Below are positions 1-32,839 of a stretch of 32,839 nt of DNA, piece by piece. How positions within the stretch are numbered: position 1 is the stretch's first letter; the number at the start of each line of letters is the position of its first letter. The DNA comes from Psychrobacillus soli (GTDB taxonomy: Bacteria; Bacillota; Bacilli; Bacillales_A; Planococcaceae). The stretch spans positions 1 through 32,839 of the forward strand of contig NZ_VDGG01000043.1 in assembly GCF_006861775.1 (NCBI RefSeq), in the 5' to 3' direction. The notes under the pieces are model-generated. The model was not told the origin of the DNA. It made no database searches and was given only the letters and a program-made list of their open reading frames with translations. Position numbers and translations under genes: made by a program.

Positions 1-140
1 AGTAGACGCAAAATTAGCAAGCAATTCCCATGGATTTTCGCTGCTGGGAGGCGACTCCAGTGGAGGCCAACAGGATGTTGGTCACGAAGGCGTTGCCACA
101 CGATGTGGCGTTTTTAGCCTTTGTTCCCCTGTGTGAGCAA

Positions 141-277
141 AATGAGACTTCTCAGGCGGACGCGTGCAGGCGCGGCGGTGAAGGCTCATCGCTCACCCCA
201 CGGAAAGCGTCCGCCCAGCAGCGGAAATCCCAGCGGACACTCATTTTCAACCCACTACCACGCAGTATCCCTATACA
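141..277 (+). repeat. Dispersed structured repeat, copy 1
   Basis: This segment matches, in opposite orientation, the last ~130 nt of the window. Shared blocks are the start AATGAGACTTCTCAGGCG, the core GGCGGTGAAGGCTCATCGCT and the end ACCACGCAGTATCCCTATA. In this copy GGCGGACGC (155-163) pairs with GCGTCCGCC (207-215), enclosing a GGTGA (177-181) / TCACC (193-197) stem, so the element can fold as a two-tier hairpin. From memory it resembles intergenic repeats common in Bacillaceae and Planococcaceae genomes; no family name can be assigned here. Confidence 0.75.
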
Positions 278-319
278 TTGTAGTATTTCGATATGTAAGT
301 ATCCAATAAATGGATTAGG

Positions 320-409
320 GCAACCAATCGGTCATTGAAAGCAACCAGTTCTACTCGGAAAGCAACCAAATTAGTACGAGAGCAACCAAATTGGTATTGG
401 AAGCAACCA
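320..409 (+). repeat. Five-copy ~21-nt direct repeat (GCAACCA)
   Basis: The heptamer GCAACCA starts at 320, 341, 362, 382 and 403, giving spacings of 21, 21, 20 and 21 nt. The bases between are only loosely conserved (often AAATT after the core and GAA before the next copy). The period is two helical turns, as in arrays of protein binding sites. It could also be a decayed heptapeptide-coding repeat, but no start codon and no intact frame covers it. Confidence 0.7.
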
Positions 410-723
410 ATTTTCAAAATAACAAGTTTACTTGGGGTGAGACGACGATGAGTATGAGGTATTATTCCAATAAATGATTGTTTGAAACGAAATTTACTCT
501 AGTAAATGCTCCACTTACTTGAAGACAGCATTTTCTAATTAGATTTAGTACTATCCTAAAGTAACTACAAGCAGATAATTATTTAGACCTGTTTTATTCA
601 TAGAAAGCTAAACTTCATCTTGTACCATTTTTCATATGGATGCCTATGACTATAGTATGTTTGATTATTCTGATAATGTGGTAGAATATTCTATACTAGC
701 ACTACATAGGAGAGGTGAATCGT

Positions 724-1368
724 ATGAGTTTAGTGAGATCCACTAGTAACGGTATGCTAGGGAAATGGGCGGAGTTTGAAGAACGAAAACGAATGTTACA
801 ACGTCATAATGCAGGAGATGCTTACCGTAAACAAGCAGAATATTTCCAACCAAAAATACCGACTCTATCACAACTAGAAGAGTTCTTATTAGGGAATAAA
901 GAAAGACAACCTGAAGCATCAACAAGTCAGTCTACCAATATGCTCGATATAAAAGGACCAAGTATTCCGGTACAAACAATCGGTGGACCCACCCTTGAAA
1001 AAACAGTAGAATTATTAGAAAAAGTAAGAAGCACTGCGCTTGCACCGGCTAAGCCAACGCCTGAGGACCTTCGTGTTGCTGCAAGTGCATCCGCTAAAAT
1101 TCAACGAGTAAATGCTCAAATATCTTTAAACATGGAAGCGAATCGCCAAATTGCATTAGAAGTAAAACAACAATTAGAAGAGGAAGCAGCTATTTCTAAT
1201 CGTTCTGTTCCATCGGATTTTCAACCTACTAAAGTATTACAAGAAGACTTAGAGAACATACAAAAACAACGATGGAAAGAACAAGCCATTGCAAAATATT
1301 CGTATCAAGTGCACTTAAAGAGATACGGTTTTGCTGATTTAGAGCCAAGTTTCTTCCGAATAGCTTAG
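724..1368 (+). CDS. Hypothetical protein, 214 aa, SprA-like segment
   Basis: Unknown function. The ATG at 724 is preferred over the in-frame GTG at 715, because AGGAGAGGTG at 709-718 is the ribosome binding site and overlaps that GTG. The N-terminal third is basic and helical. The middle carries a Ser/Thr/Gln-rich linker, then a helical stretch, with ALAPAKPTPEDLRVAASASA near residues 105-125. That stretch reminds me of the APAxPSPxDxxVAA segment of SprA-related putative metalloproteases, but the protease HExxH region is absent. No signal peptide or membrane segment is seen. The deacylase gene follows after 11 nt, with its ribosome binding site overlapping this stop codon, so the two are probably co-transcribed. 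Confidence 0.7.
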   Translation: MSLVRSTSNGMLGKWAEFEERKRMLQRHNAGDAYRKQAEYFQPKIPTLSQLEEFLLGNKERQPEASTSQSTNMLDIKGPSIPVQTIGGPTLEKTVELLEKVRSTALAPAKPTPEDLRVAASASAKIQRVNAQISLNMEANRQIALEVKQQLEEEAAISNRSVPSDFQPTKVLQEDLENIQKQRWKEQAIAKYSYQVHLKRYGFADLEPSFFRIA

Positions 1369-1379
1369 GAGTAAAAAGA

Positions 1380-1874
1380 ATGGCAAAAAAACAAAAAACG
1401 AATGCTGTTCGAATATTGGAGCAGCAAAAAATAGATTTTGAGCTAATTGAATATGAATTGTCTGGTGACAAAGTAGACGGGGTGACTGTAGCAAACAAAA
1501 TTGGCTACCCCGTTTTTGTTGTGTTTAAAACACTCCTTGTCTCAAATGGAGCAGGGAATTATTTTGTATGTATTATCCCAGTTAACAATGAATTGAATTT
1601 AAAAGCGATCGCAAAGGTAGTAGGGGAGAAAAAAGTAGAATTGCTTCCTCTAAAGGATTTACTTCCAACTACTGGATACATACGCGGGGGGTGTTCTCCT
1701 ATCGGGATGAAAAAGTTATTTCCAACAGTAGTAGATGCAAGTGCAGAGAATAAAGATTTTATCATTGTGAGCGGTGGAAAAATAGGGCTTCAGGTGAAGC
1801 TTGCATTAGCAGATTTATTGAAAATAACAAAAGGTAAAGTGGCAGCGATTAGTAAATTGGAAAATGATTCGTAA
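1380..1874 (+). CDS. ybaK: YbaK-type aminoacyl-tRNA deacylase
   Basis: Predicted Cys-tRNA(Pro) deacylase of the YbaK/ProX editing family, which clears cysteine wrongly attached to tRNA-Pro in the cytoplasm. The 164-aa length is usual for free-standing YbaK. Family hallmarks are VFKTLLVS near residues 45-52 and GYIRGGCSPIGMKK near residues 97-110; the conserved Lys of the KTL motif is present. The ribosome binding site is AGGAG at the stop of the upstream gene, with spacing suited to the ATG used. The family assignment is firm; the exact tRNA substrate is inferred from the family. Confidence 0.88.
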   Translation: MAKKQKTNAVRILEQQKIDFELIEYELSGDKVDGVTVANKIGYPVFVVFKTLLVSNGAGNYFVCIIPVNNELNLKAIAKVVGEKKVELLPLKDLLPTTGYIRGGCSPIGMKKLFPTVVDASAENKDFIIVSGGKIGLQVKLALADLLKITKGKVAAISKLENDS

Positions 1875-1913
1875 TAGCATGATTATTCCAATCAGATAGA
1901 GAGAAGGAATGGT

Positions 1914-2564
1914 ATGAGTAAAGAATTAATGTGGCGTTGGACTTTTTTTATGAGTGGTGTTCTTTTAATGTCAATCGGTATTTCAATGACGATAAAAGGG
2001 CAGCGTTTTGGCATTAGTCCATGGGATGTTTTACATGTTGGTCTTTACGATCATCTAGGACTATCGATTGGAACATGGGCCATTTTAACGGGAATTATAA
2101 TAGTTGTAGCAACAATGATTGGCACAAAAAGATGGCCACAATTTGGTACTTGGCTGAATATACTTGTGATTGGGTTGTTAATTGATGTGTTCAACTGGCT
2201 TATACCTGATATTACAGGCTTTGCCGGTCAACTCATTATTTTTCTAGGGGGGGTGCTCGTTATAGCAATCGGCATTGGTGTGTATGTTTCGCCAAATGTA
2301 GGTGCTGGACCCCGTGATTCTCTTATGTTACTTATTATGAAAAAGACTGGATGGAGTATTCGAACAGTTCGGACAGGAATTGAAGTGTTTGTTGCACTTG
2401 TTGGGTGGCTACTTGGTGGACCAATCGGAATTGGTACGGTTGCGCTAGCCCTTTTAACTGGCCCGCTAATTCATTACACATTGCCAATATCTCAAAAGCT
2501 GTTGTACCAAATAAGTGGCTATTCACTTGTCTATACAAAAAAGCGCACGGAAGATCAGGAATGA
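1914..2564 (+). CDS. yczE: YczE/YitT-type membrane protein
   Basis: Integral membrane protein of 216 aa with about five hydrophobic segments. It matches the YczE family (in B. subtilis the family member lies next to sfp and affects lipopeptide output; biochemical role unknown). Visible family features are the N-terminal GQRFGISPWDVLHVGL region near residues 29-45 and a similar NVGAGPRDSLMLL near residues 128-140, which suggests an internal duplication. The start is ATG after GAGAAGGAATGGT. A terminator overlaps the stop codon. The family is fairly sure; no transported substrate can be named. Confidence 0.8.
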   Translation: MSKELMWRWTFFMSGVLLMSIGISMTIKGQRFGISPWDVLHVGLYDHLGLSIGTWAILTGIIIVVATMIGTKRWPQFGTWLNILVIGLLIDVFNWLIPDITGFAGQLIIFLGGVLVIAIGIGVYVSPNVGAGPRDSLMLLIMKKTGWSIRTVRTGIEVFVALVGWLLGGPIGIGTVALALLTGPLIHYTLPISQKLLYQISGYSLVYTKKRTEDQE

Positions 2565-2581
2565 TTTTCGGTGCTTTTTTT
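2537..2581 (+). terminator. Rho-independent terminator
   Basis: AAAAAAGCGCACGGAAGATC pairs imperfectly with GATTTTCGGTGCTTTTTT, giving an A-run / stem / T-run structure that includes the last codons of the yczE-like gene. Confidence 0.75.
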
Positions 2582-2643
2582 CATCTTTTTCTATTCCCCG
2601 GCATATAGTATCCATTGAAGGAAAAGATTGAAAGGGTGATAAT

Positions 2644-3705
2644 TTGGGCGGTACAGTTACACATTATATGGGGAAATCATATACGGGCCAAGGTGTGAAA
2701 AACTTTTATAAAGAACTGATTCATGAAGCGAAAAAAGTATATTTCTTTAAAGGACCGACTTCTTATCGACTAACAGAAGTATTGAAAGAAATAGGATATG
2801 CTGCTATTCGTAGAGGCAAAAAAATGGAATGGTTTTATGATCCATTGCACGAAGAAGTTTTAGAAGCAGTATATGTTACCGACTCGAAAACGCTCTATTT
2901 ACACACAGATGCTGTTGACCCAATTTATTATGGAGCTGGGCATATATGGGTTCCGTATTATGAAACGTATGATGATCGGAAACTCCACGATTTAGCTCCT
3001 TTAATACGTGATAAACAAATTGCGAATGATGTTTGGTTAAAAAAAGGGCTCCAAACTTTATCAAGAGCTAAAGTTATCCATGATGAATGGGAGCAACTTA
3101 TACAACCAGCAATTGATTGGGACGGCATTAATGCATTGCTAGAAAAGATCAAAAAGAAATGTATTGGCAATGTGCAACTTCAAAAGAAGTCAGATGTGAC
3201 ACATCGATTAATGGGGTCTCTTACTCCAACGGGTGCACAAGATACACTGAAATCTATCTCCAAAAACTTAAAGTCTAGATTATATATAAAAGGATTACCT
3301 GGAAGTGGAAAATCTTCCTTTATGAAAAAGTTCGGGGAAGAAGCAAAGCAGCAAGGATTGGACATTCGTTTCATCTGGTGTGGGTTAGATGCAAATAGTG
3401 TGGATGGGATTGTCGTACCAGAATTGCAATTATGCATGGTCGACGCGACGAGTCCTCATATATACGACCCTGAACGTGAAGGTGACGAGATTGTCGATTT
3501 CTTACCACATATCAATCAAGAATTACTAGATGAGAAAAAGATTGTAGAAGTGAGACAACGGTATGCAAACGAAATGGAGCTTGCCCAAGACTATATTTCC
3601 ACATACGCAGGAGAATCCAAAACAATCAGAATGCTCTATGATTCTACAATAGATGAAGAGAAATGGACAACTTTCCAAAAAGAAATGATCGCAACAATCG
3701 AGTGA
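2644..3705 (+). CDS. P-loop ATPase-like protein (PRK06851-type)
   Basis: Cytoplasmic 353-aa protein of unknown function, from a conserved Bacillales/Clostridia family with two tandem P-loop-like halves. The C-terminal half has a clear Walker A motif, KGLPGSGKSS, near residues 218-227, followed by a GLDANSVDGIVVPEL segment typical of the family. The N-terminal half has the matching position KGPTSYRLT near residues 37-45, where the Gly-Lys-Ser/Thr is lost, so only one site is likely to bind nucleotide. The start is TTG after AAAGGGTGAT. A strong terminator follows the stop. Confidence 0.75.
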   Translation: MGGTVTHYMGKSYTGQGVKNFYKELIHEAKKVYFFKGPTSYRLTEVLKEIGYAAIRRGKKMEWFYDPLHEEVLEAVYVTDSKTLYLHTDAVDPIYYGAGHIWVPYYETYDDRKLHDLAPLIRDKQIANDVWLKKGLQTLSRAKVIHDEWEQLIQPAIDWDGINALLEKIKKKCIGNVQLQKKSDVTHRLMGSLTPTGAQDTLKSISKNLKSRLYIKGLPGSGKSSFMKKFGEEAKQQGLDIRFIWCGLDANSVDGIVVPELQLCMVDATSPHIYDPEREGDEIVDFLPHINQELLDEKKIVEVRQRYANEMELAQDYISTYAGESKTIRMLYDSTIDEEKWTTFQKEMIATIE

Positions 3706-3736
3706 GCAGGGGATATCATCCTGCTCATTTTTTTTG
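3703..3736 (+). terminator. Rho-independent terminator
   Basis: TGAGCAGG (3703-3710) pairs perfectly with CCTGCTCA (3720-3727) and is followed by eight T residues. The stem includes the stop codon of the P-loop gene and separates it from kbl. Confidence 0.9.
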
Positions 3737-3798
3737 TCGTATTTTGTGTGGAACATGTTAAACTAGAGAAGACTATTTCGCTTGAAAGGAAGATGACC

Positions 3799-4989
3799 TT
3801 GTCAAACGTATTAAATAACTTCTTAACAGAAAACTTAGATGCACTAAAAAATCAAGGCCTATATAATGAAATTGATCCAGTAGAAGGTCCAAACGGTGCG
3901 AAGATAAATGTTCGAGGCTCTGAGCTCATTAACTTATCTTCTAATAACTATTTAGGACTAGCGACAAATCCTGCCCTAAAACAAATCGCAAAAGATGCGG
4001 TGGACAAGTATGGTGTGGGGGCGGGAGCAGTCCGTACGATTAACGGAACGCTAGACCTTCACGTAAGACTAGAACAAAAACTAGCAGAATTTAAAGGAAC
4101 AGAAGCAGCCATTTCCTATCAATCCGGCTTCAACTGTAACATGGCAGCGATCTCAGCCGTAATGGACAAAAACGATGCGATTTTATCAGACCAATTAAAC
4201 CACGCATCCATTATCGACGGTTGCCGACTTTCTAAAGCAAAAATCATTCCATTTAACCACTCCGACATGGAAGATTTACGTGCAAAAGCAAAACAAGCTA
4301 CAGAATCTGGGCAATACAATAAAGTAATGGTCATCACAGACGGCGTATTCTCGATGGATGGCGACATTGCAAAACTACCAGAAATCGTAGAAATCGCAAA
4401 AGAATTTGACCTAATTACGTATGTGGATGACGCACATGGTTCAGGCGTTACTGGTAAAGGAAAAGGAACAGTAAAACACTTCGGTTTAGAAAAAGAAATC
4501 GATTTCCAAATCGGAACATTATCAAAAGCAATCGGTGTCGTAGGTGGATACGTTGCTGGGAAAAAGAACTTAATCGACTGGTTAAAAGTTCGCTCACGTC
4601 CATTCTTATTCTCAACGGCATTACCACCAGGTGACGTAGCAGCAATCACTGCAGCTGTTCAAATGATCATCGACTCTACAGAACTACATGATAAACTTTG
4701 GGAAAACGGGGACTATTTGAAAGCAGGATTATCAAAACTTGGCTTCGATATAGGTGCATCCGAAACACCAATCACTCCATGTATTATCGGAGACGAAAAA
4801 CTTACACAAACATTCTCCAAACGACTTTTCGAAGAAGGCGTATACGCAAAATCCATCGTCTTCCCAACCGTACCAAAAGGCACAGGCCGCGTCCGCAATA
4901 TGCCAACAGCTGATCATACGAAAGAGATGCTCGATGAAGCGATTGCGATTTATGAGAAAGTTGGTAAAGAGCTTGGGGTAATTAATTAA
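3799..4989 (+). CDS. kbl: Glycine C-acetyltransferase (Kbl)
   Basis: PLP enzyme, 396 aa, that joins 2-amino-3-ketobutyrate and CoA to give glycine and acetyl-CoA, the second step of threonine breakdown. Alpha-oxoamine synthase features are visible: [11 protein letters not shown] near residue 45, the DDAHGSG motif (residues 210-216) and the PLP lysine K243 in GTLSKAIG. I choose the TTG at 3799, eight bases after AAAGGA; the in-frame ATG at 3793 sits too close to that site and a GTG at 3748 has none. Its usual partner, threonine dehydrogenase, is not next door but 14.7 kb downstream (19717), with the microcompartment block in between. Identification is firm. Confidence 0.95.
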
Positions 4990-5005
4990 ATAGCTATAGA
5001 TAATA

Positions 5006-5048
5006 AAACCCTAATTATTTTGAAGTAACGTCAAAATAATTAGGGTTT
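5006..5048. terminator. Bidirectional terminator hairpin
   Basis: A perfect 18-bp stem: AAACCCTAATTATTTTGA at 5006-5023 pairs with 5031-5048 around a 7-nt loop. It lies between the convergent kbl and metallophosphoesterase genes. The T runs are short (three to four), so efficiency is uncertain. Confidence 0.7.
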
Positions 5049-5147
5049 ATTCAAATTTAAATGTAAAAGTATCGGTGCAAAAAAACGATGCTTTTTAAAT
5101 ATTGAAATACTTGTTCATATTAAAGTGTTTTAACTTTTTGAAGTTAA

Positions 5148-6080
5148 TTAACCAGCTGTTAATGTATATGATACATTTCCATCTACACTAATATCAATCA
5201 AAGCTCCCCTTAACAATCCTTGGTCATAGTCAGTACCTGCATTGATACAAATTGTTTTTCCTAATGTAGTTATTCCACGACTTTCATGGACATGACCGTG
5301 TAATGAAAGTAAGGGTTGATATTTCTCAATTGCTTCACGAACGGCTTTACTGCCTGCTGGTGCAGTGGCTAATGAATCTCCATCAAGGACAGGCTTTAAA
5401 TCATCATCATATAAAGTACCCAAATCAAGATCAGTATCGAAGGGGGGGATGTGAATATTGAAAATGCACTTCTTCATATCCTTTACTTGAGCAGCTAATT
5501 TATTAATTTTCTCGGCAAATTCTTCCTCACTGAACTCACGTGGATACTTAAATACACTTGGTTTACTACCACCAATTGAAAGGATTTCAATTCCATTCAC
5601 ATTTATTATTTTGCCGTCTCCATTTTGCACATAATTTCCAGAGTTAAGTATTTCATCGAGATAATAATCATCAACGCTTCCAGGAATAATGACACAAGGA
5701 ATTCCAACAGCTTTAAATCTTTCATCAGCCAGTTTTATCCATTGCTCAAGAACCTCCATTTGCATTTCTTTAATAATCCGTTCCGCATCTTCCTCATTTA
5801 ATTTATTTAACTCTCCTTCTGATATTATCAAAGGATAAAAACCAGCATTCCGCAAATTCCGTTCTAAGTCAGGAAGATCTTTCGCTTTTTTTACTTTTAC
5901 TGTTGAACCGTAATACGTACAAGTATATACTCCTGATTTCTCAACAATAGGGACAACCATCTTACCTGTAAAATCTCCTCCAAAAATGACTAAATCAGCT
6001 TTGTAAAATGCTCCGGCATTAGTAAACTTTCGGAATGCCGTTTCGCCACCATGTAAATCCCCAGCATAAAATACCTTCAA
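5148..6080 (-). CDS. Calcineurin-type metallophosphoesterase
   Basis: Cytoplasmic phosphoesterase of about 310 aa; substrate unknown. Metal-binding motifs appear in the usual order: GDLHGG near residue 10, GGDFTG near residue 37, NIHIPP near residue 210 and LHGHVHE near residue 255. The usual GN(H/E) motif is replaced by GSVDD near residue 140. I choose a TTG at 6080 because AGGTGAGG fits it better than the GTG three codons upstream (6089), which overlaps the ribosome binding site. It lies 58 nt after the minus-strand permease gene and may share its transcript. A link to the phosphorylated intermediates of the nearby BMC pathway is possible but not shown. Confidence 0.78.
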   Translation of the reverse strand: MKVFYAGDLHGGETAFRKFTNAGAFYKADLVIFGGDFTGKMVVPIVEKSGVYTCTYYGSTVKVKKAKDLPDLERNLRNAGFYPLIISEGELNKLNEEDAERIIKEMQMEVLEQWIKLADERFKAVGIPCVIIPGSVDDYYLDEILNSGNYVQNGDGKIINVNGIEILSIGGSKPSVFKYPREFSEEEFAEKINKLAAQVKDMKKCIFNIHIPPFDTDLDLGTLYDDDLKPVLDGDSLATAPAGSKAVREAIEKYQPLLSLHGHVHESRGITTLGKTICINAGTDYDQGLLRGALIDISVDGNVSYTLTAG

Positions 6081-6147
6081 TTTCCTCACCTCAAGTCAAT
6101 ATTGTTATTCTAACTCTAATTATTTTTTAGGTGAATTCCTTCTTATG

Positions 6148-7749
6148 TTAGTCAGAAGGTATCTCCTGGAATTGGATATCAATATCGATACCTTTTTTCG
6201 CATTCACACGTTTCATAACGAAATAGGTGATAAGTGGGATACACATTAATAAGAGGGATACAACAATCATTGTAAATGGTAAGTCCCCTCTAAAGAATGG
6301 GATAAGTAGGTAGTAACAAATCGATACACTAATTGCGAGAGTTAACCAACCTAATATAGTAACGACATGTATACCTAAGAATTTCGCCTTGACTACCGGC
6401 GGCGAGGAATTAAACAATACTTTCTTCCTGGTTGAAAAAAGAATTCCTGATATACCCAAGAATATCCAAGCTAAGAACCAAGTAAAAATGGTATAAGCGA
6501 TATTTGCTGTCCATGAAGGTACAAATATATCGAGCATTAAGAAAAGCCATGCACCAATGATCACTGTTCTTAGTGCGTAAATAGGTGAATTTGTCTTTTT
6601 ATTGAGTTCGGTAAATTTTCTAGGGATTAATCTGTCAAAAGACCAAGCTACAATGTTACGAGAAGGTCCAAACCCTAAGCCAGCCGCTGAACCGAATGTT
6701 GCTACAGCAAAGCATATGGCGATTAAAAATACAAAAATAGGATTCTTTGTCATAATCCCTATCATAATCGTAATAAAAGGATCATAACTTCCAAATGGAT
6801 AAGCTTCATGGCCAGTATTATAAAGATGATACAGGCTGTTTGACCATATGTTACCAAAGTTGACATAAGTCATCCCATAGAAGATAGCCCAAAGAACCAT
6901 TAATATTACCAGTGATCCAAATAATGCCATTAATTGAGATTTTTGAACGTTGCGAACTTCACCGGCTAGATTAGCCCCAAAGGTTGAACCTAATGTATTA
7001 AGAATGATATAGGTGGATCCTGCCATGACAGTTGCACCAAACAGGAATTTAGTTGGATAACCATCTGCTTGTGCAAATTTAATGACATCATCATATGCTA
7101 CCCCTGTAAGTTCGGTAAAATTAGTAGCAAAAATACCTTGGCCAGATACGAGGTTGGCGATAATAAAGACGACAGCTCCCAAAAGGGTTGCACTCAATGT
7201 AAAATAAGCCAATTTTACCATCCACTTTGTACCTTTGTAATAAATAAAGTAAATAAATAAAAGAAGCGCTGTTCCGATAATGGCATGCATGTAATTTTTG
7301 TCAAAAAGTTCTGCCAAACCAAGCCATTTAGCGTCATTTCCATTAATAAGAGCAATTGAATAGAAGAATTCTACGATTGACCACTTCACAATCCAATTCA
7401 ACAGGATTCCAGTCCAAGAGATTGAAGTAAATGTAATCATAAAACTAGCCATTAAGCCTAGTGCCGGATGCAAAATACGGCTAATATAAATATATTCACC
7501 GCCTGACCGCGGCATTGATACTGAAAATAACCAGTATAATCCAGCAATAACAAACATCTGAGATACAGCTAGAATAGCCCAAACCATATGTGCACCTGGA
7601 TACAAAAATGGTGCCCACATAATATACACGAGTGCAAACATTAAACCAGGATTTGCAGCAGAGTAAATCATTGTATCGATTGGACTAATTTGCCTTGCAA
7701 CTCCGCCTGTTGTTTTCTGTTCAAATAATCCAAGACCACTTTGGGACAT
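6148..7749 (-). CDS. APC-family amino acid/amine permease
   Basis: Inner-membrane transporter of 533 aa with about 12 hydrophobic segments and cytoplasmic ends. It belongs to the amino acid-polyamine-organocation superfamily: the first segment carries the unwound-helix type sequence SAANPGLMFAL, and MPRSGGEYIYISR after the second segment is a superfamily hallmark. The start is ATG at 7749 with GGGAG six bases before it. The gene faces away from the BMC operon and is 306 nt from the SDR gene upstream on the same strand. Substrate unknown; an amino acid such as threonine, or an amine, would fit the neighbourhood. Confidence 0.85.
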   Translation of the reverse strand: MSQSGLGLFEQKTTGGVARQISPIDTMIYSAANPGLMFALVYIMWAPFLYPGAHMVWAILAVSQMFVIAGLYWLFSVSMPRSGGEYIYISRILHPALGLMASFMITFTSISWTGILLNWIVKWSIVEFFYSIALINGNDAKWLGLAELFDKNYMHAIIGTALLLFIYFIYYKGTKWMVKLAYFTLSATLLGAVVFIIANLVSGQGIFATNFTELTGVAYDDVIKFAQADGYPTKFLFGATVMAGSTYIILNTLGSTFGANLAGEVRNVQKSQLMALFGSLVILMVLWAIFYGMTYVNFGNIWSNSLYHLYNTGHEAYPFGSYDPFITIMIGIMTKNPIFVFLIAICFAVATFGSAAGLGFGPSRNIVAWSFDRLIPRKFTELNKKTNSPIYALRTVIIGAWLFLMLDIFVPSWTANIAYTIFTWFLAWIFLGISGILFSTRKKVLFNSSPPVVKAKFLGIHVVTILGWLTLAISVSICYYLLIPFFRGDLPFTMIVVSLLLMCIPLITYFVMKRVNAKKGIDIDIQFQEIPSD

Positions 7750-8055
7750 TTTTTCTCCCTTTCTTTCATAATAGTTTTTACACTACCCGACACTAAATGA
7801 GACTGTTTATGGAAATTTACTTATATAGCCAATAATTACTTGTTGTAATCTTGATTGCAGATTACCTTGAATATCGGAGAAGTCATCCTTTCAAAGTGTT
7901 CAATTACTCAATATATAGGGCTTTTTTGAAAAAAGGATAGAGCTTAGGGGGCTTGATATTTACCTAGATATCTAGCATTCTTTTTAGGTAGGTATGAATA
8001 GGCTCCAAAATAATTTACCTATTTTTAAGTTATGGAGGTCCTGGTGTTCTAATTT
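7750..8055 (-). promoter_or_regulatory. Leader region of minus-strand permease
   Basis: A 306-nt gap without a gene. On the minus strand TTGGCT (7827-7832) and TAAACA (7804-7809), 17 bp apart, are a weak sigma-A promoter candidate. A perfect 12-bp palindrome CTAGATATCTAG lies at 7964-7975, inside a wider TACCTA (7961-7966) / TAGGTA (7986-7991) inverted repeat. GTAATC (7845-7850) and GATTAC (7860-7865) form another small inverted repeat. No clear terminator for the SDR gene and no recognisable riboswitch or T-box is seen. Confidence 0.4.
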
Positions 8056-8820
8056 TTAATTTTCCGGTAATATTTGTCCTCCATCCACAATAATCGTTTG
8101 ACCTGTTATAAATCCAGCTTCTTTTGAGGCCAAGAAAAGCGCAGCGTAAGCGATATCTTCAACAGTTCCTAATTTCTTCATAGGAATCGAAGAAGCCATT
8201 TCTTTTAAATAATCTTCGCCCAATCCTTCCAAACCTTCAGTCATTACATTTCCTGGCATCACAGCATTTACTGTGATGTTATGACTTGCTAATTCTAGTG
8301 CAGCTGACCTCATGAAACCTAACTGCGCTGCTTTACTTGCAGCATAGTGTGTCCATCCTGGATAACCTGTAACAGGACCCGTAATTGACGAGGTAATCAC
8401 TATTCGACCGAATTCCGATTCTTTTAAATATGGTAGGCAAGCTTGGACAGTTAGAAATGTTCCCTTCGAATTCGTATTCATTACATGATCCCAGTCTGCG
8501 CTTGTCATGTCTTCAATTGTTGCTGATGGGAAAATCCCAGCGTTTGCACATAGTATATCAATGCTTCCAAACTTATCAGCTACTTTCTTTGCCATTGCCG
8601 CCATTGATTCACGATCTGATACGTCACCGCAAAATGCATAAGTAGATACATTGTTGTTACTTTCGTTTATTTCCGCGACACAATCTTCTGCAACAGAAAG
8701 GTTCCGCGCTACAACAGCTACATTCGCACCATGATTTGAGAACACTCGAGAAATTCCTTTTCCAATCCCCTTACTTCCACCGGTAACTATGACTGTCTTT
8801 CCTTGTAAAGAATGAAACAT
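8056..8820 (-). CDS. SDR dehydrogenase; candidate aminoacetone reductase
   Basis: Classical short-chain dehydrogenase of 254 aa. It shows the nucleotide-binding TGGSKGIG (residues 13-20), CANAG (91-95), catalytic Ser144/145 in TSSITGP and Y159-xxx-K163 in YAASK. The start at 8820 has AAGGAG at proper spacing; a 30-residue upstream extension in frame has no ribosome binding site and is rejected. It is divergent from the DeoR gene of the BMC operon. In the mycobacterial RMM microcompartment an SDR is a 1-amino-2-propanol dehydrogenase, so interconversion of aminoacetone and 1-amino-2-propanol is a reasonable guess. FabG-like reductases acting on other substrates look the same at this level. Confidence 0.85.
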   Translation of the reverse strand: MFHSLQGKTVIVTGGSKGIGKGISRVFSNHGANVAVVARNLSVAEDCVAEINESNNNVSTYAFCGDVSDRESMAAMAKKVADKFGSIDILCANAGIFPSATIEDMTSADWDHVMNTNSKGTFLTVQACLPYLKESEFGRIVITSSITGPVTGYPGWTHYAASKAAQLGFMRSAALELASHNITVNAVMPGNVMTEGLEGLGEDYLKEMASSIPMKKLGTVEDIAYAALFLASKEAGFITGQTIIVDGGQILPEN

Positions 8821-8923
8821 AATGAACAGCTCCTTTTTGAAATTCAATTGGATTCTTAGAGAAAACAACATCACTTCACAAAAAACTGCAATAAGTTGTT
8901 GTTTACTCATGTGAATCTAACTT

Positions 8924-8960
8924 CAGAATAATATATTCCTCTAGAAGTCAATATATTCTG
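8924..8960. promoter_or_regulatory. Inverted repeat over candidate SDR promoter
   Basis: CAGAATA (8924-8930) and TATTCTG (8954-8960) form an inverted repeat. On the minus strand TTGACT (8946-8951) and TATTCT (8925-8930) lie inside it, 15 bp apart, as a possible promoter for the SDR gene. Repressor binding here is an inference. Confidence 0.4.
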
Positions 8961-9013
8961 ACAATTGAAATGAGAAGAATTACTAAACAATACTCAATAT
9001 CTATTTTTGATCG

Positions 9014-9029
9014 AATCAACAAGTTGATT
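9014..9029. promoter_or_regulatory. Candidate DeoR operator
   Basis: AATCAAC-AA-GTTGATT is a perfect 7-bp inverted repeat with a 2-bp spacer, in the 332-bp interval between the divergent SDR and DeoR genes. Its position fits an operator shared by the two transcripts. DeoR-family proteins commonly regulate their own neighbouring operons. Confidence 0.45.
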
Positions 9030-9152
9030 GTTAACTTATAAATTAAATCCACAATAAAGAATGCAAATAAACAACAATCCACATTTTTTGTCGTGTTTTC
9101 TTCATAAGTTAGTAATGTCGAGAATAACATGGTTGTAGTTGGAGATGATGAA

Positions 9153-9929
9153 ATGTCTTTATCGTATGAGGAGAGAAAGAAGACAATATTGGAGCTTCTA
9201 GAGGAAAACGGGAAAGTGGTAGTGCGGAAAGTAGAGAAGTTACTAAATGTCTCTGGGGAAACCGTAAGAAGAGATTTAGAAAGACTTGAAAAAGAAGGGT
9301 TTCTGAAAAAGGTTTATGGGGGTGCTGTTAAAAATAGGGTAACGTTTGAATTGCCTTTCGATCAAAAAACAATGTTAAATGCAAAGGAAAAAAGTGCGAT
9401 TTGTAAAAAAGCAGCAGAACTAGTAGAAGACAGTGATGTAATATTTATCGGACATGGTACAACCGTTTTGGAACTTGTTCGTTTTTTAAATAATAAAAAG
9501 AACGTAACAATTATAACTCCATCTTTACCTGTATTACTGTTAGCCAATGAACACTTTGAAGGGAAAATTATCTTTCTTGGAGGAGAATTCGAAAGAGATC
9601 AAAAGTTTACAAGTGGTCCTTTAGAAGAAATGGCGTTAAGGCATTTAAAAGCAAACAAGGCTTTCTTTTCTGCCGGAGGGATTTCCATAGAAGATGGAAT
9701 ATCGGACTATGATTTAAGTGGAGCAAGAAGCTCAAGAACAATGATGGAGAGATCCAATGAAGTCATTGTATTAGCAGATTCCGCTAAGTTTAATCTCACT
9801 ACCTTGGCTAATATTGGAAAACTTTCGGAAGTGTCTATCATTATTACAGATAAAAATTGTTCAGATCAAATGAAAATGAAACTACTAGAACAAAATGTTG
9901 AATTAATAGTTTCAGATGAAATGGAATAA
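9153..9929 (+). CDS. DeoR-family transcriptional regulator
   Basis: Repressor-type regulator of 258 aa, first gene of the BMC operon. The N-terminal winged helix-turn-helix is clear, with VSGETVRRDLERLEKEG and KKVYGGAV near residues 30-60. The C-terminal DeoRC sensor domain follows, with GHGTTVLELVRFL near residue 105 and LADSAKF near residue 210; this fold typically binds a phosphorylated small molecule. The ATG at 9153 is preferred to that at 9129 because GGAG sits at 9141-9144. The likely effector is a phosphorylated pathway intermediate, for example a phospho-amino alcohol; that is inference from the family. Confidence 0.9.
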   Translation: MSLSYEERKKTILELLEENGKVVVRKVEKLLNVSGETVRRDLERLEKEGFLKKVYGGAVKNRVTFELPFDQKTMLNAKEKSAICKKAAELVEDSDVIFIGHGTTVLELVRFLNNKKNVTIITPSLPVLLLANEHFEGKIIFLGGEFERDQKFTSGPLEEMALRHLKANKAFFSAGGISIEDGISDYDLSGARSSRTMMERSNEVIVLADSAKFNLTTLANIGKLSEVSIIITDKNCSDQMKMKLLEQNVELIVSDEME

Positions 9930-9958
9930 GACTGAAATTTTCAGAGGGGAAGGATAAA

Positions 9959-11224
9959 ATGGTGCAATCTTTAACAAAACAAAAGGTATTACAACAATCA
10001 ATCGATTGGTGGAATCCTGGTAAAACAAGGTCTTGGCAAGATGATGGAATTGATTTAGTTATTGGCAAACGAGAAGGGTACTACTTTTACGATATGGACG
10101 GGAAAAAGTTGATGAACGTTCATTTGAATGGTGGAACATATAATTTAGGTCATCGAAACCAAGAACTGATCAATACAATGATAGAAGCCACTGAACATTT
10201 CGATATAGGAAATCATCACTTCCCATCTATTATGCGAGCAAAACTAGCAACGAAACTAGCAGAAGTTACTCCAGAAGGATTAAAATATACTATTTTCTCA
10301 AGTGGAGGAAGTGAAGCAATTGATGCAGCTTTGAAAAGTGCTAGATATGCTACAAAAAGAAGAAAAATTGTATCGATAAAAAATGGATATCACGGTCACA
10401 CGGGACTAGCTGTTTCTTTAGGAAATGAACGCTACTCTAAAATATTTTTAAGTGAAGGGGATCCAAATGTGTTTGTACATGTCCCATTCAATGATCTAGA
10501 GGCAATGGAACGCGAAATCTCTAAAGGAGATGTAGCATGCGTCATTATAGAGACGATACCTGCAACTTACGGCTTCCCGTTACCGGATCCTGGGTACCTT
10601 CAAGCTGTAAAAAGAACATGCGAGCGATACGGGACATTATATATTGCGGATGAAGTACAAACTGGCTTAATGCGAACTGGTAAACTATGGGGAATTGACC
10701 ACTACGGAGTGAAACCAGATATTTTAGTAACTGCTAAAGGATTTGGTGGGGGAATTTATCCAATTGGAGCAACCATTATTTCAGAACAGGCTGGTCAGTG
10801 GATGAATGAAGATGGACTAGCACATATTTCTACTTTTGGTGGATCTGAGATTGGTTGTGCAGTTGCGTTGAAAGTATTGGAAATCTCCGAAAGACCAGAA
10901 GTTGTACAAAATGTTGATTATGTTGCTCGTTATTTGAGAATGGGGTTAGAAAATTTAATGAGTAAATATCCTGATTTCTTTGTAGGTATTCGGCAATTAG
11001 GTGTAGTAATGGGTTTAGAGTTCAATCATCCAGAAGGAGCAAAATATGTGATGAGTTCCTTGTATAAGCACGGTGTTTGGGCAATCTACTCGATGCTTAA
11101 TACAAGGATTGTTCAATTTAAACCAGGTTTATTGTTAAACAAAGATTATTGTGATGAATTACTAACAAAATGCGAAGCTGGAATAAGGGAAGCAGCGATT
11201 GAATTAGGGTTTGTAGGAAGATAA
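9959..11224 (+). CDS. Class III aminotransferase-fold enzyme; candidate phospho-lyase
   Basis: PLP-dependent fold-type I enzyme of 421 aa. It shows SSGGSEA (114-120), GYHGHTG (143-149), DEVQTG (231-236) and the PLP lysine K260 in TAKGFGGG. Class III members include true aminotransferases and the ethanolamine-phosphate and 5-phosphohydroxylysine phospho-lyases. The next gene is an APH-type kinase and the locus makes an aldehyde-using compartment. That context favours a phospho-lyase that removes ammonia and phosphate from a phospho-amino alcohol to give propionaldehyde or acetaldehyde. No encapsulation peptide is evident at either end, so it may act in the cytosol or at the shell. The fold is certain, the reaction inferred. 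Confidence 0.88.
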   Translation: MVQSLTKQKVLQQSIDWWNPGKTRSWQDDGIDLVIGKREGYYFYDMDGKKLMNVHLNGGTYNLGHRNQELINTMIEATEHFDIGNHHFPSIMRAKLATKLAEVTPEGLKYTIFSSGGSEAIDAALKSARYATKRRKIVSIKNGYHGHTGLAVSLGNERYSKIFLSEGDPNVFVHVPFNDLEAMEREISKGDVACVIIETIPATYGFPLPDPGYLQAVKRTCERYGTLYIADEVQTGLMRTGKLWGIDHYGVKPDILVTAKGFGGGIYPIGATIISEQAGQWMNEDGLAHISTFGGSEIGCAVALKVLEISERPEVVQNVDYVARYLRMGLENLMSKYPDFFVGIRQLGVVMGLEFNHPEGAKYVMSSLYKHGVWAIYSMLNTRIVQFKPGLLLNKDYCDELLTKCEAGIREAAIELGFVGR

Positions 11225-11278
11225 GGAATTATAGCAATGGATTTACAGCGGAAGGGTAAACGAAATGGAGGGGTCCAT

Positions 11279-12301
11279 ATGTCGGATAAGGATTTAGGGT
11301 TACTGGAAAATGTAATTGAAAATTTTCATACAGCTGCAAAATTAGCGAAAAAGAATTACAGGAATTTAGATAACTACTCTCTTAAATTATTAAATTATTC
11401 GGAGAATGCTACGTATTTGTTAAGTAGTACAGAAGCGGATGAAAAGTTTATCTTAAGAATCAACAGACCAAATTATCATACAAAAGAAGAAATAGAAGGC
11501 GAGATCAGATGGATAATAGATCTGCATAAATATTCTTCAATTGATGTCCCTCAGCCACTTCCTGGGGATACTGGAGTATTTGTATATGAGCAAGTGATTG
11601 GAGACTTGACTTATTATAGTACGCTCTTTACTTTCCTGGAGGGGGTAGCACCGGATGAGAACAATGAGGAGAAGCTTGCTTCCCAGTTCGAATTACTAGG
11701 GGAGGTTACTGCAAAAGTTCACGTGGAAGCGGTTAAAAAACATGATGAATTTAGCAAAGTTAAAAGATTAACATGGGATTTCGATACTATTTTGGGTGAG
11801 GCACCAAAATGGGGAAAATGGCAAAATGGACAATTGATGAATCCCGAAAGAATTGCATTGCTAGAAAAAGTTGTAAAAGTAATAAAAGAAAAGTTGGAAT
11901 ATTATGGGAAGTCTAAGAATAGATTTGGATTAATCCATGCAGATTTGAGATTAGCTAACTTATTAGTTGAAGGGGACAAAATTAAAATAATAGATTTTGA
12001 TGATTGTGGATTTGGGTGGTATTTGCAGGATTTATCTTCTGCTTTAAGCTTTATCGAGGATAAGCCTTATGTCGATTATCTGATTGCAGCATATTTAAAA
12101 GGGTATCGCAGACATCGTGAATTATCTAAAGAAGATATCGAAATTATCCCGACACTAGTATTGCTTAGAAGATTACAGCTCATCTCCTGGTTAGGTAGTC
12201 GAGATAATGATACGACAAGATCCATTGGTCCGGATTACTCTGTAGGTACAGACGCACTTGCTAAAGGATATTTAGATAAATATGAAGGGGTAAGGGGGTA
12301 G
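11279..12301 (+). CDS. APH-family kinase; candidate amino-alcohol kinase
   Basis: Cytoplasmic small-molecule kinase of 340 aa from the aminoglycoside / choline / homoserine kinase superfamily. The catalytic loop is HADLRLANLL with D222 and N227, and the metal-binding motif is IDFDD at residues 238-242. The ATG at 11279 follows GGAGGGG closely; the in-frame ATG at 11237 has no ribosome binding site. It stands between the phospho-lyase-like gene and an ethanolamine-type permease, so the natural reading is ATP-dependent phosphorylation of imported or internally made 1-amino-2-propanol or ethanolamine. Classical work on pseudomonads and Erwinia describes an aminopropanol kinase acting with a phospho-lyase. 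Confidence 0.87.
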   Translation: MSDKDLGLLENVIENFHTAAKLAKKNYRNLDNYSLKLLNYSENATYLLSSTEADEKFILRINRPNYHTKEEIEGEIRWIIDLHKYSSIDVPQPLPGDTGVFVYEQVIGDLTYYSTLFTFLEGVAPDENNEEKLASQFELLGEVTAKVHVEAVKKHDEFSKVKRLTWDFDTILGEAPKWGKWQNGQLMNPERIALLEKVVKVIKEKLEYYGKSKNRFGLIHADLRLANLLVEGDKIKIIDFDDCGFGWYLQDLSSALSFIEDKPYVDYLIAAYLKGYRRHRELSKEDIEIIPTLVLLRRLQLISWLGSRDNDTTRSIGPDYSVGTDALAKGYLDKYEGVRG

Positions 12302-12305
12302 ATGG

Positions 12306-13682
12306 ATGGGTACAAACAAGCAAAGTATGGAACTTAAACGGACCTTAACTCCTCTACATTTATGGGCTATTGGAGTAGGAATTGTAATTTCAGGAAATTA
12401 TTTTGGATGGAACTTTGGATTAGCCGAATCCGGTTATGTAGGCATGCTTATTGCGGTAGTCTTTATGGCGATTATGTATGGAAGTATGAGCTTAGGAATA
12501 TCTGAATTATCGACGATGCTTCCGTATGCTGGTGGACCATATTCATTTGCACGCAGAGCGATGGGGCCGTATGTTGGATTTTTGACGGGGATAGGGGTTG
12601 TATTAGAATATTTCATCGCTGCTCCAACTGTTGCAATTGGAATTGGTGGATATATTAGTTTCTTATTCCCAACAGTAAATACAGTAGTAGCAGCAGCAGT
12701 CATGTATTTAATATTTATGATTATCCATATTGTCGGCATTAAAGAGTATGCGCGAATTGAAATGGTTTTAGTGTTTATCGCTTTAGGATTACTTGTATTA
12801 ATGTATTTCGTGGGACTACCTCAGATCAATGTGGAAAACTTATTCGGTGCTGAAGGTACAGCATTAATACCAGGTGGGATTAAGGGCATTTGGGCGGCAT
12901 TACCTTATGCCATGTGGTTGTTTCTCGCGATTGAAATGTTACCAATGCTTTCAGAGGAAACGAGAGATGTAAATAAAGATATGCCAAAGGGAATACTTTC
13001 TGGCATGATTACACTTCTTATTTTATCACTAGTTACAACTACTGTTGCTATCGGTTTAGCTGGCATAGATGTAATGTCAACAGCTACAGATCCATTACCT
13101 GCAGCGATAGCGGCCACATTTGGTAACACTTATTGGCTAGCGCAAATATTGGCATCAGTAGGATTAGTTGGACTTATTGCTAGTTTTTCAGGTGTTATTC
13201 TTGCGTACTCTAGACAAGTGTTTGCTTTATCAAGAGCAGGGTATTTACCTAACTTTTTATCGAGACTTCATAAAACAAGACGTACTCCATATGTAGCAAT
13301 TATTGCACCAGGAATTATCGGTTTGTTACTCGTCATATTCTTTGATCCTAATGATTTAATATTGATTGCAACTTTTGGTGCATTAATCTCTTATATTGCG
13401 ATGAATTTATCGGTACTCATTCTTCGCAAAAAAGAGCCGAATTTACCTAGAGCATTTAAAACACCACTTTATCCAATTACTCCAATCGTATCATTAGTGC
13501 TAGCAGTGATTGCGATCTTTGCGAGCTTCTTTGCAAATTTATCTTTCTTCTTCCTCAATCTTATCATCTTTGCAATAGCGAGTATTTATTACTTCGTTTG
13601 GGCAAAAAACAATATTAATACGGATGCTCCGGAAGAAAGATTTGTGACTGAAAAGGAATCGGAAAATAATGAAAAACATTAA
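12306..13682 (+). CDS. Ethanolamine-type APC permease
   Basis: Membrane transporter of 458 aa with about 12 hydrophobic segments. GVGIVISGNYFGWNFGLAE (near residues 22-40) and MLPYAGGPYSFARRAMGP (near residues 70-87) closely recall the ethanolamine permease group of the APC superfamily. Uptake of ethanolamine or its methyl homologue 1-amino-2-propanol fits the kinase just upstream (4-nt gap). The start is ATG after AAGGGGGT. The 3' end overlaps the HAD gene by 14 nt, suggesting coupled translation. The family is firm; the substrate is inferred. Confidence 0.87.
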   Translation: MGTNKQSMELKRTLTPLHLWAIGVGIVISGNYFGWNFGLAESGYVGMLIAVVFMAIMYGSMSLGISELSTMLPYAGGPYSFARRAMGPYVGFLTGIGVVLEYFIAAPTVAIGIGGYISFLFPTVNTVVAAAVMYLIFMIIHIVGIKEYARIEMVLVFIALGLLVLMYFVGLPQINVENLFGAEGTALIPGGIKGIWAALPYAMWLFLAIEMLPMLSEETRDVNKDMPKGILSGMITLLILSLVTTTVAIGLAGIDVMSTATDPLPAAIAATFGNTYWLAQILASVGLVGLIASFSGVILAYSRQVFALSRAGYLPNFLSRLHKTRRTPYVAIIAPGIIGLLLVIFFDPNDLILIATFGALISYIAMNLSVLILRKKEPNLPRAFKTPLYPITPIVSLVLAVIAIFASFFANLSFFFLNLIIFAIASIYYFVWAKNNINTDAPEERFVTEKESENNEKH

Positions 13683-14400
13683 AACTAGTTGTGTTCTGTT
13701 TGATAAAGATGGAACTTTGATAGATTGTGATGCACTTTGGATCCCGTGGGTGGAGGACATTTACGAATTTTTAATCGTAAAGGTGCCCCAATTTAAGACA
13801 TCATACAATGAATTTGGATTACCACTCGGGATTTTGGATAACGGCAAAATATTAGATCCAGTAAGTCCAGTAGCTGTCGGAAGCATCACGGAAAGTCACG
13901 TAATAATAGCACTCAAGCTATATGAAGCTGGTGTCCACTGGGTCGATGCGATGATTTTTGCGGGGGAAGCAGTAGCGTATGCAAACGAAAAGCAAAATAA
14001 TTCGACACTTATCACTAAAATTGCTGGCGTTGAAGAAGTGATACGAGAATTAAAAAATAGAAATATAAAGCTAGGTGTTTTAACCGCTGATGATACAAAA
14101 AAAGCGATAAATCATCTTGAAACAGTTGGATTGAAGCATTACTTCGATTTTATATTAGGTACTGATTTAGTCACTCGAAGTAAACCTTATCCAGATATAG
14201 CTTTTTTGGCTAAGGATAATTATGGCATTAATCTAGAAGAATCAGTGATGATCGGTGACTCTAACGGGGATATGATTCTTGGAAAAGAATCTGGTATGAG
14301 ATTAATGGTAGGTTTCAATGAAAACAATCAAGTTCTAAGAGATGCGGATTTAATGATTAATCACTACTCTACATCACTTATAGAAAAAATATTGTACTAA
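13669..14400 (+). CDS. HAD-superfamily phosphatase
   Basis: Predicted Mg-dependent hydrolase of 243 aa. Motif I is DKDGTL near residue 12, motif II is LTADD near residue 141, the motif III lysine is in SKPYPD near residue 168, and motif IV is IGDSNGD near residue 189. An alpha-helical cap lies between motifs I and II, as in phosphoglycolate phosphatase-like members. It overlaps the permease gene by 14 nt and precedes the small EP protein by 12 nt, so it belongs to the BMC operon. Its substrate is unknown; it might remove wasteful phospho-amino alcohol or another phosphorylated side product. Confidence 0.82.
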   Translation: MKNIKTSCVLFDKDGTLIDCDALWIPWVEDIYEFLIVKVPQFKTSYNEFGLPLGILDNGKILDPVSPVAVGSITESHVIIALKLYEAGVHWVDAMIFAGEAVAYANEKQNNSTLITKIAGVEEVIRELKNRNIKLGVLTADDTKKAINHLETVGLKHYFDFILGTDLVTRSKPYPDIAFLAKDNYGINLEESVMIGDSNGDMILGKESGMRLMVGFNENNQVLRDADLMINHYSTSLIEKILY

Positions 14401-14412
14401 AGGGGGGAGCAT

Positions 14413-14688
14413 ATGGATCTTGAATTAGTTGAAAAGGTAACAAGAATGGTTTTGGAAAAATTAGGAGCTATCCAAACAGGCTCTGGCCTAACGGATACAG
14501 AAATAGAAAACTGGAAACGAAATGACTTATTAGCAAGGGTGCAAGTGTCTAGAACGGCAAGACTTTCTGAAGCAAGACCACTCTCAATAGAAGAGATTTC
14601 AAAGTGGCAGAGTCTAGACTTTTTAAAACAAGCACCATCGTTTTCGGCAAAAAATAAGGATGAAGTAATCTTTAGAAAATACCAATAA
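14413..14688 (+). CDS. Small BMC-operon protein with encapsulation-type N-terminus
   Basis: Not recognised as any characterised family. The 91-aa product begins MDLELVEKVTRMVLEKLG, an amphipathic helix with the hydrophobic spacing of BMC encapsulation peptides, followed by a Gly/Ser/Thr linker. The remaining ~65 residues are charged and helical, with RTARLSEARPLSIEEIS in the middle and no obvious active-site motif. The strong site AAGGGGGGAG precedes the ATG. It sits directly before the aldehyde dehydrogenase gene, 26 nt apart. A role as scaffold, adaptor or small cargo is possible; nothing in the sequence proves it. Confidence 0.75.
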   Translation: MDLELVEKVTRMVLEKLGAIQTGSGLTDTEIENWKRNDLLARVQVSRTARLSEARPLSIEEISKWQSLDFLKQAPSFSAKNKDEVIFRKYQ

Positions 14689-14714
14689 AAACTGAAAGAA
14701 AAGGAGTGATCCTT

Positions 14715-16226
14715 TTGAGTACAAATGAACTAACTTCTGCGGAAGAACTCATTATCAGTAATGCCAGTAATGCCCAAAAAGCTTACCAAGAGTTCTCACA
14801 AGAACAGGTAGATCATATTGTGAAAATCGTAGCGGAAAAGGTACAGAAACATTCTTTAGAACTTGCAAAAATGGCGGTAGCGGAAACAGGAATGGGTGTT
14901 GTTGAACATAAAGAGATGAAAAATAATATCGCTTCCCTGGAGATTTATAAGTCTATTAAAGATGAAAAGACTGTTGGTATTATTCGAGAAGATTTTAGAA
15001 GTAAGATCGTAGAGATGGCATATCCATTTGGATTAGTATTAGCGATTACGCCAGTAACAAATCCAACTTCGACCGCAATCTTTAAGACGTTGATTTCTTT
15101 GAAAACACAAAATGCAGTTATTTTTAGCCCACATCCACATGCTGTAAAAAGCACGATAGCTGCTTTGAAAATATGCCATGATGCTGCTGTAGAAGCAGGA
15201 GCACCAGAAGGATTAATAGGCTGGATTAGTGAGCCCACGATGGGGAAAACGCGAGAGCTGATGCGGCATAAAAAAGTAAATTTAATCCTCGCAACAGGTG
15301 GAAGTGGTCTTGTAAAAGCAGCGTATAGCTCAGGTAAACCTGCATACGGAGTTGGGCCTGGAAATGTACCAGTTTATATAGATAAAAACGCTAATGTGAT
15401 ACAAGCTGCAAAGTTTATAGCAGAAAGCAAGGCTTTTGATAACAGTACGCTATGCTCAACAGAACAAGCAATTGTCGTTCATGCAAGTGTTAAGCGCATA
15501 TTTATGAATGAGCTACAGAAGCATAGTGTTTATGTATTAAATGATTTCGAAAAACAAAAAGTAGCGAGAATTATATCTCCTGAAATTGGAAAGTTGAACG
15601 CTGAAATTGTAGGGAAATCAGCATTAGCAATTGCAGCTATGGTTGGCATTCATGTCCCCAAGGAAACTCGGGTATTGGTAGCCGAAGAAAGTGGAATTGG
15701 AAAGAAGTTTCCTTTTTCAGTCGAGAAGCTATCTCCAATTCTTGGACTCTATACGGCTAAAGATGAAGATGATGGCATTGAGATTTGCAGCGGCTTACTT
15801 GATATTGGCGGTCGAGGGCATACCTTTGCGATACATGCAAATGACAATAGAGTCGTTAAAAAGTTCGCAAAACAAATGCCAGTGTCGAGGGTTATTGTAA
15901 ATACCTACTCTTCGATCGGAGCACCTGGTGGATCTACTGGATTAACTCCATCATTAACATTAGGTTGTGGATCATACGGCGGTAATATAACGGGAGATAA
16001 CATTACAGCGAAACATCTTATCAATATTAAACGAATAGCAACGGGGATAAAAGAAGTGAAAATACCTTTTTCAAAGAGTGACCATCATCTGGAAGAATTC
16101 ACTTCAAATAGGTCAGAACCTTTAGAGTCTATTGTAAATAAAGTGATTCAAGATTCGAAAGCGTCGGTTGATAGTGAACTAGTTTTAAAACTAGTTAAAA
16201 ATGTAATTCAAAACTATTCAAACTAA
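14715..16226 (+). CDS. CoA-acylating aldehyde dehydrogenase with C-terminal EP
   Basis: Oxidises an aldehyde to acyl-CoA using NAD and CoA; the central BMC cargo enzyme. The 503-aa product has the acylating family's catalytic Cys247 in FDNSTLCSTEQAIVV, close to the AdhE / BMC aldehyde dehydrogenase pattern, and TGGSGLVKAAYSSGKPA near residues 194-210. After a ~30-residue linker the protein ends with a helix, LVLKLVKNVIQNYSN, that looks like a C-terminal encapsulation peptide. The start is TTG at 14715, eight bases after AAAGGAG; an earlier GTG overlaps that site. Propionaldehyde or acetaldehyde is the expected substrate. Confidence 0.93.
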   Translation: MSTNELTSAEELIISNASNAQKAYQEFSQEQVDHIVKIVAEKVQKHSLELAKMAVAETGMGVVEHKEMKNNIASLEIYKSIKDEKTVGIIREDFRSKIVEMAYPFGLVLAITPVTNPTSTAIFKTLISLKTQNAVIFSPHPHAVKSTIAALKICHDAAVEAGAPEGLIGWISEPTMGKTRELMRHKKVNLILATGGSGLVKAAYSSGKPAYGVGPGNVPVYIDKNANVIQAAKFIAESKAFDNSTLCSTEQAIVVHASVKRIFMNELQKHSVYVLNDFEKQKVARIISPEIGKLNAEIVGKSALAIAAMVGIHVPKETRVLVAEESGIGKKFPFSVEKLSPILGLYTAKDEDDGIEICSGLLDIGGRGHTFAIHANDNRVVKKFAKQMPVSRVIVNTYSSIGAPGGSTGLTPSLTLGCGSYGGNITGDNITAKHLINIKRIATGIKEVKIPFSKSDHHLEEFTSNRSEPLESIVNKVIQDSKASVDSELVLKLVKNVIQNYSN

Positions 16227-16244
16227 ATTAGAGGAGGAATTTTA

Positions 16245-16526
16245 ATGACAAGAGAAATTAATGGATCATTAGGTATGATTGAAACAAAAGGTTTAGTAGG
16301 TGCAATTGAAGCTGCAGATGCAATGGTAAAGGCGGCAAATGTAAATTTAGTCGGCAAAGTGCATGTTGGAGGTGGAATTGTAACCGTGTTAGTAACCGGT
16401 GATGTTGGAGCAGTGAAGGCTGCAACTGAAGCAGGAAGCGAAGCAGCACAACGTGTAGGAGAATTATTATCTGTACATGTCATTCCAAGACCGCATTCAG
16501 AACTGAGCGTTATTCTTCCTAGCTAG
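16245..16526 (+). CDS. BMC-H hexameric shell protein 1
   Basis: Canonical single-domain BMC shell protein of 93 aa. It resembles EutM/PduA along its whole length: [25 protein letters not shown] at the start (conserved edge Lys29), the pore loop VGGG at residues 41-44 and the ending [12 protein letters not shown]. Hexamers of this type tile the flat facets of the shell, and the Gly-rich pore passes small polar metabolites. The ribosome binding site is GGAGG. It lies between the aldehyde dehydrogenase and pduL genes. Confidence 0.97.
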
Positions 16527-16542
16527 AAAGGTGGCGTACTAA

Positions 16543-17211
16543 ATGGATGAGTTATTGGAAACGAAAATTATGCAAGAGCTGTTAAAGGAATTATCTATAA
16601 CAGAACAGCCATTAATTCCAATCGGCGTTTCGGCTAGACATTGCCATTTATCTGAAGAAGATTTTCACATGCTTTTTGGTAATGATGCCAATTTAACAGT
16701 ATACAAAAATCTTCTTCAGCCCGGGCAATACGCAGCAAATGAAACAATACTAATCGCAGGTCCAAGAGGTAGTATTGAAAAGGTAAGAATTTTAGGACCG
16801 TTTCGAAAGTCTACACAAGTGGAAGTAAGCTATACAGACGCTTTAAAATTGGGTGTAAAACCACCTATTCGTCAATCTGGGGATATTCATAAATCAGCAC
16901 CGATTACACTTGTAGGTCCAAAAGGTGGTATTTACAAAGAAATGGGGCTAATAATTGCCCAATCGCATATTCATATGTCCCCTGACGATGCGCAAAAATT
17001 AAAAGTTGTAAATGGTGAAACCGTAACTGTAGAAGTTTCAACTAGTTTGAGAAGAATACGATTTATGGATACCATTATACGAATTTCACCGGACTATGTA
17101 CTCGAAATGCATATAGACACGGATGAGGCAAATGCAGGTAATATAACGGAAAATAACTATGGGCGAATCATAAAAGAGGGAGCAAGAAGCCATGAACGGG
17201 CTCCTGATTGA
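16543..17211 (+). CDS. pduL: PduL-type phosphate propanoyltransferase
   Basis: BMC phosphotransacylase that converts acyl-CoA and phosphate to acyl phosphate and recycles CoA inside the shell. The 222-aa product has the two metal-binding regions of the family, GVSARHCHLS (His33, His35) and QSHIHMSP (His142, His144). It is unrelated to Pta. The first 18 residues, MDELLETKIMQELLKELS, form an encapsulation-peptide-like helix. The 3' end overlaps the next gene by 20 nt. No acetate or propionate kinase gene is present in the window, so ATP recovery would use an enzyme encoded elsewhere. Confidence 0.93.
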   Translation: MDELLETKIMQELLKELSITEQPLIPIGVSARHCHLSEEDFHMLFGNDANLTVYKNLLQPGQYAANETILIAGPRGSIEKVRILGPFRKSTQVEVSYTDALKLGVKPPIRQSGDIHKSAPITLVGPKGGIYKEMGLIIAQSHIHMSPDDAQKLKVVNGETVTVEVSTSLRRIRFMDTIIRISPDYVLEMHIDTDEANAGNITENNYGRIIKEGARSHERAPD

Positions 17212-17857
17212 TGAAATAGTAAAAGAGGTATTGGATAGATTACAACAAAGTGAGAGGTTAAAAAGTAGTTCTCCAGTTTTAGTAGTTCATCCACATACAA
17301 CAGCTTCCAATTCGAGTGTCAAGGAACTGGAGAGATACTTCAGTTTGATGGAAATAAATTGTAATTCGCCGCAATCACTTAAAATCTCAAATGATGTAAA
17401 ATGGGCAATTATGCTAGAAGCAGACCAAAGTTTGATTGTTAAAGGAGCACTTTGTTTAACAGATTGTGCTCCTAGCAAATTGCTTGCACAACTTATTATG
17501 CAAAACATGCCAATATTTATCGTTCCAGAAGAAGAAGCTAAATTATTTCTGGAAGAGCAAGACATGAAGTCCCGATTTGTAAATAACAATTATTTCAGGC
17601 AACTAATGAAATATAAAGAAAAATTATCTGAATACGGGGTAGCGATATGTACAATTCAGGAAGTATTAAAACAGAAAATACAAGTAATACAATATGATCA
17701 AGCAAATAGTTATTCAAAAAAGCTTATTACTGAATCTGTAATTGAAAACTGGGAAAAAAGAGATATTCATATATTAAGTAACACAATTGTCACTCCTCTA
17801 GCAAGGGACTTAGCAAAGCAAAAAGGCATTGAAATTAAAGTAGAGGAGGAGAGCTAA
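17192..17857 (+). CDS. BMC-associated protein with EP and EutQ-like C-terminus
   Basis: A 221-aa protein that I cannot assign to a characterised enzyme. The N-terminal MNGLLIDEIVKEVLDRLQQ resembles an encapsulation peptide. The middle is an alpha/beta domain with VLVVHPHTT near residue 30 and a segment around residues 70-125 rich in branched residues, somewhat like the flavoprotein-like proteins of other BMC loci. The last ~45 residues, LITESVIENWEKRD then NTIVTPLARDLAKQKGI, recall the N-terminal element of EutQ. It overlaps pduL by 20 nt and ends 1 nt before the BMC-P gene. Its role is unknown; cargo or assembly factor is likely. Confidence 0.8.
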   Translation: MNGLLIDEIVKEVLDRLQQSERLKSSSPVLVVHPHTTASNSSVKELERYFSLMEINCNSPQSLKISNDVKWAIMLEADQSLIVKGALCLTDCAPSKLLAQLIMQNMPIFIVPEEEAKLFLEEQDMKSRFVNNNYFRQLMKYKEKLSEYGVAICTIQEVLKQKIQVIQYDQANSYSKKLITESVIENWEKRDIHILSNTIVTPLARDLAKQKGIEIKVEEES

Positions 17858-17858
17858 T

Positions 17859-18131
17859 ATGATTCTGGGAAAAGTAGTAGGAAATACATGGGCCACAAGA
17901 AAAGAAGATGGATTGAATGGATTGAAGTTTTTAATCGTTCAACCTATAAATATAAATGGTAAACGTGATGAAGCAAAATCTATCATAGCTGTCGATCGAA
18001 TTGGGGCTGGGGTGAATGACATAGTGCTTATAACGCAAGGCTCTCCCGCTTCTATTATTGGGGAAAGAAAAGTGCCGATTGATGCCGTCATTATAGGAAT
18101 TATCGACGAAAAAGTAGAAAGTGGTGAGTGA
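17859..18131 (+). CDS. BMC-P (EutN/CcmL) pentameric vertex protein
   Basis: Shell protein of 90 aa that forms pentamers capping the vertices of the compartment. Family features are the opening GKVVGNTWATRKEDGLNG, AVDRIGAGVNDIVLITQGSPAS near residues 43-65 and the ending PIDAVIIGIID. It is the only BMC-P gene seen here. The ribosome binding site GAGGAGGAG lies within the end of the upstream gene. The stop TGA is 1 nt before the start of the second BMC-H gene. Confidence 0.95.
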   Translation: MILGKVVGNTWATRKEDGLNGLKFLIVQPININGKRDEAKSIIAVDRIGAGVNDIVLITQGSPASIIGERKVPIDAVIIGIIDEKVESGE

Positions 18132-18132
18132 A

Positions 18133-18567
18133 ATGAATGAATCCATAGGATTGGTGGAGACCATAGGATTGGCAATCTCTATCTATATCGCTGACGCAAT
18201 GCTAAAAGCATCCAATGTGCATCTCGTAAATCAGACAACAGTCGATGTAGCCCTTGTAACCGTTGTTGTAAGAGGTGATGTAAGCTCTGTTCAGGCTGCG
18301 GTAGAAATAGGGGAAGAAATAGCGAAACGTGCAAACTCATTTGTTTCATCGAAAGTTATTGCGAATCCTGATACCTCTACAGCAAAGTTAGCTTCCGAAA
18401 TAACAAAATCAAATACTGTAGGAACCCATATACTTTCGCAAAATATAAAGCAAACGTCGTCTAGCAAGGAAAAAAATACGCAGACGCCCTTGGCAAATCC
18501 AAAATTAGTAGAATCTATAGATGAAAAATTGGATAGTCCTCCTATTCATATTAATAAGTCGGAATAA
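18133..18567 (+). CDS. BMC-H shell protein 2 with altered pore and tail
   Basis: Divergent single-domain BMC shell protein, 144 aa from the ATG at 18133; a GTG at 18121 in frame overlaps the previous gene and lacks a site of its own. The BMC domain covers residues 1-75 (SIGLVETIGLAI, MLKASNV, VVVRGDVSSVQAAVEIG). Where BMC-H1 has the pore loop VGGG, this protein has VDVA (residues 37-40), which would place an acidic side chain near the pore. A ~70-residue Ser/Thr/Lys-rich, probably disordered tail follows. It may make a pore of different selectivity or bind cargo. Confidence 0.9.
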   Translation: MNESIGLVETIGLAISIYIADAMLKASNVHLVNQTTVDVALVTVVVRGDVSSVQAAVEIGEEIAKRANSFVSSKVIANPDTSTAKLASEITKSNTVGTHILSQNIKQTSSSKEKNTQTPLANPKLVESIDEKLDSPPIHINKSE

Positions 18568-18584
18568 TGAAAGGAGTCATTTAG

Positions 18585-19520
18585 ATGATATTTAAGAGAA
18601 ATAAGATTGGCATTGTTGGAGCTGGAAATACTGGTACAATGATTGCTTTAATGCTTGCACAAAAAGAACTTGGAGATATTGTACTAATTGATAGACCTGA
18701 ATTAGAACAACCGGTAAAAGGAAAAGCATTAGACTTATTGGAGTCAATGCCTATTCAAAAAAAAGATGTCCGAATTCTAGGTACAAGTGATTATCAAGAA
18801 CTTACAGATGCTAGTATTATAATCATCACTGCAGGGATGCCGAGAAAACCTGGTATGAGTAGGGATGACTTAATAAATACAAATTCTGAAATAATGCAAA
18901 AAGTCTCCAAAGAAATAAAAAGGTATGCACCCAATTGCTATGTAATTGTATTGAGCAATCCGGTGGATGTAATGACGTATACTTGCTTAAAAACAACTGG
19001 ATTCCCCAAAAAACGAGTTATCGGCCAATCAGGAGTTTTAGATACAGCGCGATTTAATACTTTTATAGCAGAGGCTCTTAATATCTCGGTAGAAGATTTA
19101 ACTAGCTTTGTTCTTGGCGGTCATGGTGACACGATGGTTCCCATGTTGCGATTCTCATTTGTTGGTGGAATTCCACTAGAGCGAATTATGCCCATTGAAC
19201 AAATTGAGGAGATAGTAGAAAGAACTAGAAATGGCGGAGCTGAAATCGTTCACTTATTAGGTAATGGTAGTGCTTATATTGCTCCAGCTGCAGCGGTTGT
19301 TCAGATGACTGAAACAATTTTAAAGGATAAAAGAAAAATAATTCCAGTTGTTGCGTATTTAGAAGGAGAGTATGGTTACAACGATATTTGTTTAGGTATC
19401 CCATGTGTACTTGGCGGATCAGGTGTAGAGGCGATCATCGAAATTAAACTTACAGATTCAGAAAAAAAGATGCTTGATCGTTCCGCACAATCAGTTCAGG
19501 AAACGATGAATCTACTATAA
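18585..19520 (+). CDS. mdh: NAD-dependent malate dehydrogenase
   Basis: 311-aa member of the LDH/MDH family, close to the Bacillus malate dehydrogenase. It shows GIVGAGNTG (9-17), the NAD-selecting Asp36, Arg87 of [11 protein letters not shown] where lactate dehydrogenases carry Gln, Asp153 and catalytic His180 in GGHGD. Malate rather than lactate is therefore expected. No encapsulation peptide is visible. It is the last gene of the BMC run, 17 nt after the shell gene with AAGGAG before the start, and is followed by a terminator. In Bacillus, mdh usually accompanies citZ and icd, so this is probably an extra copy. It may reoxidise NADH made by the aldehyde dehydrogenase or serve propionyl-CoA use. 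Confidence 0.9.
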
Positions 19521-19527
19521 ATTACTT

Positions 19528-19573
19528 AAAAAGAAGGAACGATATCTAAGGATAATCTGTTTCTTTTTTTTTT
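19528..19573 (+). terminator. Probable terminator of the BMC operon
   Basis: AAAAAGAAGGAAC at 19528-19540 pairs imperfectly with the TGTTTCTTTTT region from 19559, with a small palindromic core between and a run of ten or more T residues. Confidence 0.65.
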
Positions 19574-19598
19574 GAGTATTTCTCCTGGAAATCTCTTA

Positions 19599-19679
19599 TT
19601 GTATTTTCTAAAAGAACAACATATAATAGAAAAAATTAAACATTACCAATACAACGTTATACAACAAGAAGTGTTCTTT
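19599..19679 (+). promoter_or_regulatory. Promoter and inverted repeat before tdh
   Basis: TTGTAT (19599-19604) and TATAAT (19622-19627) are 17 bp apart, a good sigma-A promoter. AAAGAACA (19611-19618, inside the spacer) and TGTTCTTT (19672-19679, in the leader) are perfect inverted repeats that could be a two-site operator or a leader stem. It indicates that tdh is transcribed separately from the BMC operon. Confidence 0.65.
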
Positions 19680-19716
19680 CCAAAAATACAATTGTTTTCG
19701 AGAGGGAGTAGACAGC

Positions 19717-20676
19717 ATGAAAAAAATTATGATCACCGGAGCTTTAGGGCAAATTGGTTCTGAACTTATTACAAAACTACGCAAAGAATATGGTGCAGAA
19801 AATGTACTTGCAACAGATATAAGACGGATTTCGTCAGAAGCAACGAAAAGCGGCCCTTTTGAAGTATTGGATGTAACAGACGGGGAAAAGATGCATCAAA
19901 TCGCCAAAAACTTTGGAGCAGATACGATGATGCATATGGCGGCACTTTTATCGGCAACTGCGGAAGCAAAACCACTATTTGCTTGGAACTTGAACATGGG
20001 TGGACTTATGAACGCACTAGAAACTGCTCGTGACTTAAACATGCAATTTTTCACACCAAGCTCAATTGGAGCATTTGGGCCATCTACTCCTAAACAAAAT
20101 ACTCCCCAAGATACACTTCAACGTCCGACTACGATGTATGGTGTGAACAAAGTAGCAGGAGAGCTTCTTTGTGATTATTACTTCCACAAATTCGGCTTAG
20201 ATACGCGTGGTGTACGTTTCCCGGGATTGATTTCAAATGAGACATTACCTGGTGGGGGAACGACCGATTATGCGGTAGATATTTATTACAAAGCGTTAGC
20301 AGAAGGGAAGTACACATCCTATATCGCAGAAGGAACATATATGGATATGATGTATATGCCAGATGCCCTTCAAGCAATTGTGGACTTAATGGAAGCAGAT
20401 GCTTCGAAACTAATTCACCGAAATGCATTTAATGTAACCGCGATGAGCTTTGAGCCAGAGCAAATTGCTGCTTCTATTAAAAAAGTGATGCCAACATTTA
20501 CAATGGATTACGATGTGGATCCTGTTCGCCAAGCAATTGCGAATAGCTGGCCAGATGCGATTGATGCTACTGCTGCCAAAAATGAGTGGGGCTTTACTTA
20601 TAAATATGATCTAGATGCAATGACGAAAGATATGCTAGAAAAACTAGCAACAAAAAAAACAGCAGACACCTTTTAA
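19717..20676 (+). CDS. tdh: L-threonine 3-dehydrogenase, SDR type
   Basis: Extended short-chain dehydrogenase (UDP-galactose epimerase fold) of 319 aa, oxidising L-threonine to 2-amino-3-ketobutyrate with NAD. It shows TGALGQIG (7-14), AALLSATAE near residue 75, [10 protein letters not shown] (113-122) and the Y141-xxx-K145 pair. The [19 protein letters not shown] and MMYMPDAL segments mark the threonine dehydrogenase group rather than sugar epimerases. The ribosome binding site is GAGGGAG. The natural partner kbl lies at 3799 on the same strand, beyond the BMC block. The product loses CO2 readily to give aminoacetone, a possible feed for that pathway. Confidence 0.9.
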
Positions 20677-20692
20677 AGGGTTCGCTGTTTTT
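20654..20692. terminator. Bidirectional terminator
   Basis: AAAAACAGC pairs with GCTGTTTTT around a loop that contains further ACC/GGT pairing. It has T runs on both strands and serves the convergent tdh and YjiH-family genes. Confidence 0.85.
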
Positions 20693-20699
20693 GATTTTA

Positions 20700-22061
20700 T
20701 TAGAATAATATATGTGCAACCGCCGCAATGATTGGAAATGAAATAAGTGTACGTAGTAAGAAAATGACCACTAAATCTTTAAAGTTGACCGGAATCTTCG
20801 AACCTAATAACAATCCACCGACTTCTGACATATAAATTAGCTGCGTTACAGACATCGTCGCGATAAAGAATCGAGTCATTTCCGAGTCAATAGATCCACC
20901 TAAAATAGAAGGTAAGAACATATCGGCAAATCCAACAACAATTGTTTGAGCTGCCGCTGCCGCCTCTGGAATACCAAATAGCATTAATAATGGTTCAAAT
21001 GGTTTTCCGAGTATAGCAAAGATTGATGTATACTCTGCAAGCATTAAAGCAATTGTTCCAAATGCAAGTACAACGGGAGCTACACCAATGTACATATCAA
21101 TTACATTTTTAAGACCATCTGAGAAAAACTTACCAATTGAACGGTTTCTGTCTGCTGTTTTTAATGCTTTCTCCAGTCCATGAGTTAGTGCATTATAGTT
21201 TGCTGGGAACTTTTCAGCGTCCAAGTCTAACGGACGACCGTCGATATGGTTCTCTTCCTTACCAGCTAGTGGATAAATTCTTGGCATAACAAATGCTAAA
21301 ATGATTCCACAAAGTAGTACAGTTAAATAATAGGGAATAAAGTAATTTGCGAGTCTAACTTCTTCAATTACCACAATACAAAAAGTAATAGACACAACGG
21401 AAAAAGTAGAACCAATAATCGCCGCTTCTTTTTTCGTATAGTAGCCTTCCTCGTATTGTCTAGCAGTAAGTAAAACCCCGATAGTTCCATCACCAACCCA
21501 GGAAGTTAGCGCGTCCACCGCAGAACGTCCAGGAAGTTTGAATAAGGGACGCATAATTTTCACCATCATTGTCCCAAAAAATTCGAGTAAACCAAAGTTC
21601 AATAGTAGGGGTAATAATAAACCTGCAAATAAGAAAATCGTAAATAAGAACGACACTAATCCATCTGGGCTTAGTAATAATCCACCTGTATTTTCACTCC
21701 AAATTGCTTCAGGTCCAAGTTGGAAAATGATTAATACCGCAAAAATAGCGCCAACAACACGAGTGACTGTCCAAAATATCGATACTTTAAATAAATTGTT
21801 CATAAACGTATTTTTTTGCGGGATAAACAGAAACACAACTGAACCTAATGCAGCAATAAACATTGTTGCAAGAGCAATCCACTGTACGATTGGTTCTAGT
21901 ACGCCAGAGAGTAAGCTGCCGAACAACGCAATTGGAATTTTAAAACCTTCCGAAGTAGGAAGGGGTATCATAAACAGGATAATTCCTGCAATCGAAGGAA
22001 GCAGAAACAAAATCCATGTAGATAAAGAGAACTTCTTCAAAGGTATTGACCAACTTTCCAT
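20700..22061 (-). CDS. yjiH: YjiH-family membrane protein (nucleoside-gate domain)
   Basis: Integral membrane protein of 453 aa with about ten hydrophobic segments, of the YjiH family that carries the Gate domain found in nucleoside transporters and spore maturation proteins. Two Gate-like segments are visible: one around GRSAVDALTSWVGDGTIGVLLTA (near residues 178-200) and one around VVGFADMFLPSILGG (near residues 372-386). No substrate is established. No clear ribosome binding site precedes the ATG at 22061, so the start is the least certain part. Confidence 0.78.
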   Translation of the reverse strand: MESWSIPLKKFSLSTWILFLLPSIAGIILFMIPLPTSEGFKIPIALFGSLLSGVLEPIVQWIALATMFIAALGSVVFLFIPQKNTFMNNLFKVSIFWTVTRVVGAIFAVLIIFQLGPEAIWSENTGGLLLSPDGLVSFLFTIFLFAGLLLPLLLNFGLLEFFGTMMVKIMRPLFKLPGRSAVDALTSWVGDGTIGVLLTARQYEEGYYTKKEAAIIGSTFSVVSITFCIVVIEEVRLANYFIPYYLTVLLCGIILAFVMPRIYPLAGKEENHIDGRPLDLDAEKFPANYNALTHGLEKALKTADRNRSIGKFFSDGLKNVIDMYIGVAPVVLAFGTIALMLAEYTSIFAILGKPFEPLLMLFGIPEAAAAAQTIVVGFADMFLPSILGGSIDSEMTRFFIATMSVTQLIYMSEVGGLLLGSKIPVNFKDLVVIFLLRTLISFPIIAAVAHILF

Positions 22062-22146
22062 AAATGAATATTTATACGTATTTTAAAATCATTACACATA
22101 TTAATTCATTTGCATAGATAAGTCTATACGATTGTGGGAAGTTCTA

Positions 22147-22833
22147 TTATTCGAAATCTTTGTTGAAATCGTACGTGTAGAAGCGTTCATAATGTAGCCA
22201 GTTTTCTGCTTCCGGCTCTCCATCTGCTAAGCGTTTATCCATTTCTTCTAGCATCCATGCAGTTTGTGAAATATGTGCACGCATCGCACCCATTTTTTCT
22301 TCTCTAGATTCTTTAATGTTATGCACAATATCTGGTTCGCCTAAAACTTTTTTTGAATCGTTCGAAAAAGCAAGTGCATAAATAGTAGGACGGGCCTCTT
22401 CTGGCATACGTCGAATTGCGCGAATCATTGCACGTCCAGTCGCATCATGGTCAGGATGCACAGCGTAGTTTGGGTAGAACGTAATAACTAATGATGGATT
22501 CGTATCCGCGATTAAATTCTCCATCATTTCTACCATTTTTTCATCATCTTCAAATTCTACTGTTTTATCACGAAGTCCCATCATTCGAAGATCGGTCACG
22601 CCCATTGCTTTTGCAGATGCTAGTAGCTCTTCTTTCCGAATTTGTGGTAATGTTTCGCGTGTGGCAAAAGGAGGATTTCCTAGATTACGTCCCATTTCTC
22701 CTAAAGTTAGACACGCATATGTAACTGGAATCCCTTGCTTTACGTAAGTCGCGATTGTACCGGAAACGCCGAAAGCTTCGTCATCTGGGTGAGGGAATAC
22801 AACAAGTACATGTCGTTCCATTGGTAAAGTCAT
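22147..22833 (-). CDS. bshB2: Bacillithiol biosynthesis deacetylase BshB2
   Basis: Zn-dependent LmbE-like deacetylase, 228 aa, which removes the acetyl group from GlcNAc-malate during bacillithiol synthesis. Metal-binding motif PHPDDEAFG lies near residue 14, and YAVHPDHDATG near residue 122 supplies the remaining ligand and catalytic region. The pattern and the adjacent yojF gene mark it as BshB2 (YojG) rather than BshB1. The start at 22833 has AAGGAGG eight bases before it; a second ATG four codons on has none. It lies 13 nt after yojF, an operon as in B. subtilis. Confidence 0.93.
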   Translation of the reverse strand: MTLPMERHVLVVFPHPDDEAFGVSGTIATYVKQGIPVTYACLTLGEMGRNLGNPPFATRETLPQIRKEELLASAKAMGVTDLRMMGLRDKTVEFEDDEKMVEMMENLIADTNPSLVITFYPNYAVHPDHDATGRAMIRAIRRMPEEARPTIYALAFSNDSKKVLGEPDIVHNIKESREEKMGAMRAHISQTAWMLEEMDKRLADGEPEAENWLHYERFYTYDFNKDFE

Positions 22834-22846
22834 TTGTTCGTCCTCC

Positions 22847-23197
22847 TTAATAAGTGAATGGTGTTTTACTAATTTGTAATGCTACTGCAAGCTTTCCACT
22901 TTGATCGTGTCCTGCCATTAATAAACGATCATGTTCATCTAATTCGAAATGGGTAATGCCTTGTGCGTACACCCAACCATGCGGTAATTTAAGCCCCACA
23001 CGATGTGGTGATTCTCCCGCTACTTTTCCAAGTTCATAACGAAGCATGACATTGCGGATAAAAGCTCCTGCATTGAATACTTTTTCATCAAAATGAGATG
23101 CATATGCGCCATTCGTCGTTTCTAGATGTATATATACATCTTCGTTTGCAAATTTATTCAAAAGTACTTGTAATTGCTCTACATTAACAAGTTCCAT
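22847..23197 (-). CDS. yojF: YojF (DUF1806) protein
   Basis: Small cytoplasmic protein of 116 aa from the YojF/DUF1806 family, typically encoded just before bshB2. It shows HLETTNGAYASHFD near residue 24 and a run of beta-rich sequence with KLPHGWVYAQGITHFELDE near residue 70. Biochemical role unknown; the constant pairing with bshB2 suggests a supporting part in bacillithiol metabolism. The start is ATG after TAGGAGG. Confidence 0.88.
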   Translation of the reverse strand: MELVNVEQLQVLLNKFANEDVYIHLETTNGAYASHFDEKVFNAGAFIRNVMLRYELGKVAGESPHRVGLKLPHGWVYAQGITHFELDEHDRLLMAGHDQSGKLAVALQISKTPFTY

Positions 23198-23272
23198 CTA
23201 TATATAGCCTCCTAACATACTGTCTTTTATAAGTATAATGAAAATAAGTTTTGGAAGCGAATGATTGAGATG

Positions 23273-23306
23273 AAAAAACTCGTAAAGTCGATGTGACTTT
23301 ACGAGT
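23273..23306 (-). terminator. Terminator of pdxK
   Basis: A perfect 12-bp stem (ACTCGTAAAGTC at 23278-23289 with 23295-23306) is followed on the minus strand by a T run at 23277-23273. It lies just after the pdxK stop. Confidence 0.88.
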
Positions 23307-23316
23307 AGCATGTTTC

Positions 23317-24150
23317 TTATACAGTAGTTGTAGTTACTTCTGGTGCACCGAATTTACCTTTTGCTCCGTGAAGAACTGGTCCTACATATTGGTTTAGTTT
23401 CCAACCATGCGCGATCGCAGCTGAAACGAATTCTTTTGCTTCGAAAACCGCATCTGCAACTGTTAGCCCATTTGCTAAGTTAGCAGTAACCGCAGCAGCA
23501 AATGTACAGCCAGCCCCGTGGTTATACGTAGTATCTGTTTTTTCTGTTTCTAATAGTGTGTGCGTTTGTCCATCATAGAAAAGATCTACCGCTTTTTCAT
23601 GCGCTAATTGCTTACCGCCTTTGATCACGACATTTTTTGCCCCAAGTGCATGGATTTTCTCAGCAGCAGCTTTCATATCGTCAATCGTTTTAAGTAGCCC
23701 TAAACCTGAAAGTTGTCCAGCTTCGAAAAGGTTCGGCGTAACGACTAAAGCGCGTGGAAGTAAATGCGTGATCATTGCATCTACTGTGCCTGGATTTAAC
23801 ACTTCATCTTCGCCTTTACAAACCATTACAGGGTCGATTACGACGCTAGTTGTACCAGACGCTTCAATTATATTTCCCGCTGTTTCGATAATTTCTTCGG
23901 TACTTAACATACCTGTTTTAATCGCATCGACATTTGTCGATAAAGCCGTTTTAGCTTGTCGTTTAATCTCTTCTACTGGAAGAGAAAATACGCCGTGGCT
24001 CCATCCATTGTCGGGATCCATTGTAGCAACAACCGTTAATACGTTCATACCATATGTACCATGCTCTTGGAATGTTTTTAAATCTGCTTGTATACCAGCT
24101 CCGCCTGAAGTGTCAGAGCCTGCAATTGTTAGTGTTTTTTTTATCGACAT
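23317..24150 (-). CDS. pdxK: Pyridoxine/HMP kinase PdxK (ThiD2 type)
   Basis: Ribokinase-fold kinase of 277 aa, phosphorylating pyridoxal/pyridoxine and possibly hydroxymethylpyrimidine. It matches B. subtilis PdxK (a ThiD paralogue) throughout: AGSDTSGGAGIQADLKTFQE near residue 11, VIDPVMVCKGEDEVL near residue 103, VTPNLFEAGQLSG near residue 137 and the catalytic HGAGCTFAAA near residue 211. The start is ATG with AGGGG at proper spacing. PLP supply is relevant to kbl and the phospho-lyase-like enzyme, though there is no operon link. Confidence 0.9.
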   Translation of the reverse strand: MSIKKTLTIAGSDTSGGAGIQADLKTFQEHGTYGMNVLTVVATMDPDNGWSHGVFSLPVEEIKRQAKTALSTNVDAIKTGMLSTEEIIETAGNIIEASGTTSVVIDPVMVCKGEDEVLNPGTVDAMITHLLPRALVVTPNLFEAGQLSGLGLLKTIDDMKAAAEKIHALGAKNVVIKGGKQLAHEKAVDLFYDGQTHTLLETEKTDTTYNHGAGCTFAAAVTANLANGLTVADAVFEAKEFVSAAIAHGWKLNQYVGPVLHGAKGKFGAPEVTTTTV

Positions 24151-24217
24151 TTTAGCGTTTCCCCTTTTGTAAAAAGTTAATATTTTTTATTATATCAGAC
24201 AATAGTCGAAACTTACA

Positions 24218-24475
24218 TTAAGGAAGTTTAGGTGCAGTTAATAATTTCATCACAATGAAAATGAAAAAAGCAGCGACGATGAAAGTGACGACTGAACCGA
24301 ATATAATATCATTTATAAATAAGGAGATTGCTAAAAATAAAAGAAAGCCAATAAATAAAAGCATGCCCAAAGTAAAACAGCCGAGTCCAAAGTTTTTAGC
24401 CTTATTGGAAACTTCATTTGTACTAGCAGCTTGTTCAATTTTTCTTAGTTTCTCTCGATATTGTAAATCAGCCAT
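24218..24475 (-). CDS. Small two-helix membrane protein
   Basis: Unrecognised 85-aa protein. A charged N-terminus of ~30 residues (QYREKLRKIEQAA) is followed by two hydrophobic segments, near residues 32-52 and 55-77, that would place both ends in the cytoplasm. The second ATG (24475) is chosen because GGGGG lies eight bases before it; the ATG at 24481 is too near. It is divergent from the DUF4230 gene. Confidence 0.7.
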   Translation of the reverse strand: MADLQYREKLRKIEQAASTNEVSNKAKNFGLGCFTLGMLLFIGFLLFLAISLFINDIIFGSVVTFIVAAFFIFIVMKLLTAPKLP

Positions 24476-24579
24476 ACACATAACCCCCTTTTTTTAGCTT
24501 AACAGATAGCGAATAGTTGTGAAACCGACAAATTTTTTGTACTGTTAACGTAGTAGATTAAGAGGAAAAGAGGGATGAT

Positions 24580-25332
24580 ATGCGAAAAGATGACAAAATT
24601 CGTGAAATGGAAAAGTTACTAGAAGAATTGAAAGCACAAAAAAACGAAACAACTGCAACGATTGCAGAAAATCATTCTAGTCGTGGATTTACTTTTTGGA
24701 AAATGCCGCGTGCTTTATATAGATTAAGAGCTAAATCATTCGTTATTCTCGTCCTACTTGTTATTCTTCTAATAGCTGCATTACCATTTGCAGCTTATTG
24801 GGCGATACAAGGCAGCACGTTTACAGAGAGCAAAGGTTCGATCGTTGAACGAGTACAAGCGCTAAATGAGTTGTCGACTGCGGAAGCTTATACAAAAGTA
24901 ATTATTGAACGACAAGATAATCAACTATTCGGCAAAGAAATCGGCATAGACTTACCAGGAACAAAAAGACAGCTGCTCGTTGTTGTGCCAGGTAGCGTTC
25001 GAGCTGGAGTAGATTTTTCGCAAGTGACCGAATCCGATATAAAAGTGGACGACGAGCATAAGACAGCGAGGCTCACGCTACCAATGCCACAATTTTTAGG
25101 TGGACCGGAAATTTTCTTCGATCAAGTAGAAGTATTTTCCTATGAAGGATTATTTCGTGAAAAAGCGGATATAACAGAAGCATATGAGCTAGCAGAAATA
25201 GCAAAAGAAATGATGATAGAAGAAACGACGGGACAAGGTATATTACAGCTAGCGGAAGAAAATGCCGCAAAATCTGTGAAAGAGATGTTCCAATTAGTAG
25301 ATTATGACGTGCAAGTTGAGTTCAAGGAGTGA
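24580..25332 (+). CDS. DUF4230 membrane-anchored protein
   Basis: 250-aa protein of unknown function. A basic and coiled N-terminus (residues 1-45) is followed by one transmembrane helix (near residues 50-72); the rest should lie outside the membrane. The soluble part shows VVPGSVRAGVDFSQV near residues 132-146 and LTLPMPQFLG near residues 165-174, which fit DUF4230. The start is ATG after GAGGG. It is separated from ung by 6 nt and is probably co-transcribed with it. Confidence 0.8.
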   Translation: MRKDDKIREMEKLLEELKAQKNETTATIAENHSSRGFTFWKMPRALYRLRAKSFVILVLLVILLIAALPFAAYWAIQGSTFTESKGSIVERVQALNELSTAEAYTKVIIERQDNQLFGKEIGIDLPGTKRQLLVVVPGSVRAGVDFSQVTESDIKVDDEHKTARLTLPMPQFLGGPEIFFDQVEVFSYEGLFREKADITEAYELAEIAKEMMIEETTGQGILQLAEENAAKSVKEMFQLVDYDVQVEFKE

Positions 25333-25338
25333 TATGCA

Positions 25339-25992
25339 TTGCAAAGCTGGAAAGAAGTGCTAGCAGATGAAATGGAGAAGCCATATTTTGTAGAACTCCA
25401 ATCTTTTTTAGATAAAGAGTATGCGGAACAAATGATTTATCCAATGCGACAGAATATTGGGAGTGCTTTTCGTGAAACATCTTTTGATGAAGTGAAGGTA
25501 GTCATTTTAGGACAAGATCCATATCACGGAGAAGGCCAAGCACATGGGATGAGCTTTTCGGTAATGCCCGGTGTTGCGGTGCCGCCAAGTTTACGGAATA
25601 TGTTGAAGGAGCTTGCCGATGACTTAGGATGCCCGATTCCTTCGAACGGTTATTTATTGAAATGGGCGGAGCAAGGGGTTTTATTGCTTAATACGGTTTT
25701 AACAGTTCGTGCAGGAGCTGCAAACTCGCATAAAGGTATGGGCTGGGAAACGTTTACGGATAAAGTTATAGAAAAATTATCCGAACGAGAAAAACCGATA
25801 ATTTTTGTGCTGTGGGGCAGACCTGCACAAATGAAGAAAAAGCTAATTGATACGAAGAAACATACAATTTTAGAAGCTCCACATCCAAGTCCATTAAGTG
25901 CACATCGAGGATTTTTCGGCAGTAAACCATATTCGAAAATAAATGAGCAGCTCGAAGCATGGGGAGAGGCACCAATCGATTTTTGCTTATAA
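25339..25992 (+). CDS. ung: Uracil-DNA glycosylase
   Basis: Family 1 uracil-DNA glycosylase of 217 aa, removing uracil from DNA as the first step of base excision repair. Signature [13 protein letters not shown] near residues 58-70 holds the water-activating Asp, and [13 protein letters not shown] near residues 178-190 holds the DNA-inserting loop and the conserved His. The start is TTG at 25339, about ten bases after AAGGAG. The order ung, small Cys protein, ywdI, ywdK resembles the B. subtilis ung region. Confidence 0.97.
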
Positions 25993-26029
25993 TTATGCTA
26001 TTATATGGAATGGAAAGCGGGGGAGTAAG

Positions 26030-26209
26030 TTGACTGTAAACTGTTTTAAATGTCTCCACTTTTTTACTACATGGGATGCGCGTCATCCACGTGGGTGCAA
26101 AGCTTACGGATTTAAAACGAAAGAGCTCCCGTACGTCTTAGTAAAGCGTACCTCTGGCATGGAATGCTTAAAATTTGTACCAAAGCAAGTAGAGGAGAAA
26201 AGACGATGA
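26030..26209 (+). CDS. Small cysteine-containing protein after ung
   Basis: 59-aa protein starting with TTG at 26030 after GGGGGAG. Four cysteines are present: CFKC near residues 4-7, one in RGCKAYG and one in GMECLKF, which could form a zinc site. The next gene starts within its stop codon (ATGA overlap at 26206-26209), so translation is probably coupled. An upstream extension in the same frame overlaps ung and is rejected. Function unknown. Confidence 0.8.
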   Translation: MTVNCFKCLHFFTTWDARHPRGCKAYGFKTKELPYVLVKRTSGMECLKFVPKQVEEKRR

Positions 26210-26478
26210 TTTCTAGTGAACATATTTTAATGCAAATAGATAAACAACTGCAACAAGCAAAAACAACTGGCAATGAACAATCAAAAAGAGAGGCGCTTGC
26301 TGCAATACGAGCATTATGTGATCTAGTGCTAGATTCGGTTCCATCTGCATCGTTGCAAGCTCCATCGGTTGTACAAGTTCCACGAGTTGTACAAGCTGTT
26401 TCAGTAGCACCAACTATACAACAGCCGGTAGCGTTGAAGGAAGACGATGCAAACGGAGAATCATTATTTGATTTCTAA
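26206..26478 (+). CDS. ywdI: YwdI-type protein (DUF5327)
   Basis: 90-aa cytoplasmic protein. The N-terminal ~45 residues form a helical segment (SEHILMQIDKQLQQA, REALAAIRALCDLVL) and a Val/Pro-rich linker follows, ending in the short acidic LFDF motif. This fits the YwdI family located after ung in Bacillales. The ATG at 26206 has AGGAG eight bases before it. Role unknown. Confidence 0.75.
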   Translation: MISSEHILMQIDKQLQQAKTTGNEQSKREALAAIRALCDLVLDSVPSASLQAPSVVQVPRVVQAVSVAPTIQQPVALKEDDANGESLFDF

Positions 26479-26497
26479 TTAGAAAGTAGGAATGATT

Positions 26498-26878
26498 GTG
26501 AAATTATTTATCATTGCAGGGGCTATCAATGGATTTTTAGCAGTAGCATTTGGAGCTTTTGGGGCACATGCTTTAAAAGAAAGACTATCTGAAAAGTATT
26601 TAGCGATCTGGGAAACGGCTGTTCAATATCAAATGTTCCATGCACTTGCATTAGTAGCAGTTGGCATTTTGATGAGCAGCAAGCTATTAGGACCGGTTTC
26701 TTCATTAAACACGGCTGGATACTTAATGTTAGCGGGGATTATTATATTCTCGGGTAGTTTATATGTATTGAGTTTAACCGGTATTGGTATTTTAGGAGCC
26801 ATTACTCCGATTGGCGGCGTAGCGTTTTTAGTTGGATGGATTATGATTATCGTTGCAGCAGTAAAGTTTGCTAGTTAA
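26498..26878 (+). CDS. ywdK: YwdK (DUF423) membrane protein
   Basis: 126-aa membrane protein of the DUF423 family with four hydrophobic segments. The family hallmark GAFGAHALKERL lies near residues 20-31, followed by WETAVQYQMFHALAL near residues 40-54. GTG at 26498 is preferred because AGGA lies six bases before it; an ATG two codons earlier overlaps that site. Function unknown; conserved widely in bacteria. Confidence 0.88.
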   Translation: MKLFIIAGAINGFLAVAFGAFGAHALKERLSEKYLAIWETAVQYQMFHALALVAVGILMSSKLLGPVSSLNTAGYLMLAGIIIFSGSLYVLSLTGIGILGAITPIGGVAFLVGWIMIIVAAVKFAS

Positions 26879-26901
26879 TGAGTGAATAGTGAAGTAGCCA
26901 T

Positions 26902-26944
26902 AACAAAGAGACTTATCCTCTAAAACCGGATAAGTCTCTTTGTT
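26902..26944. terminator. Bidirectional terminator
   Basis: A perfect 17-bp stem (AACAAAGAGACTTATCC at 26902-26918 with its complement at 26928-26944) lies between the convergent ywdK and gerQ genes. It overlaps the end of gerQ. Confidence 0.85.
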
Positions 26945-27267
26945 TATAAGTTATAGTTGATTTCTTCATCGAACGTTACATAGTCTAGGTAAATCATGAG
27001 CATTAAGTATCTTTTTCCATTTGGATCACTAATGATGACATGATCGCGACCCGCTGCTTCTACATAACCTTGAATCACCTTTGCATTCCATTCTTTGTTG
27101 TTTTCGAAAGTGAAATAGAAAGTACCTAGCTTACCCCTGTTCATTCTTAAAATGTTCTCGATATAAGATTCTTCTTGTCGACCTGGGCTTGGTGGTTGAG
27201 CAGGAGGAGTCATTGGTTGTTGCTGTTGTGGTGGGAAAGCGCCAGGATACCAATAATATTGAACCAT
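26944..27267 (-). CDS. gerQ: Spore coat protein GerQ
   Basis: 107-aa spore coat protein needed for placing CwlJ in the spore and for Ca-dipicolinate-triggered germination; it is cross-linked by transglutaminase. A Pro/Gln-rich N-terminus (residues 8-30) precedes the conserved domain with YIENILRMNRGKLGTFYFTFE and VIISDPNGKRYLMLMIYLDYV. Adjacent cwlJ, its functional partner, lies 25 nt upstream on the same strand. It shows that the organism forms endospores. Confidence 0.95.
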   Translation of the reverse strand: MVQYYWYPGAFPPQQQQPMTPPAQPPSPGRQEESYIENILRMNRGKLGTFYFTFENNKEWNAKVIQGYVEAAGRDHVIISDPNGKRYLMLMIYLDYVTFDEEINYNL

Positions 27268-27292
27268 TCATACATCCTTTCTGGAAATGGAA

Positions 27293-27712
27293 TTATACAC
27301 TTGGGCAATCGGCAACGGTTGGAGAGTAAAAACAATGTGTTTTAAAACGTCCAGTGTTCCACTGGTTATACCACTGAGGAGGACAATCGCCACCCGGATT
27401 AAAAAACCATAAGGAGCGTTCGCCGGGACTAAAACGTTCCCCATTAATAACGCGTCTTGCTAAATTTCGATCCTGTTCACGGGCACGTTGATAAAAATAC
27501 GATTCGGTTGTTGCCACAAAGCCACCTGGTCTTTGGAATACCATCTCTTCCAAATTACGTATATTACGAAAATCTAAGCAATCGGCAAGAACCCGGTTCA
27601 CTCCAACATTACCAACCAACAACATGCCGAGCTGTCCATCACCCTCCGCTTCTGCACGCATCAGCCTTGCTAGTAAATCTAGTTGTTTTGAAGTGGACTT
27701 AACTACTGCCAA
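27293..27712 (-). CDS. cwlJ: Spore cortex-lytic enzyme CwlJ
   Basis: 139-aa cell wall hydrolase (SleB/Hydrolase_2 domain) that degrades spore cortex during germination. RLMRAEAEGDG near residues 17-27 holds the conserved catalytic Glu, and ARRVINGERFSPGERSLWFFNPGG near residues 84-107 is typical. No signal peptide, as expected for a protein placed in the coat from the mother cell. TTG start with GGAGG seven bases before. It forms an operon with gerQ. Confidence 0.95.
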   Translation of the reverse strand: MAVVKSTSKQLDLLARLMRAEAEGDGQLGMLLVGNVGVNRVLADCLDFRNIRNLEEMVFQRPGGFVATTESYFYQRAREQDRNLARRVINGERFSPGERSLWFFNPGGDCPPQWYNQWNTGRFKTHCFYSPTVADCPSV

Positions 27713-27731
27713 CGCATCACCTCCTATATAT

Positions 27732-27760
27732 ACACTATGTTTGAAAGCTAGAAATGATAC
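27732..27760 (-). promoter_or_regulatory. Candidate sigma-E promoter of cwlJ-gerQ
   Basis: On the minus strand GTATCATTT (27760-27752) and CATAGTGT (27739-27732) are 12 bp apart and partly match the sigma-E pattern GKMATATTT / CATACAMT. Mother-cell expression would be expected for these genes, but the match is partial. Confidence 0.35.
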
Positions 27761-27781
27761 ATATCGATATTTAGTAGATGA

Positions 27782-27834
27782 ATTGTTACGGGAATGTTAC
27801 TGGTGCCTGGCACCAGTAACATTCCCGTAACAAT
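27782..27834. repeat. 53-nt perfect palindrome (GGTGCCTGGCACC core)
   Basis: Two 26-nt arms match without error around a single T at 27808. The core is GGTGCCTGGCACC. It lies between the hemQ terminator and the cwlJ promoter region. It has no T run of its own on the plus strand. The core sequence recalls short palindromic repeats that I remember from other Bacillales genomes; that recall is unverified. Confidence 0.8.
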
Positions 27835-27836
27835 AA

Positions 27837-27881
27837 AAAAAGTAGAGGGGAAACTTTAATAAGTTCCACCCTCTACTTTTT
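27837..27881 (-). terminator. Terminator of hemQ
   Basis: AAAAAGTAGAGGG (27837-27849) pairs perfectly with CCCTCTACTTTTT (27869-27881). On the minus strand it follows the hemQ stop and runs into T residues. Confidence 0.85.
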
Positions 27882-27892
27882 CATTTTTTAAA

Positions 27893-28642
27893 TTAGATGT
27901 TGAAAAATTCACTGCGTTTTTCATTTGCAAGAATTGTTCCGATGAAGAATGAACCGAATTCTGCATAGCGTGCACTTACTTCGTCAAAACGCATTTCGTA
28001 TATTAACTTTTTAAACTGTAATACATCATCTGCGAATAATGTTACGCCCCATTCGAAATCGTCAAATCCGACAGAACCGGAAATAATTTGTTTTACTTTA
28101 CCAGCATAGCTACGTCCAATTTTTCCATGGCTTGCCATAAGTGCTTTGCGTTCTTCCATAGGAAGCATATACCAGTTATCCTCGCCGTCACGACGCTTGT
28201 CCATTGGGTAGAAGCAAATATATTGTGAACGTTGAAGCTCTGGATATAAACGAGCACGTACATGTGGATTTTGATATGGATCTTCTGTAGATTCACCAGC
28301 TAAGTAGTTAGACAATTCTACTACAGAAACATAGGAATACGCAGGAATTGTAAAGTCTGCAATCGTTAATTTATTGAATTTCGCTTCGATTTCTTGAAGT
28401 TCGTCTATTGTTGGACGTAAAGTCATTAACATGAAATCTGCTTTTTGACCGACAATTGTGTAAAAAGCATGTGCGCCAGTTTTTGCGTCATCTGCTTGTT
28501 GAAGTTCGTCTAAAAATGCAACAAATTCATCTGTTGCTTCTTTACGAAGTTCTGGGTCCACTTGTTTCCATGACGCCCAGTCCATTTGGCGAAAATCGTG
28601 TAGAACGTACCAACCGTCTAATGTAATTGCTGCTTCATTCAT
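27893..28642 (-). CDS. hemQ: Coproheme decarboxylase HemQ
   Basis: Chlorite dismutase-fold protein of 249 aa that decarboxylates coproheme to haem b, the last step of the haem pathway in Gram-positive bacteria. It shows [18 protein letters not shown] near residue 8, [18 protein letters not shown] near residue 115 and the proximal haem ligand region [19 protein letters not shown] near residue 172. The ATG at 28642 is used; a long 5' extension in the same frame has no site. It is divergent from lipL, as near ywfI in B. subtilis. Confidence 0.95.
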
Positions 28643-28809
28643 TTTATCAGCCACTCCTTTTATATAAGAAATTTGCATCTTTAGTGTATCACAAGAAAAG
28701 ATTCTTATCTCGTAATGACTTCGATATAACATGACAATATGTGACAAAGTCGTGTATGCTTGAACTAATGAAAACAGTAGCGCTAGCGTTAGATTAAGGA
28801 GTAAGAAGC

Positions 28810-29652
28810 ATGTCACAAATAGAATCATTATTACAGCAAAAAGTTTGGCGATTTTGGGATCAATCGCTTAGTGGAAAAAGCCGCTCCGCATTAGAATCAT
28901 TTGCCGCCGACGACCTGCTTTGCCATTCAGTTGGACAAGGTTTGTCGCCAGCGACTGTTCGAACATGGGTACATGATCAGACGGTTGTTTTAGGTATTCA
29001 AGATCATCGATTACCATTCGTGGAAGATGCACAAGACTTCCTACGTACTCAAGGACATACACCGATTGTGCGTAATTCAGGTGGTCTTGCAGTTGTATTG
29101 GATGATGGGGTGTTAAATATTTCAATCGTATTGTCCGAGAAATCACAGTCGATTGATATTTCCGCAGGTTACGAAGTAATGCTTGCTTTTATCCAGTCTT
29201 TATTCCCAGAAGCGGAAGGAAAAATAGAAGCTTATGAAATTGTCGGGTCCTATTGTCCAGGTTCATATGATTTAAGTATCGGTGGGAAGAAATTTGCAGG
29301 TATTTCACAGCGCCGACTTCGTCAAGGAATCGCCGTGCAAGTGTATTTATGTGTAGAAGGTAGTGGCAGTGAGCGAGCAGATTTGATTCGCCAGTTTTAT
29401 GAAATCGGTGTGCAGGGGGAAGAAACGAAATTTAGCTACCCGGTCATCAAACCAGAAGTAATGGCTTCGTTAAACGAACTGTTAAACGCTTCCTTTACAG
29501 TTCAAGACATCGTGATTCGGGTCCAACAAGTACTGCAACAACTATCTCCAAAAATAGTATCGCAATCCGTTACGCAAGAGGAAATGGAACTTTACAAGTT
29601 TTATATACAGCGCGTTGTCGATCGCAATAAAAAGATGCTCACAAAGGAATAA
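28810..29652 (+). CDS. lipL: Octanoyl-[GcvH]:protein N-octanoyltransferase LipL
   Basis: 280-aa amidotransferase of the biotin/lipoate ligase fold, moving octanoyl groups from GcvH to the E2 subunits of oxo-acid dehydrogenases. [22 protein letters not shown], beginning near residue 148, contains the catalytic Cys and the conserved Lys. [18 protein letters not shown] near residue 88 is the ligand-binding region. The start is ATG after AAGGAG. Identified as the YwfL/LipL member rather than LplJ by length and by its place next to hemQ. Confidence 0.92.
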
Positions 29653-29656
29653 GAAA

Positions 29657-29692
29657 AACCACCAACTGCATTACATAGTTGGTGGTTCTTTT
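29657..29692. terminator. Terminator of lipL (bidirectional)
   Basis: AACCACCAACT (29657-29667) pairs perfectly with AGTTGGTGGTT (29677-29687), followed by CTTTT. It overlaps the 3' end of the convergent rsfA gene. Confidence 0.82.
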
Positions 29693-30294
29693 GAAACGAG
29701 GTTGCCGTTCTTCTCCATTTGGAAAACAGGTACTGCAGGTACTTCTTCATCATTCAATGTAACAAGTCGTCTTGCACGGTTCATAATTTGTACGAACTGC
29801 TCGTAATCTTGTTTAATCGCCGCATTTTCTTTTTCGAGTTTTGCAAGTTCACTTTCTAGTTTGCGAATTTTCTCGTTTGATATAGAAGCTAAATGGCGAT
29901 ACCTTGATATATCTGAATCGCTATGCTGTAATCTAACAAGATATGCAATAATAATATCAATCGATAAAGCAGAAACTGGAACCGATGCTGTGCGTTCGCC
30001 TTCTTCTTGAGGTTTTGCTAGGTAAATACCGTTTCCTCTTCGTCGATAATCTTTACCTAAAATACGTAGCTTTTCTTTTCGTTCTTTTTTCGCTTCTTTT
30101 AATTCTGTTTCATACTGATGGCGAACAACTGCGTTCCAGCGGAATCCACATGCTGCTGCAGTTCGGTTTAATTCGTCACCTGCTTCTTCAAATGCATTTA
30201 GTTGCGTGCTTCCTTCACGAACGTGTCGTAACACCATCTCTGCTAACATTTCATCGTTTTCTGTCATCCATGCGTCTTGTCTTATTTTTACCAT
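29671..30294 (-). CDS. rsfA: Prespore regulator RsfA
   Basis: 207-aa Myb-like DNA-binding regulator controlled by sigma-F in B. subtilis and acting in the forespore. The N-terminal Myb/SANT-like domain (RQDAWMTENDEMLAEMVLRH, FRWNAVVRHQY) covers residues 4-62. A C-terminal coiled coil follows, near residues 135-175 (IRKLESELAKLEKENAAIKQ). The start is ATG after GGAGGAG. Last residues overlap the lipL terminator. Confidence 0.92.
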   Translation of the reverse strand: MVKIRQDAWMTENDEMLAEMVLRHVREGSTQLNAFEEAGDELNRTAAACGFRWNAVVRHQYETELKEAKKERKEKLRILGKDYRRRGNGIYLAKPQEEGERTASVPVSALSIDIIIAYLVRLQHSDSDISRYRHLASISNEKIRKLESELAKLEKENAAIKQDYEQFVQIMNRARRLVTLNDEEVPAVPVFQMEKNGNLVSKEPPTM

Positions 30295-30379
30295 ATTGCT
30301 CCTCCTACCATCTTCATAGTTTCGTTACTCTATTAACATCATGGACAACATATTGCTCTTTTATTCACGTAAAATTCAC

Positions 30380-30409
30380 TTGATAGCAATATATGTTTTA
30401 AGATACAAT
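30380..30409 (+). promoter_or_regulatory. Sigma-A promoter candidate for DUF1450 gene
   Basis: TTGATA (30380-30385) and TACAAT (30404-30409) are 18 bp apart, 43 nt before the start codon. Confidence 0.55.
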
Positions 30410-30451
30410 GGCGTGTAGATTATTATTTACTATAGAAAGGGTTGTGGACGA

Positions 30452-30679
30452 ATGGCAAACCATTTCAGAGTTTGCGATGAGTGTCAGGCCGTTAATTTAA
30501 AGACATTGATTCCAAAACTAAAGGCGATAGATCCAGAAGCAGAAATTGAAATTAAAGAATGTCAATCTTACTGTGGACCGGGACGAAAAAAGACATTCGC
30601 ATTTGTGAATAACCGTCCTGTTGCCGCTTTGTCAGAAGACGAATTAATGGAAAAAGTACGCGCCAAACTAGAAGACTAA
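30452..30679 (+). CDS. DUF1450 (YuzB-type) protein
   Basis: 75-aa protein of the DUF1450 family, common in Bacillales. Cysteines lie in VCDECQAVN (two, CxxC) and [19 protein letters not shown], a thioredoxin-like ferredoxin pattern that could bind metal or act in redox. The start is ATG with AAAGGGTTGTGG upstream. Function not established. Confidence 0.85.
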
Positions 30680-30700
30680 ACATTGTGAAACAGAACTTTT

Positions 30701-30728
30701 GCCGCCTTACAAAGTGCGGTTTTTTTCT
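30701..30728 (+). terminator. Terminator after DUF1450 gene
   Basis: CCGCCTT and AAGTGCGG pair around a short loop at 30702-30719 and run into a long T tract. Confidence 0.7.
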
Positions 30729-30735
30729 TTATAAT
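30708..30735 (+). promoter_or_regulatory. Promoter candidate for ywfO
   Basis: TTACAA (30708-30713) and a perfect TATAAT (30730-30735) are 16 bp apart. It overlaps the terminator of the previous gene, so the same bases would end one transcript and start the next. Confidence 0.45.
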
Positions 30736-30773
30736 AAAGGGTAAATAACATCTAACTTCACGGAGGTGGGCAA

Positions 30774-32069
30774 ATGAGCTATGCAACGCAGAAATTAGCA
30801 GAAGAGAAAGTGTTCAAAGACCCGGTTCACCGGTACATTCATGTGCGAGACCAAGTAATTTGGGATGTCATCGGCTCCAAGGAATTTCAAAGGCTTCGCC
30901 GCATTAAACAGCTTGGAACTACGTATCTAGTTTTTCATGGTGCAGAACATAGCCGTTTTAGTCACTCTCTAGGAGTTTACGAAATTGTTCGCCGAATTGT
31001 TGATGATAGTTTTGACGGTCGACCTGAATGGGATGCCTCCGAAAGGCTATTAGTTTTATGTGCGGCGCTTTTACATGATTTAGGGCATGGGCCGTTTTCA
31101 CATGCTTTTGAAAATGTGTTTAATCTAGATCATGAGGAATTTACGAGGAAAATATTACTTGGGGATACCGAAGTAAATGAAATATTAAAAAGAGTAAGCA
31201 AAGATTTTCCACAAAAAGTAGCCGATGTTATTGGGAAAACATATGTAAACAAACAAGTAGTTAGTTTAATATCCAGTCAAATCGATGCCGATCGCATGGA
31301 TTATTTGCAACGCGATGCGTATTTTACAGGGGTAAGTTACGGTCATTTTGATATGGAACGAATTTTGCGTGTAATGCGTCCAAGAGAAGATCAAATAGTG
31401 ATCAAATCAAGCGGTATGCATGCGGTGGAAGACTATATTATGAGTCGATATCAAATGTATTGGCAAGTGTATTTTCATCCCGTTTCGAGAAGTGCGGAAG
31501 TTATTTTGACGAAGATTTTACATCGTGCAAAGGCTTTAAGCGAAAATGGGTATGATTTTGCACAGCAACCAACTCATTTTAAAGGATTTTTTGATGGAAC
31601 ATTCACGTTAAATGAGTATTTGGCTTTAGATGAAGGTGTTTTATTAACCTATTTCCAGCTTTGGGTAACGGAGAAAGATCCGATTTTAGCTGATTTGAGT
31701 TATCGTTTTGTCAATCGTAAGTTATTTCAATATATTGAGTTTGACCTTGCGAAAGATTATATGAAAATGAAAGAGTTAGAGTTATTATTCAAAAAAGCAG
31801 GAATAGATCCAGAGTATTATTTAGTATTTGATTCATCATCGGACTTACCGTACGATTTTTACAGACCAGGTGAAGAGGGAGAACGAATTCCTATCCATTT
31901 ACTCAAGCCATCTGGTGAAATTAGAGAGCTTTCCCGTGAATCCGAAGTAGTAGAAGCTATTTCAGGAAAACGTCGAACTGATCATAAATTATATTTTCCA
32001 GAAGACTTTTTAACAGAAGACGGCAAGAAAAAAGCATTAAAAAAACAAATATTAGAGTTGTTGAAGTAA
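30774..32069 (+). CDS. ywfO: HD-domain phosphohydrolase YwfO
   Basis: 431-aa HD-superfamily hydrolase related to dGTP triphosphohydrolases. Metal ligands appear in EHSRFSHSLGVYEIV near residue 61 and LLHDLGHGPFSHAFE near residue 100, and SSQIDADRMDYLQRDAYFTG near residue 166 supplies the remaining Asp. The length and C-terminal part match YwfO of B. subtilis rather than Dgt. Its physiological nucleotide substrate is not settled by sequence. The start is ATG after GGAGGTG. It is probably co-transcribed with ywgA 23 nt downstream. Confidence 0.9.
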   Translation: MSYATQKLAEEKVFKDPVHRYIHVRDQVIWDVIGSKEFQRLRRIKQLGTTYLVFHGAEHSRFSHSLGVYEIVRRIVDDSFDGRPEWDASERLLVLCAALLHDLGHGPFSHAFENVFNLDHEEFTRKILLGDTEVNEILKRVSKDFPQKVADVIGKTYVNKQVVSLISSQIDADRMDYLQRDAYFTGVSYGHFDMERILRVMRPREDQIVIKSSGMHAVEDYIMSRYQMYWQVYFHPVSRSAEVILTKILHRAKALSENGYDFAQQPTHFKGFFDGTFTLNEYLALDEGVLLTYFQLWVTEKDPILADLSYRFVNRKLFQYIEFDLAKDYMKMKELELLFKKAGIDPEYYLVFDSSSDLPYDFYRPGEEGERIPIHLLKPSGEIRELSRESEVVEAISGKRRTDHKLYFPEDFLTEDGKKKALKKQILELLK

Positions 32070-32092
32070 AGCAAAGTAAAGGTGGGCTTGAA

Positions 32093-32608
32093 TTGCTAGA
32101 AGAACATGCAAAAATTATACAATTTATCGGAGCAGCAGACGGAATAACTGGCAGAAAAAAGCTGCAAAAAATGGTGTACATCGCCAAAAAGTTAGACTAC
32201 CCATATAAAGAAAAATACGAGTTTCATGTGTATGGTCCCTATTCACATGAGCTCACATTGCGAGTGGAAGAGCTTTGCAATATGGGATTTTTACAAGAAG
32301 AGAGACAAGATAAAGGATCATACGTGCAGTACAAATATCAAATGACGGACGCAGGCGAGCACTTCACCCAAATGGCACAAGTGGAAGAAGCAACTCCAGC
32401 GCTTGTCGCATGCATTTCGCAAATGAAAGACAAAAGTTCCCGCTTTCTGGAACTCGTTTCGACTCTATTGTTTTTCGACCATCTTCCAAAAGAAGAACAA
32501 ATCGAAAAGCTCCATGCTGTGAAAGGGAAGTTAAATTTCACAGAAGAAGAGATAAACGAAGCATATGAATTCGTCATGAATTTGATGAACTTGAGAACTG
32601 TCCACTAG
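32093..32608 (+). CDS. ywgA: YwgA-family protein
   Basis: 171-aa cytoplasmic protein of the YwgA family, typically encoded after ywfO. It shows GRKKLQKMVYIAKKLDYP near residues 20-37 and FHVYGPYSHELTLRVEEL near residues 43-60, a pattern shared with the Panacea/SocA-like group of antitoxin-related proteins. No partner toxin is next to it, and a role here is unknown. TTG start after AAAGGTGGG; an upstream ATG is not available in frame. Confidence 0.82.
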   Translation: MLEEHAKIIQFIGAADGITGRKKLQKMVYIAKKLDYPYKEKYEFHVYGPYSHELTLRVEELCNMGFLQEERQDKGSYVQYKYQMTDAGEHFTQMAQVEEATPALVACISQMKDKSSRFLELVSTLLFFDHLPKEEQIEKLHAVKGKLNFTEEEINEAYEFVMNLMNLRTVH

Positions 32609-32624
32609 GGATGGTTCTTTTTTT
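32594..32624 (+). terminator. Terminator of ywgA
   Basis: GAACTGTCC and GGATGGTTC pair with a small internal mismatch and are followed by eight or more T residues. The stem overlaps the stop codon. Confidence 0.75.
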
Positions 32625-32709
32625 ACTGCTTTGGAAACTATAAATAATTTGACATTTGGATAATTTTTTAAAGTGACATAAAGTATGGCATCCTTTATAT
32701 TGTACGGGG

Positions 32710-32838
32710 TATAGGGATACTGCGTGGTAAAAGAGCTATTAGGTTACCGCTAGGATTTTCACTGCAGTCGTACGCTTTCCACCGGGTAAGCGATGAGCCT
32801 TCACCGCCGCTTAGGCGGACGCCTGAGAAGTCTCATTA
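32710..32838 (-). repeat. Dispersed structured repeat, copy 2 (inverted)
   Basis: Reverse complement of this stretch aligns with 141-277 along its length, with several small differences. The outer 9-bp stem seen in copy 1 is broken here, while the inner GGTGA stem is kept through a G-U pair. The element reaches the end of the window and may continue beyond it. Confidence 0.75.
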
Positions 32839-32839
32839 G

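Follow-up and report, generated by a model that had tools for sequence, protein, structure and literature searches.

A candidate B12-independent amino-alcohol metabolosome locus between kbl and tdh in Psychrobacillus soli

Gene organization of the locus

We analyzed a 32,839-nucleotide stretch of DNA from Psychrobacillus soli (contig NZ_VDGG01000043.1; hereafter, the window). It contains a 13-gene operon on the forward strand (9129-19520), which opens with a DeoR-family regulator gene and whose genes overlap or are separated by at most 29 bp. A divergent block on the reverse strand (5148-8910), encoding a short-chain dehydrogenase (SDR), an APC permease and a phosphoesterase, was counted as part of the same locus. 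The features are as follows.

3748-4989, + strand: kbl, glycine C-acetyltransferase, left flank (TIGR01825 and NF005394, above cut-off)
4984-19588: block of approximately 14.6 kb that sister genomes lack between kbl and tdh
5148-6089, - strand: MPE, metallophosphoesterase-like protein (weak Pfam Metallophos match)
6148-7749, - strand: APC2, APC-family permease, 533 aa (Pfam AA_permease_2)
8056-8910, - strand: SDR, probable 1-amino-2-propanol/aminoacetone dehydrogenase (PDB 3pk0 and 6ci9 matches)
9129-9929, + strand: DeoR-family regulator (DeoRC, HTH_DeoR)
9959-11224, + strand: class III PLP enzyme, proposed phospho-lyase (Aminotran_3)
11237-12301, + strand: APH-type kinase, proposed 1-amino-2-propanol kinase (PDB 6ef6)
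12306-13682, + strand: Eat, ethanolamine-permease-family transporter (TIGR00908, 446 bits; cut-off 382)
13669-14400, + strand: HAD-family hydrolase (Pfam HAD_2)
14413-14688, + strand: U91, proposed loading adaptor (16-row alignment)
14706-16226, + strand: CoA-acylating aldehyde dehydrogenase, AldDH (best PDB matches 5j78 and 3k9d; tree)
16245-16526, + strand: BMC-H 1, basal facet type (PF00936; KAAN and PRPH motifs)
16543-17211, + strand: PduL phosphotransacylase (PF06130 and NF011652, above cut-off)
17192-17857, + strand: accessory protein, distant TIGR02536 relative (38 bits; cut-off 153)
17859-18131, + strand: BMC-P vertex protein (PF03319)
18121-18567, + strand: BMC-H 2, extended at the C-terminus by about 60 residues (PF00936)
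18585-19520, + strand: malate dehydrogenase (MDH) paralogue, proposed NADH recycler (TIGR01763, 439 bits; cut-off 352)
19717-20676, + strand: tdh, SDR-type L-threonine 3-dehydrogenase, right flank (PDB 7ol1, 480 bits)

All genes of the locus are intact frames, although the real start of the SDR probably lies near residue 31 of its frame. An earlier note on this DNA had listed two BMC-H proteins, a BMC-P, a CoA-acylating AldDH, PduL, an APH-type kinase, a class III PLP enzyme, a HAD enzyme and a malate dehydrogenase, and each was recovered here as an intact gene. We also found the Eat-type transporter, U91, the TIGR02536 relative and the linked divergent block, which that note had not described. 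Promoter and terminator scans of the window returned fewer sites than shuffled sequence and are therefore uninformative, except for one long hairpin at 5006-5048. No clear operator emerged from the inverted repeats around the DeoR gene.

A search of the genome for EutB, with a positive control in E. coli, found none. The corresponding search for diol dehydratase found nothing, but is uninformative because its control matched nowhere. The only PF00936 genes in the genome are BMC-H 1 and BMC-H 2, both single-domain, and therefore the genome has no BMC-T.

Kinase, dehydrogenase and shell proteins

The kinase matched PDB 6ef6 over residues 26-348 (E = 2e-66) and is 35% identical to the R. jostii kinase, while the SDR scored 300 bits against PDB 3pk0 and 296 bits (E = 3e-87) against 6ci9. 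We take 6ef6 and 6ci9 to be the aminopropanol kinase and dehydrogenase of the M. smegmatis RMM system, whose structures were reportedly solved by Mallette and Kimber in 2018. The SDR is also 59% identical to one encoded beside an Agrobacterium kinase/PLP pair, and the eat permease encoded close to the RMM locus of R. jostii shares 37% identity with Eat.

The shell and AldDH gave matches of a different kind. BMC-H 1 is 84% and AldDH 51% identical to their counterparts in a Bacillales EUT locus (L022), and in the tree AldDH groups with other Bacillales AldDHs, the single RMM row (R. jostii) having a very long branch. By sequence, the AldDH and the main shell protein are of the Firmicutes EUT type, specifically EUT2. 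Inspection by eye revealed targeting-peptide-like helices at the C-terminus of AldDH and the N-terminus of PduL, and a targeting-peptide-like N-terminus in the accessory protein. Of the parts of a metabolosome, AldDH, PduL and shell are present, and MDH is predicted to recycle NAD+. The window MDH has a malate-type active site, whose Arg is kept in all 20 full-length MDHs of BMC loci (L040, L041 and L042, with genes cut by slice ends, were left out).

U91 carries a targeting-peptide-like N-terminus and two L-S/T-x-x-E-I-x-x-W repeats. Among 261 genomes surveyed, it was found at full length in 13 of the 13 that carry the PLP clade described below and in none of the 248 others. In the PLP-search set, all 16 loci with shell genes, the window among them, carry it as well; the sequence pattern alone missed the copies in L040 and L049, which were seen by other comparison. 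No Pfam family matched the window copy and none matched more than two of the 16 members, so that assignment to a known domain was rejected. AlphaFold predicted three helices for it, in a model of low confidence (mean pLDDT 64).

Recurrence and insertion site

Other Bacillales genomes carry this gene set in a similar arrangement, and therefore the locus is not a chance grouping. In the 24 named PLP-clade loci (a count that leaves out L063, with a PLP enzyme of 30% identity), the PLP gene is accompanied by the kinase in 23, by the SDR at a minimum of 59% identity in 21 and by shell genes in 15; no shell gene was seen in the slices of the remaining nine, several of these contigs being short. BMC-P was seen in 9 of the 15 shell-bearing loci, AldDH in 13, PduL in 14 and MDH in 12. 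The slices of L039 and L050 have no AldDH, and from that of L136 PduL and the greater part of MDH are missing. Copies of APC2 (84-89% identical), each followed by a copy of MPE (78-84%), occur in the same eight Neobacillus, Bacillus and Virgibacillus loci.

At the DNA level, nine sister loci align with the window as far as 4983-5006, and the alignment picks up again at 19542-19681. In nine of 17 sister slices kbl adjoins tdh, and the block is absent.

The PLP enzyme

Class III transaminases use a Glu/Arg pair for the 2-oxo acid half reaction, and loss of this pair is a criterion for class III phospho-lyases. All 24 full-length PLP-clade rows, including the window, have Thr and Gln at these sites. 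Among the organism's own class III enzymes, Glu and Arg occupy the sites in L069 and L070, which are the only such controls; in own_L073 and own_L075 the Arg position is gapped, and own_L068 and own_L072 were used only in the tree. Partial L061 was left out of the alignment. L071, another of these enzymes, has Gly and Ala; thus, loss of the pair alone is not a lyase marker. The Tsukamurella PLP enzyme has Ser and Arg.

The window enzyme and its close relatives form their own clade (support 100/99), and the window copy shares only 23-28% identity with four PLP enzymes whose genes are linked to those of related kinases. An independent origin of this clade and the RMM-type PLP lineage was not supported, given that an exclusive common ancestor was not rejected (AU p 0.37). 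Among the papers listed in our literature searches, none dealt with this clade. Ethanolamine-phosphate phospho-lyase and PbfA are class III PLP lyases (PMC8154272); the window enzyme shares their fold and, as proposed, a 1,2-elimination, but scored 201 bits against the PbfA model, far below the cut-off of 525. We propose that the clade has lyase activity.

Proposed pathway and alternatives

Taken together, these data make it somewhat better than an even bet that the locus specifies a metabolosome for amino alcohols that works without B12, its most likely substrates being aminoacetone and 1-amino-2-propanol. Each catalytic step in the organism, like the encapsulation itself, is predicted from sequence. 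Aminoacetone would derive from threonine through tdh, and the SDR would interconvert it with imported 1-amino-2-propanol. The kinase would form the O-phosphate, from which the PLP enzyme would eliminate phosphate and ammonia, leaving propanal. AldDH, targeted to the shell, would convert propanal to propanoyl-CoA, PduL would transfer the propanoyl group to phosphate and free CoA, and MDH would regenerate NAD+ from oxaloacetate. For U91, we propose a role in docking at the shell an enzyme that lacks a tag, probably the PLP enzyme. The kinase/phospho-lyase route suggested in the earlier note, with an aldehyde handled in the shell, therefore remains the best-supported reading, with the lyase step predicted for this clade. 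Between the two substrates which that note offered, we favor 1-amino-2-propanol because of the linked aminopropanol-dehydrogenase-like SDR and the kbl-tdh insertion site.

Several observations count against this reading. The model that Eat matches is named for ethanolamine, and AldDH resembles acetaldehyde enzymes; no targeting peptide was seen by eye in MDH, the PLP enzyme, the kinase or the SDR; the slices of the 25 named loci showed neither kbl nor tdh; the annotation of the R. jostii RMM slice includes no SDR; and the genome has no classic acetate/propionate kinase or Pta. The 23-28% identity of the PLP clade to the comparison enzymes, the state of L071, the shell-bearing loci in which BMC-P, AldDH, PduL or MDH was not seen and the Aquibacillus locus described below also count against it.

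It is also conceivable, although distinctly less probable, that the substrate is ethanolamine, with the kinase giving phosphoethanolamine, the PLP enzyme giving acetaldehyde and the shell serving as a B12-free replacement for EUT. The ethanolamine-permease score of Eat and the EUT-like AldDH and BMC-H fit this notion, as do the loci of the same family in which EutABC precedes the same downstream block and an Aquibacillus locus in which EutABC adjoins PLP-kinase-SDR. However, it would leave the conserved SDR without a use, the R. jostii RMM locus, too, has an Eat-type permease nearby, and the kbl-tdh site points to aminoacetone. In addition, one genome (G049) carries both a EUT locus and a locus of the window's type, which suggests that the two have different substrates.

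If the PLP enzyme were instead a transaminase, 1-amino-2-propanol would yield lactaldehyde, AldDH would form lactyl-CoA and a phosphotransferase would form phospholactate. This is the 'Aut' scheme, which Ravcheev et al. 2019 predicted for the related cluster (PMC6620236). The best solved-structure matches of the enzyme are indeed transaminases, which we also count against the preferred reading, and L071 likewise lacks the Glu/Arg pair. Nevertheless, we consider the scheme improbable: the kinase is similar in sequence to an amino-alcohol kinase, the release of CoA is already covered by PduL, and Thr and Gln replace the pair needed for the 2-oxo acid half reaction, which weakens a plain transaminase reading. 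Least probable of all, in our view, is a degenerate or scavenged locus whose shell genes are a relic of a now cytosolic pathway. The nine loci without a shell gene, the patchy occurrence of BMC-P and the incomplete L039, L050 and L136 slices would agree with such decay, but every window gene is intact, AldDH, PduL, U91 and the accessory protein have targeting-peptide-like helices by eye, and U91 is present wherever the PLP-search set has a shell.

Relation to known systems

The earlier note had likened the locus to the RMM type (RMM1/RMM2, aminoacetone utilization, Aaum/Aut) of Mycobacterium and Rhodococcus. This likeness holds for the homologous kinase, the linked SDR homologue and, more generally, for the presence of a class III PLP enzyme, a CoA-acylating AldDH, BMC-H, BMC-P and a nearby Eat-type permease. 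In contrast, the window PLP enzyme is only 23% identical to that of R. jostii, with different substitutions at the two sites; the AldDHs are far apart; the regulator is DeoR rather than GntR (PMC4207490); and the window genome has no BMC-T, whereas RMM1 and RMM2 are placed in a BMC-T tree (PMC8217296). Membership in RMM was rejected on these four features. The window locus also adds PduL, MDH and U91.

The Bacillales version, thought unusual in the earlier note, is not new as such. Ravcheev 2019 (PMC6620236) gives one Firmicutes case, discusses Lysinibacillus fusiformis and names L. fusiformis ZB2 and Brevibacillus agri BAB-2500. Because Lysinibacillus boronitolerans (L042) carries the window's locus, the two are probably of the same type. 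U91, malate dehydrogenase and a deep PLP split do not feature in the main-text 'Aut' passages. Thus, the kind of locus is known (RMM/'Aut'), and the window variant differs by its PLP enzyme and U91. The BMC catalogue of Sutter 2021 is described as holding 68 types.

The downstream half resembles that of the EUT2 type of Bacillales, which has the same block of AldDH-BMC-H-PduL-BMC-P-BMC-H-MDH. Unlike EUT2, the window has the PLP enzyme, kinase, permease, HAD protein and U91 in place of EutA, EutB and EutC, and no B12 enzyme; EutH and a 215-residue BMC protein of L022 are likewise replaced. As a speculative and rather doubtful scenario, a kinase and a new class III PLP phospho-lyase lineage may have taken the place of the B12 signature enzyme in a EUT-derived shell, perhaps twice. 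The untagged lyase would be loaded through a new adaptor family, U91, whose members combine a targeting peptide with two or three Trp repeats and a tail and which may derive from the EutC targeting tail. Malate rather than an alcohol would carry reducing equivalents out of the lumen.

If the preferred reading is true, Bacillales would feed an aldehyde into a EUT-like shell without vitamin B12, signature enzymes would be exchangeable while the shell and AldDH stay, and class III PLP enzymes would gain a new lyase lineage. U91, a small protein, would then be a candidate on which the idea of a loading adaptor for microcompartments could be tested, and the locus makes the link from threonine through tdh and aminoacetone to a microcompartment testable.

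The operon and its surroundings

Gene calling and family model searches showed a tight plus-strand operon at 9129-19520, in which intergenic gaps are at most 29 bp or the genes overlap. As the earlier note had proposed, it contains two BMC-H proteins, a BMC-P, a CoA-acylating aldehyde dehydrogenase (AldDH), PduL, a kinase, a class III PLP enzyme, a HAD protein and a malate dehydrogenase (MDH), and the claimed lack of ethanolamine ammonia-lyase agrees with our finding no EutB in the window genome. The only PF00936 genes of this genome are the two in the operon. The transporter belongs to the ethanolamine-permease family (TIGR00908, 446 bits against a cut-off of 382), and the gene between PduL and BMC-P is a distant relative of TIGR02536. 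The proposed extent, however, was too narrow: because the APC permease and phosphoesterase of the minus-strand block (5148-8910) adjoin the cluster in eight Neobacillus, Bacillus and Virgibacillus loci, the unit takes in that block. One of these eight (L052) has no shell gene in its slice. The features are as follows.

3748-4989: kbl, left of the cluster
9129 onward, plus strand: DeoR, class III PLP enzyme, APH-type kinase, ethanolamine-permease-family transporter, HAD protein, U91 (a 91-residue protein)
to 19520, plus strand: CoA-acylating aldehyde dehydrogenase, BMC-H, PduL, TIGR02536 relative, BMC-P, BMC-H, malate dehydrogenase
19717-20676: tdh, SDR-type threonine dehydrogenase (PDB 7ol1, 480 bits), right of the cluster

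The HAD hydrolase (13669-14400) was seen in Lysinibacillus, genus g3, Bacillus marasmi L044 and the window.

In the window's genus, 18 of the 19 genomes, the window's counted, have tdh. In 9 of 17 sister slices kbl adjoins it; the other eight slices, some of them at contig ends, show no kbl. In the nine kbl-tdh sisters, the DNA alignment to the window runs to 4983-5006 and resumes at 19542-19681. Since the PLP gene is found in just one of the 19 genomes, these sequence comparisons make it more likely that about 14.6 kb was inserted than that it was lost many times. The kbl and tdh products make and use 2-amino-3-oxobutyrate, a known precursor of aminoacetone. The flanks are suggestive of a tie to aminoacetone, a link noticed post hoc and not visible in the slices of the named loci. 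A near-perfect 21-bp hairpin (5006-5048), perhaps a terminator, lies between kbl and the inserted block.

Recurrence in other genomes

The PLP alignment, used to scan named bacterial genomes, picked out 25 loci, of which the distant L063 (30% identity) was excluded, leaving 24 loci of the PLP clade (the window's PLP enzyme, 9959-11224, and its close relatives). The kinase is present in 23 of them, a dehydrogenase at least 59% identical to that at 8056-8910 in 21, and at least one BMC-H within the slice in 15, the nine others including several short contigs. Among the 15 BMC-H-bearing slices, BMC-P was found in nine, AldDH in 13 (absent from L039 and L050), PduL in 14 (absent from L047) and MDH matches in 12, with three cut by the slice end and one a 62-residue fragment. 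Four relatives in genus g3 have a gene order near that of the window, the divergent dehydrogenase being visible in three slices; one of the four (L136 of G237, 12284-13700) is otherwise window-like, without PduL and with a 41-residue MDH match alone in the slice.

Several other arrangements were observed. In Lysinibacillus antri, L039 and L140, whose contigs are of equal length, were taken as one locus; it has U91, BMC-H, PduL and the SDR, AldDH and BMC-P being absent from the slice. In Aquibacillus albus (L059, 6168-13204), EutA-EutB-EutC is directly followed by PLP-kinase-SDR, in a slice without shell genes. One contig, assigned to a Sphingobacterium MAG but possibly misbinned (L058), carries a Bacillota-type PLP-kinase-SDR set (PLP identity 68%).

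Kinase, dehydrogenase and PLP enzyme

The kinase matched PDB 6ef6 (E 2e-66) across its residues 26-348; for the dehydrogenase the matches were 3pk0 (E 1.5e-88) and 6ci9 (E 2.9e-87). These entries are titled just 'aminoglycoside phosphotransferase', 'short-chain dehydrogenase' and '3-oxoacyl-ACP reductase'. We take 6ef6 to be the M. smegmatis RMM aminopropanol kinase, and 6ci9 the aminopropanol dehydrogenase of that compartment. RMM is proposed to convert aminoacetone to propionyl-CoA (PMC8156839). No SDR is annotated within the R. jostii RMM slice. An Agrobacterium plasmid carries a kinase-PLP-SDR trio, with no shell genes in the slice, whose SDR is 59% identical to that of the window.

The window PLP enzyme is 23-28% identical to the kinase-linked PLP enzymes of R. 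jostii RMM, Agrobacterium, Acinetobacter and Tsukamurella. The models PRK06148/PRK06149 fit the enzymes of R. jostii, Agrobacterium and Acinetobacter best, and neither is among the 25 top-scoring of the 69 models matched to the window enzyme. Transaminases use a Glu/Arg pair for the half reaction with the 2-oxo acid. In all 24 full-length PLP-clade rows, window included, the Glu site (E of GEGG) is Thr, followed by Tyr, and the Arg site is Gln; alignment to putrescine aminotransferase gives the same Thr/Gln result for the window. These sites are Ser and Lys in R. jostii, Agrobacterium and Acinetobacter, and Ser and Arg in Tsukamurella. Among the window genome's own class III enzymes, L069 and L070 retain Glu and Arg, and L071 has Gly and Ala, so that loss of the pair is no proof of a lyase. 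In the tree, the PLP clade (100/99) and the RMM-type enzymes (100/100) are each monophyletic, and a topology uniting the two was not rejected (AU p 0.37). According to Ravcheev et al., the aminotransferases associated with BMCs in three phyla form a monophyletic group (PMC6620236); our comparison, made with one R. jostii enzyme, shows a deep split and does not decide the matter. Their scheme forms lactaldehyde by transamination, unlike the phospho-lyase reading.

Aldehyde dehydrogenase and shell proteins

In a 30-row AldDH tree, in which the program flagged long branches including the window's, 12 of 14 AldDHs of PLP-clade loci form one clade (98/95), and the remaining two (Bacillus marasmi L044 and Paenibacillus sp. 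L048) cluster with ten AldDHs of ethanolamine-type (EUT) loci (100/99). Because two AldDH branches occur with PLP-kinase genes, these genes may have been paired with AldDHs twice. The sole RMM row sits well apart from all of these, at the end of a very long branch. The tree accords with Ravcheev et al., who describe a separate branch for the Firmicutes AldDHs (PMC6620236).

BMC-H 1 is 84% identical to its counterpart in EUT locus L022 and 68% to that of R. jostii; for AldDH the values are 51% and 38%. BMC-H 1 contains the KAAN and PRPH motifs, which mark basal facet hexamers according to PMC8217296, and BMC-H 2 has neither motif and carries a C-terminal extension. Ten EUT loci of the same family contain the block AldDH-BMC-H-PduL-BMC-P-BMC-H-MDH together with EutA, EutB and EutC, some with a second PduL; by Pfam check, L022 also has EutH, EutP and a 215-residue BMC protein. 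One genome (G049) holds both an EUT locus and a window-type locus.

The small protein U91

A U91-like small gene is present in every shell-bearing locus (15 named plus the window; that of L049 was identified by eye) and also in L052, in a slice without shell genes. The family has an N-terminal targeting-peptide-like helix (consensus MDxxLVEKITRLVLSKLEE), two or three L-T/S-x-x-E-x-x-x-W repeats and, in most members, a VKF-like tail. A pattern search yielded no U91 in L053, L055 and L057-L062, but the same pattern overlooked two genuine members. Across the 261 genomes surveyed in the order, all 13 PLP-clade genomes and no others have a full-length match. At least three of them (the window's, G049 and G279) supplied model rows and match by construction, and the four g3 genomes gave no rows. 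None of thirteen additional weak matches (in 12 other genomes plus a second site in G274) extends beyond model positions 1-44; they lie inside frames of 320-348 residues, and the two that could be placed (G035, G020) fall in EutC. Of the EutC linkers in the ten same-family EUT loci, eight show by eye a V/I-K-F/L-Y motif similar to the tail of U91, the exceptions being L026 (VKFF) and L036 (none). EutC N-terminal linkers (L021-L029) carry a targeting-peptide-like helix. No such helix was seen by eye in the PLP enzyme, kinase, SDR or MDH. We propose that U91 would load the PLP enzyme.

Redox and acyl-phosphate ends

The malate-type Arg is present in 20 of 20 full-length BMC-locus MDHs, the genome's own LDH-like L076 having Gln there, and the other active-site motifs are conserved. 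On these residues, a malate/oxaloacetate valve is possible. The window genome encodes a separate MDH (L077, 61% identical). Alcohol formation is also possible, since eight Fe-dependent alcohol dehydrogenase matches lie elsewhere in this genome. Although the genome is rated 100% complete, it has neither a PF00871 acetate kinase nor a PF01515 Pta (of 14 control genomes, 9 and 10 gave matches). PduL is thus without its usual partners, and these two families do not account for the use of propanoyl-phosphate.

Comparison with known systems

RMM loci are described in PMC4207490 as being without a complete core. In Rhodococcus jostii pRHL2 (L064, 7525-13014), the RMM block BMC-H/EutN/hypothetical/BMC-domain protein occurs twice, with identical protein accessions. 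The window-type locus resembles the aminoacetone compartment in its kinase and dehydrogenase, and the Firmicutes ethanolamine compartment in its shell and aldehyde dehydrogenase. What is distinct to it is a PLP enzyme and a small targeting protein of its own.
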